64,000 nucleotides of DNA from a beta proteobacterium MWH-UniP1 (GTDB lineage: Bacteria; Pseudomonadota; Gammaproteobacteria; Burkholderiales; Burkholderiaceae_A). The DNA lies in contig CP143625.1 of NCBI GenBank assembly GCA_036362785.1, positions 497,401 to 561,400 on the forward strand. The letters are read 5' to 3'. Both the position numbers and the translations under genes were made by a program. The notes beneath the pieces were generated by a model, which saw nothing but the letters and a program-made list of their open reading frames with translations, was not told where the DNA came from and did no database searches. This document shows positions 1 to 64,000 of the stretch, one piece after another; the first letter of the stretch is position 1; each line of letters begins with the position of its first letter.

Positions 1-856
1 GGAAACGCTGGCTCCTGTAGACCTGGACCTGGATACGCTCAGAAAGGTCGTGGAGAAAGAGGGTGGATGCGTGGCGTGGGGCGGCGCGATGCACCTCAGC
101 CCCGCGGACGACATCTTCGTGCGTATTGAGCGTGAACTGGATATCGACACGCAAGGACAACTGATTGCCTCGGTGTTATCCAAGAAGATTGCAGCAGGGG
201 CGACCCACATCGTGATCGATATTCCGGTTGGGCCAACCGCAAAAGTCCGCAGCCGGGAAACTGCCGAGCATCTTGCGCATCACCTTTCGGAAGTCGCCGC
301 GTCATTTGGCCTTGTATTGCGTTGCCTGTTTACAGACGGGAATCAGCCTGTCGGCAGAGGTATCGGCCCGGCGTTGGAGGCGCGCGACGTGTTGGCCGTA
401 TTGCGCAACGAGGCGGATGCGCCGCAAGACCTATGTGACCGCGTGGCGTTGGTGGCGGGCGCGGTGCTTGAGCTTGGCGGCGTCGCCAAAGAAGGGGAGG
501 GACTTCGGTTGGCTCATGAGACGATCAGCAGTGGCCGCGCGTGGGAAAAATTTCAGAGAATCTGCGCGGCTCAGGGGGGATTTCGTGAGCCGCCCCAAGC
601 TCTCTATGTCGAACCGCTTTTGGCAACCACTTCAGGCCGAGCAGTACACATCGACAACCGTAAGCTTTCTCGTTTAGCCAAATTGGCCGGTGCGCCTGAG
701 AGTCCAGCCGCAGGGATTCAATTGCAGGTGCGCTTAGGTGACGAGATAACACGCGGACAACCATTGATGTTTTTGCATGCGCAAACCTCTGGAGAGATGG
801 CCTATGCACTCGCATACGTACAAGGCATTGGGGACATTGTAAAGATTGAACCTTAG
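1..856 (+). CDS. Thymidine phosphorylase family protein, 3' part
   Basis: The frame is open from base 2 and ends at TAG 854-856, so the N-terminal part lies outside the window. About 284 residues are visible; the family is about 500. The enzyme would catalyse phosphorolysis of thymidine (or a related nucleoside) to the free base and a sugar phosphate in the cytoplasm. The visible part carries the family blocks CVAWGGAMHLSPADD, SVLSKKIAAGATH and DIPVGPTAKV, then a C-terminal region near LQVRLGDEITRGQPLM. A GTG at 50 is internal to conserved sequence and is not the start. I recognise it as the second type of bacterial thymidine phosphorylase, related to AMP phosphorylases, rather than classical DeoA. 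The exact substrate is inferred. Confidence 0.85.
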   Translation, partial: ETLAPVDLDLDTLRKVVEKEGGCVAWGGAMHLSPADDIFVRIERELDIDTQGQLIASVLSKKIAAGATHIVIDIPVGPTAKVRSRETAEHLAHHLSEVAASFGLVLRCLFTDGNQPVGRGIGPALEARDVLAVLRNEADAPQDLCDRVALVAGAVLELGGVAKEGEGLRLAHETISSGRAWEKFQRICAAQGGFREPPQALYVEPLLATTSGRAVHIDNRKLSRLAKLAGAPESPAAGIQLQVRLGDEITRGQPLMFLHAQTSGEMAYALAYVQGIGDIVKIEP

Positions 857-1043
857 CGCCGTGGATAAACAGGGCTCTTGAATGCTCGGTCAAACACAGC
901 CCGGCCTCTCGTTTGGAAAAGTTGAACGCCTACATCTCATGCTCAAGAACATATGAAAAAACATCGCTTAAAAGAAGTTTTCAACCTGCATCGCGTGGAG
1001 CAAACAGAAGGAGGTCGTCAGCGCCTGAATAGGAACATTGCTC

Positions 1044-1934
1044 ATGGAACTGCGGCACCTGCGTTGCTTTATCGTTTTGGCCGAAGAACTTCATTTCACA
1101 CGGGCGGCTGAGCGTCTTCACATTGAGCAACCTCCTCTGTCCCGCGCCATCAAGGAGCTTGAGGACGAGTTAGGCGCTGTGCTCTTCGACCGGGACCGCC
1201 GGGGCACCCGACTGACCGCTGCGGGTGCCGTGTTCCTGCAGGACACTCGCCGGCTATTCACCGTCCTGGAGCAGGCCCGCGAGAACGTCAAGGCTGTCGC
1301 GGCGGGCTTGCGAGGCAGCCTGCGCATCGCCGTATCCGACGGCGCGCTCGATCCCCGGCTGTCGGCGTTTCTAGCCCGTTGCCGTGCCGAAGAACCCGAG
1401 ATCGAGATACGGATGTCCGAAGTGCCTTTGGCCGAGCAGTTGCGCGGCCTGCGCTCGGGCGACTTCTGCATCGGATTCGCTCATACCGCCGACGTCGGTG
1501 ATGGCATCGTCGCCGAACCTATCTGGCAGGACCCGCTGGTGGTCGCCTTGCCAGCCCGGCACGCACTGCTCGTCCACAAGGAGGTTCCACTCCATGAACT
1601 CCGGGGGCATCCTCTTGTCCTGTGCGATCCCCAGGTGTGCGAAGGCTACTGCCGCGAGTTGGCGCGCCTCCTGCAGACCCAGGAACACAAACTGAATGTC
1701 GTTGAGGAGGTTTCCTCGCTGGACATGATGCTCACCTTGGTCGGTGCCGGCTACGGCGTGGGCTTCATGACGGCGACCAAGATTCCGGTCAGCCAGCGAC
1801 CGGACGTGGTGATCCGTCCATTGGCGCTGGATACAGCCGTGATCACCACCTACCTGCTTCGACTCGAAAGCAGCAACTCATCGGCTTCGCTGGTGCGATT
1901 TATCGACCGCCTCCGGGACCCTTCGAGCGACTGA
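1044..1934 (+). CDS. LysR-family transcriptional regulator
   Basis: A 296-residue LysR-type regulator. Residues 1-60 form the N-terminal winged HTH (ELRHLRCF, FTRAAERLHIEQPPLSRAI, LFDRDRRGTRLTAAG), followed by a periplasmic-binding-protein-like effector domain from about residue 90. ATG 1044 has AGGAAC about 8 nt upstream; an in-frame TGA at 1026 limits extension, and TTG 1038 is the only alternative. It follows the phosphorylase gene by about 190 bp in the same direction. The protein belongs to the BenM/CatM-like side of the family, but no effector or target can be read from the sequence. Its 3' end abuts the truncated terminase gene on the other strand, so a recombination junction lies just beyond its stop. 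Confidence 0.9.
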   Translation: MELRHLRCFIVLAEELHFTRAAERLHIEQPPLSRAIKELEDELGAVLFDRDRRGTRLTAAGAVFLQDTRRLFTVLEQARENVKAVAAGLRGSLRIAVSDGALDPRLSAFLARCRAEEPEIEIRMSEVPLAEQLRGLRSGDFCIGFAHTADVGDGIVAEPIWQDPLVVALPARHALLVHKEVPLHELRGHPLVLCDPQVCEGYCRELARLLQTQEHKLNVVEEVSSLDMMLTLVGAGYGVGFMTATKIPVSQRPDVVIRPLALDTAVITTYLLRLESSNSSASLVRFIDRLRDPSSD

Positions 1935-2269
1935 CGCAACGGACCGCACCACTTAAGATTGGGCATCGGCACGCCGGTGTTTGGTGCTTTGATAAGCAAT
2001 CCCGTTTTACTAATTCCAGCCTGCGCCTTGCGGTAAAGATCTGCGGCGCATGCCCAGATCTCCAGCACAGACATATCAAGCCGCTTAAGAAGATGCGGGG
2101 GAGCGCACTCCAGGGCGTATCGCCATGCGGACTTCGCTCCCTCGGTCATGTATTCCGGCGGCTCAACCAGATCACCATCGGGTTTCGGTTCCCGTGGATT
2201 GGTTCTGCATTTTTGCAGCGTCCCTTTGATCTGCTTAACTTTTGTCGGTAAAGGTTTTCGACCCGCCAT
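1850..2269 (-). pseudogene. Truncated phage small terminase (P27 family)
   Basis: The first ~105 residues match P27-type small terminase subunits: MAGRKPLPTKVKQIKGT, then EPPEYMTEGAKSAWR, then GVPMPN. This subunit recognises phage DNA for packaging. After the GVPMPN motif (about base 1957) the sequence stops looking like a terminase and reads on, antisense, through the end of the LysR gene to a chance stop at 1850. The usual last 30-40 residues are missing. No large terminase follows, so the packaging module has been deleted. The frame may still be translated as a hybrid, but it cannot be a normal terminase. It marks the left end of the surviving phage region. Confidence 0.75.
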
Positions 2270-2379
2270 AAATCCTTATTAAGGGGGACCCCCCTTGTTT
2301 CAATTTGCACGCACAAAAATTTGGGCTGACGCGCGCATCGCCGCCACCCAACCGTAGAGATTTGATCCCCCTAGGGGGT

Positions 2380-2745
2380 CTAGCGCCTGCCAGCCGACTC
2401 TTTTGCCGTCTTGCGGTTGTGGCAAGAGACACAAAGAGGCTGCAAGTTGGCGCGATCGAACCGCGCACCGCCGTCTTTGAGCGGTACGATGTGGTCCACA
2501 ACCCCGGCCGCAACGACGCGCCCAGCAGCCTCACATTGGGCACACACAGGCCTATCTCGCAGGACTTGGGCTCTGACCAAGCGCCAATCCCTGGACTGGT
2601 AGAAGCCGACCTCGGTGTCAAAGGCTCGCCTGGCCCGTCCGTAGTCACGATGCACTGCGACACGGTGCATTGGGCAATAACCAGGCTTATCGAGCACCGC
2701 CCCACAACCGGGGTAGCGGCAGGGAGTCGGTGCACTTTTGGGCAT
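2380..2745 (-). CDS. HNH endonuclease, phage type
   Basis: A 121-residue small HNH nuclease. An N-terminal zinc-knuckle-like stretch (CRYPGCGAVL, CPMHR) precedes the HNH core: RPVCAQCEA, VVDHIVPLKDGG, then NLQPLCVSCHNRKT. The DH pair and the two CxxC pairs are the expected metal and zinc ligands. Such genes sit beside terminase genes in cos-type phages and are needed for DNA packaging cleavage. Here it lies directly upstream of the truncated small terminase on the same strand, the order expected in a phage. ATG 2745 is preferred over GTG 2748. There is no strong ribosome binding site. With the terminase broken, its packaging role is probably lost. Confidence 0.88.
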   Translation of the reverse strand: MPKSAPTPCRYPGCGAVLDKPGYCPMHRVAVHRDYGRARRAFDTEVGFYQSRDWRLVRAQVLRDRPVCAQCEAAGRVVAAGVVDHIVPLKDGGARFDRANLQPLCVSCHNRKTAKESAGRR

Positions 2746-2853
2746 CACGGCAGGTAATCAAGAGAAAAGCAACACGGTGGCCTTATTGACTTGGCTTTCC
2801 TCGGAACTAGAGCGTTCATACGAACACCATCAACCAAGCAAAAGGAAGTAGCC

Positions 2854-3303
2854 ATGTCCCACAAACTAACCACTACCCAGCAGGCCATCCTCACCCACGC
2901 TCATGAGCATCACGACGGAAAGGTCGAATGGTTTCCGGAAACCTTAAAAGGCGGCGCAAAAGCGAAGACTCTTGAGAGTCTGACCAAGGCTGGACTGATT
3001 GCACAACGCAAACGCGCGATTGTCCTTACCAAAGCCGCCTACGCTGCGCTTGGCATCGATCCGCCAAGCCCACCAGCAAAAGCACCTGGTGAAATCAAAA
3101 CGCGCGAGAACAGCAAACAGGCTCAGGTCATCGCACTACTAAAGCGCCCGGAGGGAGCAACCATCAAACAAATCTGCGAAGCCACCGGTTGGCAGCAGCA
3201 CACAGTGCGGGGTGCCTTTGCGGGTTCGTTTAAGAAAAAGCTCGGTCTCGTGATCACATCCAGTAAGGATGACAACTCCGAACGGGTATACCGAATCGCC
3301 TAA
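2854..3303 (+). CDS. DUF3489 domain protein
   Basis: A 149-residue protein with an N-terminal winged-helix-like region (about 1-65) and a C-terminal DUF3489-type segment (about 85-149: KQAQVIALLKRPEGATI, then CEATGWQQHTVRG and KKKLGLVI). The second half reads as a helix-turn-helix with the typical GWQxHTVRG motif. DUF3489 genes are common in prophages and mobile islands and are presumed DNA-binding; no experimental role is known to me. ATG 2854 has AAAGGAAG about 6 nt upstream. It is one of few plus-strand genes in the phage block and converges on the methylase gene with a 4-bp overlap at the stops. Confidence 0.8.
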   Translation: MSHKLTTTQQAILTHAHEHHDGKVEWFPETLKGGAKAKTLESLTKAGLIAQRKRAIVLTKAAYAALGIDPPSPPAKAPGEIKTRENSKQAQVIALLKRPEGATIKQICEATGWQQHTVRGAFAGSFKKKLGLVITSSKDDNSERVYRIA

Positions 3304-4547
3304 CGCGATTCGTCAGCAAGCGCCTCATCTTCCACCGGCTGCTCGGCCCCATGCATCTGGGCCTTTTGGCCGGTGTACTCTTCCCAGCGCTTCACAATGA
3401 CATCAACGTACTTCGGGTCAAGCTCAATGAGCCTGGCCCGACGTCCAGCCTTTTCACAGGCAATGAGTGTGGAGCCCGAACCACCGAAGGGGTCAAGGAC
3501 TAGGTCCTTGGTCTTACTGCTGTTACGAATAGCCCGCTCAACCAACTCAACCGGCTTCATTGTTGGGTGCAGATCGTTCTTCGCAGGCTTTTTCACATTC
3601 CAAACATCACCCTGGTCACGCGCGCCGCACCAGTAGTGGTCGTTACCGTCTTTCCATCCATACAGGATTGGCTCGTACTGACGTTGATAGTCGGCGCGCC
3701 CAAGGGTAAAGGTGTTCTTTGCCCAGATAATGAATGTCGACCAACGTCCACCTGAAGCGCGAAACGCGTTCTGAAGGGTATCGAGCTCGGAAGAACTCAT
3801 GGCCATGTAAACGGCGCCTTTGGTGTAAACGAGAATGTTGGCGCAGGCATCTTTGAGAAACTGCTCAAAGCCATCGCCCAGGTTGTCGTTCAAGATCGGG
3901 CGGTTTTTGCCACGCATCTTGTCTTTCGCTGTATTGGCGTAGTTCACGTTGTAAGGAGGATCGGTAAAGGTCATGTCGACCAACTCGTCACTCAGCAAAC
4001 GCTTGTAGTCATCGAGCTTGGTGGCATCGCCACACAAAACCTTGTGCTCACCTAGAACCCATAAGTCACCAGGCTTCGAAATGGCCTCCACCACCTCTGG
4101 CACAGCGTCCTCATCGGTGAGGCCCTCTTTGTCTGTCTCTTCGCCTGCGATCAGCGCTTCCCACTCTTCTGTTGAAAAGCCCGTGAGTTCGAGATCAAAG
4201 CCTGCCTCCTTCAGTTCGGATAACTCAATACCCAAGAGTTCATCTTCCCAAGAAGCGTTTTCACCAATCTTGTTATCCGCCAGGATCAGGGCCCGACGCT
4301 GCGTGTCCGTGAGGTGGTCCATGGAGACAACAGGCACCTCAGCCATCCCTAGTTTGCGTGCAGCCAAGAGGCGGCCGTGGCCTGCGATCACATTGTTGTT
4401 TCCATCGACCAGGATTGGCGCACCCCAGCCAAACTCACGAATGCTGGCTGCAATCTGCGCAACCTGGGCATCAGGGTGTTGCTTGGCGTTGCGTGCGTAA
4501 GGAATCAACGCCTCAACAGAGCGGTACTCTAGCTTGAGTGGGTTCAT
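3300..4547 (-). CDS. ParB-domain DNA adenine methyltransferase
   Basis: A 415-residue phage-type DNA N6-adenine (or N4-cytosine) methyltransferase with an N-terminal ParB/Srx-like nuclease fold domain (about residues 5-100; AGHGRLLAARKLG near 55-67). The methylase part has motif IV DPPY at about 196-199 and motif I DPFGGSG at about 352-358. Motif IV before motif I is the beta-class order. These phage enzymes are usually orphan methylases that protect phage DNA or replace host marks. ATG 4547 is chosen because the longer frame to 4622 runs back through a rho-independent terminator hairpin. No matching restriction gene lies next to it; the HNH gene is a packaging type. Confidence 0.9.
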   Translation of the reverse strand: MNPLKLEYRSVEALIPYARNAKQHPDAQVAQIAASIREFGWGAPILVDGNNNVIAGHGRLLAARKLGMAEVPVVSMDHLTDTQRRALILADNKIGENASWEDELLGIELSELKEAGFDLELTGFSTEEWEALIAGEETDKEGLTDEDAVPEVVEAISKPGDLWVLGEHKVLCGDATKLDDYKRLLSDELVDMTFTDPPYNVNYANTAKDKMRGKNRPILNDNLGDGFEQFLKDACANILVYTKGAVYMAMSSSELDTLQNAFRASGGRWSTFIIWAKNTFTLGRADYQRQYEPILYGWKDGNDHYWCGARDQGDVWNVKKPAKNDLHPTMKPVELVERAIRNSSKTKDLVLDPFGGSGSTLIACEKAGRRARLIELDPKYVDVIVKRWEEYTGQKAQMHGAEQPVEDEALADESR

Positions 4548-4566
4548 AGGGCCTTGGAAAAAGAAA

Positions 4567-4600
4567 AACCCGCGCAAGCAGCCTTGGGCGGGTTTAGGGG
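4567..4600 (-). terminator. Rho-independent terminator upstream of methylase
   Basis: On the minus strand, AACCCGC (4594-4588) pairs with GCGGGTT (4573-4567) around a 14-nt loop and is followed by a T-rich run. It would end leftward transcription from the DUF6456-like/RuvC-like genes just before the methylase start at 4547, so the methylase needs its own promoter or read-through. Confidence 0.7.
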
Positions 4601-4615
4601 ATTCAGAAATGCAAA

Positions 4616-4649
4616 CGCCCACAGGGATGATCCGTGCGGGCGCTTTTTT
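4616..4649 (+). terminator. Second hairpin with T run
   Basis: CGCCC (4616-4620) pairs with GGGCG (4638-4642), with partial extension of the stem inside, followed by TTTTTT at 4644-4649. It reads as a plus-strand terminator and sits back to back with the minus-strand terminator at 4567. No plus-strand gene is known to end here, so its use is unclear. Confidence 0.45.
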
Positions 4650-4698
4650 AGCGATTAGTGAAAATGTACATCATCGATATATACCGGTCAAGGTTTTT

Positions 4699-5223
4699 TT
4701 ATCGTGAATATCCGTAGTGAACGGCAAGCATGCCAAGTGCGGCCACCAAGATGCCTTTGGCCTCGTACTGATTCAGTGTGCGTCCGTTCCAACCTTCAAG
4801 CAAAGACCACTCTTTAACACTTCGGCCAAGGCCAGCCACATGCCAGACCGCACACCCACCCGGGCTGCAGACGCCGCCAACCGCATCCAGCGCTTGCCCT
4901 AAGCGCTTTCGTGACCACGCGACGCGCTCGGTAATGGTGTCTTGCCAATGGCCACCCGGGATACGATCAAGCGGCGGCGAACCCACGGGGTTGAGTTGGG
5001 CGTAGACAAAGTTGCGGTTGAACTCCTGCCCCGCATCGTGCATCTCTTGCGTAATCGCTCCGTTTTTCAAAAGCAGGCCCAGGCTATCAACGCAGCGAAA
5101 GTGTTCGGTCCGATAGCTCGTGCCTTCCTCCTCTAAAGACTCCCACTGCGCGACGCGTCCGCCAGGCAGTTCAACAACGCTGCCATGCATTAGAGGCTCA
5201 AGCTTGGGGTGCTTCTTACCCAT
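4699..5223 (-). CDS. Phage protein resembling DUF6456 family
   Basis: A 174-residue protein starting at ATG 5223, which overlaps the end of the RuvC-like gene by 8 bp, suggesting translational coupling. The C-terminal half (ERVAWSRKRLGQALDAVGG, AVWHVAGLGRSVKEW, GILVAALGMLAVHYG) is a helical domain resembling the DUF6456 segment found in some phage and alphaproteobacterial DNA-binding proteins. The N-terminal half contains a short region RTEHFRCVDSLGLLLKNGAI that recalls the same family. I do not recognise a catalytic motif. Position in the early leftward operon suggests a regulatory or replication accessory role, which is inference. Confidence 0.65.
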   Translation of the reverse strand: MGKKHPKLEPLMHGSVVELPGGRVAQWESLEEEGTSYRTEHFRCVDSLGLLLKNGAITQEMHDAGQEFNRNFVYAQLNPVGSPPLDRIPGGHWQDTITERVAWSRKRLGQALDAVGGVCSPGGCAVWHVAGLGRSVKEWSLLEGWNGRTLNQYEAKGILVAALGMLAVHYGYSR

Positions 5224-5746
5224 GGCTTGCCTCCTGATCCATGGCCCAGTGAAGGATGGCAAGAGCATCTGCTTCGTTGTCATCGGCTGGCTGATAACCC
5301 TTAGCCAGCATGGCTTCAATAACGAGATCTTTACCGGCGTTGCCCTTGCCAGTGGCGTGCTTTTTAATGGTTGCGACCGGTACGCCCAGGTACGCAACCC
5401 CATTGGCCTCGCACCACGCAGACAACTGTCCTTGAAATGCACCATAGGTGTGAGCGGCCGCCGTGCCTTTGTGGGCACGAACCTCCTCAAAGTAAACCCG
5501 GGCAATCGGCCCGCTTTGTTCATGCAACTCCGTGAGCCACCGGCTAAAGCGCAGCATCGACATGCCACCACCCTCAAAGCGTCCCGGCTTAAATCCGTGA
5601 CTTCCCGAGTGGGTCAGTCCGTTGGCCTGCAAAGCCCATCCGGTCGTTTGTCCTAGGTCAAGCGCCAAGATCACGCCCAGCGGTGATGACTCCGTTGCCA
5701 ATGCCGGTTTGATGCTGTCTGGCGGCAGCTTTGTGCGTATGCCCAT
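5216..5746 (-). CDS. RuvC-like Holliday junction resolvase, phage type
   Basis: A 176-residue protein with an RNase H-fold resolvase pattern: first-strand acidic motif LALDLGQTTGWA (about 26-37), second acidic residue in VYFEEVRAHKG, and the C-terminal DNEADALAILHW helix with the last acidic residues. It would cut four-way junctions formed during phage replication and recombination. ATG 5746 is preceded by AGGAGG at good spacing, so the longer upstream frame is rejected. It is the first gene of a two-gene unit with the DUF6456-like gene. The AT-rich repeat region just upstream probably carries its promoter. Confidence 0.85.
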   Translation of the reverse strand: MGIRTKLPPDSIKPALATESSPLGVILALDLGQTTGWALQANGLTHSGSHGFKPGRFEGGGMSMLRFSRWLTELHEQSGPIARVYFEEVRAHKGTAAAHTYGAFQGQLSAWCEANGVAYLGVPVATIKKHATGKGNAGKDLVIEAMLAKGYQPADDNEADALAILHWAMDQEASHG

Positions 5747-6067
5747 GGGCGTGTCCTCCTTTAAGTGCACGAGGCGACTTGGAGGAGCACCACTGCACAC
5801 CGGGTCAGGGTCTACAAGGCTCCTTCACGTCCGAAGATCGTTCGGGTACGTGTAACGACTTATTTCAATACTTCATTCTTTCAACCTAGATCCCATGGTG
5901 GTGGGTCTATAGATATTTCAATATTTCATTCTTTCAATATAGATACCTTTTTCTTTTTCTCTCTTTAGATGTGTCTAGGGACCCACTTTAAAAATGTATA
6001 TATAGGATGTGGCTTTGAAATTTGAAGAAATTGAAGAAACTCCGGGCTGCACCCACAACCCATTGAT
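5747..6067. other. AT-rich intergenic region
   Basis: A 321-bp gap between the RuvC-like gene and the primase gene. It becomes strongly AT-rich from about 5860 and holds the direct repeats described separately. A short GA-rich stretch (TTTGAAGAAATTGAAGAAAC, 6023-6042) also lies there. No coding frame is convincing. It is the best place for a promoter or replication-associated sequence in this block. Confidence 0.55.
5861..5944. repeat. Pair of 31-bp imperfect direct repeats
   Basis: Copies at 5861-5891 and 5914-5944 start TATTTCAATA and end with TAGAT, differ at three positions and are 53 bp apart start to start. They lie in the AT-rich gap upstream of the RuvC-like gene. On the minus strand each contains TTGAAA twice. 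They could be repressor or initiator binding sites (iteron-like) or promoter elements; two copies are too few to call an origin. Confidence 0.6.
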
Positions 6068-8359
6068 TTACATGACTTTTAGCCATTGCGTGGGCCTGCC
6101 TTTCGCTTGAAGTAATAGCGACTCCACAAGCCTTGCCTCAGCCAAGGTGCGCAGCACCCCATCTCGTTGGCGGTGATCCATGAACTGGGTTCGCCTGGTG
6201 AACTCGCTTTTTGACATTCCGGCTTGGCCTGCATCACGCAAAATCTGCAGTGCCCGCTTGTGGTTTGACTCCACCAGGTTCTCAGAGACTCGAGCGGACG
6301 CTTCGCGGATGGTGAGCTCAGCACAGTGCCGTGAGAGCATGATCCCCCAGTGGGCATCGTGATCTTCGATCTGCGGATCAATGGGGTCACGCGATACAGC
6401 GCGTATCAAGGCAAGCTTGGTGGCGTTTTCCTCAATACGCGCCAAGATTGATGAGTAGCCCGTGCCCCGGGTTGTTCTGAGTCTCGCCACCAACTCATCA
6501 TCTAACTGCCTAAATGCAGCCTTTGCAGCCGGTGTCATGGGAACAACTCGAGGGTCCACCATGACCTCGTCGATGGCACCTACATCGGTCAGGTTGCCGC
6601 TTAACTTGCCTCCACCCGTGTGAATCAAGATCAGCCGATCGATAAGGTCTTGCGGCGGATCGATGACACCGAACTGCTCATTGCTGTCGGGAAAATCCTC
6701 TTCGCTCTCCATGATCAGAAACCGCGCCAGCGACCCATCGGCCACGTTGGATGCCTGTAGCGCCTGCCAAAAGTGCAAGGGCGTTGTGGTGCCGTAGATG
6801 CAGGCGCATGGCTGGTGAATCGCCCGGTGGGAGTTGTTGTGCTGATTGCTTGCGTACTCGATGCCGAAATAGGTCGTACCTGCAGTGGTGTAGAGCTCGG
6901 TCATCAGATCCAAGATCTCGCAGACATACCGTGGCGATCGTTTGCGGTCGGCTGCCGCAGACAAAAACATGCCGAACTCATCGAGCTGAAACAAGATGGC
7001 AGGCTGGCGTTGGATCGCGTTTAAAAGCCCCGAGCCCGAGGCAATCTTATTGCCACCCAAGTACTGCAAAAGGCCCGCCTTGCGAAAGAGCTCATTGACC
7101 ACGACACGGCTGTGATTCTTGCCCGCACCACTTTCCGCGATGCCCACCACATAGAGATTTGAGCGGGTATTGCTCTCAGTGCGGTACTTGCGCCCCATTA
7201 ATGCGCCGATGGCACACAAGCTCGCACCGAGCGCTAACACTGGTTGCGGACGTTTGGCGGTAGCGGCCATAAAGGCCATCAGATCAGCGATGATTCCGCC
7301 CACCTTATCCCACCCCACGGGCATAGGCTTTGGCGGGGGTGGGAGCACCTGCTGTTCTTCAATGGTGATCGGATCTGCCGCCTGCAACGACTGCAAGAAC
7401 TCCTTTGCCGGGTGGTGGCCGTTGACCACGATCTCACCATTTAGGCGAATCTCGGCAGCAGGCTCCCAGCCGTTATCAAGGGCAAGCTTATAGATCGTTC
7501 CAGCCCCGATCCGATCAGGCGCAAAGCCACGCCATGTCTTTGCCGTGAACTTCGGGTCGTTCTTTCCTGAGGAAGCTGACCACGCATCAAAAAGCGGCCA
7601 GCCCTCATCTCCAAGCGCACCCTTGATCGCCAGCCCAATCCGAACCCAGCTGTCGTAATCCAGATCAGCGTTTGGAATGTGTTGTAAGGCATCTTCGACC
7701 GCCTCAAAGGTTCCCCGTTGTTCTGGCAGTGTCACCTGTTCTTTAACTGCGGTGTGCCCGGCCACCAAGGTCTGGGGCCGCTGCGCCGGAGGTATGAGTT
7801 CATAGGCTTGCTTGGCAAACTCACGCGCCTGGGCCTCTGTGATGGCTGGCAACTCGTCCGGTGTGAGATCGGCCAGAGTCGTGACGGGCCACTCATAAGG
7901 CTTGCCCGTATCTGGGTGTACCCCGTACGCAATAAACTGCTGCCCGACGCCCAACACCTCGATAGGCGGGTACTTAAACCCGGAGAATGGCTGCGCTGCG
8001 CGGTAGACCAAGAGCCGTTTGGGCGCATGTCCGATGCGAACCGCCGGGGTGTCGCCCAAAAGCCGCTTGGCCAAGCCCTCAATCTTTTCAGCGATTTCTT
8101 TTGAAAACAGAACATCAATATCAATGCCGATGACTCGGCCAGCGGCAATACCAATACCCGCCTGCGGCCAGTTACCCCATATGTCGACCTCGTTATCGGT
8201 GGTGTCACGCTCGCAGTGCCGACTCCACTTGGGATACTCGTGCCACTTGCCCTTGCGATAGACGCCCGGCTTTTTGGTGTTGGGTTGAATGGGCAGAATC
8301 GGATAGCCGCGATCGACCAATGTGGCCCCTAACTGAGCCATGTAGTTGTTGTTTGTCAT
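6068..8359 (-). CDS. Bifunctional primase/polymerase with helicase-like ATPase
   Basis: A 763-residue phage replication protein. Residues ~5-190 form an archaeo-eukaryotic primase/polymerase (Prim-Pol) domain: YPILPIQPNTKKP, the metal-binding GIDID at about 78-82, and an IRIGH-like block. A PriCT-2-like segment follows (about 220-290; DLDYDSWVRIGLAIKG). The C-terminal part is a P-loop ATPase with Walker A GIAESGAGKNHS (about 405-416) and Walker B ILFQLDEFG. It would prime and help unwind phage DNA. The stop is followed by the AT-rich gap, and the start at ATG 8359 lies 8 bp after the DUF6511-like gene, so both belong to one operon. Confidence 0.9.
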   Translation of the reverse strand: MTNNNYMAQLGATLVDRGYPILPIQPNTKKPGVYRKGKWHEYPKWSRHCERDTTDNEVDIWGNWPQAGIGIAAGRVIGIDIDVLFSKEIAEKIEGLAKRLLGDTPAVRIGHAPKRLLVYRAAQPFSGFKYPPIEVLGVGQQFIAYGVHPDTGKPYEWPVTTLADLTPDELPAITEAQAREFAKQAYELIPPAQRPQTLVAGHTAVKEQVTLPEQRGTFEAVEDALQHIPNADLDYDSWVRIGLAIKGALGDEGWPLFDAWSASSGKNDPKFTAKTWRGFAPDRIGAGTIYKLALDNGWEPAAEIRLNGEIVVNGHHPAKEFLQSLQAADPITIEEQQVLPPPPKPMPVGWDKVGGIIADLMAFMAATAKRPQPVLALGASLCAIGALMGRKYRTESNTRSNLYVVGIAESGAGKNHSRVVVNELFRKAGLLQYLGGNKIASGSGLLNAIQRQPAILFQLDEFGMFLSAAADRKRSPRYVCEILDLMTELYTTAGTTYFGIEYASNQHNNSHRAIHQPCACIYGTTTPLHFWQALQASNVADGSLARFLIMESEEDFPDSNEQFGVIDPPQDLIDRLILIHTGGGKLSGNLTDVGAIDEVMVDPRVVPMTPAAKAAFRQLDDELVARLRTTRGTGYSSILARIEENATKLALIRAVSRDPIDPQIEDHDAHWGIMLSRHCAELTIREASARVSENLVESNHKRALQILRDAGQAGMSKSEFTRRTQFMDHRQRDGVLRTLAEARLVESLLLQAKGRPTQWLKVM

Positions 8360-8367
8360 GGGGCTCC

Positions 8368-8691
8368 TTAAAACGGTGGGTCATCGCCATAAGACTCCCG
8401 CAAGGAGTCTTGAAACGATGTCACGATCACATCAATCAACGTCGCCCACTCCTGCTCGGTCCAGGTCACCAGATCCGTTTTGCCGGTGAGTTCCACGTAG
8501 ACCCCACCATCCCGACTGGCAGCAGCAAGCGCCGTCTGTTCGTGTTTGTTTGGGTTAATCATTCCTTTAAGCCTGCTTCCAATATCAAGGCAGCGCATAG
8601 AGCAGTACTCCGTGCGCGGCCCCTCTTGTCTGGTTAAGGCGGGCTCGTAGCCAAAGCCTCGGGGTGCCCGCCGACATATCGCGCAGATCAC
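8368..8691 (-). CDS. Small zinc-finger phage protein, DUF6511-like
   Basis: A 107-residue protein read from GTG 8691, overlapping the helicase stop as GTGA. This start is preferred over the upstream ATG at 8757 because conserved sequence begins at ICAICRRAPRGFGY, a CxxC pair followed by GFG, and a second pair YCSMRC comes about 25 residues later. The pattern matches small phage zinc-binding proteins of the DUF6511 type. The C-terminal part (WTEQEWATLIDVIVTSF) is helical. No function is established to my knowledge; a place between helicase and primase suggests a replication accessory. Confidence 0.7.
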   Translation of the reverse strand: MICAICRRAPRGFGYEPALTRQEGPRTEYCSMRCLDIGSRLKGMINPNKHEQTALAAASRDGGVYVELTGKTDLVTWTEQEWATLIDVIVTSFQDSLRESYGDDPPF

Positions 8692-10265
8692 TGAAAGCGC
8701 GCCCCGACAACCTCCATATAGCGGCCTGATGACCGCACTGCGATCTCGGCTGGGCACTTCAACTGTTGCGCGCAGGCCAATGCGTCATCTACCCGCTTGG
8801 GTAATGGCAGCCCCGGTGCGCGATTAGCCCACCAAGAGGCAGCCTTTTGCCGTGGATAGCCGGTGTGCTCGATACAGATCCATTCGCTGTGGTGAGCCAG
8901 GCCACTCCAGTAATCAACTCGCAGTGATGGGGGCTTGCCGGGCTTGTCATGCTTGGCATAGCTCACCCGAGTGACAGGCACCCATTGCGAGTTGCGGTTA
9001 CTCAGAATATCCAGCGTGCTGGCTTTTGTATCGATCTTGAGCTGTGGTGGCGGGAAGATGTGCCCGCAGTCCGGACACTCGCGCACCGATGCATGAACAA
9101 TACTGTTGCAATCAGGGCAGGCTTTCGTTGGCGCAACGCCATCGTCACCACCTTTAGGGCGCTTAGGCTTTACAGCATCTATGGGGCCGTGGCGCGCGAT
9201 GTTGCCTGCGAAGTCCAAAACCAAGCAATCGGTCTTGCCTGGTGCAAGCCTGCAACCCCTGCCCACGATCTGCACATAAAGACCTGCCGACTTGGTGGGT
9301 CGAAGCATCGCAATCAGATCCACTGCCGGTGCGTTAAAGCCTGTCGTCAAGACATTGGCGTTTGTTAGGCAGCGAATCTTGCCCGCCTTAAAGTCAGCGA
9401 TGATGCGCTCACGCTCATGGCTTGGCGTATCCCCCACAATCGTCTCGCAACTGATGCCACGGGCGCGAATCGCATCACGAACGTGGTGAGCGTGCTTCAC
9501 TCCAGCGCAAAACACAATCCAGCTCTTGCGTGTCTTGCCGTACTCCAAGATCTCATCGACCGCCGCCTGCGTGATGCTGTCTTTATCGACAGCCGCCTCA
9601 AGTTCCTTGGCGACAAACTCCCCGCCTTGGGTCCGAACCCCGGTAACGTCAAGCTCGGTATTCATCTTCTTGGAAACGACCGGTGCCAAATAGCCCTGAT
9701 CAATCAACTCCCGTACGGTCGCCTCATAGGCGATGTCGGTAAACACGGCATCGTCGCCCTCATGCAGAAGACCAGAGTCGAGGCGATACGGGGTGGCCGT
9801 GAGCCCAATGACTTTGAGATCGGGGTTGAGTCTTTTGAGCCCGGCCAGAAAAGAGCAATACCGGGTGTTGGAGGTCCGGGGGATTAAATGCGCCTCATCA
9901 ATCAGAACCAGATCGCACTGCTGCACCTCATAAACGTGTTTGTAGATGGACTGAATACCCGCAAACAAGATGCGTGCATGGATATCGCGCTGCTTTAAGC
10001 CTGCCGAGTAGATTCCAGCCGGGGCGTCGGGCCACAAGCGCATGAGTTCCTTGTAATTCTGCTCGATGAGCTCTTGCACATGGGTCACGATCAGAATGCG
10101 TTGATCAGGGTAGTTCTTTAAGACACCCTCTACAAACTTGGCCATCACCAGCGACTTGCCCCCGGCGGTCGGAATCACAACAAGCGGATTACCGGTGCTT
10201 TCGTGAAAGTAGTTGTAGATGCCATTGATGGCGGCGTCTTGGTACGGGCGTAACGTGAGTGTCAT
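8688..10265 (-). CDS. DEAD/DEAH-box helicase, phage type
   Basis: A 525-residue superfamily 2 helicase. Walker A is TAGGKS at 33-38, motif II DEAH at 123-126, motif III GLTATPYR, and motif VI QIVGRGCRLAPGK in the second RecA-like domain. A C-terminal zinc ribbon-like segment has two CxxC pairs (CPDCNS, CPDCGH). Such helicases sit in early operons of many proteobacterial phages and are thought to remodel DNA during replication or recombination. Its start overlaps the exonuclease stop by 4 bp (ATGA) and its stop overlaps the next gene start, so translation is coupled along the operon. Confidence 0.92.
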   Translation of the reverse strand: MTLTLRPYQDAAINGIYNYFHESTGNPLVVIPTAGGKSLVMAKFVEGVLKNYPDQRILIVTHVQELIEQNYKELMRLWPDAPAGIYSAGLKQRDIHARILFAGIQSIYKHVYEVQQCDLVLIDEAHLIPRTSNTRYCSFLAGLKRLNPDLKVIGLTATPYRLDSGLLHEGDDAVFTDIAYEATVRELIDQGYLAPVVSKKMNTELDVTGVRTQGGEFVAKELEAAVDKDSITQAAVDEILEYGKTRKSWIVFCAGVKHAHHVRDAIRARGISCETIVGDTPSHERERIIADFKAGKIRCLTNANVLTTGFNAPAVDLIAMLRPTKSAGLYVQIVGRGCRLAPGKTDCLVLDFAGNIARHGPIDAVKPKRPKGGDDGVAPTKACPDCNSIVHASVRECPDCGHIFPPPQLKIDTKASTLDILSNRNSQWVPVTRVSYAKHDKPGKPPSLRVDYWSGLAHHSEWICIEHTGYPRQKAASWWANRAPGLPLPKRVDDALACAQQLKCPAEIAVRSSGRYMEVVGARFQ

Positions 10266-11233
10266 ACGGTTGCTCCTATAGTCGGTTGCGTTTGCTTATG
10301 AATGCCAACGTCTCGCCATAAGCGGCCGTCAGCCATCTGGTACTCCACCCACTGACTGCCAGCATCCACTTGGATGCCGCAGACTAGCGATGGCAAAAAG
10401 AGGTGGTGCTCACACGCCTGGCGCTGATCCATCTCGCTTAGTTTTTTTTGGTGGCGCTCGCACTGCCAGCCGCCCTCAACCGGGCTTGAATGCAAGCAGG
10501 TGCGGCAGTTGATCTCGGCCGCTGAAGGCGCCGCGCTTGAGCCATGACAAACCGCTGCGTGATCACACATACGGCACTGATACCAAGAGGGGTCCTCTGA
10601 GATACGGGCAGGCGCATCTTTGGCAAAGATGATCCGCTCGGCCTTTGCAAGTAAACCCTTGGCGAATTCCGTGTCGACCTCCACACGCTCGATGTAAAGG
10701 TCGTCGTTGTCTTTGTTGACCGCCATGTACATCGCACGCGTCATTCCCATGAGATGCATATAAATCTGCATCTGTGCGAAGTGCTGGGGTTTACTCTCGC
10801 GCACGGTCTTAGCCACGAGATCGTTAAAGCTTTTATTGGAGTGGGTCTTGAACTCCAAGACATGCCACGTCTTGGGTGCCTCTAGCAGTTTGATGGCCAC
10901 GCCATCTAAAGATCCGCCGAAGTGCCCGCCATGGGCCTGCACACGAAACTGCCGCCCTGTTTCCGGGTCGACTTCTAGCACCGTGGCACCGACACGACGA
11001 AGGTTCAGCACGAGCCTGGCTTCTTCCAACTGTCCAGTTTCAAAGAGCCGTAATAACCGGCCCTCGTGCTTGGCACGCGTCACCCAGCGAAAGTCGTAAA
11101 AGAGCGCCCGCTCACAGGGCTTTCCGATCAGCGAGGCGCCGAGGTGACTGCGAAAGCCGTCACCGCTATCGGCCTCATACGCGGAGAAGATGGCCTCACG
11201 CGTTGCGCAAAGCTTGATTGGCAACTCAGCCAT
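10262..11233 (-). CDS. PD-(D/E)XK exonuclease, YqaJ/RecB-like
   Basis: A 323-residue nuclease with the PD-(D/E)XK core: GGSLDGV with D110, LEFKTH with E127 and K129, then the QMQIYMHLMG helix near 154-163. A downstream Cys cluster (CRMCDHAAVCHG, then CRTC) suggests a zinc or Fe-S site as in Cas4/AddB-type nucleases. It would resect DNA ends for phage recombination. ATG 11233 overlaps the previous stop by 8 bp. Its neighbours are a DUF669 protein and a Sak4-like ATPase, which together make a plausible phage homologous-recombination set. Confidence 0.87.
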   Translation of the reverse strand: MAELPIKLCATREAIFSAYEADSGDGFRSHLGASLIGKPCERALFYDFRWVTRAKHEGRLLRLFETGQLEEARLVLNLRRVGATVLEVDPETGRQFRVQAHGGHFGGSLDGVAIKLLEAPKTWHVLEFKTHSNKSFNDLVAKTVRESKPQHFAQMQIYMHLMGMTRAMYMAVNKDNDDLYIERVEVDTEFAKGLLAKAERIIFAKDAPARISEDPSWYQCRMCDHAAVCHGSSAAPSAAEINCRTCLHSSPVEGGWQCERHQKKLSEMDQRQACEHHLFLPSLVCGIQVDAGSQWVEYQMADGRLWRDVGIHKQTQPTIGATV

Positions 11234-11612
11234 GACTGGCCCCTTGGGTATCAGCCAGCTGCTTTGCGCGCTGAACCAGGCTCGCCCACTGCTGATCATC
11301 AAAGTCAGAGCGAACCACCTCGATGATGGCGTCTTTTAACTTCTCACGGGGCTTGTCGCAGCCAGTATTAAATTGCGCCAGGCGGGCATTGATCAGCGCC
11401 TGCTCCTGTTGCTTTAAGCGAAGCGCTGTCTTTGCCCTGTGATACCAACCCGCATCCAGTGTTTTCTTCTCCGCCTGCCGACGAATGTCGGTCGTGGCGA
11501 TCTGAATCCGTATGGATGAGATTTCACCCTGCAAAGCGGCAAGCCGCTCCTTGCAGGCTTGTGCCGTCTCAGGAATACGAATCTGGTCCTGGGTGTGGAA
11601 GGTATCTGCCAT
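11226..11612 (-). CDS. Hypothetical coiled-coil phage protein
   Basis: A 128-residue protein with no family I recognise. Most of it is predicted helix: ETAQACKERLAALQGEIS and a Lys/Gln-rich stretch RLKQQEQALINARL look coiled-coil, followed by a compact end DDQQWASLVQRAKQLAD. ATG 11612 is chosen because GGAG lies 9 nt upstream; ATG 11627, directly after the DUF669 stop, is an alternative adding five residues. It sits between the SSB-like DUF669 gene and the exonuclease gene, so a recombination accessory role is possible but not shown. Confidence 0.7.
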   Translation of the reverse strand: MADTFHTQDQIRIPETAQACKERLAALQGEISSIRIQIATTDIRRQAEKKTLDAGWYHRAKTALRLKQQEQALINARLAQFNTGCDKPREKLKDAIIEVVRSDFDDQQWASLVQRAKQLADTQGASHG

Positions 11613-11627
11613 ATGCTGCATCTCCAT

Positions 11628-12143
11628 TTACGCCTGGCGTTTCCAAGGCAAGCCGTTGGCAGCCGGTGCGTTGGGCGTTGCCACCACACCTGCTCTTGCC
11701 ACTGGTGCTGGGGCGGCAGCGGGTGTGCCAACGGGCTGGGCCGCGCCACTGCGGGGCAGATAGCGAATCGAGTTTGACTCGCCATACATGCCCTTTGGCG
11801 GGCGCACACGCACATCTGCAATCAGAGGAATCAGGTGCAGCTGCTCAGAGTTACTGACCTGGAGCTTGCCCACCGCTCGGCAGATCGATGACAGCGTGCG
11901 CTGCGCGATCTGAACGGTGTCAGGGTTGGCGTTAATGAGGTTGAGCCGATCGAAAAGCTTTCGGCCTGCGTACTGACCGTCCAAAATATCGAGCTCAAGA
12001 TACAGATACTGGCCGTTGCCGTCCTTCGTCACGCGCATCTCAGAGTGTGTAATCTGGGCGAGGTACTTGCCGGGCGGGTAGATTTCGTAGCCATTGCTGG
12101 GTTCAATGGAAGATGCGTCAAAGGTTTGTCCTAGGGATGCCAT
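11628..12143 (-). CDS. DUF669 family phage protein (SSB-like)
   Basis: A 171-residue protein matching the DUF669 pattern: FDASSIEPSNGYEIYPPGKY, the beta-rich YLYLELDILDGQYAGRKLFDRLNL, then TLSSICRAVG. The fold is presumed to be a single-stranded-DNA-binding or recombination mediator type because DUF669 genes accompany phage single-strand annealing and Sak4 genes. The C-terminal 40 residues are a low-complexity Pro/Ala tail ending LPWKRQA, like the flexible tails of SSBs. It lies directly downstream of the Sak4-like ATPase in the same operon. Confidence 0.8.
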   Translation of the reverse strand: MASLGQTFDASSIEPSNGYEIYPPGKYLAQITHSEMRVTKDGNGQYLYLELDILDGQYAGRKLFDRLNLINANPDTVQIAQRTLSSICRAVGKLQVSNSEQLHLIPLIADVRVRPPKGMYGESNSIRYLPRSGAAQPVGTPAAAPAPVARAGVVATPNAPAANGLPWKRQA

Positions 12144-12164
12144 TTCGATACTCCTTTTTCAGTT

Positions 12165-12950
12165 TCAGTTGGCGGGGGTTGCGTGGGTAGAAATCAACAT
12201 GTGTTGAACGCTCGGGGGCATGGCCTGCGCAAACGCCTGCCACTCAAGGGGAAGCGTGTCGGGCAGGTCATAACGGTTCTTGGCCAAGAAGGCTGGGCGT
12301 TCGACTGTGTGAATTACACGTTCGCCCGACCCCACGGCGCGACTGACTTTTTTGTTGAAGCCGACGTCTGCCTTGACGGTTGAAATTCTGTAATTTGCAA
12401 ACAAAACCACATCCGAGTGCTCTTGCAGCAGTGCGGCTGCACGGGTATGAAGCTTGATGACGTAGCGGTCGTACGGATCGTGTTCGGGCGAGTCAAAGCG
12501 TTTGATATCGGTGTGTGCAATCTGGACAACCGCCATGCCCCGCTCATCTCTTAGCGCGTTAAGCCCGTCCACGTATTGGCGCCACAGGCCTAAGCAAGCC
12601 ACGTAGCCTTTTCCATAGCCCGCATCCTCAATCGAGTTCCAGCCGTTATCGCGGCAGGCTTTTGCCCACACGAGTGGCTCAAGCCAGTCCACGCTATCGA
12701 TCACCACGGTCCTAAAGTCGTGGTCCTCTGTATAGAGCGATCCCAACGATTCAAGGACCTCTTCGTAGGTTCGGGCCAGTGGGAAGTGGGTAGCCGGTAA
12801 GGTGCCCAGCCCATCTTCGGTTTGAATAAATACCGGGTTGTTTGCCTCAGAGGCAAAAGTGGTCTTGCCGACACCTGCCACACCGTGGATCAAGATGCGT
12901 GGCGGTTTAGGTTCTGCTGCTCGGGTGAGCTGTGCGAGTGTGATGGCCAT
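12165..12950 (-). CDS. Sak4-like RecA-fold ATPase (AAA_24)
   Basis: A 261-residue single-domain P-loop protein. Walker A is HGVAGVGKTT at about 22-31, and Walker B-like TVVIDSVDWLEPL follows at about 80-92. Such phage proteins are Sak4-type recombinases: RecA-core ATPases that anneal single strands together with an SSB. The downstream DUF669 and PD-(D/E)XK genes are the usual partners. Its ATG overlaps the preceding stop by 1 bp (TAATG). A role in phage recombination is inferred from family and context. Confidence 0.85.
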   Translation of the reverse strand: MAITLAQLTRAAEPKPPRILIHGVAGVGKTTFASEANNPVFIQTEDGLGTLPATHFPLARTYEEVLESLGSLYTEDHDFRTVVIDSVDWLEPLVWAKACRDNGWNSIEDAGYGKGYVACLGLWRQYVDGLNALRDERGMAVVQIAHTDIKRFDSPEHDPYDRYVIKLHTRAAALLQEHSDVVLFANYRISTVKADVGFNKKVSRAVGSGERVIHTVERPAFLAKNRYDLPDTLPLEWQAFAQAMPPSVQHMLISTHATPAN

Positions 12951-13474
12951 TAGTGGTTTCCTTCGTAGTGGGGGTCATTGGCTGCGGCGGGCATACGGCT
13001 AACGTCGATTTGCTCCAACCGATAACTGGGCTTGCCGGTCTTTAGCGTTCGTGCAGGCTCAAAAAGCGCACGCACTGCTGGTGGCCAGGCGTTGTATTTC
13101 GACTCGGAGACCGTGACCTCGATACCAACGTAGTTGTTCGGGTCCTCGCCCCACTTGCGCAGTGCGTCAACAGCATCACGTAGCTTCAGTTGGTCGTACT
13201 CAGTGCGTTTGGGCAGATCAGCGATAACGACATATCCATCGTTTTCAAACCGAACCCGGCCGGTATCCTTTCCCTCGTCCTTGCGCAAGGCGTGCGCCCG
13301 CTCTGCAAATCGACGGTTGAGTTCAGACTGCAGGAGTTGCTCGTAGTGACGGGCTGTCTCCTTGGTGTGATTTGTTTTTTTCAATAGCTGGTCAATCTCG
13401 GACAGTGGCAGGCCCTCAAGCTCTGCGACATACAACTGCCCAATTTCATCCAGCACGTCAGACTCAGGTGTCAT
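12950..13474 (-). CDS. Hypothetical phage protein
   Basis: A 174-residue protein of unknown function. The N-terminal half is helical and charged (LYVAELEGLPLSEIDQLLKK, HYEQLLQSELNRRFAERAHAL). A beta-rich middle part follows (GRVRFENDGYVVIADLPKRTEYDQ) and then EVTVSESKYNAWPPAVRALFEPARTLKTG. The phrase around YNAWPPAVRALFEPAR is typical of proteins next to phage Sak4 genes, but I know no biochemical role. It is translationally coupled to the ATPase gene downstream (1-bp overlap). A recombination or replication accessory is the simplest guess. Confidence 0.7.
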   Translation of the reverse strand: MTPESDVLDEIGQLYVAELEGLPLSEIDQLLKKTNHTKETARHYEQLLQSELNRRFAERAHALRKDEGKDTGRVRFENDGYVVIADLPKRTEYDQLKLRDAVDALRKWGEDPNNYVGIEVTVSESKYNAWPPAVRALFEPARTLKTGKPSYRLEQIDVSRMPAAANDPHYEGNH

Positions 13475-13486
13475 GGGAGCTCGCTT

Positions 13487-13900
13487 TCAGTTGGCGTGGT
13501 TGGTGGGGGTGGCGGATTTGAGACGGCTCCTGATTTCAGGTGGCGTGTGATTAGTGTTTGCGCGGACCGCTATGTACTTGTAATGACACTCAGCAATCCT
13601 GTTACTGAACAGGTGAACAAGCCCTAGCTCACAAGCAATCCACGCCCGTTTCGCAAGTGCGTTGAGTCGTTGTCGCTCACGGTATGGCAGGCCGCTGAAC
13701 GAATCGGATCGATCCATAATCAAGAAGCCCTCGTGATACTGAATCGCATCACCTGCCGCCGCCGTCGCGATCCAGTCGCACAGAGCTGGTTCGGTCAGTT
13801 TTTCTGTTCCTATTGGGGGTTGCGAAACGCCCCCCACACTTACCCTCTGGTCTACAGAGGCATGGCTTGTGGCCTTAAATTTCAATGTGTCGTCGTACAA
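13487..13900 (-). CDS. Hypothetical phage protein
   Basis: A 137-residue protein of unknown function, 12 bp upstream of the next operon gene. A central block (ALCDWIATAAAGDAIQYHEG, LIMDRSDSF) and a helical segment with RERQRLNALAKRAWIACE recall small phage early proteins, with a Tyr/Ile end KYIAVRANT. The helical part could be a winged-helix-like DNA-binding element. No Cys pairs or catalytic motifs are visible. Same-strand placement puts it in the early operon. Confidence 0.65.
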   Translation of the reverse strand: MYDDTLKFKATSHASVDQRVSVGGVSQPPIGTEKLTEPALCDWIATAAAGDAIQYHEGFLIMDRSDSFSGLPYRERQRLNALAKRAWIACELGLVHLFSNRIAECHYKYIAVRANTNHTPPEIRSRLKSATPTNHAN

Positions 13901-14019
13901 GTTCAGATCTCCGGGCGTGAGTTGGCCTATCGCCGCCGCCCGAGGGCGTGGCGCTTGTGTTGCTCTTAAGTGTTCTTACTGCGCGGAGTGCTTTTTTTTC
14001 TCAGGCACCCCGCAATCAG

Positions 14020-14595
14020 TTATGCGGCCGGCCGAATACCAAACATTCGCAAATGCATGCGCAAGTCGGTAAGACGGCGGTAGAAAGTTGCAGTGCTCAT
14101 GCCAGACGCTTTTACAGCGTCGGCAATGTCCTGGTGAGTACGCAAAAGGTCATAAATAGCCTGTTGCTCACTATTCATAAAAGCCGTGGCTACGCTTGAA
14201 TCGTGGCTATGCGTAGCCCGAGGGAAAACATCGTCATCCAGTTCCGACGCTGCGTAGGCCACTTCTTCCCGTGCCTCGAGGGGTCTTCCCATATCGGGAT
14301 CGTTCGCGGCAGATCCAGTGAATCCGCCCCAAAAGATAGTTCGTTGGCCAATAAGGTCGTGTACCAGCTCAATTGACCGGTTTTTGCTGATCATGCCGGT
14401 GAAGGTGCCGAGACTGCCCTTCGTGGGGTCAAACCGGTCTCTACGCTCAAGCAACGCTAGTGTTATTTCCTGCTCAAAGTCCTCGCGCTCGGCCTGTGAT
14501 AGGGCCTGTCTTGCGGCAACTTGTGCTGTTCGAACCCTAGCGGCTGTTATGGATGCCTGGAGGTACTCGTCCTGTACGGGTGCTGTGATTTTCAT
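14020..14595 (-). CDS. Sigma-70-like phage regulator
   Basis: A 191-residue protein with the layout of a small sigma factor. A region-2-like helix set (SQAEREDFEQEITLALLER, then RFDPTKGSLGTFTGMISKN) is followed by a variable linker and a C-terminal region-4-like HTH (IADAVKASGMSTATFYRRL, DLRMHLRMFG). It probably redirects RNA polymerase to phage promoters or acts as a regulator using the same fold. Its start is about 120 bp downstream of the 256-residue coiled-coil gene. The large Asp/Glu-rich linker is unlike ECF sigmas. Recognition of -10/-35 elements cannot be predicted from the sequence. Confidence 0.7.
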   Translation of the reverse strand: MKITAPVQDEYLQASITAARVRTAQVAARQALSQAEREDFEQEITLALLERRDRFDPTKGSLGTFTGMISKNRSIELVHDLIGQRTIFWGGFTGSAANDPDMGRPLEAREEVAYAASELDDDVFPRATHSHDSSVATAFMNSEQQAIYDLLRTHQDIADAVKASGMSTATFYRRLTDLRMHLRMFGIRPAA

Positions 14596-14712
14596 TTTCG
14601 ACTCTTCGTGTGCGGTTGAACATGTTTTGTATTGAATCCGGTTCGCTTAAGTGAGTCACCGCAGTTACGGTAGCGGCCTCCGCAGTTGCGGCAGCGGACG
14701 AAAAATACGGGG

Positions 14713-15483
14713 TCATGTCTGATCCAGTTGATTCAATGCAAGCGGAAACTTTTCCTCAAGGTTGCGCTTAGAAACACCTGGAACTCTTGGGAAATGAGCA
14801 ACCAAGGCCTCCACCACAGCTGTCTGATTCTTAAACACTGAGTGCGGCTGCCCTGAGGGGGTCTTCATCAAAAACAGCCTTAGCATCGACCCGATAATGT
14901 TTAGGTACGACGCTTCTGTTCGCGGCGCTGGAACACTCTCCGACGGGGTTTGTAATTTGGCAAGCAGCGCCTCATTCTCATCTGCCAGTCGATTTCTATC
15001 CGCTCTCAGATTGCGATATTCATCGGCGGCTTTCTCGAGCCTCGCCTTTAATCCATCGCGTTCTGCCTGAAGCGCCAAAAAGGCATCTGTTTTGATAGCT
15101 GAATGAGTATTGCGCTCAATGTCGTCAAATAAGAATTCTGGTTTGTCAGACGGAAACTGCGATGCGATCCAATCTTTTAAATGCTGCCTGGACACATGAC
15201 GTCTTTCGGGAGCCACATGCTCATCTACGACTTTCCCATTCTCTCGACTGCATGGCAAAAGTCCCTTCTCAATCGCGTCGTGTATAGCCCGACACCTCGG
15301 CTCGAGACATGAAATATAAGGATGCTTAAAAATGCCTCTGGCACTTTCTGTGGAGATTGACAGATGTTCATCCACCTCGCCCATAGGAATCCCACACCAA
15401 AGAGCCGCAGCAACTGGAACCCTATAGACCGTGAAATAGGCTTGCACGGCCTCGCAGCTGTCGTTTTCCCATTTTTTGTTCAT
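14713..15483 (-). CDS. Hypothetical coiled-coil protein
   Basis: A 256-residue protein with three visible parts: an N-terminal region with possible HTH character (VAAALWCGIPMGEVDEHL), a central coiled coil at roughly 135-175 (LQAERDGLKARLEKAADEYR, RNRLADENEALLAKLQ), and a C-terminal block (NIIGSMLRLFLMK, FKNQTAVVEALVAHF, GVSKRNLEEKF). The C-terminal block recurs in proteins from mobile elements, often at the end of similar coiled-coil proteins. I do not know its function. ATG 15483 overlaps the upstream stop as ATGA, so it is co-translated with the 185-residue protein. Confidence 0.7.
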   Translation of the reverse strand: MNKKWENDSCEAVQAYFTVYRVPVAAALWCGIPMGEVDEHLSISTESARGIFKHPYISCLEPRCRAIHDAIEKGLLPCSRENGKVVDEHVAPERRHVSRQHLKDWIASQFPSDKPEFLFDDIERNTHSAIKTDAFLALQAERDGLKARLEKAADEYRNLRADRNRLADENEALLAKLQTPSESVPAPRTEASYLNIIGSMLRLFLMKTPSGQPHSVFKNQTAVVEALVAHFPRVPGVSKRNLEEKFPLALNQLDQT

Positions 15484-16037
15484 TTCGCTTCGCTCCCTTG
15501 GTCTTCGTCTTTAGCAGCGTCTTTCGGAACATCTGGTTCCATGTCTTTGGCGCCGATATCAATAGCTCGCACCTGGAGTTGCTGAAATAACCCCTCTTGT
15601 ATCTGGTCTCGCAGATTCCAAATAACCTTGTGGGGGTTGAAGATCAGTACATAGTGGTAGGGGCCTGCGGGGCCTTCTTTGGCATCGATAAACCCGAGTT
15701 GTTTCAAGGAGGCCATCCGGTCTTTCCAGGTTGAAAGCGCACGTTCACCAGTAAAGCCTGCCTCGGACGCGAAGGTCATTGGGTTGTCGATGACCAACAT
15801 AGAGTGATCAAAGGCACGGCACCACAGAACGAAGTAAGAGCGCCCGCCGGGCTTGTTCTTGGTAAGTGAGTCGATGATGTTCATCAGAACCGGCATCGTC
15901 CTGGGGATCACGGTGAATCCCTTTACCAACTTTCGGTCCCACAGAAGGCCCTCGTCGACATTGGGCCAAAAGCTGTCGCGCAGCGACTTGTTCTTCTCCT
16001 GAGCTTTGGCGGCCTTCTTATTGAAAACTGCTGCCAT
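15480..16037 (-). CDS. Hypothetical winged-helix-like phage or plasmid protein
   Basis: A 185-residue protein, the first gene of the leftward operon. ATG 16037 has AAAGGA about 6 nt upstream, so the frame to 16073 is not used. The core (MPVLMNIIDSLTKN, SYFVLWCRAFDHSMLVI, ALSTWKDRMASLKQLGFI, YHYVLIFNPHKVIWNLRDQI) reads as a winged-helix domain of the kind seen in replication initiators and partition-associated proteins. The C-terminus is an acidic tail. It may be an early replication or copy-control protein of the element; direct evidence is lacking. It forms an ATGA overlap with the next gene. Confidence 0.65.
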   Translation of the reverse strand: MAAVFNKKAAKAQEKNKSLRDSFWPNVDEGLLWDRKLVKGFTVIPRTMPVLMNIIDSLTKNKPGGRSYFVLWCRAFDHSMLVIDNPMTFASEAGFTGERALSTWKDRMASLKQLGFIDAKEGPAGPYHYVLIFNPHKVIWNLRDQIQEGLFQQLQVRAIDIGAKDMEPDVPKDAAKDEDQGSEAK

Positions 16038-16612
16038 TGGGGGTCCTTTCAGTTGCGGTTTCGATTGGAACAATTGTCCACCGAAAGGAGCCCGACTCGC
16101 AATGAGAAAGACATCTCAACTCATGCCCAATAGACCTTAAATTATGCTAACTCAAATATTGAGTTTGCTAAAAAATATGCACTTTCATAAATTCAAATCG
16201 AATTTTTAATGACAATAAAATCTTGGTAGTTGTTACTTATCAAGCACTTATAAAAATTTTGCTGTATTCATAGTATTCAGTGATCTTGATTATCTTTGTT
16301 GTCATAGTAGTCATGTGGCCGCCCCGGAATGCCTGAGGTCCTGTTTTTGAGGCTCAAATAGGGGTTTGGCGACCACAGACCCCAGCATCACTGGTGCGGT
16401 GCCCTGAGAAAAAAGCTGTGGCCGGGCAGTAATAACAGGTATGCCGAAACATGCCCCCTCCCTCCCGAACCCCGCCTTAACCCTACCCGTAGCCGAGCTG
16501 GCCCCCTTATGGGGCTGGGGTGCAGTCAGGCTCCTGAATAAGCGCAAACAACTTGCTGAACGCACCGAACAGAGCGTTAGTACAGGTGTTTTGACCACCC
16601 AGGAGGAATCCG
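16038..16612. other. Divergent intergenic region between phage operon and recombinase triad
   Basis: A 575-bp gap. Positions 16130-16310 are markedly AT-rich, with the palindrome at 16149 and loosely repeated TCATAGTA-type words at 16268-16311. Positions 16312-16600 are GC-rich with no convincing gene. It must contain the leftward early promoter and a rightward promoter for DUF2924/recombinase, and it could hold an attachment or origin sequence. Confidence 0.5.
16141..16170 (-). promoter_or_regulatory. Palindromic operator in likely early leftward promoter
   Basis: AACTCAAATATTGAGTT (16149-16165) is a perfect 7-bp inverted repeat with a 3-bp centre. On the minus strand a CATAAT -10-like box (16146-16141) follows directly. 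The layout suits a repressor site over the promoter of the leftward phage operon that begins at 16037. The -35 box is poor, so the promoter call is tentative. Confidence 0.45.
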
Positions 16613-17059
16613 ATGACGCTCAGTAGCACCCTGGCCCGCGTGGCCGCCCTGAAATCTGCCCCGATGAGTGATCTGCGGCGGATGTGGGAGCAGTTATTCC
16701 ACCAACCAGCACCTCAATTCAACCGTCAATTCCTCGAAAGCCGGCTTGCCTACCGGATACAAGAGCTCGCCTTGGGCGGGCTTAAACGGGAGACCGTTCG
16801 ACGCCTTGAGCGTCTCGGCGATGAGCTAGACGGGGGCAAAAAGCATGTTCGAAAGCGGCGCCTGGACAACCGCCCGGTTGCCGGTACAAGGCTCATTCGT
16901 GAGTGGAAGGGGGTAACCCACGAGGTGACCGTTGCTGACGATCACTTTGTTTACCAAGGCAAGCCCTACAAGTCGCTCTCAAGCATTGCGAAGGAGATCA
17001 CCGACACAAACAGGAACGGCTGGGCGTTTTTTGGTCTGCAAAGCTCGAGGGGCGGCTAA
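16613..17059 (+). CDS. DUF2924 domain protein
   Basis: A 148-residue DUF2924 protein. Recognisable blocks are the N-terminal LRRMWEQLFHQPAPQFNRQF, the helix RLAYRIQELALGGL, the basic linker GGKKHVRKRRLD, and the C-terminal GTRLIREWKGVTHEV, DDHFVYQGKPYKSLSSIAK, ITDTNRNGWAFFGL. AGGAGG lies about 6 nt before ATG 16613. The stop overlaps the recombinase ATG by one base (TAATG). DUF2924 genes are very often found directly upstream of large serine recombinases. The C-terminal part resembles small DNA-binding add-on domains, so it may be a directionality or accessory factor; this is inference. Confidence 0.88.
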   Translation: MTLSSTLARVAALKSAPMSDLRRMWEQLFHQPAPQFNRQFLESRLAYRIQELALGGLKRETVRRLERLGDELDGGKKHVRKRRLDNRPVAGTRLIREWKGVTHEVTVADDHFVYQGKPYKSLSSIAKEITDTNRNGWAFFGLQSSRGG

Positions 17060-18417
17060 TGGCAACACCTCAACGCAAACTCTGCTGCGCAATCTACACT
17101 CGCAAATCCACTGACGAGGGGCTTGAGCAGGACTTCAACTCGCTCGATGCCCAACGCGACGCATGCGAGAACTACATCTCCAGCCAAAAAGCCGAAGGAT
17201 GGCTGCAACTTCCTGAGCGTTACGACGACGGCGGCTACTCCGGCGGCAACATGGACCGCCCCGGACTACAGCGGCTGATCGCCGACATTAAGAAAGGGGT
17301 TGTCGACATCATCGTTGTTTACAAGATCGATCGCCTATCTCGATCGCTTGCTGACTTTGCAAAGCTGGTGGAGATCTTTGACGAGCACAAGGTGACATTT
17401 GTCTCCGTAACGCAGTCCTTCAACACAACCACATCGATGGGCCGGCTCACGCTGAACATCCTGCTCTCATTTGCACAGTTTGAGCGAGAGCTAGCCGGTG
17501 AGCGTGTGCGCGATAAGATTGCCGCATCACGACAGCGCGGTATTTGGATGGGCGGCATGCCCCCGCTTGGCTACGACGTGTCTGAACGAAAGCTCGTCCC
17601 AAACCCGGCGGAAAGCAAACTCGTGCAAGAGATCTTTCGCCGGTTTGCGCTGGTTGGCTCTATGGCTAACTTGGTCAAAGACCTCAGAGCGAAAGGCATC
17701 ACCTCGAAGTCATGGACTACCGCAAAGGGTGTTGAGCGAAAAGGAAAACTGGTCGACAAAGGTTATATCTACAAGCTTCTGAACAACCCGGTGTACTTAG
17801 GTATTGCTGCCTACAAGGGACAGCATTTCACGGGCCAGCATCCGGCGATCGTCGACCAAGCGCTTTGGGATCAAGCACACAAAGCACTATCCCGTGATCG
17901 TGAAAAGAAACAGAAAAAAGCCGCACGCTCTGAGCGCGACTCGAAGGCACCCTGCCTCTTAAAGGGGCTTCTTTACTCCGCAGAGGGGCGTTGCTTTACG
18001 CCTGGCTACACGATTAAGAAACAGAGGTACTACAGGTATTACATCAATACCGATGCCATCAAGCTAGGGTCGGCTGCGTGTGAGGTGCAGCGCCTCCCGG
18101 CGGGTGAAATCGAGGCAGTGGTCATCGAGAAGGTGAAAGAAGTTCTGCGCCTGCCTGAAATCACCGCAGCGGCCGTTGCGGAGGTAACAAGACTACGACC
18201 AGATATCGAAGAGGATGAGGCTATCGATGCCTTGCGATCTATTGATGCGGTCTGGGATGAACTCTTTCCAGCCGAGCAGGCTAGGATTGTTAAAAGCCTG
18301 ATCCACCGGATCACTGTGCGTCCGGATGGAGCATCGATTGAATGGGTCTCCGACGGAGTTGCAAAGCTGATTAACCAGACCGTCCGCCCGAGAGAAAACT
18401 TGTTGGAGGCAGCATGA
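17059..18417 (+). CDS. Large serine recombinase (integrase/resolvase family)
   Basis: A 452-residue recombinase. Residues ~8-150 form the catalytic domain: IYTRKSTDEG with predicted nucleophile Ser17, YDDGGYSGGNMDRPGLQRL, VVYKIDRLSRSLADFAKL, and FAQFERELAGERVRDKI. A recombinase domain follows from about residue 170 (GGMPPLGYDV, LLNNPVYLGIAAYKG), then a zinc-ribbon-like zone with only two obvious Cys, and a C-terminal tail. It would catalyse integration or excision through short att sites. It is coupled to DUF2924 (1-bp overlap) and to the next gene (ATGA). Being the only intact integrase-type gene here, it is the likely mover of part of this island, but no att pair is evident. Confidence 0.93.
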   Translation: MATPQRKLCCAIYTRKSTDEGLEQDFNSLDAQRDACENYISSQKAEGWLQLPERYDDGGYSGGNMDRPGLQRLIADIKKGVVDIIVVYKIDRLSRSLADFAKLVEIFDEHKVTFVSVTQSFNTTTSMGRLTLNILLSFAQFERELAGERVRDKIAASRQRGIWMGGMPPLGYDVSERKLVPNPAESKLVQEIFRRFALVGSMANLVKDLRAKGITSKSWTTAKGVERKGKLVDKGYIYKLLNNPVYLGIAAYKGQHFTGQHPAIVDQALWDQAHKALSRDREKKQKKAARSERDSKAPCLLKGLLYSAEGRCFTPGYTIKKQRYYRYYINTDAIKLGSAACEVQRLPAGEIEAVVIEKVKEVLRLPEITAAAVAEVTRLRPDIEEDEAIDALRSIDAVWDELFPAEQARIVKSLIHRITVRPDGASIEWVSDGVAKLINQTVRPRENLLEAA

Positions 18418-18815
18418 CGCCCACGACTGAAATAGCGATGAACTTTTATCGCCGAGGCGTCAAAACGATCATCATTAAACCGGACGGCTCTCGAGTCCTT
18501 GAGCGAAAAGAGGCCAAGGTCGATAACAGCATGGTCAAGGCTATCGCTCGGGGATTCAGGTGGCAGCGAATGATGCTTGATGGCGTTTACAACACGATCT
18601 ACGACATCGCTGAAAAAGAGAATATCAGCCCATCGTTTGTCAGCCGAATTTCCCGGCTCGCAACTCTATCCCCCCGAGTCGTTGAGTCAATCGTTGAAGG
18701 TAAGCATCCACCGCACCTGACGATGAAAGACTTATTTAAGCCTTTTCCAGCCGAGTGGGCGTTACAAGAACAGGTGTTCTTGAACCTGACTCCTATCGAA
18801 TGGACAGACCAATAA
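18414..18815 (+). CDS. HTH accessory protein of the recombinase triad
   Basis: A 133-residue protein coupled to the recombinase by an ATGA overlap. It has an Arg-rich middle (MVKAIARGFRWQRMML) and an HTH (TIYDIAEKENISPSFVSRI) followed by conserved SPRVVESIVEGKHPPHLTMK, FPAEWALQEQ. This small protein commonly follows large serine recombinases of this type. It is probably DNA-binding and may control recombination direction or expression; no function is proven to my knowledge. Its 3' end overlaps the DUF4236 gene on the other strand by 23 bp. Confidence 0.72.
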   Translation: MTPTTEIAMNFYRRGVKTIIIKPDGSRVLERKEAKVDNSMVKAIARGFRWQRMMLDGVYNTIYDIAEKENISPSFVSRISRLATLSPRVVESIVEGKHPPHLTMKDLFKPFPAEWALQEQVFLNLTPIEWTDQ

Positions 18816-19098
18816 AAATCCCAACCGCCAAAACAATGATGAGGATCAGCCAAGATGGCGCGCCAGAGCTCTGGTGAGGGATCTGTGGATCTTGAGTGGT
18901 GGGGTCTGAATCAGGTAAGTCCAGACGCTTTCGATATGAAAGACCTGTGCCCGGCAGCCCCACGTTACCAGTTAGTTTCCCATCCCTCGCAGTAACGCTT
19001 GCTCCACGCGTACCAACGGTCCAAGAGATGCCGGTCTTGCTTACGTTAAGCCGAAGACCCGGCAGGATCTTGATTCGTCTTTGAAAACGGAAGCTCAT
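18793..19098 (-). CDS. DUF4236 protein with C-terminal membrane anchor
   Basis: A 101-residue protein. Residues 1-55 match DUF4236: SFRFQRRIKILPGLRLNVSK, GISWTVGTRGASVT, and GLPGTGLSYRKR. This small beta domain is usually N-terminal in membrane proteins of unknown function. Residues about 80-100 (SWLILIIVLAVGIFIGLSI) form a single transmembrane segment. It converges on the HTH gene with a 23-bp overlap. It is a cargo gene of the island, possibly linked to the two Cys-rich genes read in the same direction upstream. Confidence 0.8.
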   Translation of the reverse strand: MSFRFQRRIKILPGLRLNVSKTGISWTVGTRGASVTARDGKLTGNVGLPGTGLSYRKRLDLPDSDPTTQDPQIPHQSSGAPSWLILIIVLAVGIFIGLSIR

Positions 19099-19128
19099 TC
19101 TGTTGCGGTTAAATGGAGTCTAATTAAC

Positions 19129-19368
19129 TCAATAACCCATAACCTCGCCGACATACAAGCGGACTTCATCATCTGGCTGCTTAATCTCCACAGCAACGCA
19201 ATCATTGTTGATAATCGCCTTCTGTAGTTCACTGGCCTTCTTGCAATAGACGACTCGCCGATTGCACTCGTTGCAGTGGCGAACTTTGGGGTCGTGCGTT
19301 TTCATTAAAGCGTCCCAGTCTTTAGGGCACTTGAAGCGAAACTCACAGTTTCGGATCTCAGCAGTCAT
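19129..19368 (-). CDS. Small Cys-rich protein
   Basis: A 79-residue protein dominated by a putative zinc-binding domain: CEFRFKCPKDWDAL, then DPKVRHCNECNRRVVYC, then ELQKAIINNDCVAVEI. Six or more Cys in C-x5-C, CxxC and C spacing suggest a metal site. The same pattern forms the C-terminus of the next gene upstream (19373-19942), so the two are tandem paralogues sharing a domain. The genes are only 4 bp apart and read in the same direction. I know the general domain from uncharacterised bacterial proteins but not its role. Confidence 0.7.
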   Translation of the reverse strand: MTAEIRNCEFRFKCPKDWDALMKTHDPKVRHCNECNRRVVYCKKASELQKAIINNDCVAVEIKQPDDEVRLYVGEVMGY

Positions 19369-19372
19369 AGAT

Positions 19373-19942
19373 TTAACCCCCCGCCCGAATGGCGATCACA
19401 AGGTTATCAAGCAAGGCATCCCTGATTTTGTAGGGCGTGGTACACAGCTTTACTGGGTTCGAGCAGTCAGCACAGAAGCGGATACTTGGATCTTTTGCAG
19501 CAGGTAGGTTATCCCAGGTTTCCGTGCAGTTTGCGCCATTGGGGCAGTTACGAATAACAACACCCAGCTCGTCGGGATTGGAGTAGGCTCGTACATCGGT
19601 CGACATGGAAGCGATCCAGTCTGCCGCATTGACCCAAGGTGCAGGCACAGAGAAGGTATCAATGTAGATTCGGCCGTCGCGATGAACGATTCGAACAGCG
19701 GGCCCCTGCAAATTCAGTGTTCGGAAGCTAAGAATGGTGCCAAGGTCGACGGTGGTGTAGCCCGACCACTCCCCAGACAAAATAGGTAAGGACGTTTGCA
19801 CGCCTGGGCGTGTGATGACAAAGTCCGTGCCCTTGGCTGAGAGATCGACAGGCAGTTGGCGACTTTGCTTGGTTAGCCGCTTGGGCGCAATGACCTTCAG
19901 AGCCTCGACGAACTGTTTTCTGTCTAAGTGAACCTCAGTCAT
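19373..19942 (-). CDS. Hypothetical protein: clamp-like domain plus Cys-rich domain
   Basis: A 189-residue protein. Residues 1-105 (LDRKQFVEALKVIAPKR, LSAKGTDFVITRPG, TTVDLGTILSFR, AVRIVHRDGRIYID) have the helix-then-beta-strand rhythm of one domain of a DNA sliding clamp; this is a resemblance by eye only. Residues ~125-189 repeat the Cys-rich pattern of the downstream gene: CPNGANCTETWDNL, DPSIRFCADCSNPVKLC, IRDALLDN. No catalytic motif is visible. It is divergent from the HTH pair that opens the defence-like operon, sharing a 162-bp promoter region, so joint control is possible. Confidence 0.6.
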   Translation of the reverse strand: MTEVHLDRKQFVEALKVIAPKRLTKQSRQLPVDLSAKGTDFVITRPGVQTSLPILSGEWSGYTTVDLGTILSFRTLNLQGPAVRIVHRDGRIYIDTFSVPAPWVNAADWIASMSTDVRAYSNPDELGVVIRNCPNGANCTETWDNLPAAKDPSIRFCADCSNPVKLCTTPYKIRDALLDNLVIAIRAGG

Positions 19943-20104
19943 AAGAACTCCCAGCAGCCCTTAAGCATCACGGGCCAAGATAACCTCCTTCAGTATCACC
20001 CAGTGAGCCTGCTGCACGGCATCATGATTATTCTTTGCAAAGATTGGACTGGTTTGCCCTATCTTCCACTATACTGACCATATCCATTATGTGGGAGAAA
20101 TCCG
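19943..20104. promoter_or_regulatory. Divergent promoter region of the defence-like operon
   Basis: This 162-bp region separates the Cys-rich gene (minus) from the tandem HTH genes (plus). A good -10-like TATACT sits at 20070-20075 for the plus strand; TTGGAC at 20044-20049 is 20 bp upstream, which is too far for an ideal -35. GGGAG lies about 9 nt before ATG 20105. The two excisionase-type HTH proteins encoded next are the obvious candidates to bind here. Confidence 0.4.
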
Positions 20105-20326
20105 ATGGCCGAACAGCCGCCGCCCGCCATGACCGTCCGCGACGTTGCAGGGTTCCTAGCCGTGGATGAGAAGACGATCTACCGCCTGGCCCAACAGGGG
20201 AAGCTACCCGGCTTTAAAGTGGCAGGTACCTGGAGATTCCAGCTGCAGGATATTCAAGGGTGGATTGATGCACAAAAAGTAGCCGTGAAAGCGAGGAAAT
20301 TAAACAAAGCGGGGAGCCCAGCATGA
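20105..20326 (+). CDS. Excisionase-type HTH protein (HTH_17), first copy
   Basis: A 73-residue MerR-like/excisionase HTH_17 protein: MTVRDVAGFLAVDEKTIYRL, AQQGKLPGFKV, TWRFQLQDIQGWID. The whole protein is essentially one winged-HTH with a basic tail. It starts a five-gene plus-strand operon and its stop overlaps the start of a second HTH protein of the same type (ATGA). As it precedes helicase, methylase and ATPase genes rather than an integrase, a role as autoregulator of the operon is more likely than DNA excision. That is inference. Confidence 0.85.
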   Translation: MAEQPPPAMTVRDVAGFLAVDEKTIYRLAQQGKLPGFKVAGTWRFQLQDIQGWIDAQKVAVKARKLNKAGSPA

Positions 20327-20508
20327 CCATCGGGGCAGTCGCCGACTACCTCAAGGTCACCGAGCGAACGATCTATCGGCTAGCAGGAGCCAAGCAGATC
20401 CCGGCTTTTAAGGTGGGCGGGAGCTGGGGGTTTTCTAAGGCCGACATCGACTCTTGGATTAAAAGGCAATCAGAAGAAAACTCCCAAGGAGGCGCCCTTG
20501 AAACTTGA
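20323..20508 (+). CDS. Excisionase-type HTH protein (HTH_17), second copy
   Basis: A 61-residue HTH_17 protein closely similar in layout to the preceding one ([40 protein letters not shown]). The pair looks like a tandem duplication or a split two-HTH regulator. Start overlaps the first HTH gene by 4 bp, and the end overlaps the helicase start by 11 bp, so all three are translationally coupled. The two could bind adjacent half-sites as a heterodimer. Not related to phage excision in this context as far as can be seen. Confidence 0.83.
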
Positions 20509-23500
20509 AGAAATCACAAAGGGCGCTTTGGTCGCAGGCATTGAGCCGGGCAAGACAGTCCGCGTGGTGAGCGTGGATCCGGTCGGTGACAACGCCATCA
20601 CTGTCGTCTATCGGACGGAAGACGGGAGCCTTCGCGATCGGATGCTGTTCCGATCAAACGAAGTAGATCTGTCCATCGCTACTGCTGGTCGGCCATGGAG
20701 CTTCGACGCCGACGGGGAGGGTTTCAAGCTCGCGGCGGAGGCTATTCGGATCAACCTGGCTCACTTGTTCGATCCGATGATGGCGGTGCACACCTCCAAC
20801 GTGGAGCCGCTACCCCACCAGATTACGGCAGTCTACGAATCAATGCTTCCCAGGCAGCCGCTGCGCTTTGTGCTCGCCGACGACCCCGGCGCCGGCAAAA
20901 CCATCATGGCGGGCCTCTTAATCCGCGAGCTCCTGATGCGCGCAGACGCTGCTCGCGTGCTGATCGTTTCCCCCGGGAGCCTGGTCGAGCAATGGCAGGA
21001 CGAGCTTTACGAGAAGTTTGGCCTGTCGTTCACGGTCTTCTCCCGTGAGCTGGTGGATCAAAGCCGCACAGGTAACCCCTTTGAAGACCATGACCTGGTG
21101 GTCGCGCGACTTGACCAGCTCTCCCGCAGCGAAGAGCTCCAGGAGAAGCTGAAGCTCAGCCGCTTCGACCTGGTAGTGGTCGATGAAGCCCACAAGCTAT
21201 CGGCCACCTGGTTCGGCACCAAGATCAACGAAACCAAGCGATTCAAGCTGGGACAACTCCTGGGCTCGATCACGCGCCACTTCCTGCTGATGACCGCCAC
21301 GCCTCACAACGGGAAGGAAGAGGACTTCCAGCTTTTTCTGTCGCTGCTGGACTCCGACCGCTTCTACGGCAAGTTCCGCGACGGCGCCCACAAGGTTGAC
21401 GTCTCCGACCTCATGCGCCGAATGGTCAAGGAAGACCTCTTGAAGTTTGACGGCACCCGTCTATTCCCTGAGCGCATCGCCTACACCGCCAACTACAAGC
21501 TCTCCGAGGCCGAGGCCGAGCTCTACAACTTGGTGACGACCTACGTGAAGGAGGAGATGAACCGGGCCGATGCGTTGGATGGGAAGCGCAAGGGCACGGT
21601 GGGCTTCGCTTTGACGGCCTTGCAGCGCCGACTCGCCTCTAGTCCCGAGGCCATCTATCAATCCTTGAAGCGCCGCCGCGACAAGCTCAAGCGCCGCATC
21701 GAGGAAGAGAAGATCAAGCAGCGCGGCGGCAAGATCGCCGCCTCCGAAATTTTCGCCGACCAAGCCCCGGAGAACATCTGGGACTCCGAGGACGATATGG
21801 CCCCGGAGGACTACGAGAACTTCGAAGAAGAGGTCGTTGACCAGGCGACGGCGGCACAGACCATCGCCGAGCTCGAAGCGGAAGTCTTCACCCTCGAGCA
21901 CTTGGAGAAGAAGGCCAAGGCGCTACGCGATGGCGGCCAGGACCGTAAGTGGGAAGAGCTCCGCGAAATCCTACAAAACACGCCGGAGATGCGCGGGCCC
22001 GATGGCTTGCAGCGCAAGCTCATCATCTTCACCGAGCACCGCGACACTCTCAACTACCTGGCCGACCGCATCCGCGGGCTGCTGGGCAAGCATGAGGCCG
22101 TCAACATGATCCACGGTGGCGTGCATCGCGAGGACCGCCGCAAGGTCCAGGAGCTATTCCGCAACGACAAGGACACCCGGGTCCTTTTAGCCACCGACGC
22201 TGCCGGCGAAGGCGTGAACCTGCAAAACGCCAACTTGATGGTCAATTACGACCTGCCGTGGAACCCCAACCGCTTGGAGCAGCGCTTCGGTCGCATCCAC
22301 CGCATTGGCCAGACGCAGGTTTGCCATCTCTGGAACATGGTGGCGAATGAGACTCGCGAGGGCGATGTCTTCCAGAAGCTCTTCGACAAAATCGAAATCG
22401 AGCGGAAGGCCCTAGGCGGCCGGGTTTTCGACATCCTAGGTGAAGTCTTTGATGGTGTGAGCCTCCGCGACCTTTTGATCGAGGCCATCCGCTACGGCGA
22501 AGATCCCGACCGCAAGAAGCATTTACAGGAGGTGGTCCAAGGAGCTCTCGACACCGACAAGCTGCGCGAGATCATCAGCCGCAACGCCCTGGCCGAGGAG
22601 GTCATGGACGAACGCAGGCTCTTCGCATTAAAGGAAGAGATGGAGAAGGCCGAGGCGAGAAAGCTCCAGCCCTACTTCATCCGGGCCTTTTTCTCGCAGG
22701 CCTTCGACCGCCTAGGGGGCGACTTGAAGCTTAGAGGCTTCGGCCGCTTCGAGATCACCCATGTCCCGGCTCTGATCCGAGAGCGCGACCGCCAGATCCA
22801 AGGCCGCGATCGGCGCAACATGAACCCGATCACGCCCAAATACGAGCGGGTTTGCTTCGAGAAGAGCCGCATCCGGGTCGACGACAAGCCCGGCGAAGCC
22901 CTGGCGAGCCTTCTGCACCCAGCCCACCCGCTGATGCAATCGGTGGTCGACCTGACCATCGAGCAGCACCGCAGCAAGTTGAAGCAGGGCTCCGTCTTGC
23001 TTAATCCCAACGACGAAAGCGTAGAGCCCAAGTTAATGCTCATGCTTGACCACTCCGTCAAGGAAGGTGGCGAGTCTGGCGTGGTGGTGTCGCGCAGGCT
23101 TCAGTTCGTCACGATCGACCAGGCGGGTCGCATCGAAAACGCTGGATGGGCTCCACACTTGGATTTAACCCCACTCGACGAGGTCCAGTCGAAGATGGTG
23201 GCCGACCAGCTCGATGCCCCATGGATCAAGAAGGATTTGGAGCAGGTCGCGCTGGCCCATGCTTCCGACAAGCTCGTCCCCGAGCATTTTGAAGAGGTCC
23301 GCTCCCGCCGCGAGCTGCAAGTGGACAAGAACCTGGCCGCCATCCGCGAACGCCTCGTCAAGGAGATCGACTATTGGTCGGATCGCCACGAGAAGTTGAA
23401 GACCGACTTACAGGCCGGCAAGGATGTCCGCCTACCGTTGGAGAACGTACGCCGAACCATCGACGAGCTCACCGTCCGTCTGGAGAACCGAAGCAAAGAG

Positions 23501-24019
23501 CTGGAAGCCATGCGCCATGTGGTCTCGGCGATGCCGGTGGTGGTCGGTGGCGCGCTGGTGATCCCCGCCGGACTCTTGGCTCAGCGTAACGGCGAGCCGC
23601 AGGGCCAAGCCTGGACAGCCGATGCAGATGCCCGCGCGCGCATCGAGCGTGTTGCGATGGAAGCCGTCCGCAAAGCCGAAGAGGCCCTGGGCCACCAGGT
23701 GATCGATGTTTCGGCTGAGAAATGCGGTTGGGATTTGACGGCCGTTGTGCCCGTATCCGACGGGAAGCTACCGCAGGCCCGCCACATCGAAGTCAAAGGC
23801 CGAGCCAAGGGCCAGTCAACCATCACAGTCACCCGCAACGAAATTCTCTACGGGCTCAACCAGGCGGACAAGTTCATCCTGGCTGTGGTGATCGTCGATG
23901 GCGACAGCCACGAAGGACCGCACTACATCCGTAACCCATTCACGCAAGAGCCCGACTGGGCGGTGACCAGTATCAACTTGGACCTCGCGTCCTTGCTCGA
24001 AAGGGCACAAGCAACATGA
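20498..24019 (+). CDS. SNF2-type helicase with C-terminal DUF3883 nuclease-like domain
   Basis: A 1173-residue SNF2-family helicase. Walker A DDPGAGKT is at about 128-135, DEAH at 229-232, motif [12 protein letters not shown], and the second RecA domain ends with [13 protein letters not shown] near 590. A long charged helical region separates the domains. The C-terminal ~100 residues are a DUF3883 domain with a PD-(D/E)XK-like signature: GWDL (D1079) and HIEVKG (E1098, K1100). It may translocate on DNA and cut it. The start is TTG 20498 with AAGGAGG 5-6 nt upstream, inside the HTH gene end. It is coupled to the methylase gene (ATGA). The gene is clearly GC-richer than the methylase gene that follows. 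Confidence 0.9.
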
Positions 24020-26886
24020 CGACACCAATCAAAGCACCGAAGAAGCTGATCGAAGTGGCTTTGCCACTCGACGATATCAATATCGCCGCTTCGCACGAAA
24101 AATCAGTTCGCAACGGGCACCCGTCAACCCTTCATTTGTGGTGGGCTAGACGTCCTCTAGCAGCGGCGCGTGCTGTGATATTTGCTCAGATGGTCAACGA
24201 TCCAGGCTATGAAAGAAACCTTGGTCGTGGGGTGAACAAGGAAAAGGCAAAACAAGAGAGAGAACGTCTCTTCGGAATCATTCGCAAGTTGGTTCTTTGG
24301 GAGAACACGAGCAATCAAGATGTTCTTGCGGAGGCGCGGCAGGAAATAAAAAAGAGTTGGCGAGAGACTTGCGAGCTCAATCGTGGGCATCCTAACGCCA
24401 ATGAGCTCTTCAATCCAGATGTTCTCCCAGAGTTTCATGACCCGTTTGCGGGTGGTGGTGCATTGCCGTTGGAGGGCCAAAGGCTGGGGTTTTCAAGTTA
24501 TGCGACGGACTTGAATCCAGTCGCAGTCTTGATCAACAAGGCAATGATTGAGATTCCGCCGAAATTTGCTGGAATGAAGCCGATCGGGCCGGAAGCACCA
24601 GACGAGCGCCAGATGAAACTTGGCTCCGAATGGTCGGGCGCAAATGGTTTGGGATTGGACGTCCACAGGTATGGGATATGGCTACGTGATGAGGCGTTTA
24701 AGAGGATTGGTAAGTTCTATCCCCAAGTCGAGTTGCCGAAAGAGCATGGAGGCGGCAAGGCAAATGTGATTGCATGGATTTGGACTAGAACAGTCAAGAG
24801 TCCGAATCCTGCCTACTCGCATGTGGACGTGCCGCTGGCGTCCACATTCATCATTTCCAGCAAGAGTGGGAAAGAAGCCTATGTCCAACCAGTAGTCAAA
24901 GGTAATGAATATTTCTTTGAGGTAAGGCTGGGGAAACCTCCCGAGAGTGCGAAAAGCGGTACGAAGCTAGGCCGTGGCGCGAATTTCAAATGTCTCATAT
25001 CCGATTCGCCGATTGACCCAAAACACGTCATCGCCGAGGCGAATGAGGGTCGTTTGGGTGAGAGATTAATGGCAGTAGTCGTGGAAGGGCGCCGTGGACG
25101 CGTTTATTTGTCAGCAAGTCCAGAGATGGAACGTCTTGCAAAGACTGCGGTTCCGAGCTGGAGGCCAGAAGTTGAGATGCCTGAGAACCCCCGCTGGTTT
25201 TCGCCGCCGCTATTTGGATTGAAAAGCTACGGCAGCTTGTTCACCAACCGCCAACTCTTGGCACTCAATACGTTTTCAGATTTGATTCATGAAGTTCGCG
25301 CAAAGGCAAAAGCCAATGCGATAAAGGGCGGCATGAAAGATGATGGTTTGGGTTTGCGCGATGGTGGAAGTGGAGCGACCGCATATGCGGAATCGATATC
25401 GGTTTACTTGACATTCGTTCTCGACAAGATGGCTGACATCGGGAACACGCTAGTGAGGTGGGAGCCTGTGGCGCAATGTCCCCGACAGCTATTCGGTCGT
25501 CAGGCGATACCGATGATTTGGGACTTCGCCGAAGCAAATCCATTCTCGACAAGTTCAGGCGCCTGGGAAGTATTCTTGGACGGCGTAACGAAAGCGTTCC
25601 TCAAAGCGTTCGCCGATGTTGAAGGATGGTATCGAGGGACTGTTCAGCAGGCCGACGCCCAAAGGCAGACCGTGTCTCAGGGTAAGGTTGTGTCGACCGA
25701 TCCCCCCTATTACGACAACATTGGCTATGCGGATCTATCGGATTTCTTTTACGTATGGATGCGGCGTTCGCTTCGAGAGGTATTCCCTCACCTATTCTCT
25801 ACGATGGCAGTTCCGAAAGCAGAGGAACTAGTGGCGACGCCGTATCGACACGGAGGGAAAGAGAAAGCCGAGCTCTTTTTCTTGGATGGGATGACCGATG
25901 CGATGAGTCGAGTGGCTGATCAGGTGCACCCCGCCTTTCCGACGACTATCTATTACGCGTTTAAGCAGTCGGAAACCACTGATGTAGGCACCGGAAACAC
26001 AGGTTGGGAAACATTCCTTGAGGCTGTGTTGCGGGCAGGGTTCTCCATTACTGGCACGTGGCCGATGAGAACAGAGAACGAGAGCCGCATGGTGGGGCAA
26101 GGAACAAATGCTCTTGCGTCAAGCATTGTCTTGGTTTGCAAAAAGCGCGATCCCACCGCAGGGACCATCTCTCGACGTGAATTCTTGAAGGAGCTCAAGG
26201 AGGAGATGGCCGAAGCCGTCGAAGTGATGATCGGCGGAGGCGACGGCGTTTCACCGGTTGCCCCAGTGGACCTCGCTCAGGCTGTGATTGGGCCTGGTAT
26301 GGCGATCTTTTCCAGATATACCGCCGTGCTAGAGGCGGATGGCAGCCCAATGACCGTCCATACCGCTCTCACTCTTATCAACAGGATGCTGACCGAAGGG
26401 TCCGATGAGTTTGATGCAGACACTCAGTTTTGCTTGGGGTGGTTTGATGAGCAATCATGGGTCGGAGGAGAATTCGGAAAGGCAACAGTTCTAGCGCGCG
26501 CAAAGGGAACAAGCGTAGATCGGCTGAGAGAAGCTGGGGTCGTAGAAGCGACGTCAGGGCAAGTTCGACTGTTTAGACCTATCGAATATCCACCAGATTG
26601 GTTGCCAGAGAACGATAACAACACGCCTGTCTGGGAGGCTTTGCATCAAATGATCCGTGAACTTCGTACCGCGGGTGAGTCGGCAGCAGGTGCGCTGCTC
26701 GCCGGTATGCCCCAGAGAGCAGAGCCGATTCGGAACCTTGCCTATCGGCTCTACACGCTTTGCGAGCGCAAAGGCTGGGCGGAGGACGCCAGGGCCTACA
26801 ACGAACTGATTACATCCTGGACTGGCATCGAAGCCGCATCCCATGAGAAGGGGCACTTAGGATCGCAGACCAAGCTCGAAATTTGA
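24016..26886 (+). CDS. DUF1156 DNA methyltransferase
   Basis: A 956-residue protein. The N-terminal DUF1156 segment ([38 protein letters not shown]) leads into motif [13 protein letters not shown] at about 142-153, and motif IV DPPYYDN lies near 562-568, giving an amino-methyltransferase of the N6-adenine/N4-cytosine type. The large insert between the motifs and the C-terminal helical region are typical of this family and may carry target recognition. It starts in an ATGA overlap with the helicase gene, and the ATPase follows after 11 bp. Its base composition is visibly more AT-rich than both neighbours, which hints at a separate history. It would mark self DNA in a defence system; that is inference. 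Confidence 0.9.
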
Positions 26887-26897
26887 GGGAAGAGAAC

Positions 26898-29786
26898 ATG
26901 GCACTGAAACCTTGGCGCGAGATCGCCGTTCCGCATGAGGACGTGCTTAAAGGCACGTTCCAACAGGCTGAGTTCGCAGCCGACATTTCCAAGGTCCATC
27001 AAGGGATCGCGACGCCTGAATATCAGGATGCTGAGCTCTTTTTTCAGCGGACCTTCATCACCGAAGGCATGCGCCTGCTGCTGGACTCTGTGGTCAAGCG
27101 GATCGCCGGTAAAGGCGGCGACCCGGTGGTGCAGTTGCAGACGGCGTTCGGTGGCGGCAAGACCCACACGCTGCTGTCGGTCTACCACCTGGCCAAAGGC
27201 GAGAAGCCGTCTTCCAAGCTGCAAGGCGTCAGCAAGATCCTCGACGACGCAGGCATCGCAGAGCTCCCAAAAGCGAAGGTTGCGGTGCTCGATGGCGTCG
27301 AGCTGCTGGACATGGCCAGCAAGCCGCGCTCATACGGCAAGACCACGGTCAAAACCATCTGGGGCGAGCTCGCCTGGCAGCTTGGCGGCGCCGAAGCCTT
27401 CGCCAAGATCAAAGAAGCCGACGCCGATGGCACGGCGCCCGGCAAGAGCGCGTTGGCCGACATCCTGGCCTCCGCGGCTCCCTGCATCGTGCTCATGGAC
27501 GAGCTGGTGCGCTACGTCTCGCAGTTCGAAGAGGGCAAGGCCCTATCCGGCGGCACCTACGACACCCAGCTCTCCTTCATCCAGTCGCTGACCGAGGCCA
27601 TCAAAGGCGTCCCCAACGCGATCCTGCTGGCGTCTCTGCCGTTCTCGGACCGTGAAGCGGGCAGTCAACAGGGCGTCAAAGCTCTGCGGGCCTTGGAGCA
27701 CTACTTCGGCCGCGTGCAGGCGCTCTGGAAGCCCGTGGCGACCGAAGAGGCCTTCGAGATTGTCCGCCGCCGGCTGTTCACCAACGTCAGCGACAAGCTC
27801 GCGGCCGAGGAAGTCTGCCGAGCCTATGCCGACTTCTACACGGGCAACTCGGGTGACTTCCCACCAGAAACTCAGGAGTCGGGCTACTTGCAGCGGCTCC
27901 AGCACGCCTACCCCATTCATCCCGAGGTCTTCGATCGGCTCTACGAGGACTGGTCCTCACTGGATAATTTCCAGCGCACCCGCGGCGTCTTGAAGCTTAT
28001 GGCGAAGGTGATCCATCGCCTTTGGACTTCTGGCAACAACGACCTGATGATCCAGCCAGGATCGCTTCCCTTATTCGACCCTGACTGCCGAAACGAGGCC
28101 ATCTACTACTTACCTCAGGGTTGGGATCCAGTGCTCGAGCGCGACATCGACGGCGAGCGAGCCACCACGACAGAGCTCGACAACGCCAAGCCCCTATTCG
28201 GCGCGATCCACGCCTGTCGGCGCATCGCTCGGACGGTCTTCCTGGGTTCAGCTCCTGACGCGGGCATTGTGGGTGGCTCCAAGCACCACCGCGGAGTCGA
28301 GCTCGAGCATGTGCTCCTGGGCTGCGCTCAGCCTGGCCAAGTCTTGGGGCACTACAAGGATGGGGTGCGGGCCCTCGTTGATCGCTTGCAATACATCAAC
28401 AGCGCCGACAACCGCTATTGGTTCGACACGCGCCCAAACCTCCGCCGCGAGATGGAGGATCGCAAGCGTCGCTTCGATCTGCGCGAAGACGTCTACCCGT
28501 TCATCAAGGACAAGCTGCGCTTCGCCAGCGGCATCTTTGGCGGCATACATGTCTTCACTGACTCGGCCGACGTGCCTGACGATTGGCAACTGCGCCTGGT
28601 GGTGCTCACCCCCGAGGCCACCTTCTCGCGCTCGGCGCAGGCGACGGCGATCGATGTGGCGACCGCGATCTTGAAGACCCGCGGCGACCAGCCTCGACAG
28701 AAGCAGAACCGGCTGATCTTCTTGGCTCCCGACTCAGACTCGATGTTGCGGCTGAAAGACCAAGTCACTTCAGTGCTGGCCTGGAAGTCCATTGTCGACG
28801 ACGTAAAGGAGGGGCGCCTCAACCTCGACGTCCACCAGAGCAAGCTGGCCGGCCACAGCCACGACCAAGCGTCGGAGGCCTTGAGCCGCATGATGCGCGA
28901 GACCTACAAGTGGCTCTTGGCGCCATTGCAGGAGGTCAAGCCAGGCAAGGGTATTGGCGACCTGCAGTGGGATCACTTCCAGATCAATCCTGCCGCGGTC
29001 AACCGCACCGAAGAGATCGAGAAGGTTCTGCGCGAGCACGAGCTTCTCATCACAGAGTGGGCTCCCATCCACCTGGCGAGGATGCTGCAAGCGTGGTTCT
29101 GGAAGGAAGGCCAGCCTGCCGTGTCGGCGGCCGAGGTGTGGCAGAAGACTTGCTGTTACCTCTACTTACCCAGGCTAAAAGACGACGACGTTCTGCGCGC
29201 CACCATCGGAGCCGGTGTTACATCGCGCGACTTTTTCGGCATCTCTTACGGTGTGGTGGAAGGCCGCTACCAAGGCTTCCACTTCGGGGAGCCTACGACA
29301 GTCATCTTTGATGATGCTCTCCTACTGGTCGAGCCATCAGCGGGTGCCAAGTTCGCGGATCTGCTGGCCAAAGAGAAGGCTGAGCGTGATGCAAAGGCAA
29401 AGGGCGAGGCTGGTGGTGCTGCGGGCGGAGCCGGTGCGGTCGGTGAGGCAGGTACTGGCGGCGTTGGCGGTGGCGCAGGCAGCGAAGCAGGAGCTGGTGC
29501 TGGCGGCAATCGCGGAGCCGGTGGCGACAGTCCGCCTAAGACCCTTGCCGAGAAGAAGACAGTGTTCTTCGGCCAAGTCGAGCTCGACCCTGTCAAAGCC
29601 AAGCTTCAGTTCTCGGATTTTGCTGAGGAGGTGCTCATGCTCTTCACGTCCAAGCCAGGTGTGAAGGTCAAGGTGAGCCTTGAAATTCAGGCGGAGGCGC
29701 CAACCGGTTTCGACGAGTCAACCCAACGAGCGGCCCGCGAAAACTGTAACCAGCTCAAATTTAAAAATCACGGCTTCGATGACTAA
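26898..29786 (+). CDS. DUF499 P-loop ATPase
   Basis: A 962-residue DUF499 protein. Walker A is [11 protein letters not shown] (about 83-93); Walker B is likely [12 protein letters not shown] near 195-206. The GGGKTH form of the P-loop is shared with the large ATPases of BREX-type systems (BrxC/PglY). Residues ~834-877 are a Gly/Ala-rich flexible linker, followed by a small C-terminal domain ([19 protein letters not shown]) that may contact partners. ATG 26898 has GGAAGAG upstream; the TTG at 26883 is not needed. It is the last gene of the operon. A molecular switch coupling methylation and restriction is a reasonable but unproven role. Confidence 0.9.
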
Positions 29787-29820
29787 TGGCACCGATAGGC
29801 CAGTAGCCTGTCCACCCATC

Positions 29821-29890
29821 CAATCGGTACGCACCGGAACACCCCATTTTTGAGAGGCGTACCTAGCCTTGCTCAGGTCAACAGGTTTTG
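29821..29890 (+). repeat. 70-bp direct repeat, copy A
   Basis: Sequence from CAATCGGTACGC to CAACAGGTTTTG, matching copy B at 36989-37058 at 65 of 70 positions in the same orientation. The core CGTACCTAGCCTTGCTCAGG is identical. Copy A lies just after the ATPase gene and directly abuts the left end of the ISL3 element. The copies flank about 7.1 kb (IS remnant, zinc and copper genes). They may be attachment-site remnants or a dispersed repeat of this genome. Confidence 0.75.
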
Positions 29891-30425
29891 GCTCTTCATC
29901 ATTAAAGGGGGACAGCGGTATTCATTAAACTAGTTTTTGCGAAGAACGGGTTTAATGGAGGTAATACCGATGTCCCAGAATAATTCTATATTGGGGTTGT
30001 CCGATTTAGTCATTGATCGGGTGGAGCAGCGCCGTGATATTCATGTGTGGGCAAGGCCCAAGTCTAGACCGGCGTGCTTGCACTGTCAGCAAGGGCCGGT
30101 GCGGGTTAAAGCCACCTGCCAAAGGACGCTAAAACACACCCGCCAGGGCAACCAGCTCATCGTCTTGCACCTGAGTGTTCCCAAGTACCACTGCCCGGCC
30201 TGCAATCGATACTTCCGGCACCGGTTTGCGGGCATCCGCCCAAGGCTTCGGGCCACCGAGAGCTTTCGGCTCGAGGTCTTTGAAGCCCATGACGGTGGGG
30301 TGAGCCAGAGTAAGTTGTCATCGACCCATCGGGTGAGCTGCGCAACGGTTGAGCGCTGGTATCAGCATCATGTAAAGCGTCGGGTGTCAGAGCTCTCTGG
30401 CAGAGACTGCCCACAGGTGCTGGGT
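29890..30425 (+). mobile_element. ISL3-family insertion sequence, 3' truncated
   Basis: The element begins with a GGCTCTTCATC terminus at 29890, resembling the GGCTCTT ends of ISL3-family elements, and contains the N-terminal part of its transposase. It stops at about 30410-30425 inside the transposase motif CPQVLG, where the sequence changes to an antisense CobW gene. No right inverted repeat is present, so it cannot move on its own. Confidence 0.7.
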
Positions 30426-30449
30426 CGGCAAGACCCGTGGTCTCAATAA
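29970..30449 (+). pseudogene. ISL3-family transposase, N-terminal fragment
   Basis: About 150 residues of an ISL3 transposase (usually about 400). ATG 29970 has GGAGGT upstream. The N-terminal zinc-finger region is intact (ACLHCQQGP, KYHCPACNRYFRHRF), followed by an HTH (SHRVSCATVERWY-like part) up to GRDCPQVLG. Full-length enzymes continue into the catalytic DDE domain, here missing; the last residues RQDPWSQ come from the neighbouring CobW gene read on the opposite strand. The catalytic core is absent, so the gene is inactive. Confidence 0.85.
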
Positions 30450-30735
30450 TCACCCGATCAAATCGAATCTCGCCATTGTCTTTCTTTCGATGAAGGTCTC
30501 CAAGAATACGTACAAGGTCGCCTCGTACGGTGCAGCAGATACAGCCGTTGTTCATCTCAACGATCTGCTCATCCCGATTCTTTACCAGTAGTTCGTTGTC
30601 AATACCCGCTTCTCCAAACTCATTTTCAATGACCGCAATCCGCTGCCCGTGCTTCTCCGTAAGAATGCGATTTAGCAGCGTTGTTTTTCCGCTGCCTAGG
30701 AAGCCCGTAAGAATGGTTACCGGAATTTGATTCAT
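30157..30735 (-). pseudogene. CobW/ZNG-type GTPase (metal chaperone), truncated
   Basis: Residues 1-105 are a clear G3E GTPase of the CobW family: Walker A GFLGSGKTTLLNR at about 11-23, ENEFGEAGIDNELL, the zinc-binding CICC motif (NNGCICCTVRGDL), and ETTGLADPAPV. After PV (about base 30424) the frame runs antisense through the ISL3 remnant to 30157 and carries no CobW sequence, so about two thirds of the protein is lost. Its ATG overlaps the ZnuA stop (ATGA). In an intact form it would deliver zinc to client proteins under zinc limitation, consistent with its place in the zinc importer operon. Confidence 0.85.
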
Positions 30736-31700
30736 GGTTTTGCTCCCTGCAAACGAGCCTTGTTAATTGCTGAAGTGAGCAGGCGGGTGTTGTGGCGCAT
30801 CATGTCGCTATAGGTTGTTGCTGGCCCCCCGGGCTTGGAGAGCGCATCGGAGTAGAGTTCTCCTGAAGGCTGAAGGCCGGTCTCGCGCGCGATCTGCTCA
30901 ATCAGGCGTCCATCGGAAATATTCTCAACAAAGAGCGCCTGTATGCCCTCCTTTTTGATCTGTCGAATCAGGCGGCCTACGCCCTTTGCGCTGGCCTCCG
31001 CCTCTGTACTGACGCCCTGGGGGGACAGGAACTGAACCTGGTAGGCATTGCCGTAATAAGCAAACGCATCATGCGATGTGACAACCTTGCGACGCTCGAT
31101 TGGTATCGTTGCCCAGGAGGACTCGATTTCGCGATGCAACGCGTTTAAGGATTCTGAGAGCCTCTCAGCATTGGTCTGATAGCTGGGGCAGCCAAAGCGG
31201 TCAACAGTGCATAAGCCAAGTGTGATGTTTTTCACGTACACCAACACGTTGCGCACGTCTTGCCAGGCATGCGGATCTTGATTGCCGTGAGAGTGACCAT
31301 GTTTATGCCCGTGGCTGTGGCCAGGCGACGAGGACTTCAGTGGCACGATCCCCTTGGTAACTACAACGTGCTCGCCCTTGAAGTTTGCGGACTTCAGAAG
31401 GCGGTTCATCCAGCCCTCAAAGCCAAGGCCATTTGATAAGACCAGGCGGGCTTGTGCAACCTGCTGGGCCTGAGCAGGCGTGGGCTGAAATACATGGGCG
31501 TCCTCTTCAGGACCCGCTAGAACCGAGACCGAGATGCGGCTGCCGCCCACCTGCGAGACCAGATCGCCCAGAATGCTAAAGGTCACCACCACACGAACCG
31601 GCGGCTCGCTCGCCCGCCCAAGAGATACGCTTGCAAGCAAAACAACGGTAACAAGAAGCCAGCGAGTGGACCGAATGACAGGGGCAAGATTGTTTATCAC
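30732..31700 (-). CDS. znuA: Zinc-type ABC transporter substrate-binding protein (ZnuA-like)
   Basis: A 322-residue periplasmic metal-binding protein. A signal-like hydrophobic segment is present at about 13-30 (WLLVTVVLLASVSLG). Cluster A-1 features are HVFQPTPAQ and GLGFEGW; a His-rich loop (HSHGHKHGHSHG) precedes DPHAW, the typical zinc-binding order, and SHDAFAYYG and ENISDGRLIEQIA follow. The His-rich loop favours zinc over manganese. It captures Zn(II) for the permease and ATPase encoded just upstream. It lies 2 bp after the permease and overlaps the CobW start by 4 bp, so it is part of one operon. Confidence 0.9.
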   Translation of the reverse strand: MINNLAPVIRSTRWLLVTVVLLASVSLGRASEPPVRVVVTFSILGDLVSQVGGSRISVSVLAGPEEDAHVFQPTPAQAQQVAQARLVLSNGLGFEGWMNRLLKSANFKGEHVVVTKGIVPLKSSSPGHSHGHKHGHSHGNQDPHAWQDVRNVLVYVKNITLGLCTVDRFGCPSYQTNAERLSESLNALHREIESSWATIPIERRKVVTSHDAFAYYGNAYQVQFLSPQGVSTEAEASAKGVGRLIRQIKKEGIQALFVENISDGRLIEQIARETGLQPSGELYSDALSKPGGPATTYSDMMRHNTRLLTSAINKARLQGAKP

Positions 31701-31702
31701 GT

Positions 31703-32605
31703 CTAAGCCTCTAAGTGTTTGGGATGGCGCACTAGAGGCTTGAAGATGCCTCTTTGCCCTAGCGACATGGAAAGCAGATAGATCAGGCCCAGGGCGAGGA
31801 TGATTGCAGGACCGCTAGGCAGATCGAGTTGATATGACGCCACAAGACCTAAGGCACTGCCCAAGGCTGCAATTGCGACCGACAGAAGAATCAGGCGGGA
31901 TATCTCATCGACCCAGAACCGGGCCGAGGCGGCAGGAAGCACCATAAATCCCACGGCAAGCAGTGTTCCAAGGGCGTGGAATCCTGCCACTAGGTTAATT
32001 ACAACCAGCACCAGAAAACCATAGTGGGCCGTGGCGCTCCAACCACTGACCATGCGCAGATACTTCGGATCAAGACACTCCAGCACCAAGGGTCTAAACA
32101 TCAGGGCAAGGCCAATACAAGAAATGCTGCAGATCCCCACTAGCAGAAAAATCGCCTCATCATTAAGTGCCAGGACACTTCCAAACAGGATGTGCAGTAG
32201 ATCCACGTTACTGCCTTGTGTAGAAACAATCAGTACCCCGAGGGCAAGCGACAGAAGATAGAAGACGGCAAGGCTCGCGTCCTCTTTCAGTACAGTGCTT
32301 CTTGCAACCCATCCCGAGGCCACTGCCACCAATAGGCCTGCACCGATTCCCCCAAGGGTCATGGCCCAGACCGACAGGCCCGAGGCCAAAAACCCGATCG
32401 CCGCCCCAGGCAGAACCGCGTGGGCCATGGCGTCACCGGTAAGACTCATCCGTCTGAGCATAAGAAAAACGCCAATCGGTGCGGCGCTGATTGAGAGCGC
32501 TAGGCAACCGAGCAGGGCTCGCTGCATGAAGCCAAACTCAACAAAAAACCCTAGGCCAAGAATCTCCAAAGGATTGGCCAACGGGGCTACTTCGAAGCCG
32601 GTCAT
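31703..32605 (-). CDS. znuB: Zinc-type ABC transporter permease (ZnuB-like)
   Basis: A 300-residue ABC-3 family integral membrane protein with about eight to nine hydrophobic segments. Family features are the N-terminal FMQRALLGCLALSISAAPIGVF region, LTGDAMAHAVLPGAAIGFL, and the C-terminal GTLLAVGFMVLPAASAR coupling region. It forms the inner-membrane channel of the importer. ATG 32605 overlaps the ATPase stop as ATGA, and ZnuA starts 2 bp after its stop, so the three are tightly coupled. Metal choice is inferred from the ZnuA His loop and the adjacent Fur/Zur regulator. Confidence 0.9.
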   Translation of the reverse strand: MTGFEVAPLANPLEILGLGFFVEFGFMQRALLGCLALSISAAPIGVFLMLRRMSLTGDAMAHAVLPGAAIGFLASGLSVWAMTLGGIGAGLLVAVASGWVARSTVLKEDASLAVFYLLSLALGVLIVSTQGSNVDLLHILFGSVLALNDEAIFLLVGICSISCIGLALMFRPLVLECLDPKYLRMVSGWSATAHYGFLVLVVINLVAGFHALGTLLAVGFMVLPAASARFWVDEISRLILLSVAIAALGSALGLVASYQLDLPSGPAIILALGLIYLLSMSLGQRGIFKPLVRHPKHLEA

Positions 32606-33387
32606 GAGAAGACCCTTTGCGCATCAGAGGCTGCCTGGGTGTCGGCCGGGCGGTGGCAAAGTGAAGCCTCCTCATCAAAGGCTAGCCTACTGCTCTGGGC
32701 ACGCTGCAGGTTCTCAGAGCTGAGCGCTTCCATCGGAGGGCCATAGGCAATGAGCTCACGGGCCAGCAGCAGGCAGAAGGGAAAATAGGCCTTAATCTGT
32801 GCGTGATCGTGCAGCACAACCAAAACAGTCTTGCCTTTGCGCTGCCAGTCCTGGGTGACATGCAAGAGGATCTCGGCACTTGCAGTGTCAATGCTCGAGA
32901 AAGGCTCATCAAGTAAAAGCAGGTCAGCGTCTTGCAGGATCATGCGTGCAAAAAGCGCCCTCTGAAACTGCCCCCCGGATAGTGTTGCAATTGCGCGTCT
33001 CTCATAGCCTTGCAGCCCCACCGTGCTAAGTGCCGCAGCGATTTGCTCTCGATGTCTTGGCAGAAAGCCCCTAAAGGCGCCCAGTTCATGCCAAAGGCCA
33101 AGACTCACCGCATCAAACACGGTGATGGGGAAGCTGCGATCGATTTCGTTTACCTGCGGCAGGTAGGCCAGGCGAAGTCCCTGGGTGCCTTCGATCGATC
33201 CACTCATTGGGGCTATCAGCCCAGCGATACTCTTTAAAAGGGTGGATTTGCCCGCGCCATTGGGCCCTGCAATGGCAACGAGGCTCGATCCTGAAATATC
33301 GATACTCAGATGGTGCACAGCCGGATGTCGGTCATAGCCCACCGTGAGGTCGCGCAACGTGATGGTCGCCACAGGCAAGGTCGGCAT
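32602..33387 (-). CDS. znuC: Zinc-type ABC transporter ATP-binding protein (ZnuC-like)
   Basis: A 261-residue ABC ATPase. Walker A is GPNGAGKST at 41-49, the Q-loop is in YLPQVNE, the signature is LSGGQFQR, Walker B is DLLLLDEPF, and the switch His lies in VLVVLHDH. ATG 33387 is selected because the domain starts right after it; the frame extends upstream to 33513 without similarity. It is the first gene of the importer operon and diverges from the Fur-type regulator, with a palindromic operator about 140 bp upstream. Confidence 0.92.
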   Translation of the reverse strand: MPTLPVATITLRDLTVGYDRHPAVHHLSIDISGSSLVAIAGPNGAGKSTLLKSIAGLIAPMSGSIEGTQGLRLAYLPQVNEIDRSFPITVFDAVSLGLWHELGAFRGFLPRHREQIAAALSTVGLQGYERRAIATLSGGQFQRALFARMILQDADLLLLDEPFSSIDTASAEILLHVTQDWQRKGKTVLVVLHDHAQIKAYFPFCLLLARELIAYGPPMEALSSENLQRAQSSRLAFDEEASLCHRPADTQAASDAQRVFS

Positions 33388-33389
33388 GA

Positions 33390-33509
33390 TCAGGCCCGAA
33401 CCAACTGAAGAGCCAATAGCCAGAGAGCCGCAAGTATCAAAGCCACCCAGCGCAATCGGTGGATGGCTGAGCAGGCAATCAAGGATAGTTTTAGCTTGGG
33501 AGGAGTCAT
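33390..33509 (-). CDS. Possible 39-residue membrane leader peptide of znuC operon
   Basis: An ATG at 33509 opens a 39-codon frame (MTPPKLKLSLIACSAIH then RLRWVALILAALWLLALQLV), ending TGA 33390-33392, only two bases before the znuC ATG. The second half is one transmembrane helix. Placement directly downstream of the palindromic operator and abutting znuC is what a leader or small accessory protein would show. There is no strong ribosome binding site, so it may not be translated. Confidence 0.3.
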   Translation of the reverse strand: MTPPKLKLSLIACSAIHRLRWVALILAALWLLALQLVRA

Positions 33510-33524
33510 GCACTTGATCTTAAC

Positions 33525-33548
33525 GCAAACGCGTTTGCAATTGCAAAC
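33525..33548. promoter_or_regulatory. Overlapping palindromes, likely Zur/Fur-type operator
   Basis: GCAAACGCGTTTGC (33525-33538) and GTTTGCAATTGCAAAC (33533-33548) are both perfect palindromes sharing a GTTTGC arm. They lie between the divergent znuCBA operon and the Fur-family gene starting near 33568, close enough to occlude both promoters. A Zur-type repressor binding as two dimers is the natural reading. Confidence 0.65.
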
Positions 33549-33567
33549 AATCTGGGGTGGCCTTAAG

Positions 33568-33945
33568 ATGGAGAGCATGAATCGCACAACCAAACAGCGC
33601 ACCGCCATTCAGGGCGCTCTACTTGAGGCAGCGCGCCCCTTGCTGCCCCAGGAGATTCTGGTGAGCGCTCAGCGGGAGGTGCCGAATCTGAACCTAGCCA
33701 CGGTCTACCGCAACTTGAACCTATTGACCGATGAGAAGGCCATCACCCCCGTGCACCTTCCGGGACAGCCCACGCGCTTTGAGTTGGCCGGGCATCACCA
33801 CCACCATTTCCAGTGCAGACAGTGTGACCGGGTCTTCGATGTGCATGCCTGTACCGCGGAGATCTCAAAACTTGCCCCCAAAGGATTCGAGGTGATCGAC
33901 CATGATGTGATTCTGTATGGCCGGTGCCCTGATTGCAGAAACTGA
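33568..33945 (+). CDS. zur: Fur-family regulator, probably Zur
   Basis: A 125-residue Fur-family repressor. The winged HTH covers about 1-75 (TTKQRTAIQGALLEAARP, LNLATVYRNLNLL), and the dimerisation domain has the metal ligands HHHHHFQCRQCD and a second pair CPDC near the C-terminus for structural zinc. Fur proteins sense iron, zinc or manganese; the divergent zinc importer and the missing Fur-typical features favour zinc. ATG 33568 or 33577 are both possible starts; the upstream frame to 33463 crosses the operator and is rejected. It probably represses znuCBA and itself through the palindromes at 33525-33548. Confidence 0.82.
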   Translation: MESMNRTTKQRTAIQGALLEAARPLLPQEILVSAQREVPNLNLATVYRNLNLLTDEKAITPVHLPGQPTRFELAGHHHHHFQCRQCDRVFDVHACTAEISKLAPKGFEVIDHDVILYGRCPDCRN

Positions 33946-33964
33946 TGTAATACACTTCAGGGCT

Positions 33965-34336
33965 ATGTTGAAAACGAATCAACTTCGTCAAATTGCGGTG
34001 TGGGCAGTTGCGTTCATGCTCTTGGCGGTGCTGTCTCCGGTAATTACGAAGACGGTCACCAAGAGTTATCAATTAACCGAAACGGTTGAGGTCTGCACCA
34101 CAGTTGGCACACTAAGCGTCTCAATTACGACTAACCACAACCCCTCAAAGCATGATCACCAAGCCGGGGACTGCCCTTATTGCTCTTTTTCTTTTTACTC
34201 TATTTTGCTGGACCGTCCGTCGCTCCGATCAGCAACAGTCGATCCGCCCCTGTTTCCGGACCTCTCTTATCAATCCCTTAAGCCTCTTTTTGCCTGGGCA
34301 CTCCAGCCCGCTCGGGCACCGCCACTCTCTGCATAG
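33965..34336 (+). CDS. DUF2946 family protein
   Basis: A 123-residue membrane-associated protein starting at ATG 33965, 19 bp after the Fur-type gene. An N-terminal hydrophobic segment (IAVWAVAFMLLAVLSPVI) acts as signal or anchor. The conserved centre HDHQAGDCPYCSFSF is the DUF2946 signature, a His/Cys motif suited to metal binding. DUF2946 genes are common next to copper-handling genes such as PCu(A)C chaperones, as found here 60 bp downstream. A role in copper or other metal handling in the periplasm is inferred. Confidence 0.8.
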   Translation: MLKTNQLRQIAVWAVAFMLLAVLSPVITKTVTKSYQLTETVEVCTTVGTLSVSITTNHNPSKHDHQAGDCPYCSFSFYSILLDRPSLRSATVDPPLFPDLSYQSLKPLFAWALQPARAPPLSA

Positions 34337-34397
34337 CTAACGCTTTAATTCTTGCTGTCGCGTTAGTGCGATAGCGGCTCTATCAGAGGGGAAATAT

Positions 34398-34901
34398 ATG
34401 TTGATGCATTTTTCGGTGCGCTTTGCACTGTTCATTGGCCTTTGCACGACCTTCTTGCCGACAACACTTGTACATGCCCATTCCTATAAGGCCGGCGAGA
34501 TCAAAATCGATCATCCCTACGCCACGCCAACCCCGGGAGGGGTGAAAAATGGTGCGATTTACTTTCGTGCGATCGAAAACGGCGGTAAGCAAGCTGACCG
34601 ACTGCTATCCGCACGATCGACCGTGTCAGAACGGGTTGAGCTTCATCATATGCAGATGGATGGCCCAGTGATGCGCATGCGAGAGGTAGAAGCGATTGTG
34701 TTGCCTTTAGGTGCAGGACCATCGTTTCGGAATGGGCAACCAAACGCCTATCACCTCATGCTGATTAACCTCAAGGCACCACTAAAAGAGGGCGATCGCT
34801 TCCCCGTCTGGCTCAGGTTTGAAAACTCCGGTGAAAAGGAAGTCACGGTTTGGGTTCAAAAACCCAAAGGGTCCTCATCTGATCACCATCACAAACATTA
34901 A
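34398..34901 (+). CDS. PCu(A)C periplasmic copper chaperone
   Basis: A 167-residue secreted protein. A signal peptide precedes the cleavage region TLVHAHS at about residues 22-28. The copper site pattern H-M-x(n)-M-x-M is visible in ELHHMQMDGPVMRMREV. The C-terminus is His-rich (SDHHHKH), adding metal-binding capacity. The family delivers Cu(I) to the CuA centre of cytochrome oxidase or to other copper enzymes. ATG 34398 has AGGGGAAA upstream. It is followed by MbnP and MbnH genes, making a three-gene copper unit. Confidence 0.92.
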   Translation: MLMHFSVRFALFIGLCTTFLPTTLVHAHSYKAGEIKIDHPYATPTPGGVKNGAIYFRAIENGGKQADRLLSARSTVSERVELHHMQMDGPVMRMREVEAIVLPLGAGPSFRNGQPNAYHLMLINLKAPLKEGDRFPVWLRFENSGEKEVTVWVQKPKGSSSDHHHKH

Positions 34902-34910
34902 GGATTCATC

Positions 34911-35798
34911 ATGAAAAGGCTATCTGCATTCGTTATTCCATTTGCACTCTCGGCTTGTGCCGTCACACCCTCTCAGCAGTCTGGCACTCAGCCTGTTGAG
35001 ATCCGATTCGCAGCTCAGATCAATGGGCAGGCGTTTGAGTGTGGCAAGTCGTACTCGGGCGTGGGCACCACAAAGTCGAGCATCACGCCAAGTGACTTCC
35101 GGCTGTATGTAAGCCAGGTAGAACTGTTAACTGCCGATGGCAAGGCGGTGCCTGTCGCACTGAATCAGGATAAGACCTGGCAGCTCGAAAATATCGCCTT
35201 GCTTGATTTTGAGAATGGCCAAGGCCCTTGCCGAAACGGAACGCCTGCGACCAATATGTCTGTGCGTGGCTCTGTCCCGGTGGGGAATTATTCCGGTGTG
35301 AAATTTACCGTGGGCGTGCCGTTTGCACGCAATCATGGGGACCCAACCGTTTCGCCCGCGCCGCTGAGCTCAACCGCCATGTTCTGGAATTGGCAGGGTG
35401 GCTATAAGTTCATCAAATTTGACATGGCAAGTTCAGGGCAGCCTGCTGTCACTGCACCGCCTGCAGCCCATGGTGGTGGGAACGCATCCGGATTCTCGGT
35501 ACATCTCGGGAGCACGGTATGTGCATCAGCATCGAGAACGCAGGCTCCCTCTGGATGTCAGAACTCAAACCGCATGGAGATCCGCCTGTCTGACTTCAAT
35601 CCCGCAAACAATGTGGTGGTGATTGACATGGGTCGGGTGCTTGCCAATTCCAATGTGGACATCAACACTGCAGGCACGTCACCGGGTTGTATGAGTTTCC
35701 CGAAGGATGCGGATTGTCCAGCCGTGATGGGTGCCTTGGGGCTGGCCTACGACGGCGTACCCGCCGCTGGCTCGCAGCAGTTGATATCCAAAAAGTAG
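34911..35798 (+). CDS. MbnP-family copper-binding lipoprotein
   Basis: A 295-residue protein with a lipoprotein signal (FALSACAVTPS; Cys lipidation site near 16). The family blocks are visible: TWQLENIALLDFENG, GNYSGVKFTVGVPFARNH, FWNWQGGYKFIKFDM, and the C-terminal DFNPANNVVVIDMG. MbnP binds Cu(I), and in characterised members a Trp is oxidised to kynurenine by the partner MbnH. The MbnH gene follows after only 4 bp here, and a PCu(A)C chaperone precedes it by 9 bp. It would serve periplasmic or cell-surface copper scavenging. Which Trp is modified here is not determined. Confidence 0.88.
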   Translation: MKRLSAFVIPFALSACAVTPSQQSGTQPVEIRFAAQINGQAFECGKSYSGVGTTKSSITPSDFRLYVSQVELLTADGKAVPVALNQDKTWQLENIALLDFENGQGPCRNGTPATNMSVRGSVPVGNYSGVKFTVGVPFARNHGDPTVSPAPLSSTAMFWNWQGGYKFIKFDMASSGQPAVTAPPAAHGGGNASGFSVHLGSTVCASASRTQAPSGCQNSNRMEIRLSDFNPANNVVVIDMGRVLANSNVDINTAGTSPGCMSFPKDADCPAVMGALGLAYDGVPAAGSQQLISKK

Positions 35799-35802
35799 AG
35801 TC

Positions 35803-36945
35803 ATGCGACGTTGGTTGGCTGCGGTTGTCTCCGCACTGGTGATTGCCACTAGTGCGGGGGTAGCCTATGCCGTGTCGAACCAGACCTTCGACTGGGGGCT
35901 GCCGGACTGGGTGCCGCTTCCAGTCGTTCCCCCAGACAATCCAATGACCAGAGAAAAAGTGGAGCTTGGACGGCATCTGTTTTATGACAAACGGCTTTCC
36001 GCGGATAACACGATGTCCTGTGCGACTTGTCATCAGCAGGACAAGGCCTTTACTGATGGAAAGAAATTCTCTAAGGGAATCACCGGGCAGGAGGCAAAGC
36101 GCAGTGCCATGTCATTGGCCAATGTCGCGTATTTGCCGGTTTTAACCTGGGCTAATCCGCTACTGACATCCCTGGAGGTTCAGGCCCTGATTCCGCTCTT
36201 CGGTGAGCATCCCGTCGAGATGGGTATGGCCGGCAAAGAGGAAGTTCTGTTTGAGCGGCTCAAGGCGGACCCCAATTACAGGAAACTATTCAGAAGTGCC
36301 TTTCCAGCGGAGGCAAAGACCGGGGATAGCACGCTCTATTCCCTATCCACGATCACGAAGGCACTCGCGAGTTTTCAGCGCACACTTATCTCAGTGAGTA
36401 GCCCCTATGACCGGTATCGATACGGCGGTGAACTTTCGGCGATTAGCCCTGCCGCAAAACGCGGAGAGGCGCTATTTTTTGGCGAGAAGATGGAGTGTTA
36501 CCACTGCCACGGAGGGTTTAACTTTACCGATAACGTCCAGCATAGCCGTATGCCATTTGCAGAGTTCGGCTTTCACAATACTGGCCTCTATAACACCGAC
36601 GGCAAGGGTCGATACCCTGAAGGGCACACGGGCATTACAGAATTCACTGGGGTTGCAGCGGATATGGGCAAGTTCAGAACGCCAACGCTTCGAAACGTCG
36701 CCAAAACAGCGCCCTACATGCACGATGGATCGATTCCTGATCTCGCCACTGTTATCCGAGCTCATTACGCAAAAGCAGGGCGATCGGCATCAACCGCTGG
36801 CGGCCCCAATCCGTTGCGCAGTGAGTTTATGGTTGGGTTTGAGGTTACTGAGCACGAGGTTAAGGATTTAATAGCTTTTCTGAATGCATTGACAGACCCA
36901 AATTTTCTTCTGAACCGCGCGCACTCCGATCCTTGGTTGAAGTAG
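35803..36945 (+). CDS. MbnH-type di-heme enzyme (cytochrome c peroxidase family)
   Basis: A 380-residue periplasmic di-heme protein with an N-terminal signal (LAAVVSALVIATSAGVAYA). The two c-type heme sites are CATCH (C73-H77) and CYHCH (C232-H236). Conserved peroxidase-type blocks include GRHLFYDKRLS, LFGEHPVEMGM, FRTPTLRNVA and YMHDG. As the direct neighbour of an MbnP gene it is assigned to the MbnH branch, which uses a bis-Fe(IV)-type state to convert a Trp of MbnP to kynurenine, rather than to classical hydrogen-peroxide detoxification. Confidence 0.9.
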   Translation: MRRWLAAVVSALVIATSAGVAYAVSNQTFDWGLPDWVPLPVVPPDNPMTREKVELGRHLFYDKRLSADNTMSCATCHQQDKAFTDGKKFSKGITGQEAKRSAMSLANVAYLPVLTWANPLLTSLEVQALIPLFGEHPVEMGMAGKEEVLFERLKADPNYRKLFRSAFPAEAKTGDSTLYSLSTITKALASFQRTLISVSSPYDRYRYGGELSAISPAAKRGEALFFGEKMECYHCHGGFNFTDNVQHSRMPFAEFGFHNTGLYNTDGKGRYPEGHTGITEFTGVAADMGKFRTPTLRNVAKTAPYMHDGSIPDLATVIRAHYAKAGRSASTAGGPNPLRSEFMVGFEVTEHEVKDLIAFLNALTDPNFLLNRAHSDPWLK

Positions 36946-36988
36946 ACAGTTTTCGGAGCCAAATACACCACACCAACTAACCCCCGTT

Positions 36989-37058
36989 CAATCAGTACGC
37001 CCCAGAACATCCCATTTTTGAGATGCGTACCTAGCCTTGCTCAGGTCAACAGGTTTTG
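36989..37058 (+). repeat. 70-bp direct repeat, copy B
   Basis: CAATCAGTACGC to CAACAGGTTTTG, with 65 of 70 positions equal to copy A (29821-29890) and the same orientation. Mismatches are scattered in the first half, while the second half is identical. It follows the MbnH gene by 43 bp. See copy A for possible meanings. Confidence 0.75.
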
Positions 37059-37124
37059 AGCAGAAAGCGGTTTGAGCACGGTTTTGGCGGTATTTTCGGC
37101 GGGGCGAGGTCAACAGCCCATAGC

Positions 37125-37148
37125 AAAAAGCCCCGCATGGTGCGGGGC
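37125..37148 (-). terminator. Rho-independent terminator
   Basis: GCCCCGCA (37130-37137) pairs with TGCGGGGC (37141-37148) around a 3-nt loop. On the minus strand it is followed by TTTTT, so it ends leftward transcription. It sits just downstream of the tRNA-3'-like sequence on that strand, as a native tRNA terminator would. Confidence 0.75.
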
Positions 37149-37194
37149 TCAGTGCTAGCTCACGTGGCCATGAGCAAGTTAGTGCAGGTAATTT

Positions 37195-37218
37195 TGGCGG
37201 GCGTTGAAAGATTCGAAC
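37195..37218 (-). other. tRNA 3'-end-like relic
   Basis: Minus strand reads GTTCGAATC, then TTTCAACGCCC, then GCCA, i.e. T-loop, T-stem 3' side, acceptor 3' side, discriminator G and CCA. The preceding bases do not form the 5' T-stem or any cloverleaf. It could be an attR-type copy of a tRNA 3' end left by an integrated element; chance similarity is possible. Confidence 0.35.
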
Positions 37219-37445
37219 TGTTAGTGCGGTTCGCATTTTAATTATCGTGTGAATTTGTGAGTTCGCCCCAAGTACTCATCCTCCGTCGAGTGCCGCGCTC
37301 TGGCCGCCCGCGATTTATCGGGTAATTGGCAGCCACGTTGGCCGGTTGGTGCATCAGCGGTGATTCAAATGCAGTCCAACGCCCGTCAATCGGTGATGGC
37401 TTTGCGGGACAGACAACACTACCCGGCGGCACCTTGACTTTAGTA

Positions 37446-37459
37446 TTTGTATATACAAA
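37446..37459. promoter_or_regulatory. Palindrome abutting brnT start
   Basis: TTTGTATATACAAA is a perfect 14-bp palindrome ending one base before ATG 37461, where a ribosome binding site would be expected. BrnTA systems autoregulate through the BrnA antitoxin, so this is a candidate operator. TTGACT at 37434-37439 may be part of the promoter, but no well-spaced -10 is seen. Confidence 0.4.
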
Positions 37460-37460
37460 A

Positions 37461-37736
37461 ATGTACCTCGTACTGGTGTTCGATCCTGAAAAAGATCGTG
37501 AAAATCGAATTAAGCATGGCTTCTCGCTTGGCGATGTCGTGTTTATGGACTGGAGTGAAATTTCCGAGGCGCCTGATACACGATTTAATTATGGGGAGCG
37601 CCGAATGATTTGCTATGGAATGCTTGAATCGAACTTGATGTGTGCTGTTTTTGTGGATCGGGGATTAGAGCGTCGAATTATCAGTTTTAGGAGAGCAAAC
37701 CTTAGAGAGATTAAACGCTATGGAAAAGTTCATTAA
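37461..37736 (+). CDS. brnT: BrnT-family ribonuclease toxin
   Basis: A 91-residue RelE-fold toxin: VFDPEKDRENRIKHGFSLGDV, then ERRMICYGMLE, then ERRIISFRRANLREIKRY. The N-xx-KHG motif and the closing RxxS/FRRAxxxE motif are the BrnT signature. BrnT cleaves RNA and is neutralised by BrnA. The start ATG 37461 lacks a normal ribosome binding site because the palindrome occupies that place; the longer frame to 37326 has no similarity. The gene overlaps brnA by 17 bp, so the two are made together. Confidence 0.88.
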   Translation: MYLVLVFDPEKDRENRIKHGFSLGDVVFMDWSEISEAPDTRFNYGERRMICYGMLESNLMCAVFVDRGLERRIISFRRANLREIKRYGKVH

Positions 37737-38022
37737 AACAAAATCCGGCAAACTCATCCGCGTCCCCACGCCAGAAGAAGAAGCCTTCATTAATGCTGGT
37801 ATCGCTGCTGACCCAGACACCTATGTCCCGTCAGACGCTGAGTTCAAGCGCATGCGCACTGTGGGGCGCCCTCCGGCGGTCATCAAACGTCCTTTGATGA
37901 GCATCCGCATGGACCCAGAATTACTCGAGGCCCTGCGGGCCACTGGCAAAGGCTGGCAGACCCGCGTACACGCAGTATTGATGGAAGCCTGGCGTAAGGG
38001 GAGATTTAAGCCTAAAAAATAA
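37720..38022 (+). CDS. brnA: BrnA-family antitoxin
   Basis: A 100-residue BrnA antitoxin. The N-terminal part has the conserved TPEEEAFINAGIAADPDTY; the C-terminal part is the ribbon-helix-helix DNA-binding domain: IKRPLMSIRMDPELLEALRA, TGKGWQTRVHAVLMEAW. It binds BrnT and represses the operon, probably at the palindrome before brnT. The 17-bp overlap with brnT gives translational coupling. The pair lies in a region full of junction features, consistent with a mobile or recently acquired module. Confidence 0.9.
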   Translation: MEKFIKTKSGKLIRVPTPEEEAFINAGIAADPDTYVPSDAEFKRMRTVGRPPAVIKRPLMSIRMDPELLEALRATGKGWQTRVHAVLMEAWRKGRFKPKK

Positions 38023-38028
38023 GCCAGA

Positions 38029-38925
38029 TTACTCCGCCGGCACCGCTGGCTTTGCCTGCCGTTTGGGAAACAAGACCACGCCCATGGATAGCAGAATCAG
38101 CACTAAAGCACCCAGATCGTAAACGCCCACCTTTTCATTAAGTGCCCAGGCGCCACTAAACACTCCCAGCACAGGAATCAGCATGATAGAAAGACTGCTG
38201 GCTACTGGTGGCAGCTTGCGGGCGATGCGAAACCATACAACGTGGCAAAAGCCAAAAACCACAATGGCGTTAAACCAAATGGCGGCCCACTCGCCGGGGT
38301 TGGGCCAGCGCCATTGATCTCGTTCAATCAAGAAAGCACCGAAAAAAAGAAAGCTTGCCGTAATGCACATCATCCAAAACGTGAGCGATGCATTCGAGAC
38401 GGTGAGCTTGAAGTAATTCATCATGGCGGTGCCCAGGCCCCATCCCATGGCAGCAATCAACATTAACGCCAAGCCCACGGGTTTGCCGATCAGCGAAGAA
38501 AACTCTTCGGCAGCCAACAGCATGGTGGCCGATAGGGCCAGCGCCACCCCGATACCACCGCGCCAAGTAAATTTACCTTTAAAAAAGAAAACGCTCGCTA
38601 ATAGTGCCCAGACAGGCATGGTGTAGCCAACGATCGCTGCCCGCCCTGATGTAAGCGCTTTAATGGCGTAAATGGCAAACAAATGCCAGATCAGCATATT
38701 GCCCAGCGCCAGATGGATCACCCGGTGGCGCTCCGATCGAACCACTGCGAACTGTTCGCCCCGAACCAGCATATAAAGCCCCAGGCAAACGATGCCAATC
38801 CCCATGGACCATGTACGAAACATCAGTGGCGGATAATCCAGCACGGCGTATTTCATAACGGGCCAGTTAATGCCCCAAAACAGTGTCAACAGCGATAGCA
38901 ACAAAAGGTCTACGCGCGTTAACAC
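38029..38925 (-). CDS. EamA/DMT-family transporter
   Basis: A 298-residue drug/metabolite transporter with two EamA repeats and about ten transmembrane segments. Visible family parts are the N-terminal LLLSLLTLFWGINWPVMKYA, the first-repeat end (TSGRAAIVGYTMPVWALLAS, then VFFFKGKFTWRGGIGVALA), and the second repeat end ASSLSIMLIPVLGVFSGAWA. Substrate is not predictable; family members export amino acids, nucleosides or other metabolites. It converges on brnA with 6 bp between the stops. No signs of regulation can be read. Confidence 0.88.
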   Translation of the reverse strand: MLTRVDLLLLSLLTLFWGINWPVMKYAVLDYPPLMFRTWSMGIGIVCLGLYMLVRGEQFAVVRSERHRVIHLALGNMLIWHLFAIYAIKALTSGRAAIVGYTMPVWALLASVFFFKGKFTWRGGIGVALALSATMLLAAEEFSSLIGKPVGLALMLIAAMGWGLGTAMMNYFKLTVSNASLTFWMMCITASFLFFGAFLIERDQWRWPNPGEWAAIWFNAIVVFGFCHVVWFRIARKLPPVASSLSIMLIPVLGVFSGAWALNEKVGVYDLGALVLILLSMGVVLFPKRQAKPAVPAE

Positions 38926-38980
38926 TGCTTATCGCCCCACCAGCATGGTCTTTAAAAAATGCATTTGGGTGGGGCTGCAG

Positions 38981-39316
38981 TTAGCGCCGAACATCTGGGC
39001 CGGGCCGCTCGGCGTCTTCCACAGGGTAAGAGTCTGCGGTGTAGCGGGGCCCTTTCATGATAAGCACCACCACACAGCCAATCGCAAGCGTGAAGATCAC
39101 CGTCAAGTGAAAAATGGCTGCGCCAATCAGGGTGAACTCAAGCCGTTGAATCCGGCTGGCAATCTCGGCTTCGGTGCCCTCCCATGGCCAGGCATAAGCT
39201 GCAGCCCACAACACCCCCAGCACCAAAAAGCCAACTGCGGTCAGGAGTGGGATTTTCTTAAATAAAGCCCACTCGAGTCCGGCAGGGTATTTGCGATCAG
39301 GGGGGTGTTTTTGCAT
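38981..39316 (-). CDS. Small two-helix membrane protein
   Basis: A 111-residue protein with two clear transmembrane segments: PLLTAVGFLVLGVLWAAAYAW (about 24-44) and IFHLTVIFTLAIGCVVVLIM (about 68-87), joined by a charged loop (EGTEAEIASRIQRLEFT). The tail is Pro/Asp-rich. I do not recognise a family. It starts 6 bp after the DUF486 gene on the same strand, so the two are likely co-transcribed, with the EamA transporter following. A function is not suggested by the sequence. Confidence 0.6.
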   Translation of the reverse strand: MQKHPPDRKYPAGLEWALFKKIPLLTAVGFLVLGVLWAAAYAWPWEGTEAEIASRIQRLEFTLIGAAIFHLTVIFTLAIGCVVVLIMKGPRYTADSYPVEDAERPGPDVRR

Positions 39317-39322
39317 GGCGGG

Positions 39323-39673
39323 CTAGCTTCGGAAAATGAAGTATACCGCCCCAATCAAGCAAAGCCCGGCCCAAAGAAAGTCGGTTTTAAAGGGTTGTTG
39401 CATGTAAAACATCGAAAACGGAATAAAGATCGCCAGGGTGATGACCTCTTGAGTAATCTTCAGCTGGGCCAAGTTGAGCACCGTAAATCCGATTCGGTTG
39501 GCTGGTACCTGGAGCGCGTATTCGAAAAAAGCGATTCCCCAGCTCACCAGCACCGCGATCCAGATGGGGGCAGTGGAGAGATTTTTCAGGTGCCCGTACC
39601 AGGCAAAAGTCATGAAGATATTCGACAGCACCAGTAATCCGACGGTGCTAACTATAGTGATGTTGGTCGACAT
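39323..39673 (-). CDS. DUF486 (small DMT-like) membrane protein
   Basis: A 116-residue protein with four hydrophobic segments. It matches DUF486: NIFMTFAWYGHLKN, VSWGIAFFEYALQVPANRIG, NLAQLKITQEVITLAIF, and the C-terminal LWAGLCLIGAVYFIF. These proteins are distant relatives of small multidrug resistance transporters, with no known substrate. It is the first gene of a short minus-strand group and is divergent from pxpB, with 50 bp between the starts. Confidence 0.88.
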   Translation of the reverse strand: MSTNITIVSTVGLLVLSNIFMTFAWYGHLKNLSTAPIWIAVLVSWGIAFFEYALQVPANRIGFTVLNLAQLKITQEVITLAIFIPFSMFYMQQPFKTDFLWAGLCLIGAVYFIFRS

Positions 39674-39723
39674 TTCAGTTCGTTTCCAAGTTATTTAGTA
39701 TTTTTGGGTAGACTTTGATTGCC

Positions 39724-40464
39724 ATGAAAAAAACGTCTTTATCAAGTGCGCAGTTGCAGCCTTCTGTTCAAGAAGGTGGTCTAATCACGGTCGCGCCGTG
39801 TGGCGATGACATGATTTTGATTGATTTTTCGGCAACGTCTAATGCCAATCAGTCCGTCAGGGCATTTTGGGCTCAATTAGAGTCGAGTCGACCAGGCTAC
39901 TGCCTAGAATCAGTTGCAGCAGTAGCATCGTTGGCCGTGGTCCTGCGCAATGAATCTCGGTCGCCTGCCAAACGACAGTATTGCGCTCAGGAGCTTGGGC
40001 GTTTGGCAAGCGATAGTCTTGGCAAAGTGCCACCGGCTGGTGCCGAGAAAGTCATTCCTGTGTGTTACGACCAAGCGATGGCGCCGGATTTGGCAAGGGT
40101 TGCCGAACTAACGGGCTTAGATACCCATGAAGTGATCAAGCTTCACTCTTCGGGCGTCTATCTTGCGGAGGTAATGGGGTTTATGCCGGGTTTTGCCTAT
40201 ATGTCCGGATTAGATGGCCGTCTTTGTGTCCCACGGCTTCCAACACCCCGGCCGGTTGTGCCCGTTGGTTCGCTTGGCATCACTGGCAATCAATGCGCGG
40301 TCTACCCGAGTGCCACGCCGGGGGGGTGGAATTTGATTGGTAGATCCCCATTACGTTTGTTTGATCCCTGTCGCGCAGCCCCGTCTTTTTTGGGGCTGGG
40401 AGACACCGTAAAGTTTGAATCAATAACAACAGCGGCGTTTGATAGGCTATGGGCAAAACGTTGA
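39724..40464 (+). CDS. pxpB: 5-oxoprolinase subunit PxpB
   Basis: A 246-residue KipI/PxpB-type protein: GFMPGFAYMSGLDGRLCVPRL, PTPRPVVPVGSLGITGNQCA, YPSATPGGWNLIGRSPLRLF. With PxpA and PxpC it forms the ATP-dependent enzyme converting 5-oxoproline (pyroglutamate) to glutamate. PxpB binds 5-oxoproline together with PxpC. ATG 39724 is used rather than the in-frame TTG 39715. It overlaps pxpC by 16 bp. The order pxpB-pxpC-pxpA followed by TRAP genes suggests a dedicated uptake-and-hydrolysis operon. Confidence 0.92.
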   Translation: MKKTSLSSAQLQPSVQEGGLITVAPCGDDMILIDFSATSNANQSVRAFWAQLESSRPGYCLESVAAVASLAVVLRNESRSPAKRQYCAQELGRLASDSLGKVPPAGAEKVIPVCYDQAMAPDLARVAELTGLDTHEVIKLHSSGVYLAEVMGFMPGFAYMSGLDGRLCVPRLPTPRPVVPVGSLGITGNQCAVYPSATPGGWNLIGRSPLRLFDPCRAAPSFLGLGDTVKFESITTAAFDRLWAKR

Positions 40465-41504
40465 GCGCCATTCGGATCGATAAGCCCGGTCTGCTCACGA
40501 CCGTTCAGGACCAAGGCCGAGTTGGTCTTTTACACATGGCTTTATCGCGCGCTGGCGCGATGGATCGCCAGCAATTAGCGATCGCTAATTTATTAATCGG
40601 TAATGATGAAGCAGATGCGGGGCTAGAGTTGACCGGAATGGGCCCGACAATATTTTTTCCACAGGAAACGGCGATTGCGTTTGCAGGTGCTTGGATAGAT
40701 GCCGTGTTGACATCGTCTAATGGCGCAACATGTCGGGTTTCGCCCGGCCGCCCGGTAATTGTGCCTCCGCATAGCAGTATTCGTTGGCCAGCACCAGCTG
40801 CCGGTTTTCGTGCATGGCTTGCGATTGCCGGCGGAATTGAGATTCCACAGATCTTGGGAAGTCGTGCAAGCCACCTTGCCGCCGAAGTCAGTCTTCCCCG
40901 TATCGCCGAGCCCACGACTCTAGCCCTGGGATTGAGTTCGGTGTCAGCCACCGCTCGACTCAAAGCATGCCTCTTGGCGGAATCAAATTCACACACTCCG
41001 AACCAAGGTGAATCAACCACAGTGCTAACCACACGGTGGTCGGTTCCCTCTGGTGTCCCAAAGACTTGGCCCATCATTGAACTTGCTGCGCTTCCTGGCC
41101 GACATTTCGATTGGTTAAGTGATGCAGATAAAAAACAGCTGCTCACTCAAGCCTGGCAAGTCAGCTCAAGGAGCAATCGACAGGGACTGGCACTCGAAGG
41201 ACAGGCCTTACATACAGCGGGCTTTGTAAACCTTGACAGTGAGCCCGTCCGCGAGGGAACGGTCCAGCTTCCATCGGCAGGCAAACCTTTCGTACTTTTG
41301 GCGGAGCACCAGTCGACCGGTGGTTATCCGAGAATTCTCGAGGTGGTCGGCGGGATGGAGCGAGAGCTCGCCCAAGCGGGCCCCTCTGCCCGAGTAATAT
41401 TCAAACTGGTAGATCTGCAGCAGGCTGATGCGCTTCGCAGTAACAGGGCGGCTGAAATGCTGCAATTGCGTCAGGCGGTGCGTTCGAAATTAATGGGGTT
41501 ATAG
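40449..41504 (+). CDS. pxpC: 5-oxoprolinase subunit PxpC
   Basis: A 351-residue KipA/PxpC-type protein. Family blocks: IDKPGLLTTVQDQGRVGLLH, SRAGAMDRQQLAIANLLIGN, GLELTGMGPTIFF, ANRQGLALEGQ-type region and LLAEHQSTGGYPRILEV. It acts with PxpB to activate 5-oxoproline before hydrolysis by PxpA. It starts inside the pxpB end (16-bp overlap) and is followed by pxpA 3 bp after its stop, so the three are coupled. No truncation is seen; length is as expected. Confidence 0.92.
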   Translation: MGKTLSAIRIDKPGLLTTVQDQGRVGLLHMALSRAGAMDRQQLAIANLLIGNDEADAGLELTGMGPTIFFPQETAIAFAGAWIDAVLTSSNGATCRVSPGRPVIVPPHSSIRWPAPAAGFRAWLAIAGGIEIPQILGSRASHLAAEVSLPRIAEPTTLALGLSSVSATARLKACLLAESNSHTPNQGESTTVLTTRWSVPSGVPKTWPIIELAALPGRHFDWLSDADKKQLLTQAWQVSSRSNRQGLALEGQALHTAGFVNLDSEPVREGTVQLPSAGKPFVLLAEHQSTGGYPRILEVVGGMERELAQAGPSARVIFKLVDLQQADALRSNRAAEMLQLRQAVRSKLMGL

Positions 41505-41507
41505 GGT

Positions 41508-42266
41508 ATGGCAACAGTTGATTTGAATGCGGATGTTGGGGAAAGTTTTGGCGCCTGGAAAATGGGCAATGACGCTGGTTTGATGCCTTATCTCACCAGC
41601 GCCAATATTGCCTGCGGTTTTCATGCTGGGGATCCTCGAACGATCGATCAGACCGTCGCCCTCGCAGTGCAGCATAACGTGGCGATTGGTGCCCACCCCG
41701 GGCTACCGGACCTTCAGGGTTTCGGGCGGCGAAATATGGCAATCAGCCCAGACGAGGCTTACCAGTTGGTGCTTTACCAGTCTGGGGCCGTACGTGCTTT
41801 TGCGCAGGCCCATGGTTCTCGGTTACACCATGTCAAGGCACACGGGGCCCTTTACAACATGGCCTCGAACGACCTGAACTTATCAAAAGGTATTGTGCGG
41901 GCTGTTCAGGCGCTTGGGGACAACGTGTCCATCACGGTGCTCTCGGGTAGTGTCACCGAAAAAGTCGCCCGTGATGTGGGGCTTACCGTAGCCTCCGAGG
42001 TTTTCGCCGATCGCCGCTATCTTGATTCCGGGTTGTTGGTACCCCGGACTGACCCCAGGGCTTTAATCACGGAAGAATCTGAATCGATCAATCAGGTCTT
42101 GACCATGGTCACCACAGGGCAGTGCACGTCTGTTACCGGCAAACAAGTTTCCGTTCGGGCGGACACCATCTGCCTGCATGGCGACCAGACCGGCGCCCTA
42201 GCGTTTGCCCAGGCATTACGGACACGACTCGCCGATCACGGGGTTGGTATTAAGGCGTTTCCCTAA
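41508..42266 (+). CDS. pxpA: 5-oxoprolinase subunit PxpA (LamB/YcsF family)
   Basis: A 252-residue LamB/YcsF protein. The start VDLNADVGESFGAWKMGNDA and ANIACGFHAGDP, AIGAHPGLPDLQGFGRR, HVKAHGALYNMA and the C-terminal CLHGDQTGAL are all canonical. It is the hydrolase part of the three-subunit 5-oxoprolinase, opening the lactam ring of 5-oxoproline. It follows pxpC by 3 bp. The downstream TRAP binding protein begins 87 bp later on the same strand, pointing to transport of the same substrate. Confidence 0.95.
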   Translation: MATVDLNADVGESFGAWKMGNDAGLMPYLTSANIACGFHAGDPRTIDQTVALAVQHNVAIGAHPGLPDLQGFGRRNMAISPDEAYQLVLYQSGAVRAFAQAHGSRLHHVKAHGALYNMASNDLNLSKGIVRAVQALGDNVSITVLSGSVTEKVARDVGLTVASEVFADRRYLDSGLLVPRTDPRALITEESESINQVLTMVTTGQCTSVTGKQVSVRADTICLHGDQTGALAFAQALRTRLADHGVGIKAFP

Positions 42267-42352
42267 TTCGCCTTTGATTGCCGCATAAGCCAGCGCCACT
42301 CGTTTATGATCACGGGCTAGCGTTTTATTTGTTTTTTATAAGGGGTATTGCC

Positions 42353-43333
42353 ATGCGTATGTTTTGGAAATCAGTTGCCGCGATCGGCTCTGCAGCGGCG
42401 ATCATGATGTCTTCAGGCGCACAGGCGCAGACCAAATGGGATCTGCCGTCTGCTTATGCGCCGGGTAATTTTCACACTCAACTGCTGAATCAGTTTGCCG
42501 CAGAAGTGGACAAGGCAACAGCTGGTAAGTTGAAGATCACAGTGCACTCCGCTGCCTCATTGTTTAAGGCGCCTGAGATCAAGCGTGCTGTCCAGGGCGG
42601 GCAGGCTCAGGCTGGTGAGATCATTTTTGCAAACCTGCAAAATGAAGACCAAATTTACGGTGCTGACGGTATTCCGTTTTTGGCAGACACGTATGACTCG
42701 GCACTGAAACTGTGGAACGCCCAAAAGCCAATTTTGGAAAAGAAATTGGCAGCACAGGGAATCGTGTTGCTTTACTCCGTGCCCTGGCCCCCACAAGGCA
42801 TTTATTCGAAAAAACCCATTAATAACATTGCCGATTTAAAAGGCATCAAGTGGCGTGCCTACAGCCCAGCAACAGGCCGTATTGCAGAGTTGGTGGGGGC
42901 ACAGCCAGTCACGGTTCAGGCGGCAGAGCTATCCCAAGCAATGGCCACCGGTGTGATTGAGGCCACCATGACTTCGGGTTCGACAGGCGTTGACACAAAG
43001 ATGTGGGACCAGATGAAGTACTACTATGATGTCCAAGCTTGGTTGCCTAAAAATGCAGTTTTGGTGAATAAAAAAGCAATGGATGCGCTTGATCCTGCCA
43101 CCCGTAGTGCTCTTTTGAAAGTGGCCGCAGATTTAGAAAAGCGTGGTTGGGAAGTCTCGAAAAAAGTCACAGCAGACACTACCGCTGCGCTTAAGGCAAA
43201 CGGCATGACGGTGTCAGCACCTTCGCCAGCGCTAAAAGCTGAACTTCAAAAAGTTGGCGCAAAGATGCTTGATGAGTGGCTGAAAAAAGCAGGTTCCGAT
43301 GGCCAGGCAACGATTAATGCATTTCGGAAGTAA
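42353..43333 (+). CDS. TRAP transporter substrate-binding protein (DctP family)
   Basis: A 326-residue periplasmic DctP-type receptor. A cleavable signal ends near AQA (about residue 25). Family blocks: WDLPSAYAPGNFHTQLLNQF, KATAGKLKITVHSAASLF, APEIKRAVQGGQAQAGEI, PWPPQGIYSKKPI, and LKGIKWRAYSPATGRIAEL. It binds an acidic substrate; context predicts 5-oxoproline or a related carboxylate. ATG 42353 has AAGGGG upstream. The two membrane subunits follow directly, so the transporter is complete. Confidence 0.92.
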   Translation: MRMFWKSVAAIGSAAAIMMSSGAQAQTKWDLPSAYAPGNFHTQLLNQFAAEVDKATAGKLKITVHSAASLFKAPEIKRAVQGGQAQAGEIIFANLQNEDQIYGADGIPFLADTYDSALKLWNAQKPILEKKLAAQGIVLLYSVPWPPQGIYSKKPINNIADLKGIKWRAYSPATGRIAELVGAQPVTVQAAELSQAMATGVIEATMTSGSTGVDTKMWDQMKYYYDVQAWLPKNAVLVNKKAMDALDPATRSALLKVAADLEKRGWEVSKKVTADTTAALKANGMTVSAPSPALKAELQKVGAKMLDEWLKKAGSDGQATINAFRK

Positions 43334-43361
43334 TCAGGGCTGAAATATACTTATATAAAAA

Positions 43362-43871
43362 ATGCGTCGATTTTTAAATGCACTTTATGACAGCGCCGCC
43401 GTGATGGCGGCGTTGTTTTTGGTCGCCTTGCTTGTAATGGTTTTGCTCACTATCGCAAGCCGTGAGTTCGAGTGGAATCTGTCTGGTCTGGACGGCTACG
43501 CGGGCTATTTCATGGCGGCCAGTGGTTTTTTGTCTTTGGCGCACACTTTTGTTCGAAACGAACATATTCGAGTGACCTTCTTTTTGGGTATGGCATCAGG
43601 ACGTAGTCGGCACTGGGTCGAGGGGTGGGCTCTGGGCGCGAGCAGTTTGCTGGCAGTTTTGTTGGCGATTTTTAGCGTTCGCCTTGTGATGCAGTCGATT
43701 GAATTTAACGACGTGTCCACGTCAATGGATGCCACCCCGCTTTGGATTCCCCAGCTATCCATGGCGATTGGCGCAGTCATTTTTGCAATTGCGGTGATTG
43801 ATCGCTTGATTAGCCACCTTCGTCATCCTGACCAGCTTGTATCACCCACGGAGGCGTTGCGGCATGAGTGA
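43362..43871 (+). CDS. TRAP transporter small permease (DctQ family)
   Basis: A 169-residue membrane protein with four transmembrane segments and the DctQ blocks SGLDGYAGYFMAASGFLSL, HTFVRNEHIRVTFFLG and TPLWIPQLSMAIGAVIFAIA. It pairs with the large DctM subunit to form the sodium-dependent channel. It begins 28 bp after the receptor gene and overlaps DctM by 8 bp. No unusual feature is seen. Function follows from family and position. Confidence 0.9.
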   Translation: MRRFLNALYDSAAVMAALFLVALLVMVLLTIASREFEWNLSGLDGYAGYFMAASGFLSLAHTFVRNEHIRVTFFLGMASGRSRHWVEGWALGASSLLAVLLAIFSVRLVMQSIEFNDVSTSMDATPLWIPQLSMAIGAVIFAIAVIDRLISHLRHPDQLVSPTEALRHE

Positions 43872-45165
43872 TCCGTGGATTGCAGGTCTTTTAGTCTTAA
43901 CCCTTTTCTTAATACTCGGTAGTGGGGTCTGGGTCGGGTTAACGCTGTCGGGTGTTGCTTGGATTGCGATGCAATTGTTCACATCCCGGCCAGCGGGTGA
44001 TGCAATGGCTGTGACCATTTGGGGGGCCTCATCAAGCTGGACCTTGACAGCCTTACCGCTTTTTATTCTGATGGGCGAGATTCTCTTTAGAACCCGGCTC
44101 TCAGAAGATATGTTTCGTGGCCTAGCCCCGCTGCTGGGCCGCGTACCAGGCCGTTTGCTACACACCAATGTCTTGGGCTGTACGATTTTCGCGGCCGTCT
44201 CTGGTTCGAGTGCCGCTACTTGCGCCACGATCGGCAAGATGACTTTGCCGGAGCTGTTGCGTCGTGGCTACCCCGAGGGCCTGGTGATTGGAAGCCTTGC
44301 GGGCGCCGGGACCTTGGGGCTGTTGATTCCTCCATCCATCATCATGATTGTCTATGGGGTGACTGCCGAGGTTTCGATATCGAAGTTATTTATCGCTGGC
44401 GTTTTTCCTGGGTTTCTTCTCGCGGGCCTCTTTTCTGCTTACATCATCGTTTGGTCTTTAATATTCTCTTCGCAGATTCCAAAGAACACTGACGTACTTA
44501 CTTTTGTTCAGAAATTCAAAGAGGTCTCACGCCTCTTGCCCGTGATGGCCCTGATTGCGAGCGTTCTTGGCTCCATTTATCTTGGGATTGCCACCGCTAC
44601 CGAGGCTGCTGCAGTGGGTGTCGTTGGCGCCTTGGTTTTGTCGGCGGTACAGCGAACTTTGAATTGGAAGAGCCTGAAGGATGCGTTTATGGGTGCTACT
44701 CGGCTCTACTGCATGATCGCCTTCATTTTGGCGGGAGCCGCATTTCTCACGTTATCCATGGGGTACATCGGTCTGCCTCGTCATTTGGCTGAGTGGATCG
44801 GTACTCTGGGGTTGTCGCAGTTTGAGTTGATCCTGGCGCTCATGGTGTTTTACATCATTCTTGGGTGCTTCTTAGATGGCATCTCGGTGATTGTGCTGAC
44901 CATGGGGGTGATTCTGCCAACCATTTCTGGCGCCGGAATCGATCTGGTCTGGTTTGGAATTTTTCTGGTGCTTGTTGTTGAAATGGCGCAAATTACACCG
45001 CCGGTAGGCTTTAATTTGTTTGTGCTCCAAGGCATGACGAAAAAGCCGCTCGGTTACATTGCAAAAGTGACACTTCCCATGTTCTTTTTGATGGTTTTTG
45101 CGGTGTTTATTATTTATCTATTTCCGCAGCTTGTAACTTGGCTACCGGCCCAAATGAAGCTTTAA
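43864..45165 (+). CDS. TRAP transporter large permease (DctM family)
   Basis: A 433-residue membrane protein of about twelve transmembrane segments. Family blocks: ILMGEILFRTRLSEDMFRGL, AAVSGSSAATCATIGKM, AGTLGLLIPPSIIMIVYGV, and LEMAQITPPVGFNLFVLQG-type end region. ATG 43864 lies inside the DctQ end (8-bp overlap); the frame from 43837 has no similarity in front. It forms the main transport channel and uses the receptor and DctQ as partners. The downstream EamA gene starts 13 bp later, so it is in the same operon. Confidence 0.93.
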   Translation: MSDPWIAGLLVLTLFLILGSGVWVGLTLSGVAWIAMQLFTSRPAGDAMAVTIWGASSSWTLTALPLFILMGEILFRTRLSEDMFRGLAPLLGRVPGRLLHTNVLGCTIFAAVSGSSAATCATIGKMTLPELLRRGYPEGLVIGSLAGAGTLGLLIPPSIIMIVYGVTAEVSISKLFIAGVFPGFLLAGLFSAYIIVWSLIFSSQIPKNTDVLTFVQKFKEVSRLLPVMALIASVLGSIYLGIATATEAAAVGVVGALVLSAVQRTLNWKSLKDAFMGATRLYCMIAFILAGAAFLTLSMGYIGLPRHLAEWIGTLGLSQFELILALMVFYIILGCFLDGISVIVLTMGVILPTISGAGIDLVWFGIFLVLVVEMAQITPPVGFNLFVLQGMTKKPLGYIAKVTLPMFFLMVFAVFIIYLFPQLVTWLPAQMKL

Positions 45166-45178
45166 TCGGGCGGATCGC

Positions 45179-46060
45179 ATGACGCATCAGACCGCGCAGA
45201 TGGGGGCGGCCCTGGCTTTTTTTGTTGCTGGCGGGTTTTGTTTGAGCAGTATTGATGCCATGGGAAAGTTGGTGATCTCTGAGGTCAGCCTCTTGCTCTT
45301 GGTGTGGGCTCGTTACATTGGGCAGGTGGCTATTTCTTTGCCTTTGTCCTATCGGTTTGCTGGCAAAAATTTTTGGAAAAGTTCGCGGCCGAGGCTTCAG
45401 TTGGTTCGGTCTGTATTGTTGGCCTCGACAACCGTTTTGTTTTTTAGCGGTGTGCAATATTTGCCGTTAGCCGAGGCTGCAGCGATTTCCTTTACCGCTC
45501 CCATCTGGGTAGCGTTGTTATCCGCTCCGATGCTCAATGAGCAGGTTGCCAGAAGTGACAAGTGGGTTGCTGCGATTGGCTTCTCGGGTATTTTATTGAT
45601 CGTCCGCCCTGGCACCGATGTTTTTCATTTCGGCGCTCTGCTGATTGGTTTGATGGCGTTTTTGAATGCCATTTTTCAACTATTAACGCGTAAGCTCACT
45701 GAAGATAATCCCTTCACCACTTTTTTCTACAGTGGCTTGGTGGGTGCCATTGGCGCGTCCGTGCTGCTTTTGACGGTAGGGATTGAGGCTATGCCGTCGA
45801 TACGCCAAATCCTTCTGCTGGCTGGTATTGGCGTTTTTGGCGGGCTTGGCCACTTGCTATTTGTCTTGGCGTTTTACAGGGCGCCACCTGCCACGCTCAC
45901 GCCGTTTGTGTATCTACAGATGGTTTGGGCCATTGGTTTGGGCTGGCTTGTATTTGCCACCTTTCCTGACAACTGGTCGCTGCTTGGAATGGCGGTGATA
46001 GTAGGGTCAGGGCTTTGGCTGGTCCAGCATCGTCACCGAAAGCGATCTAAACTTGCCTGA
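45179..46060 (+). CDS. EamA/DMT-family transporter
   Basis: A 293-residue transporter with ten predicted transmembrane segments in two EamA repeats (GFCLSSIDAMGKLVISEVSLL, YLPLAEAAAISFTAPIWVAL, FYRAPPATLTPFVYLQMVWA). It follows the TRAP large permease by 13 bp on the same strand, so it is probably in the oxoprolinase/TRAP operon. If linked to that pathway, it could export glutamate or another product, but nothing in the sequence sets the substrate. It ends 71 bp before oxyR, convergent. Confidence 0.85.
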   Translation: MTHQTAQMGAALAFFVAGGFCLSSIDAMGKLVISEVSLLLLVWARYIGQVAISLPLSYRFAGKNFWKSSRPRLQLVRSVLLASTTVLFFSGVQYLPLAEAAAISFTAPIWVALLSAPMLNEQVARSDKWVAAIGFSGILLIVRPGTDVFHFGALLIGLMAFLNAIFQLLTRKLTEDNPFTTFFYSGLVGAIGASVLLLTVGIEAMPSIRQILLLAGIGVFGGLGHLLFVLAFYRAPPATLTPFVYLQMVWAIGLGWLVFATFPDNWSLLGMAVIVGSGLWLVQHRHRKRSKLA

Positions 46061-46130
46061 GTCCGTATCCATAAATCGATCACTGGGTGATTCATATAAG
46101 TCTCGCACCCAGCACAATCGCGTTATACGT

Positions 46131-47084
46131 TTACTGTTTTAGGGCTCTACGCCTCTGCAGTGTCGTCGTCACCGCTCGGTTGCTTTGCCGGTGTTGCGCA
46201 ATAATTGCCGCTGAAATCAATTCAAACTCTCGGATATGGGGTGTCGATGTCCGCGCCACCAGCGCGATAGTGCGTTTGGGTGCTGGCGTCTCAAGTGGTC
46301 TTGCAACCAGTTCGGTGTTATTCAAAAGACCGCTGCGAATGGCCATCTCTGGAACCAGGGCGATGCCCATGCCCGATTCCACCATTTGAACGAGCGTGAG
46401 CAGGCTGGTGGCCTCGATATTGTCTGCACTCGCAATTTCCGCCCGCTTGCAGGCCTGCAGGGTGTGTTCGCGCAGGCAGTGGCCTTCTTCGAGCAGTAGC
46501 AGTCGCTCGGCCACCTTGGCCGGAAGTGTCACGCGTTTGCCCTGAAGCGCCGGGTCGTCTTTTCGGGCGGCAAGCCAAAACTCGTCATCAAACAACACCT
46601 TGGTCACGAGCCCTTCGGTCTCGTAAGGCAGGGCAATGATCGCCATATCCAATTGGCGATTACGCAGCCTGGCCAGCAGGTTTTCGGTCAAATCCTCGCG
46701 CAGGGCAAATTTCAGCTGGGGGTAGTGCTGGCGAAGATCCGGCACGATCTTGGGCAGGATAAAGGGCGCAATCGTGGGAATGATGCCCAGCCGGATCATG
46801 CCCTGCATGGGAGCGCCAGATGTGTGGGCCAGGGCGACCAAATCTTCAGCAGATGCCAGAAGCTCCTTTGCCCGCTCTAAAACGGCCTTGCCCGCAGGGG
46901 TGAGCGCCACCGATTGGCGGTCTCGCTCAAAGAGCTGTAGCCCCAGAGTGGATTCCAACTCTTTCAGTCCGGCGCTGAGCGTGGATTGGCTGACAAAGCA
47001 GAGTTCGGCGGCCCGGGTGAAATTCAGGGTCTCGGCAAGCGTGGCCAGGTAGCGGAGTTGTCGAAGCGAAGGCAGGGCGGCCAT
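46131..47084 (-). CDS. oxyR: Hydrogen-peroxide-sensing regulator OxyR
   Basis: A 317-residue LysR-type regulator. The HTH is at the start (LRQLRYLATLAETLNFTRAA, CFVSQSTLSAGLKELE). The two redox cysteines sit at C203 and C212 in GHCLREHTLQAC, the same spacing as the C199/C208 pair of E. coli OxyR. On oxidation they form a disulfide that activates peroxide-defence genes. ATG 47084 has AAAGGA about 6 nt upstream; a longer frame running into ahpC is rejected. It is divergent from ahpC across 228 bp that contain a LysR-type palindrome, so it very likely controls ahpCF. Confidence 0.93.
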   Translation of the reverse strand: MAALPSLRQLRYLATLAETLNFTRAAELCFVSQSTLSAGLKELESTLGLQLFERDRQSVALTPAGKAVLERAKELLASAEDLVALAHTSGAPMQGMIRLGIIPTIAPFILPKIVPDLRQHYPQLKFALREDLTENLLARLRNRQLDMAIIALPYETEGLVTKVLFDDEFWLAARKDDPALQGKRVTLPAKVAERLLLLEEGHCLREHTLQACKRAEIASADNIEATSLLTLVQMVESGMGIALVPEMAIRSGLLNNTELVARPLETPAPKRTIALVARTSTPHIREFELISAAIIAQHRQSNRAVTTTLQRRRALKQ

Positions 47085-47153
47085 AGAAATCCTTTCGGTG
47101 GTTGTGTAGCGGGCGGTCGATTCGTCGTCTGGGCAATGCAGGGGGGACCCTAT

Positions 47154-47172
47154 TAATCGATTTATTCGATTA
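47154..47172. promoter_or_regulatory. Inverted repeat, likely OxyR binding site
   Basis: TAATCGA-TTTAT-TCGATTA is a perfect 7-bp inverted repeat in the oxyR-ahpC divergent region and contains the T-N11-A pattern of LysR-type sites. It lies 70 bp from the oxyR start and 141 bp from ahpC. It is AT-rich like known OxyR sites, but the full four-part OxyR motif was not found. Confidence 0.55.
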
Positions 47173-47312
47173 TTAATATCGTAATTATTTGTTGGACGAA
47201 TGACAAGGTTATCTTCAGAATTCCGGTTGTCGCCTGTTCTCAGGCGCTGAAAACGAATTAACCCCGTAATTTCCCTTTGACTTAACGATCCCTTCTTTTT
47301 AAAGGAAACAAC

Positions 47313-47876
47313 ATGTCGATTATCAACACCGAAATCAAGCCTTTCTCGGCAACCGCCTATCACAACGGCAAGTTCGTGCCCGTGACCCAAGACACCCTGA
47401 AGGGCAAGTGGTCCGTGGTGTTTTTCTACCCCGCTGACTTCACCTTCGTCTGCCCCACCGAATTGGGCGACCTGGCCGACCATTACGACACCTTCAAGTC
47501 ACTCGGTGTTGAGATTTACGGTGTGTCGACCGACACCCATTTCACCCACAAGGCATGGCACGACACATCTGAGACCATCAACAAGATCCGTTATCCGCTG
47601 ATCGGCGACCCCACTGGCACGATCACCCGTAACTTCGATGTGATGATCGAAGAAGAGGGCCTGGCACTGCGTGGCACGTTTGTGATCAATCCCGAAGGCC
47701 AGATCAAGCTGTGCGAAATCCATGACAACGGCATTGGCCGTGATGCCAAGGAGCTGCTGCGCAAAGTGCAGGCTGCCCAGTACGTGGCATCCCACCCGGG
47801 TGAAGTCTGCCCCGCCAAGTGGACTCCTGGCGCACAGACGCTGGCCCCATCACTGGACCTCGTTGGCAAGATCTAA
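47313..47876 (+). CDS. ahpC: Alkyl hydroperoxide reductase subunit C (peroxiredoxin)
   Basis: A 187-residue 2-Cys peroxiredoxin. The peroxidatic Cys is C47 in [16 protein letters not shown], and the resolving Cys is C166 in GEVCPAKW. It reduces hydrogen peroxide, organic peroxides and peroxynitrite and is recycled by AhpF. SD AAAGGAAAC precedes ATG 47313. It is divergent from oxyR and followed by ahpF after a GC-rich hairpin. Length and motifs are standard for the proteobacterial AhpC1 group. Confidence 0.97.
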
Positions 47877-47892
47877 ATCCATTAAGACGTAT

Positions 47893-47921
47893 CCCCGGGG
47901 TGTCATGCCCCCGGGGCTTTG
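47893..47921 (+). terminator. GC-rich hairpin between ahpC and ahpF
   Basis: CCCCGGGG (47893-47900) pairs with CCCCGGGG (47909-47916) around an 8-nt loop, followed by CTTT. The T run is too short for a strong terminator, so partial termination is likely, giving more ahpC than ahpF message. It ends about 25 nt before the ahpF start. Confidence 0.5.
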
Positions 47922-47944
47922 CCTGCCCATTGAAAGGAATTGCT

Positions 47945-49537
47945 GTGCTGACCGATGATTTAAAAGCCCAACTGAAAGCCTATTTGCAACGCGTCACGAT
48001 GCCGATCGTGTTAGAGGCATCGTTAGATGACTCTGCCGCCGGCAAAGAGCTGCGTGATCTTTTAGAGCAATTGGCGATCTTGTCCGACAAGATCACAGTT
48101 CAGTTTGATGGCAACGATCAGCGCAAGCCGTCTTTCGGCATTCGTCGGGCTGGCACTGACATGCACCTTCGGTTTGCAGCCATTCCCTTGGGTCATGAGT
48201 TCACATCGCTCGTGTTGGCGTTGCTGTGGGCGGGTGGTCACCCACCGAAGGCAGAGCCTGCTGTGATCGAGCAGATCAAGGCATTGGAAGGTGACTTCAA
48301 TTTCGAGGTTTACATGTCCTTGTCTTGCCACAACTGTCCCGATGTGGTGCAGGCGTTAAGCCTAATGGCGGTACTGAACCCCAAAATCAAAACGGTCACG
48401 ATTGACGGCGCACTTTATCAAGACGAAGTGAATGCCCGTCAGGTGATGGCTGTTCCCATGGTCTTTTTGAATGGGCAGATGTTTGGCTCGGGCCGTATGA
48501 CGGTGGAAGAGATCATTGCCAAGCTGGATACCAACTCAGCAGAGCGTGATGCTGCCCGCTTAAACGCCAAAGACCCGTTTGATGTGCTGGTGGTGGGTGG
48601 TGGCCCGGCGGGTGCTGCTGCCGCGGTGTATGCGGCACGTAAAGGCATCCGTACTGGTATTGCGGTCGAGCGCATGGGTGGGCAGACCAACGACACCATG
48701 GCCATTGAGAATTACATCTCGGTGCTTGAGACCGACGGCCCCAAGTTCGCTGCTGCCCTGGAAGCCCAGGTGCGTGCGTATGAGGTTGACATTATGAATT
48801 TGCAGCGTGCTAAGCGCGTGATCCCGGCAGATGTCGCTGGCGGTCTGGTGCAAGTCGAGCTGGAAAACGGCGCTATTTTGAAGTCGCGCAGTGTGATTCT
48901 GTCTACCGGTGCCCGTTGGCGTAATGTCAATGTACCCGGCGAGCAGGAATACAAAAACAAAGGCGTGGCTTACTGCCCCCACTGCGATGGTCCTTTGTTC
49001 AAAGGCAAGCGCACGGCGGTGATTGGTGGTGGTAACTCGGGCGTTGAGGCAGCGATCGACTTGGCGGGTGTGGTGGCCCATGTCACCTTGATTGAGTTTG
49101 CCGATCAGTTAAAGGCAGACGCCGTGTTGATTAGCAAGCTTAAGAGCTTGCCCAATGTCACCATTATCACCAATGCCCAGACCACCGAAATTACGGGGGA
49201 TGGGAATAAGGTCAACGGTATTCGTTACAAAGACCGTGCCACAGGGGAAGAGCACCACATTGCGCTGGAAGGCATTTTTGTGCAGATTGGTTTGGTGCCG
49301 AACACCGAGTTTTTAAAGGGCACAGTCGAGCTCAGCAAATACGGCGAGATTGTGGTGGATGCCAAGTGCCACACCAATATTCCCGGAGTGTTTGCTGCTG
49401 GGGATGTGACCACGGTGCCCTATAAGCAGATTGTGATTGCTGCGGGCGAGGGTGCGAAGGCGGCCTTGAGCGCCTTTGATTACCTGATTCGCACACCGGC
49501 AGCGGCGGAGGAAGCCTCTGCGGCGGTTGCGGCCTAA
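47945..49537 (+). CDS. ahpF: Alkyl hydroperoxide reductase subunit F
   Basis: A 530-residue flavoprotein disulfide reductase. The N-terminal thioredoxin-like double domain carries the CHNC pair at C128/C131. The FAD domain has [19 protein letters not shown] near 215, and the catalytic disulfide is C344/C347 in YCPHCDG. NAD(P)H reduces FAD, then the two disulfides, then AhpC. The start is GTG 47945 with GAAAGGAA upstream. It is co-transcribed with ahpC through a partial hairpin. All redox motifs are intact. Confidence 0.96.
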
Positions 49538-49566
49538 CGCTACTAGGGTGAGAAAAGTCTGAAAAG

Positions 49567-49598
49567 AAAACGGGGCAGCGTATCGTCTGCCCCGTTTT
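49567..49598. terminator. Bidirectional terminator after ahpF
   Basis: AAAACGGGGCAG (49567-49578) and CTGCCCCGTTTT (49587-49598) form a perfect 12-bp stem with an 8-nt loop and T runs on both strands. It separates ahpF from the convergent pseudouridine synthase gene and can end transcription from both sides. Confidence 0.9.
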
Positions 49599-49615
49599 GT
49601 GTTGGCGTTGAGAAC

Positions 49616-50368
49616 CTAGAATTTTTCCCAGGGTGCCAGGGGCCGCCACTGGCCCATGGGCAAGGCCCCGAGTTTTACTCGGCCAATCCGAATTCGCTTT
49701 AGCCCCACTACCTTTAGCCCCACCAATTCGCACATCCGGCGAATCTGCCGTTTTTTCCCCTCGCGCAAGACAAACCGCAGCTGGTCTTCGTTTTGCCATG
49801 ACACTTTTGCGGGTTTCAGTTTTTCGCCATCCAGTGAGAGCCCGTGATTCAGCTTCTGCAGGCCGGATTCTGACAACTGGCCTTCCACACGCACCAGGTA
49901 TTCTTTTTCGATTGGGGAATCTTCGCCAATGAGAAGCCGTGCAATTCGGCCATCTTGCGTGAGCACCAATAGCCCAGTGGAATCAATGTCGAGCCGGCCA
50001 GCCGGTGCGAGCCCCTTGGTGGCAATTCGCGGGGGGAATTTGATTTTGGCGGGGTTGGCTTGTGGGTCGCGCCAGAGATTGGCGGGCGTGATCAGCGATG
50101 CGGCTGGCTGATATTCGCGCTCATCATCGGCATGGGAAATAAAGCCAATCGGTTTATTGAGCAGAATTGTGAGTTGCGATGCCTGGTGTTGTTTTGCCGC
50201 TGCTGCTAATTCAACATTTTGACTCGGCAGGGCGCGTGCACCCAATTCGGACACCACTTCACCATCCACCAGCACCAATCCCTGCTCGATATAGCGATCT
50301 GCCTCGCGTCGAGAACAGATGCCACGATCCGCCAGAATTTTTGAAATACGAATGCGTTCTTGTTCCAA
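49616..50368 (-). CDS. RsuA/RluB-family pseudouridine synthase
   Basis: A 250-residue rRNA pseudouridine synthase. An S4 RNA-binding domain fills about 6-65 ([21 protein letters not shown]), and the catalytic domain has the active Asp in [15 protein letters not shown] (about 122-136), followed by KEYLVRVEG and [17 protein letters not shown]. It converts a specific uridine in rRNA. The family includes RsuA, RluB, RluE and RluF; the sequence looks closest to the RluF-like side but the exact target is not certain. It is convergent with ahpF. No odd features. Confidence 0.9.
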
Positions 50369-50429
50369 GGGGTATTTTTTCTAGTAAATCTGCGGGGCGT
50401 CGAGGCGTTGGCGAATAATTACTTTTGGG

Positions 50430-50816
50430 TCAGCGTATCAGCGCGTAAGACGCAAAGCCCAGTAGCGTAAACATAATCGAGCCCACGACATGGGCAGAGA
50501 TTTCTATCCCTGCCCACAACCACTTGCCTTGTTGAAGCAGACCAACCACCTCAGCCGAAAACGCAGAAAACGTGGTGAGCCCGCCAAGAAAGCCCGTGAT
50601 GATTAACAGGCGCCACTCTTCCGATAGCTTGGGCGTGTCACTAAAGTAGGCCACGGCAAGCCCGATCAAATAGGCACCCACCCAGTTCGCCGCCAGCGTG
50701 CCCATTGGGATCATGCTGAGCTTGCCATTTAAGCGCTCGGCCAGCTGCCAGCGAGCCAAGGCCCCAAGGCTTGCGCCGATGCAAATGGCGATCACGGACA
50801 TCAACTTGATGGGCAT
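50430..50816 (-). CDS. crcB: Fluoride channel CrcB (Fluc)
   Basis: A 128-residue four-helix membrane protein: [36 protein letters not shown] and the family signature [18 protein letters not shown]. It works as a dual-topology dimer that expels fluoride. A fluoride riboswitch was looked for upstream and not recognised. It lies 61 bp upstream of the pseudouridine synthase on the same strand. Standard length and motifs. Confidence 0.95.
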
Positions 50817-50957
50817 AGACAGGTTTTTTGGTGTGGCTGATTGTTTCTCTGGGCAGTGTAGCCCGATTTGGGTAGACCTTTGATAATATTCGTCTAGGTG
50901 AATATTTAATCACAGGGTCGGTCTCGCCCTGCAAACTTCCTGTCAAAGGAGCAACAC

Positions 50958-51152
50958 ATGTTTCAAAAAAATATGGGTGGTATTGATCGTTTGTCCCGCA
51001 TTGGTCTGGGCCTGGCCCTGATCGCTTCGGCCGCTGTGGGTGCTTTGGGCTCTTGGGCCTATATCGGCATCATTCCCGTGATCACCGGCGCCATTGGCAG
51101 TTGCCCACTTTATTCTTTGATTGGCATTAAAACCTGCAAGACCCAGAAGTAA
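50958..51152 (+). CDS. DUF2892 (YgaP-type) inner membrane protein
   Basis: A 64-residue protein with two hydrophobic segments. The pattern NMGGIDRLSRIGLGLALI, then PVITGAIGSCPLYSLIGIKTC, is the DUF2892 domain found alone or fused to rhodanese in YgaP. AAAGGAGC precedes ATG 50958. Stand-alone copies have no proven role; a link to sulfur or redox metabolism has been suggested from fusions. It is upstream of prfC by 39 bp and may be co-transcribed with it. Confidence 0.9.
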   Translation: MFQKNMGGIDRLSRIGLGLALIASAAVGALGSWAYIGIIPVITGAIGSCPLYSLIGIKTCKTQK

Positions 51153-51191
51153 ATTCAGTACACTGCCGTTTTCGATTTCTAAAGGCTGTCC

Positions 51192-52814
51192 GTGAGTTCA
51201 GAATTAACGAGAGACCAAGAGGTCTCTCGCCGCAGAAGTTTTGCGATCATCTCCCACCCCGACGCTGGTAAGACCACCCTGACTGAGAAGCTTCTGCTCT
51301 ATGCAGGCGCTATTCAGATTGCAGGCAGTGTCAAGGCGCGCAAGGCCAGCCGGCATGCAACCTCCGACTGGATGGAGATTGAAAAGCAGCGGGGTATTTC
51401 GGTGGCGAGCTCCGTCATGCAGATGGAATACCGCAACTGCATCATCAACCTTCTGGACACGCCGGGTCACCAGGATTTTTCAGAAGACACCTATCGTGTT
51501 CTAACTGCGGTGGATTCCGCGCTCATGGTGATCGACGCCGCCAATGGTGTGGAGCCCCAGACCCGTCGCTTGATTGAAGTCTGCCGGGCAAGAAATACAC
51601 CGCTCATCACTTTCATTAATAAGCTGGACCGAGAAGTTAAAAAGCCGCTGGATCTCATGGATGAGATTGAATCAGAGCTCGGCATGCCTGTGGTGCCGTT
51701 TACCTGGCCAGTGGGCATGGGCAAGTCATTTGCCGGTGTGATTGATATTGCCCGCCAGCAAATGCGGCTCTTTCGCCCCGGCGAAGACCGGGTGGGCCAG
51801 GCGGAAGAAGACATCGTGTCGATCGACGATCCCGCATTAAAGGCGCGCCTTGGCACCGATTTGGAAGAGGCATTGGCTGAAGTGGAGCTTGTTTCAGGTG
51901 CCATGCCGGCGTTTGACCGACAAGAGTTTTTGGCGGGCCGGCAGTCGCCTGTGTTTTTTGGCTCAGCAATTAATAACTTTGGCGTTCAGGAAGTATTAGA
52001 TGCACTCGCCGACCTATCGCCGCCACCCGGGCCAAGGGCCGCGGTGCAGCGCATGGTCTCACCCGATGAGCCAAAGTTCACTGCCGTAGTGTTCAAGGTT
52101 CAGGCCAATATGGATCCTGCCCACCGAGATCGGGTGGCTTTTTTGCGGATCTGCTCAGGCAAGTTTGAGCGTGGCATGAAGATGAAAATCAGCCGCAATG
52201 GCAAAGAGATTCGCAGTAACAATGCCTTGTCGTTTCTTTCACAACGCCGCGATATTCTGGATGAAGCCTATGCAGGCGACATCATCGGCCTGCCCAATCA
52301 TGGCCTGCTTCGCTTGGGCGACACGTTGACCGAGGGTGAAACGTTGCAGTTCAAAGGCCTGCCGTTTTTTGCGCCCGAAATGTTCCGCATGGTTGAGACC
52401 GCAGACCCCATGCGCAATAAACAACTCCGCACCGGCTTAATGCAGTTGGGTGAAGAGGGGGCCATCCAGGTCTTTCGCCCCCACATGGGGGGTGCCATGT
52501 TGCTGGGTGCGGTTGGGCAGTTGCAGTTTGAAGTCGTGGCCCATCGGCTGAGCACCGAGTACGGTGCCGAAGTTCGCCTGATGCCATCGCGATTTAATGT
52601 GGCCCGTTGGGTCACATCGGATAACCCCAAAAAGTTAGCCCAGTTTCTAGAGGAAAACGCCCACCGTACGGCCGAGGATGTGGTTGGGGCACCGGTGCTA
52701 CTGACTGCCCATAAGTCAGAGTTAGACGTGGTGCAGGAACGCTGGCCCGATATTCAGTTTCATGCCCTGCGCGAACACGCCGGATTAATCTTCCAATCTG
52801 AGATGGGCAACTAA
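51192..52814 (+). CDS. prfC: Peptide chain release factor 3
   Basis: A 540-residue translational GTPase. G1 is SHPDAGKTTLTE near 21-32, G3 is DTPGHQDFSEDTY, G4 is NKLDRE, and the RF3-specific RKASRHATSDWMEIEKQRGISV switch region follows G1. It removes RF1/RF2 from the ribosome after termination. The start is GTG 51192 without a clear ribosome binding site (AAAGGC 8 nt upstream). It follows DUF2892 and converges on the GGDEF gene. All five G motifs are intact. Confidence 0.97.
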   Translation: MSSELTRDQEVSRRRSFAIISHPDAGKTTLTEKLLLYAGAIQIAGSVKARKASRHATSDWMEIEKQRGISVASSVMQMEYRNCIINLLDTPGHQDFSEDTYRVLTAVDSALMVIDAANGVEPQTRRLIEVCRARNTPLITFINKLDREVKKPLDLMDEIESELGMPVVPFTWPVGMGKSFAGVIDIARQQMRLFRPGEDRVGQAEEDIVSIDDPALKARLGTDLEEALAEVELVSGAMPAFDRQEFLAGRQSPVFFGSAINNFGVQEVLDALADLSPPPGPRAAVQRMVSPDEPKFTAVVFKVQANMDPAHRDRVAFLRICSGKFERGMKMKISRNGKEIRSNNALSFLSQRRDILDEAYAGDIIGLPNHGLLRLGDTLTEGETLQFKGLPFFAPEMFRMVETADPMRNKQLRTGLMQLGEEGAIQVFRPHMGGAMLLGAVGQLQFEVVAHRLSTEYGAEVRLMPSRFNVARWVTSDNPKKLAQFLEENAHRTAEDVVGAPVLLTAHKSELDVVQERWPDIQFHALREHAGLIFQSEMGN

Positions 52815-52888
52815 GCCCAGGCAATCACAACTTTTTCCGTGATATTGAATTCGCTGGTGTGCGCGCAAACCAGTGATGTGTGATCAAG

Positions 52889-53743
52889 CTAGTTGGGCGG
52901 CGCCCAGATACAGACCCGGTTTCGGCCGGTCTGTTTGGCCAGGTACATGGCAGCATCTGCCCGATTAAAAAATGTTTCGCGAATTTCAATATCAAGCCCT
53001 TCGGCGTCGTGATTGAAATGCGGGGATTCGTGGCTGGGGTAAAACTCCGCAACACCAAGACTTACGGTGATGTGAAATGCTCGGCCATCACTTGTGGTAA
53101 AGCCTGTTTTTGCTACGGCAAGACGAATGCGCTCAGACACTTCTTTGGCCTGGGCTGCGGGCGTGTCGGGAAAGACAAATAAAAACTCTTCGCCACCCAC
53201 TCGGCCAAAGATATCCATATTTCGAATCTGCTTGTGGCAGGTTTCCGCCAAGCCAGCCAAGACCCGATCCCCCATGGCGTGGCCATATTGATCATTCACT
53301 CTTTTAAAGTGATCAATATCCATCATGACAAAGGAAAGCGGCTCATTTTTGCGGCGGCTACGGGCGATTTCTTGCTCGGCCCGCGATAGCGCTTCCGATC
53401 GACTCAGGATGCCTGTGAGTGAGTCAGTCTGAACAAATTGAGATAACACTTTGTTTTGTGTGTCTAGATCGATCAAGATTTTTCTCAAGCCCGCGATACT
53501 GGCCGCCATGAAGATGGATAGCAGGGCGCCTAAGAGCACATACACGTCGGCATGCAGCCCTCCGACTGGCCCGACAAAGATCGGGTGAATCCGTCGTAGG
53601 CCCATCATGATCAGAGCTGCGATGACCAAAATCCAGCTGGCGCGATATTTTCCTGAGTAGCGATACGCACTGGTGGCAATCGCAATTGCCACGATCTGAG
53701 CGATCAGGGCGATGACATCAAGCGCGAAAATAAACGCGTTCAT
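52889..53743 (-). CDS. Membrane GGDEF diguanylate cyclase
   Basis: A 284-residue protein. An N-terminal membrane part of about three to four helices (residues ~1-90) is followed by a short coiled link and a GGDEF domain (DSLTGILSRS, VMMDIDHFKRVNDQYGHAMGD, GRVGGEEFLFVFP). The active motif GGEEF and the product-inhibition site RxxD (RNMD, five residues upstream) are intact, so it should make cyclic di-GMP and be feedback inhibited. Its start overlaps the truncated pilT stop (ATGA), so the two are co-translated, suggesting c-di-GMP control linked to pili before the pilT deletion. Confidence 0.92.
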   Translation of the reverse strand: MNAFIFALDVIALIAQIVAIAIATSAYRYSGKYRASWILVIAALIMMGLRRIHPIFVGPVGGLHADVYVLLGALLSIFMAASIAGLRKILIDLDTQNKVLSQFVQTDSLTGILSRSEALSRAEQEIARSRRKNEPLSFVMMDIDHFKRVNDQYGHAMGDRVLAGLAETCHKQIRNMDIFGRVGGEEFLFVFPDTPAAQAKEVSERIRLAVAKTGFTTSDGRAFHITVSLGVAEFYPSHESPHFNHDAEGLDIEIRETFFNRADAAMYLAKQTGRNRVCIWAPPN

Positions 53744-54531
53744 CCGGTAAAGGCCTCGGGGTATTTTGCTTTGGATCGTGCCTCTGCGATATCAATATGC
53801 CCCTGCAACACAAGCTGCTGCAGGCTCTGATCCAGTGTCTGCATGCCAGTGGTACTGCCTGTTTGTATGGCGGAGTACATCTGGGCGACCTTGCCCTCGC
53901 GAATCAAATTGCGAATAGCTGGCGAACCCACCATGATTTCATAGGCGGCAACACGGCCCTTGCCATCTCTGCGTTTACACAAGACTTGTGAGATCACGGC
54001 TTCAAGCGATTCCGAGAGCATGGCGCGAACCATTTCTTTTTCCTCTGCAGGAAAGACATCAATGATTCGGTCGATTGTTTTGGCAGCGCCCGATGTGTGC
54101 AGGGTGCCAAAGACCAGATGGCCTGTTTCTGCAGCCGTGATCGCCAGGCGAATGGTTTCCAAATCCCGCATCTCGCCCACCAAGATGACATCCGGGTCTT
54201 CACGCATGGCTGACCGCAGGGCATTGGCAAAGCTCTTGGTCTGACTGCCCACTTCCCGTTGATTGACCAGGCACTTGTCGGGCTGGTGCACAAATTCCAC
54301 GGGGTCCTCAATGGTCAGAATATGTAGGGCCTTGGTTCGGTTCAAGGCATTGACCATGGCGGCAAGCGTGGTGGATTTGCCGGACCCGGTGGGGCCGGTC
54401 ACAAGCACCAAACCCCGTGGCCTATCCAGAAAGTTTGAGAATATTTTCGGCGACCCGAGTGCCTCAAGCGTGGGCATGACGTTGGGAATGCCCCGAAAGG
54501 CTGCCCCGATGCCACGCGTTTGCAGTAACAA
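53740..54531 (-). pseudogene. PilT-type pilus retraction ATPase, N-terminally truncated
   Basis: About 263 residues of a PilT/PilU-family ATPase; intact proteins have about 340-370. Walker A GPTGSGKST (46-54), the Asp box DPVEF, Walker B region DPDVILVGEMRDLETIRLA and the HTSGAAKTIDRIIDVFP box are intact. The N-terminal PAS-like domain (about 90 residues) is missing: similarity begins at QTRGIGAAFRGIP, and the frame upstream closes at a TGA near 54585, behind the aldo/keto reductase start. A TTG at 54531 could give a short product, but it would lack the subunit-interface domain. A deletion junction near 54535-54560 is likely. Confidence 0.82.
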
Positions 54532-54556
54532 GCGGTTAAAAGGGCTATCTTCTGAT

Positions 54557-55555
54557 ATGAAGACTCGGCAGTTAGGGCCCTTTCAGGTCTCTGAAATTGG
54601 TCTGGGGTGTATGAATTTCAGTCATGGCTATGACAAACCGATCCCCGACGAAAAATCCTATGAGATTTTGAATCGTGCGCTAGAGCTCGGCGTGACCTTG
54701 TTTGATACGGCAGCAGTCTACGGTTTTGGGTTAAACGAAACCTTGCTTTCCAAATGGATCGGCCCAGTCCGTAACCGCATTACCTTGTGCACCAAGGGCG
54801 GCCTGTCGGGCAAGATGACTGAAAACGGATACCAAAGAAAAATTGATAGTAGTGCTGCCACCATTCGTCAGAATTGTGATGAGAGCCTGAGGCGTTTGGG
54901 CGTAGAGGTGATTGATCTTTATTACCTGCACCGCTGGGACAAAACAACACCGATCGAAGATGTGGCCCACACCATGGGGGAGTTGGTGCGGGCGGGCAAG
55001 GTTCGAACCATTGGTTTTTCCGAGATCTCTGCTGCGACCTTGCGGCGGGCCCACGCGGTCTACCCGGTGACTGCGGTGCAATCCGAGTATTCGCTCTGGA
55101 CTCGAAACCCGGAAATTGCACTATTGAATACCTGCAAAGAACTTGGGGTGAGCCTGGTGGCCTTTAGCCCATTGGGCCGAAAGTTTCTGACGGGTCGATT
55201 CACCAGTCTTTCCGATCACGATCCCTTTGATCTTCGGCAGAAGATGCCGCGCTTTTTGCCGGGTGCTTTTGAAAAGAATGTCGCCTTGTTAAGCCCCTTT
55301 GAAGATCTGGCCGACGAAGCGGGGTGCACCATGGCCCAGTTGGCCTTGGCCTGGGTTCTGGCGCAAGGGGAATATGTTTTTCCAATACCGGGCACGACCC
55401 GCGTGGAACATCTGGAAGAAAACATGTCTGCCTCTGGGCTGATGATCACTTCCGATATTTTGCGGCGCACCAGCGAATTGATCCATCAAAACAGCGTCCA
55501 TGGAAGCCGTTACGACATGGTGGCCCAGGCCAGCGTTGATACTGAGGACTTTTAG
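54557..55555 (+). CDS. Aldo/keto reductase
   Basis: A 332-residue aldo/keto reductase. Catalytic residues are visible: the Asp-Tyr part in LFDTAAVYGFGLNE, Lys in LCTKGGL, and His in YYLHRWD. Further family blocks are VRTIGFSEISAATLRRAHAV and FSPLGRKFLTGRF. It reduces aldehydes or ketones with NADPH in the cytoplasm; substrate unknown, closest in style to the YghZ/IolS-like open-ended group. ATG 54557 is only 25 bp from the truncated pilT end on the other strand, leaving little room for a promoter. It is followed by the aminotransferase gene after 66 bp. Confidence 0.9.
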   Translation: MKTRQLGPFQVSEIGLGCMNFSHGYDKPIPDEKSYEILNRALELGVTLFDTAAVYGFGLNETLLSKWIGPVRNRITLCTKGGLSGKMTENGYQRKIDSSAATIRQNCDESLRRLGVEVIDLYYLHRWDKTTPIEDVAHTMGELVRAGKVRTIGFSEISAATLRRAHAVYPVTAVQSEYSLWTRNPEIALLNTCKELGVSLVAFSPLGRKFLTGRFTSLSDHDPFDLRQKMPRFLPGAFEKNVALLSPFEDLADEAGCTMAQLALAWVLAQGEYVFPIPGTTRVEHLEENMSASGLMITSDILRRTSELIHQNSVHGSRYDMVAQASVDTEDF

Positions 55556-55621
55556 CTGGCCTTGCAGCAAAGCCCATCTGGGAGGAAGATTACGGCTGGC
55601 CTGACTTTTTTTGGAGAAGTA

Positions 55622-56983
55622 ATGAATACCTTCACCGACTCCTTTGTGCGTAACGCGCATCATTCGGCGAGTGCAGATGAATTGTCCTTAGATGCTTTTT
55701 GGATGCCGTTTACCTTTAACCGGGCGTTTAAAAAGGCACCGCGTTTAATCGCCAAGGCATCAGGAATGCACTATTTCACGCCGGAGGGGCGGCAGGTGCT
55801 GGATTGTGTGGCGGGCCTGTGGTGTGTGAATGCGGGCCATGCCAATCCCCATGTTGTGAAGGCTATCCAGCAGCAGGCGGCCGACTTAGATTTCGCACCC
55901 ACGTTCAACATGGGTCACCCCAAGGCCTTTGAGCTTGCCAACAAGTTGGTTGAGCTTGCGCCGCCGGGTTTGAATAAAGTCTTTTACACCAACTCTGGTT
56001 CAGAGTCGGTCGAGACCGCTTTGAAAATTGCATTGGCGTATCACCGTACACGCGGCGAAGGGTCGCGCACCCGCCTGATTGGTCGAGAGCGCGGCTACCA
56101 CGGTGTAAATTTTGGCGGCATTTCTGTGGGCGGTATTCCCGGCAACCGCAAAGTCTTTGGCGCTATGGTGAGTGGCACTGACCATCTACGCTCCACCCAC
56201 GATTTGAGCCGTAACGCCTTTTCAAAGGGCCAGCCCCAGCACGGCGCAGACTTTGCCGATGAGCTTGAGCGCATCATTGCCTTGCATGACCCATCCAATA
56301 TTGCTGCCGTGATTATGGAGCCCATGGCGGGTTCCACTGGTGTACTCATTCCGCCAGTGGGTTATCTGCAGCGTGTTCGTGAGATCTGTGACAAGCATGG
56401 CATCTTGCTGATTTTTGACGAAGTCATTACTGGGTTTGGCCGTATCGGCGCGCCGTTTGCTGCCCAGCGGTTTGGCGTGACCCCGGATCTGATGACTGCC
56501 GCCAAGGGCATCACTAACGGCGCCGTACCAATGGGCGCGGTGTTTGCACGGGAAGACATTCATGATGCCTTCATGCAGGGGCCAGAGCGTGCGATTGAGT
56601 TCGCCCATGGTTACACCTATTCCGGCCATCCACTTGCCTGCGCAGCTGGGCTTGGCGTGTTGCAAGCTTACGAAGAGGGCGAGCTCTTGACTCGGGCACT
56701 GAAGCTTGAGTCCGTATTCCAAGAGGCCGTGCACAGTCTGGCCGGCTTGCCCAATGTGATTGATATCCGCAATCTCGGCTTGGTGGCCGGTATTGAACTG
56801 GCCTCAAGGCCAGGTGCCGTGGGTCACCGGGCTTACGAGGCGTTTGTCGCCGCCTGGGAGGCCGGGATTCTGATTCGTGTGACGGGCGACATTATTGCCT
56901 TGTCGCCACCGTTGATTGTTGAAGAGTCGCAGATCCATCAGATGGTGGATGTCTTGGGCCGTGTTCTGAAATCAATTCCTTAA
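55622..56983 (+). CDS. Class III omega-aminotransferase
   Basis: A 453-residue PLP enzyme. Features are LWCVNAGHANPHVVKAI, the PLP phosphate-binding YTNSGSESVETALKIAL, the Asp in LIFDEVITGFGRIGAPFAA, and the catalytic Lys in MTAAKGITNGAVPMGAVF. It matches the beta-alanine (omega-amino acid)-pyruvate aminotransferase group. ATG 55622 has GGAGAAG upstream; the frame from 55562 is rejected. It converges with the lipoprotein gene, overlapping by 12 bp. It may act with the amidase and transporters nearby in nitrogen compound use, but this is inference. Confidence 0.92.
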   Translation: MNTFTDSFVRNAHHSASADELSLDAFWMPFTFNRAFKKAPRLIAKASGMHYFTPEGRQVLDCVAGLWCVNAGHANPHVVKAIQQQAADLDFAPTFNMGHPKAFELANKLVELAPPGLNKVFYTNSGSESVETALKIALAYHRTRGEGSRTRLIGRERGYHGVNFGGISVGGIPGNRKVFGAMVSGTDHLRSTHDLSRNAFSKGQPQHGADFADELERIIALHDPSNIAAVIMEPMAGSTGVLIPPVGYLQRVREICDKHGILLIFDEVITGFGRIGAPFAAQRFGVTPDLMTAAKGITNGAVPMGAVFAREDIHDAFMQGPERAIEFAHGYTYSGHPLACAAGLGVLQAYEEGELLTRALKLESVFQEAVHSLAGLPNVIDIRNLGLVAGIELASRPGAVGHRAYEAFVAAWEAGILIRVTGDIIALSPPLIVEESQIHQMVDVLGRVLKSIP

Positions 56984-57316
56984 TTTCTTTTCAATATCAA
57001 GACTGTATTTCTTGCAGGACCAGTCCTGCGCACTCACACGAAGTAGCCCACTGGCCGGATTGAATTCCAAAATCTGGCCAGTTTCTTTTTGTCCATAGAT
57101 ACGAAGTGCAGCCTGCTCACTACGAAATTCATAGCGGATCGATTGGAAACGTGCGCTGGTGGGTGACATGACCAACTCGTCATTGCCTGTGGGGTTCCCA
57201 GCCTGAACACAGTCAAAGGCCTGCTCGCGTGGCGCGCAGCCCGAGATGATTGCCGTGACAAGAACGGCCAGTATTTTGGGTGGCGTTACGCCTTGGGTGA
57301 GCAGCGATGTGGACAT
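56972..57316 (-). CDS. Hypothetical lipoprotein
   Basis: A 114-residue protein with a lipoprotein signal: a hydrophobic stretch (KILAVLVTAIISGC) ending in the lipobox ISGC, with the modified Cys at about residue 27. The mature part contains CVQAGNPTGNDELVM, a beta-rich middle (FQSIRYEFRSEQAALRIY) and an end SCKKYSLDIEKKL. I do not recognise a family. ATG 57316 is preferred; further upstream ATGs at 57325 and 57346 are possible. It overlaps the aminotransferase end. Confidence 0.6.
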   Translation of the reverse strand: MSTSLLTQGVTPPKILAVLVTAIISGCAPREQAFDCVQAGNPTGNDELVMSPTSARFQSIRYEFRSEQAALRIYGQKETGQILEFNPASGLLRVSAQDWSCKKYSLDIEKKLRN

Positions 57317-57462
57317 TGGTCTCATTCTTGAATCGGTGGAAATCATACTTCGGTACGCGGCGTGCTCAAAATTGGCTTTAAGATATTGCAGGCCAGAAAA
57401 CGCTGATACAACAATGTTTCTTCTGGTAATAAGTCACAACAAATACACAAGCGAGGAGACAG

Positions 57463-58653
57463 ATGTCAAAGTTAAGCGTTCAGTATGGATTTATGCCATA
57501 TCCGCCTGTGCCTTCCCCCCATGCGGCATCGGGTCCTTTGTCTGGTCTGACATTCGCAGTGAAAGATCTTATTGATGTGCGCGGGTACCCCACAAGCGGC
57601 GGGCAGGCCACTATTCTTGCAAAATCTGGAATTAAAGACACCACGGCCCCCACTGTCCAAAAGCTATTGGATAGCGGTGCGGAACTGGTGGGCAAGGCCA
57701 TCACAGAGGAGCTGGCCTATTCAATTGTTGGTAACAACATCCACTTTGGCGCACCCATCAACTCTGCAAATCCTGATCGATACACCGGGGGTTCTTCTTC
57801 TGGGTCGGCTGCGGTGGTCGCCGCTGGATTGGTGGATTTTGCACTTGGCACCGATACGGGGGGTTCGGTTCGGGCGCCGGCCAGCAACTGTGGATTGATT
57901 GGCATTCGACCCACTCATGGCCGAGTGAGTCTTCAGGGTGCTATGGATTTGGCGCCAAGCTTTGATACCTGCGGCTGGATGACACGCGACATGAACACCT
58001 TTGTTCGGGTAGCCGATGTCTTGTTGGGGGATGATTCCCATCCCTTACCCCAATCTCTGCGGGTGATCGAACCCTCAGATGCCTGGGCGGAACTCTCAGC
58101 AGAAATTGCTCAATCGCTATCAGCCCCAAGAGCCAAGATCAGGGGCTGTTTTGCGCGCCAGGAAACCACAACGGTTGCGTTAGAGTCGTTTGAACAGATG
58201 CTGACGCATTTTCGGTCGATTCAGGGCTTCGAAGCCTGGGCCACCTATGGTCAATTTATTCAAGAAGATCTTCCGGTGCTGGGTGAGGGAATCGCCGCCC
58301 GGTTTGAGATTTCTCGTCAGGTGACCCGCGCGCAATACGACGCAGGACATGAGTTTAGAAAGCGGTTCCAAGATCACATTGACGCGATTTTGAAAACGGA
58401 TGGGGTTTTGTTGATTCCCACCATGACACAGGTAGCACCGCTTAGGGGCACGGCAGAGCCGGCCTTAGACCAATATCGGGCGACCAACTTCCGGGTTTTG
58501 TGTATTGCGGGCTACGGCGCCTTACCGCAAATCACTTTGCCGGTGGCGAATCATCAGGGGGCCCAGCTTGGTTTGTCGTTGGTTGGCCCGCGCGGCAGTG
58601 ATCGTTCCTTGGTCAGTCTTGCCCAACAGATTATGCAGACGTTTGGTACTTAA
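57463..58653 (+). CDS. Amidase signature family hydrolase
   Basis: A 396-residue amidase. The catalytic triad is visible: Lys34 in FAVKDLIDV, the cis-Ser in GGSSSGSAAVVAAG (about 109-122) and nucleophile Ser135 in GTDTGGSVRAPA. It hydrolyses an amide bond to acid and ammonia; substrate unknown. It is shorter than typical amidases (about 460), resembling the compact AtzF-like/indoleacetamide-type branch. GAGGAG lies upstream of ATG 57463. The EamA exporter gene follows after 14 bp, so they form a unit. Confidence 0.92.
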   Translation: MSKLSVQYGFMPYPPVPSPHAASGPLSGLTFAVKDLIDVRGYPTSGGQATILAKSGIKDTTAPTVQKLLDSGAELVGKAITEELAYSIVGNNIHFGAPINSANPDRYTGGSSSGSAAVVAAGLVDFALGTDTGGSVRAPASNCGLIGIRPTHGRVSLQGAMDLAPSFDTCGWMTRDMNTFVRVADVLLGDDSHPLPQSLRVIEPSDAWAELSAEIAQSLSAPRAKIRGCFARQETTTVALESFEQMLTHFRSIQGFEAWATYGQFIQEDLPVLGEGIAARFEISRQVTRAQYDAGHEFRKRFQDHIDAILKTDGVLLIPTMTQVAPLRGTAEPALDQYRATNFRVLCIAGYGALPQITLPVANHQGAQLGLSLVGPRGSDRSLVSLAQQIMQTFGT

Positions 58654-58667
58654 ACCGAGTGGGGCAG

Positions 58668-59531
58668 ATGTCGCCACCGATCAAAGGCTTGGCGCTCGGG
58701 CTTTTGGGCGTGATTATCTTTGCCGCAACACTGCCGGTCACTAAGCTGGCCATGTCGGGCCCGGGGATGAGTCCGGTCTTTATCTGGGCGGGGCGCGCAA
58801 CGATTGCGGGAATATTGTCAGGAATTTATCTCTGGGCCAGTGGTGCGCGGTGGCCTGGCCGTGATGCAGTTTTACCGATCGGCCTGGTCATGCTGGGGGT
58901 GGTGATTGCGTGGCCGCTGATGAGTTCGTTGGCCATGATGTACTCCACCCCCGCTCATCTTGCTGTCTTAAACGGTGTTCTTCCTTTTGTGACCGCAGCA
59001 TTGGGCGCCTGGCTACTAAAAGATCGTCAACCCGCTCGGTTTTGGATATGTGCAGCGCTTGGTTCCTGCGTGGTCAGCTTGTATGCGTACAGCCGCGCCG
59101 ATGGGGCATGGCAGCTGGCCGATGGTCTGATGGCCATTGGCATTATCGTTGGGGGCCTGGGGTATATCGGCGGTGCGATGGCCGCGCGGTTTTGTTCTGG
59201 ACCGCAGGCGATTTCATGGGGGCTGTTGTTTTCTTTGCCGTTTACACTGCCGGCCGCTTTCTTAACGTTTGATAGTGCGGTCTTATCGAGCCCCGCCTTA
59301 CCCTGGCTCGCCTTTGTCTACTTGGCCTTAATGAGCCAATGGATTGGCTTTTTCTTTTGGTACCAAGCACTACAGGTAGGCGGTGTCGCACGTGTCAGTC
59401 AGGTACAACTGCTGCAGTTATTTATCACGTTAGGCTTTGCGGCAATCCTGGCGGGAGACCAAATCGATGCAAGTCTCTTGGTGGTGGCGGTGTTGACGGT
59501 AGCCTTGATTGCGATTGGCAGGCGGCAATAA
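58668..59531 (+). CDS. EamA/DMT-family transporter
   Basis: A 287-residue ten-helix transporter with two EamA repeats: LALGLLGVIIFAATLPVTKLA, FIWAGRATIAGILSGIYLW, STPAHLAVLNGVLPFVTAAL and QWIGFFFWYQALQVGGVARV. It follows the amidase by 14 bp and probably works on a related compound. ATG 58668 is chosen; a GTG at 58659 is also in frame. No more specific function can be stated. Confidence 0.85.
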   Translation: MSPPIKGLALGLLGVIIFAATLPVTKLAMSGPGMSPVFIWAGRATIAGILSGIYLWASGARWPGRDAVLPIGLVMLGVVIAWPLMSSLAMMYSTPAHLAVLNGVLPFVTAALGAWLLKDRQPARFWICAALGSCVVSLYAYSRADGAWQLADGLMAIGIIVGGLGYIGGAMAARFCSGPQAISWGLLFSLPFTLPAAFLTFDSAVLSSPALPWLAFVYLALMSQWIGFFFWYQALQVGGVARVSQVQLLQLFITLGFAAILAGDQIDASLLVVAVLTVALIAIGRRQ

Positions 59532-59736
59532 GTAATCGCTGAAAACCGTAAGCATTTGTTGCCGAAAAAAAGTTAGCGACGGACTGGTTTTTGCGATGCA
59601 CCAAACCTGATCGCAATGCACTGCGTTAACAAAAAACGCACCAAGACAGTGGCGTGTTTAGTCCCGTTTTTCAAATTTTGCCTGTCATACGTTCGAAACG
59701 AAGTCTGGGTGCGCATCGGGCTTTCACCAAGATGGC

Positions 59737-59752
59737 TGGCACGTATTTTGCG
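59737..59752 (+). promoter_or_regulatory. Sigma-54 promoter of peptide ABC operon
   Basis: TGGCACGTATTTTGCG matches the sigma-54 consensus TGGCACG-N4-TTGCA/T, with GG at 59738-59739 and GC at 59750-59751 spaced exactly 12 bp. Transcription would start near 59763, and the ABC receptor ATG is at 59792. This suggests nitrogen-responsive control of peptide import through an enhancer-binding protein. Confidence 0.65.
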
Positions 59753-59791
59753 ATAGGCTGTGTGCGTTAACTTTCTTTGGGAGTTTCATTC

Positions 59792-61378
59792 ATGAAATCA
59801 GTTGTTCGCCGCTTTATGCTGGTCAGCGCAGTCGTTGCGTCGGTGGCGGGAATGGGCGTTGCCCATGCTCAACCCCAAAAGACACTTCGATTTATTGCGC
59901 AAGCAGACCTGCGTATTCTCGATCCGATTGCGACTACGGCTTACATCACGCGTAACCACGGTTACATGGTGTACGACACCTTGTTTGCAATGGATGCCAA
60001 GTTTCAGATCCAGCCGCAGATGGTGGATAAATATACGGTCAGTGCCGATAAGCTTACCTATACGTTTACCCTGCGCGATGGCCTGAAGTTTCACGATGGT
60101 GCGCCTGTGCGCTCGGCAGACGTGATTGCCTCGATTGACCGCTGGTCCAAGCGTGATGCACTTGGCCAGAAAATGCTGGAAGCAACGGCAGGCTGGCGGG
60201 CGGTCAACGACAAGACCTTTGAGTTAAAGCTGAAGCAGCCTTTTGCTTTTGTGCTGGATGCGCTGGGCAAGCCCTCGTCAAACGTTCCGTTCATCATGCC
60301 GGAGCGCATTGCCAAGACCGATCCGTTTACCAACATCACCGACCCAACAGGCTCAGGCCCCTTTAAGATGATTAAAGATGAGTGGGTGCCGGGTAATAAA
60401 GTGGTCTATGTGAAAAACAAGGACTACATTCCTCGTAAAGAGGCACCGTCTTGGGCGTCGGGCGGTAAAGTCGTGAAAGTAGACCGCGTTGAGTGGCTCT
60501 ACATTCCTGACTCCGCTACTGCCGCAGCCGCGTTAAATGCTGGTGAGGCCGACTGGTGGGAGCAACTGCCCCCAGACTTGATTCCAATTCTGGCCCGCAA
60601 TAAGAGTGTGAAGGTCGACAACATCGATCCCTTGGGGTCCATGGGCATGATCCGATTTAACTTCATGCACCCACCGTTTAACAATCCCAAAATGCGTCAG
60701 GCTGTTGCCATGGTCTTGAACCAGCAGGACTATGTGCTTGGTATTGCCGGTAGCCCCAAAAACGGTAAAGTCTGCACATCATTCTTTACCTGTGACACGC
60801 CTTTGGCCAGCGATGTTGGCGCCGAGGCCATGAAGGGTCCCCGCAATTTCGAAAAAGCCAAGCAGCTGATCAAAGAGGCCGGCTACAAGGGCGAAAAGAT
60901 CGTGATCATTTCGGCAACTGACCAGCCGATCGTGCAGTCGCAGTCCTTGCTCACCACCGAGCTTTTGAAAAAACTTGGCTTAAATGTTGAGCTGCAGGCA
61001 GGTGATTGGGGCACCCTGATTACTCGTCGCACATCGAAAGAGCCAGTTGCCAAAGGTGGCTGGTCGATCTTCCACACCTGGTTGGTGGGTCCAGACCTCT
61101 TGAACCCAGCAGTGAACTTTGCTGTCCGTGGCAATGGCCAGAAGGCGTGGTTTGGCTGGCCAGAAGATCAGAAGCTGGAAGATTTGCGCGAAGCCTTCTT
61201 TAAGGCGCCTGATGCTGCCGCTGCAAAGCGTGCTGCAGAGGCCGTTCAACGTCGTGCATTTGAGTTCCTCCCCTATGTGCCAACGGCCCAGTTCATCTTG
61301 CCCACGGCTTATCGCACCAACCTGTCTGGCGTGATCGTTGCGCCAATGGCCTTCCTTTGGAACGTCGAGAAGAAGTAA
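59792..61378 (+). CDS. Dipeptide/oligopeptide ABC transporter substrate-binding protein
   Basis: A 528-residue periplasmic binding protein of the peptide/nickel family. A signal peptide ends near AHAQP (about residue 28). Family blocks are LRILDPIATTAYITRNHGYM, YTFTLRDGLKFHDGAPVRS, DPTGSGPFKM and INRFNFMHPPF-type region around 285. ATG 59792 has GGGAG upstream. It is first in an operon with two permeases and an ATPase and lies behind the sigma-54 promoter. Ligand not predictable beyond short peptides or related compounds. Confidence 0.93.
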   Translation: MKSVVRRFMLVSAVVASVAGMGVAHAQPQKTLRFIAQADLRILDPIATTAYITRNHGYMVYDTLFAMDAKFQIQPQMVDKYTVSADKLTYTFTLRDGLKFHDGAPVRSADVIASIDRWSKRDALGQKMLEATAGWRAVNDKTFELKLKQPFAFVLDALGKPSSNVPFIMPERIAKTDPFTNITDPTGSGPFKMIKDEWVPGNKVVYVKNKDYIPRKEAPSWASGGKVVKVDRVEWLYIPDSATAAAALNAGEADWWEQLPPDLIPILARNKSVKVDNIDPLGSMGMIRFNFMHPPFNNPKMRQAVAMVLNQQDYVLGIAGSPKNGKVCTSFFTCDTPLASDVGAEAMKGPRNFEKAKQLIKEAGYKGEKIVIISATDQPIVQSQSLLTTELLKKLGLNVELQAGDWGTLITRRTSKEPVAKGGWSIFHTWLVGPDLLNPAVNFAVRGNGQKAWFGWPEDQKLEDLREAFFKAPDAAAAKRAAEAVQRRAFEFLPYVPTAQFILPTAYRTNLSGVIVAPMAFLWNVEKK

Positions 61379-61407
61379 TCGGTATTTACTGAAAAAGGAT
61401 TTAGGCT

Positions 61408-62349
61408 TTGTTTAGTTATGTTTTAAAGCGTTTGGGTGCAACTGTCGTCGTTATGGCGGTGGTTGCATTCTTCGTTTTCTCCCTTCTTTATTTGACCCCC
61501 GGTGATCCAGCAGCAGTGATCGCTGGGGATATTGCAACCGACGAAGACATCAAACGGATTCGCCAGTCGCTTGGCCTCGACGATCCCTTTCTGGTTCGTT
61601 TTGGTAACTGGGTCTGGGCGCTTGCCCACGGGGATCTGGGCACCTCTATCTTTACCAATCTGCCGGTGTCACGTCTGATTGGCCAGCGGATTGAGCCGAC
61701 TATCTCGTTGACGCTGTGCACCTTGGTGGTGTCCTTGTTACTGGCTGTTCCCCTGGGCACAATCGCAGCAGCTCGTGCAGGAAGCTTTCTAGATAAGACC
61801 GTGATGGGTATTTCAGTGATTGGGTTTTCATTGCCGGTCTTTGTGCTCGCCTTTGGCCTGATTCTGATTTTCTCGGTCACACTGGAGTGGCTGCCGGTGC
61901 AGGGCTATCGTCCGATCAGCGAGGGCCTTTGGGATTGGCTGCGGCACCTGATTCTGCCCAGTATTGCCTTGGGAACGGTCTATGCGGCGTTGATTGCGCG
62001 GATTACGCGGGCGAGTGTGCTGGATGTTCTGGCCCAAGACTATATCCGGACCGCAACTGCAAAGGGTATGAAAGAAAAGCAAGTCCTCTGGGGCCACGCG
62101 CTTAAAAATGCGGCGGTGCCAATTGTCACGATTGTGGGTATTGGTATCGGCTTGTTGATCAGTGGTGCCGTGGTGACCGAGACGGTCTTTGCGATTCCGG
62201 GTGTGGGCCGTCTTACGGTGGATGCGATCTTGCGTCGTGACTATCCCATCATTCAGGGCGTAATCCTGATCTTTTCTGCTGCCTATGTCCTGATCAATTT
62301 ATTAATTGATCTCTCTTACATGATTTTCGATCCAAGAATTCGGTATTGA
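61408..62349 (+). CDS. Peptide ABC transporter permease (DppB-like)
   Basis: A 313-residue inner-membrane permease with about six transmembrane helices. The periplasmic loop motif GDLGTSIF and the EAA loop (DYIRTATAKGMKEKQVLWGHALKN region) are typical of DppB/OppB. A TTG at 61408 is the likely start, with AAAAAGGA about 8-13 nt upstream. It forms the channel with the next permease. Gap from the receptor gene is 29 bp and to the next permease 1 bp. Confidence 0.92.
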   Translation: MFSYVLKRLGATVVVMAVVAFFVFSLLYLTPGDPAAVIAGDIATDEDIKRIRQSLGLDDPFLVRFGNWVWALAHGDLGTSIFTNLPVSRLIGQRIEPTISLTLCTLVVSLLLAVPLGTIAAARAGSFLDKTVMGISVIGFSLPVFVLAFGLILIFSVTLEWLPVQGYRPISEGLWDWLRHLILPSIALGTVYAALIARITRASVLDVLAQDYIRTATAKGMKEKQVLWGHALKNAAVPIVTIVGIGIGLLISGAVVTETVFAIPGVGRLTVDAILRRDYPIIQGVILIFSAAYVLINLLIDLSYMIFDPRIRY

Positions 62350-62350
62350 T

Positions 62351-63223
62351 ATGTCCACAACTGGTTTGAGTTTGTGGTGGTCTGGGTTTCAGAAGCAGAC
62401 CGCCACGCTGTATCGGCGACATCCATCGGCGTTAATTGGATCCATCGTCTTGATCTCTATGTGCCTGATGGCCTTCTTAGCCCCATACCTGGGGACGGTT
62501 GATCCACAGGCGGTTGCGCCGATTAACCGCCTACAGTCCCCAAGCGCTGAGTTTTGGTTTGGCACCGATATGTTGGGCCGAGACGTCTATAGCCGGGTGG
62601 TCTATGGTGCGCGCGTCTCGTTAACGGTTGGTATTGCGGTCGCCATTCTGAGCACAATTATTGGGTTGGCCATTGGATTGGTTACGGGCTTTTTGCGCTG
62701 GGCAGATTCAGTGATCATGCGCATCATGGACGGATTGATGTCGATCCCATCAATTCTGTTGGCGATCGCCTTGATGGCCTTGACCAAGGCCAGTATTGAA
62801 AACGTGATCATTGCGATTACGATTTCCGAGGTGCCACGGGTTGTGCGATTGGTGCGCAGTTTGGTGCTGTCTCTGCGTGAACAGCCCTATGTAGAAGCCG
62901 CGACCGCATCCGGCACGCCGCTCATCAAAACACTGGTGAAGCACATTTTGCCCAACACGGTTGCACCGCTTCTGGTCCAGGCGACTTATGTCTGTGCGTC
63001 GGCCATGATCACGGAAGCGATTCTGTCGTTTATTGGTGCAGGAACACCACCGAATATTCCGAGCTGGGGCAACATCATGGCAGAGGCTCGCAGCATGTTC
63101 CAGATTGCAAGCTACTTGATCATTTTTCCCGCCATTTTCCTATCGCTTACGGTATTGGCCGTGAACTTTTTGGGCGACGGAATGCGCGATGCGCTTGATC
63201 CACGGCTTTCGCGGAGAATGTAA
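62351..63223 (+). CDS. Peptide ABC transporter permease (DppC-like)
   Basis: A 290-residue permease of the DppC/OppC type. An N-terminal helix precedes the conserved FWFGTDMLGRDVYSRVVYGAR segment; the EAA loop is in YVEAATASGTPLIKTLVKHI, and the end has FLGDGMRDALDPRL. ATG 62351 follows the previous stop by 1 bp. It pairs with the upstream permease to form the transmembrane part of the importer. The ATPase gene begins directly after its stop. Confidence 0.93.
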   Translation: MSTTGLSLWWSGFQKQTATLYRRHPSALIGSIVLISMCLMAFLAPYLGTVDPQAVAPINRLQSPSAEFWFGTDMLGRDVYSRVVYGARVSLTVGIAVAILSTIIGLAIGLVTGFLRWADSVIMRIMDGLMSIPSILLAIALMALTKASIENVIIAITISEVPRVVRLVRSLVLSLREQPYVEAATASGTPLIKTLVKHILPNTVAPLLVQATYVCASAMITEAILSFIGAGTPPNIPSWGNIMAEARSMFQIASYLIIFPAIFLSLTVLAVNFLGDGMRDALDPRLSRRM

Positions 63224-64000
63224 ATGGCAGCTCAATTAAATAAATCAGTGCCCGTTCTCGAAGTTCGGGATTTAAAAACTTATTTTCATACCCGAGACGG
63301 CGTCGTACGTGCCGTCGACGGCGTATCGTTTAAGGTTAATGCGGGCGAGACCCTGGCTGTGGTCGGAGAGTCCGGCTGTGGCAAGAGCGTGACATCGCTT
63401 TCAATCCTGCGCCTGATCGCATCGCCACCAGGTCGAAACGAAGGTGGTGAGATTCTTTTTCAGGGTGAAGATCTGCTCAAGGCCAGCGAGGCACGGATGC
63501 GTGACATCCGTGGCAACAAGATCTCCATGATCTTTCAAGAGCCGATGACTTCGCTGAATCCCGTGCTCACTATTGGCAAACAGATTTCGGAAGTGTTGGT
63601 CTTGCACCAGAACATGACCGAAGCTCAGGCCAAGGCCAAGGCCGTCGACTTGTTAAAGCTCGTTAAGATCCCCGAGGCCGAAAACAGAGTGAATCAATAC
63701 CCCCACCAACTCTCGGGCGGCATGCGGCAGCGGGTCATGATTGCCATGGCGTTGGCCTGTGACCCAACGGTGCTGATTGCGGACGAGCCAACGACCGCAT
63801 TGGACGTAACGATTCAGGCTCAGATTCTGAACCTGATGCGGGAGCTGCGCGATCGCACTGGCGCATCCATTGTTTTGATCACGCATGATCTTGGGGTTGT
63901 CGCCGAGATGGCTCAGCGGGTGGTGGTGATGTATGCCGGCAAAAAAGTCGAAGAGGCCGACGTGAAAGAACTTTTTGCCTCGCCCCTGCACCCTTACACC
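63224..64000 (+). CDS. Peptide ABC transporter ATP-binding protein (DppD-like), 5' part
   Basis: The first 259 residues of an ABC ATPase starting at ATG 63224; the frame is open to the window end. Visible are Walker A GESGCGKS, the Q-loop in [12 protein letters not shown], signature LSGGMRQR, Walker [13 protein letters not shown] and the switch His in ITHDLG, then [11 protein letters not shown] and [10 protein letters not shown]. The oligopeptide-specific C-terminal domain lies beyond the edge. It belongs to the peptide importer operon that begins at 59792. A second ATPase (DppF-like) is expected downstream. Confidence 0.93.

Follow-up and report, generated by a model that had tools for sequence, protein, structure and literature searches.

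The window, a stretch of 64,000 nucleotides corresponding to positions 497401-561400 of a single-contig genome of 2,049,113 bases, carries an operon that, judged from its sequence, is a standard and intact-looking copy of the known Hma defence system; what is new relative to known Hma is the pair of HTH genes in front, not the core trio. We interpret this pair as a BldC-like, portable leader that regulates restriction operons. The features on which these readings rest are collected in Table 1.

Table 1. Coordinates of the Hma operon, its leader, its tail and the neighbouring integrase in the window.
Feature	Position	Strand	Description
Serine integrase	17059..18417	+	Neighbouring phage-like element, outside Hma; Pfam Resolvase/Recombinase; PHROG integrase, 2.9e-105
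Promoter part of leader block	19996..20104	+	DNA identity over 19996-20277: 91% to the own-genome copy at 459306, 96% to the G013 copy
Direct repeats	TTTGC 20034, TTGGAC 20044, TTTGCC 20053		Spacing 10 and 9 bp; seen by eye; candidate operator
HTH1	20105..20326	+	73 aa; Pfam HTH_17, 1.3e-12 (BldC/excisionase-type); leader gene
HTH2	20323..20508	+	61 aa; Pfam HTH_17, 1.6e-14; 48% identity to HTH1; tandem relative
HmaA	20498..24019	+	1173 aa, TTG start; SNF2-type helicase; PADLOC HmaA, 2051 bits
HmaA C-terminal nuclease	about 23642-23926	+	NOV_C/DUF3883, PD-(D/E)XK-like (Pfam)
HmaB	24016..26886	+	956 aa; putative DUF1156 amino-methyltransferase (DPFAGGG, DPPY); PADLOC HmaB, 1584 and 1569 bits (two models)
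HmaB variable zone	about 24556-25635	+	Presumed target recognition; from the variability profile
HmaC	26898..29786	+	DUF499 AAA+ ATPase; PADLOC HmaC, 1427 bits
Tail repeat	29815..29890	+	76 bp, 28 bp after HmaC; 89% to the G013 copy, 88% to the own-genome copy

The operon consists of five plus-strand ORFs at 20105-29786. HTH1 and HTH2, as well as HmaA and HmaB, are joined by ATGA overlaps, HTH2 and HmaA overlap by 11 bp, and HmaC begins 11 bp past the HmaB stop; the ORF coordinates thus agree with the layout given in an earlier sequence-only reading of this DNA. That reading had also chosen ATG 26898 as the start of the ATPase gene, whose longest frame begins at TTG 26883, and its choice is the better one because the HmaC model matches from residue 6 of the longer form. 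Pfam identified SNF2/Helicase_C domains in HmaA, followed at residues 1049-1143 by NOV_C (PF13020, 2.5e-20), which we take to be the domain formerly called DUF3883; it also gave DUF1156 in HmaB, and DUF499 was the only Pfam domain of HmaC, in which no HEPN domain was matched. Together with the PADLOC models and the GGGKTH motif, these domains agree with the description of a helicase with a nuclease-like tail, a methyltransferase and an ATPase. The serine integrase likewise bears out the placement of the operon in accessory DNA beside a recombinase. In an empty-site comparison, the right-flank gene was not found at 1e-20 in the six other genomes of the genus.

The three large genes are adjacent and co-directional, and the PADLOC models for HmaA, HmaB and HmaC match their products over nearly the full length; the next-best models scored 414 bits for HmaA (DrmD), 114 for HmaB (type II methylase) and 134 for HmaC (DUF499). 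The name Hma dates from 2021 and was based on 1,638 instances, with the system present in 26 phyla (PMC8565338), and the same trio was re-described in 2026 as the DUF499-centred Type-1 BREX-related (BR) system (PMC12839542). The PADLOC matches confirm that the helicase-nuclease, the methylase and the ATPase form a module of a known type of defence, as proposed. In contrast, we reject its description as an under-described system, because the database already lists it under the name Hma, an outcome that the sequence-only reading had itself given as a refutation, and because the two papers name it and analyse it as Type-1 BR. BREX membership was also rejected, since none of the five operon proteins matched PglZ or BrxC (DUF6079), and so was DISARM membership, because the operon does not hold the DrmA/DrmB/DrmC set. 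The likeness of HmaA to DrmD in PADLOC is accompanied by an NCBIfam score of 394 against a cut-off of 610, and HmaB and HmaC matched no Drm model in PADLOC. Pfam, PADLOC and NCBIfam therefore concur with the earlier observation that the operon lacks the BREX and DISARM hallmark proteins.

The window copy shares with Hma as defined by PADLOC and PMC8565338 the three genes, their order, their domains and the near-full-length model matches. It differs in being headed by an HTH_17 pair, and it has no gene inserted between the core genes, unlike the 'Hma-embedded-candidate' systems described in PMC12111858. With Type-1 BR it shares, according to PMC12839542, the tripartite core, the DUF1156 methylase and the extra C-terminal nuclease of the helicase, reported there as a PD-(D/E)XK domain in 79% of Type-1 BR taxa and identified here by NOV_C (2.5e-20) and by the invariant GWD and EVK motifs. 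The DUF499 ATPase of Type-1 BR is reported to occur with or without a HEPN domain, and that of the window lacks it, like 1076 of 2446 reported taxa (2446 minus 1370; PMC12839542). DUF3780, the Type-2 marker, gave no match in this genome, nor in 14 control genomes. A phage-defence role of the helicase-nuclease comes from a study in Halomonas, as cited by PMC12839542.

From 505 candidate stretches encoding an HmaC relative we kept the best 80 loci, with 53-93% identity. HmaC is preceded by HmaB in 77 of them, and HmaB by HmaA in 60, so that the arrangement of the trio is not due to chance; several loci without the full trio are cut by contig ends (e.g. L017 and L036). Among these best 80 of 505, gaps of more than 250 bp separate HmaA from HmaB in 37 of 60 cases and HmaB from HmaC in 40 of 77, and many of the gaps listed contain ORFs (named by eye). 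At 1e-50, HmaC was found in seven of 100 genomes searched, this one included, and in none of 25 other genomes of the family.

Forty trios, from 39 of the 80 loci plus L099 (genome G080), cover at least 90% of all three window proteins, and were aligned with the window as a set of 41. Across all 41, the nuclease keeps GWD and HIEVKG, the methylase keeps DPF, GGG and DPPY, and the ATPase keeps GGGKTH and the DE of its second motif; the key residues of two helicase motif strings are likewise invariant. Other positions within the conserved motifs vary. The window copy has these conserved catalytic residues and looks intact. The DPPY motif is a mark of amino-methyltransferases. Its presence argues for HmaB being an amino-methyltransferase over the m5C enzyme that it is called in PMC8565338, and the Type-1 BR methylase is described as an N6-methylase (PMC12839542).

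We then compared close pairs of operons, defined as those with HmaA at least 90% identical (24 pairs, 20 loci). HmaB identity was more than 5 points below that of both partners in 20 pairs, and in the other four HmaB was not a clear outlier. Mean HmaB identity in these pairs was 74-89% outside residues 181-540, falling to 54-56% at 361-480 and to 37% at 481-540, a trough that sits between DPFAGGG and DPPY. Identity of HmaB correlates with that of HmaA at 0.54, still positive, versus 0.77 for HmaC. For instance, the window and a Pandoraea operon (L015) share 96% protein identity in HmaA and 94% in HmaC, with 59% in HmaB; their DNA identity drops at the HmaA/HmaB border to 41-72% for the greater part of HmaB, stands at 65-77% in its final ca. 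700 bp and returns to about 90% through most of HmaC. Because HmaB is the most variable member in 20 of 24 close pairs, with its trough at 481-540, it probably sets specificity, and it appears to be exchanged, or to be diversifying, separately from its partners.

We consider it likely that the operon is an intact-looking Hma system in which HmaB marks self, the HmaA nuclease cuts unmodified DNA and the HTH leader regulates the operon. HmaB would mark self DNA by methylating adenines at a target that its variable central domain determines. HmaC, an ORC/STAND-like ATPase, and HmaA, acting as an SNF2 translocase, would form or recruit a DNA-scanning complex, and the C-terminal nuclease of HmaA would cut at unmodified sites. 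HTH1 and HTH2 would be small BldC-like leader proteins, not parts of the system; they would bind direct repeats of 9-10 bp within their own promoter and so govern how the overlapping operon is expressed, and this leader would act likewise on other restriction operons. We infer the methylation target, the complex formation, the cutting, the co-transcription and all of the regulation. Two other mechanisms deserve weighing. The ATPase/helicase complex might block phage replication in a BREX-like manner, leaving unmodified sites uncut and the HmaA nuclease as an accessory, which would fit the homology reported between the three BR proteins and BrxC, BrxXI and BrxHII of BREX type 3 (PMC12839542) and the PADLOC matches of HmaA to the BrxHI and BrxHII models; however, the invariance of the nuclease motifs in 41 of 41 trios and the frequency of the helicase-nuclease fusion in Type-1 BR taxa (PMC12839542) speak for a nuclease that cuts, and we regard this mechanism as unlikely. 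Recognition of the invader could also reside in the C-terminus of HmaC rather than in HmaB: PMC12839542 proposes such a role for the ATPase, citing a hypervariable C-terminal RRM fold, and mean HmaC identity in close pairs does fall from 77% at residues 781-840 to 49% at 841-900. But in the window HmaC a Gly/Ala-rich linker occupies residues 841-882, and identity is 86% at 901-960, versus 37-56% at HmaB 361-540, making recognition by HmaC quite improbable.

The HTH pair does not belong to this conserved core. Profile searches covered the stretch before HmaA, up to 700 bp long, in 43 other Hma loci where the 5' end of HmaA is readable (two of these stretches being under 320 bp). They recovered both window HTH genes as a positive control, and detected an HTH_17 gene in one of the 43 loci only (L075), which was also the only one of the best 80 Hma loci with a tblastn relative of HTH1 or HTH2. 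We therefore reject the idea that the pair are a fourth and a fifth conserved gene of Hma. The sequence-only reading had counted the pair as part of the system and had suggested a search for conserved co-occurrence, which holds for the trio and fails for the HTH genes.

Relatives of the leader occur instead before other restriction operons. In the same genome, paralogues of HTH1 at 1394521 (84%) and 459306 each stand directly before a type I R-M operon; the leader copy at 459306 may be decaying, because a single added base within a G tract frameshifts its HTH gene and the hsdS of the operon behind it also looks split (by eye). The block formed by promoter and HTH1 recurs almost unchanged at DNA level (Table 1) at 459306 and in G013, from another genus of the family, where it heads an operon of a PLD-helicase and a type IIG methylase; the leader copy at 1394521 is 88% identical over 147 bp. 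Outside leader and tail, we found no DNA similarity between the operons at 1e-6. The islands also have other DNA in common in their left flanks. The tail recurs behind the G013 operon, at a distance of 46 bp, and behind the type I operon at 459306, at 207 bp; no copy was found after the operon at 1394521. Across 26 genomes of the family, however, three of the six places with the repeat are further ones (one long copy and two of 36-42 bp) with no recognised defence gene beside them, two of these judged by eye only. This weakens the tail as a dedicated cassette end, and it is thus a dispersed repeat with a bias.

A relative of HTH1 at 1e-12 was present in 31 of 399 genomes of the order, this genome included. 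These gave 31 HTH places outside our genome, of which 29 were counted; G013 was kept apart as a positive, and G279, with 91 bp downstream, was dropped. As next gene we took the following ORF on the same strand that was at least 200 aa long and began no more than 600 bp away; in L157 it overlaps the HTH gene. At 12 of the 29 loci it was a restriction, BREX or DUF499 gene (PADLOC, 1e-20): type I (L156, L169), type III (L174), type IIG (L163, L164), type II-like (L159, L160), HKD-Snf2 (L158, L173, L175), DUF499 (L157) and BrxA (L172, 553 bp away). Outside these 12 we left the UvrD-type genes at L165 and L167 (both by PADLOC and Pfam), whose 1e-20 matches are generic. The genes at L166 and L177, also left out, are DUF499 ATPases that Pfam recognised weakly and PADLOC did not match. 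HSP70 genes follow at L176 and L179 (the latter by likeness) and HSP20 genes at L178, L181 and L183 (the last two by likeness), and eight of the 29 loci have no next ORF as defined. Several rows are related and not independent (L158/L173/L175; L159/L160; L163/L164; L166/L177; L176/L179; L178/L181/L183), whereas the Fisher values for the upstream sequences treat all rows as independent. None of 92 control ORFs matched PADLOC at 1e-20; these were the longest non-overlapping frames of at least 200 aa in eight arbitrary 20-kb stretches from seven genomes, and some may not be genes.

The sequences upstream of the leader genes also have features in common. A 17-base core pattern written from the leaders, ATTGGACKGGWTTGCYC, has exact matches in the genome only at its three leaders. 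The word AAGTTTG occurs in 10 of 28 leader upstreams, with 0.7 expected from shuffles, versus 1 of 85 control upstreams, and leader upstreams are more AT-rich (51% G+C versus 61% in controls); although it is the commonest family word, AAGTTTG is absent from the window promoter and from L095. Repeats of TTKGC at 9-11 bp were found in 5 of 28 leader upstreams, the window not among them, versus 2 of 85 controls. By eye, the leaders of L156 and L157, from two other families, resemble the window promoter. A consensus scan detected no canonical sigma-70 promoter in the leader. By sequence the leader HTH is of the HTH_17/BldC type: HTH1 matches HTH_17, and the only solved structure that it matched at E 0.01 was 6amk, weakly (E 0.0016). 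This structure is BldC, which binds 9-bp direct repeats head to tail (PMC5859096). Autoregulation by the leader HTH is, at this level, supported but not proved.

Known regulators resemble this leader in part. BldC, to which HTH1 is linked by that weak match, is a developmental regulator of Streptomyces whose repeat, AATTXXXX(C), is unlike those of the window (PMC5859096). RptR, from a type I R-M system, is likewise a small DNA-binding protein encoded directly before restriction genes, with direct repeats in the promoter; according to PMC12255303, on whose description this comparison rests, it has 79 aa, TAGCTA sites and no close structural homologue, whereas our leader is an HTH_17 protein with TTTGCC/TTGGAC-like repeats. 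BrxR/CapW also constitutes one regulator family across diverse defence systems, but its members are WYL-domain proteins (PMC9122601) and the leader proteins are HTH_17 proteins of 60-75 aa. No report on an HTH_17 leader was among the literature matches listed, from a search with most subscription journals outside its coverage.

Our broader proposal, which we put forward tentatively and as somewhat short of an even bet, is that the HTH_17 protein and its promoter form a portable, self-regulating leader shared by type I, type III, type IIG, PLD-helicase, BREX, DUF499/BR and Hma operons, which would be swapped behind it by recombination, partly from leader to tail. The HTH genes could alternatively be mobility genes, that is, excisionases or directionality factors of the element carrying the operon and not transcription regulators: two of the four PHROG matches of HTH1, the best included, are excisionases, an integrase lies 1.7 kb upstream of the pair, and leader and tail flank three different operons. 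This we find unlikely, given that 12 of the 29 other loci have a restriction, BREX or DUF499 gene as their next large gene, with no integrase among the classified next genes, and that the HTH gene is preceded by a conserved promoter-like stretch. Leader and tail might otherwise be relics of homologous recombination at one type of island, with the position of the leader devoid of function. The tail copies without a recognised defence gene at three of six places in the 26 family genomes, the DNA shared by the left flanks of the islands and the frameshifted HTH copy would all be expected from such relics. Nevertheless, the HTH_17 homologues that precede restriction, BREX or DUF499 genes at those same 12 of 29 loci are more distant (44-67% identity) and come from other families, and distant leader upstreams have promoter words in common, so that relics seem to us a rather doubtful, if conceivable, explanation.

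The operon itself is one more Hma copy. Still, the methylase is the outlier between Hma operons with helicases 90-98% identical, which points to HmaB as the putative specificity subunit of the system. The leader bears on the question of how restriction systems come under control once they enter a new host. If our proposal is true, a shared leader would be one handle on the expression of many restriction systems, and it would also serve as a search key for finding new ones.

A phage-like element adjoins the Hma operon, and its minus-strand genes are followed by a plus-strand set, in which the match to a SopB-type HTH is weak (E 0.008, below the cut-off). On the 3′ side of the operon, a short transposase-like ORF overlaps a short CobW-type GTPase ORF, and this pair is adjoined by a zinc-uptake-like cluster (all names by eye). 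Further along, next to MbnP/MauG-type genes, lies a long copy of the tail repeat, showing 87% identity over 215 bp with the copy behind the type I operon near 459306. In relatives carrying Hma genes (L015-L094), the HmaA-HmaB and HmaB-HmaC gaps contain ORFs that, among the matches listed, are DUF262-, AAA-, NYN- and HEPN-like (named by eye).

Features in the window and compared loci
Feature	Locus	Position	Strand
Phage-like element: ParB-type methyltransferase, primase, DNA helicase, Cas4-like exonuclease, Sak4-like protein	window	3300-18815	-
Phage-like element: DUF2924, serine integrase, SopB-type HTH (weak)	window	3300-18815	+
Cys-rich ORF region	window	19190-19942	
Cys-rich ORF region	L095	10139-10543	-
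Cys-rich ORF region	L096	8136-8402	-
Transposase-like and CobW-type ORFs	window	29937-30735	
Long tail-repeat copy	window	36983-37200	
Split HTH1 paralogue and split-looking hsdS	L096 (own genome near 459306)	9306-9501 and 11059-12354	
Type I R-M pair (by eye)	L097 (own genome)	3975-14696	

Small Cys-rich ORFs precede three HTH-led restriction operons, those of the window, L095 and L096, and had no match in a Pfam search. Their regions in L095 and L096 share 89% DNA identity; window positions 19190-19368 show 68% DNA likeness to L095, and the window ORF at 19373-19942 (-) shows, by eye, a similar Cys pattern.

The genome of MWH-UniP1 contains what looks by eye like another type I R-M pair (L097), near a serine recombinase related to that of the window (68% DNA identity over 518 aligned bases). 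In L096, the HTH1 paralogue is split by one extra base within an 8-G tract; in the type I R-M operon that it precedes, hsdS likewise appears split, and phase variation or decay may be the cause.
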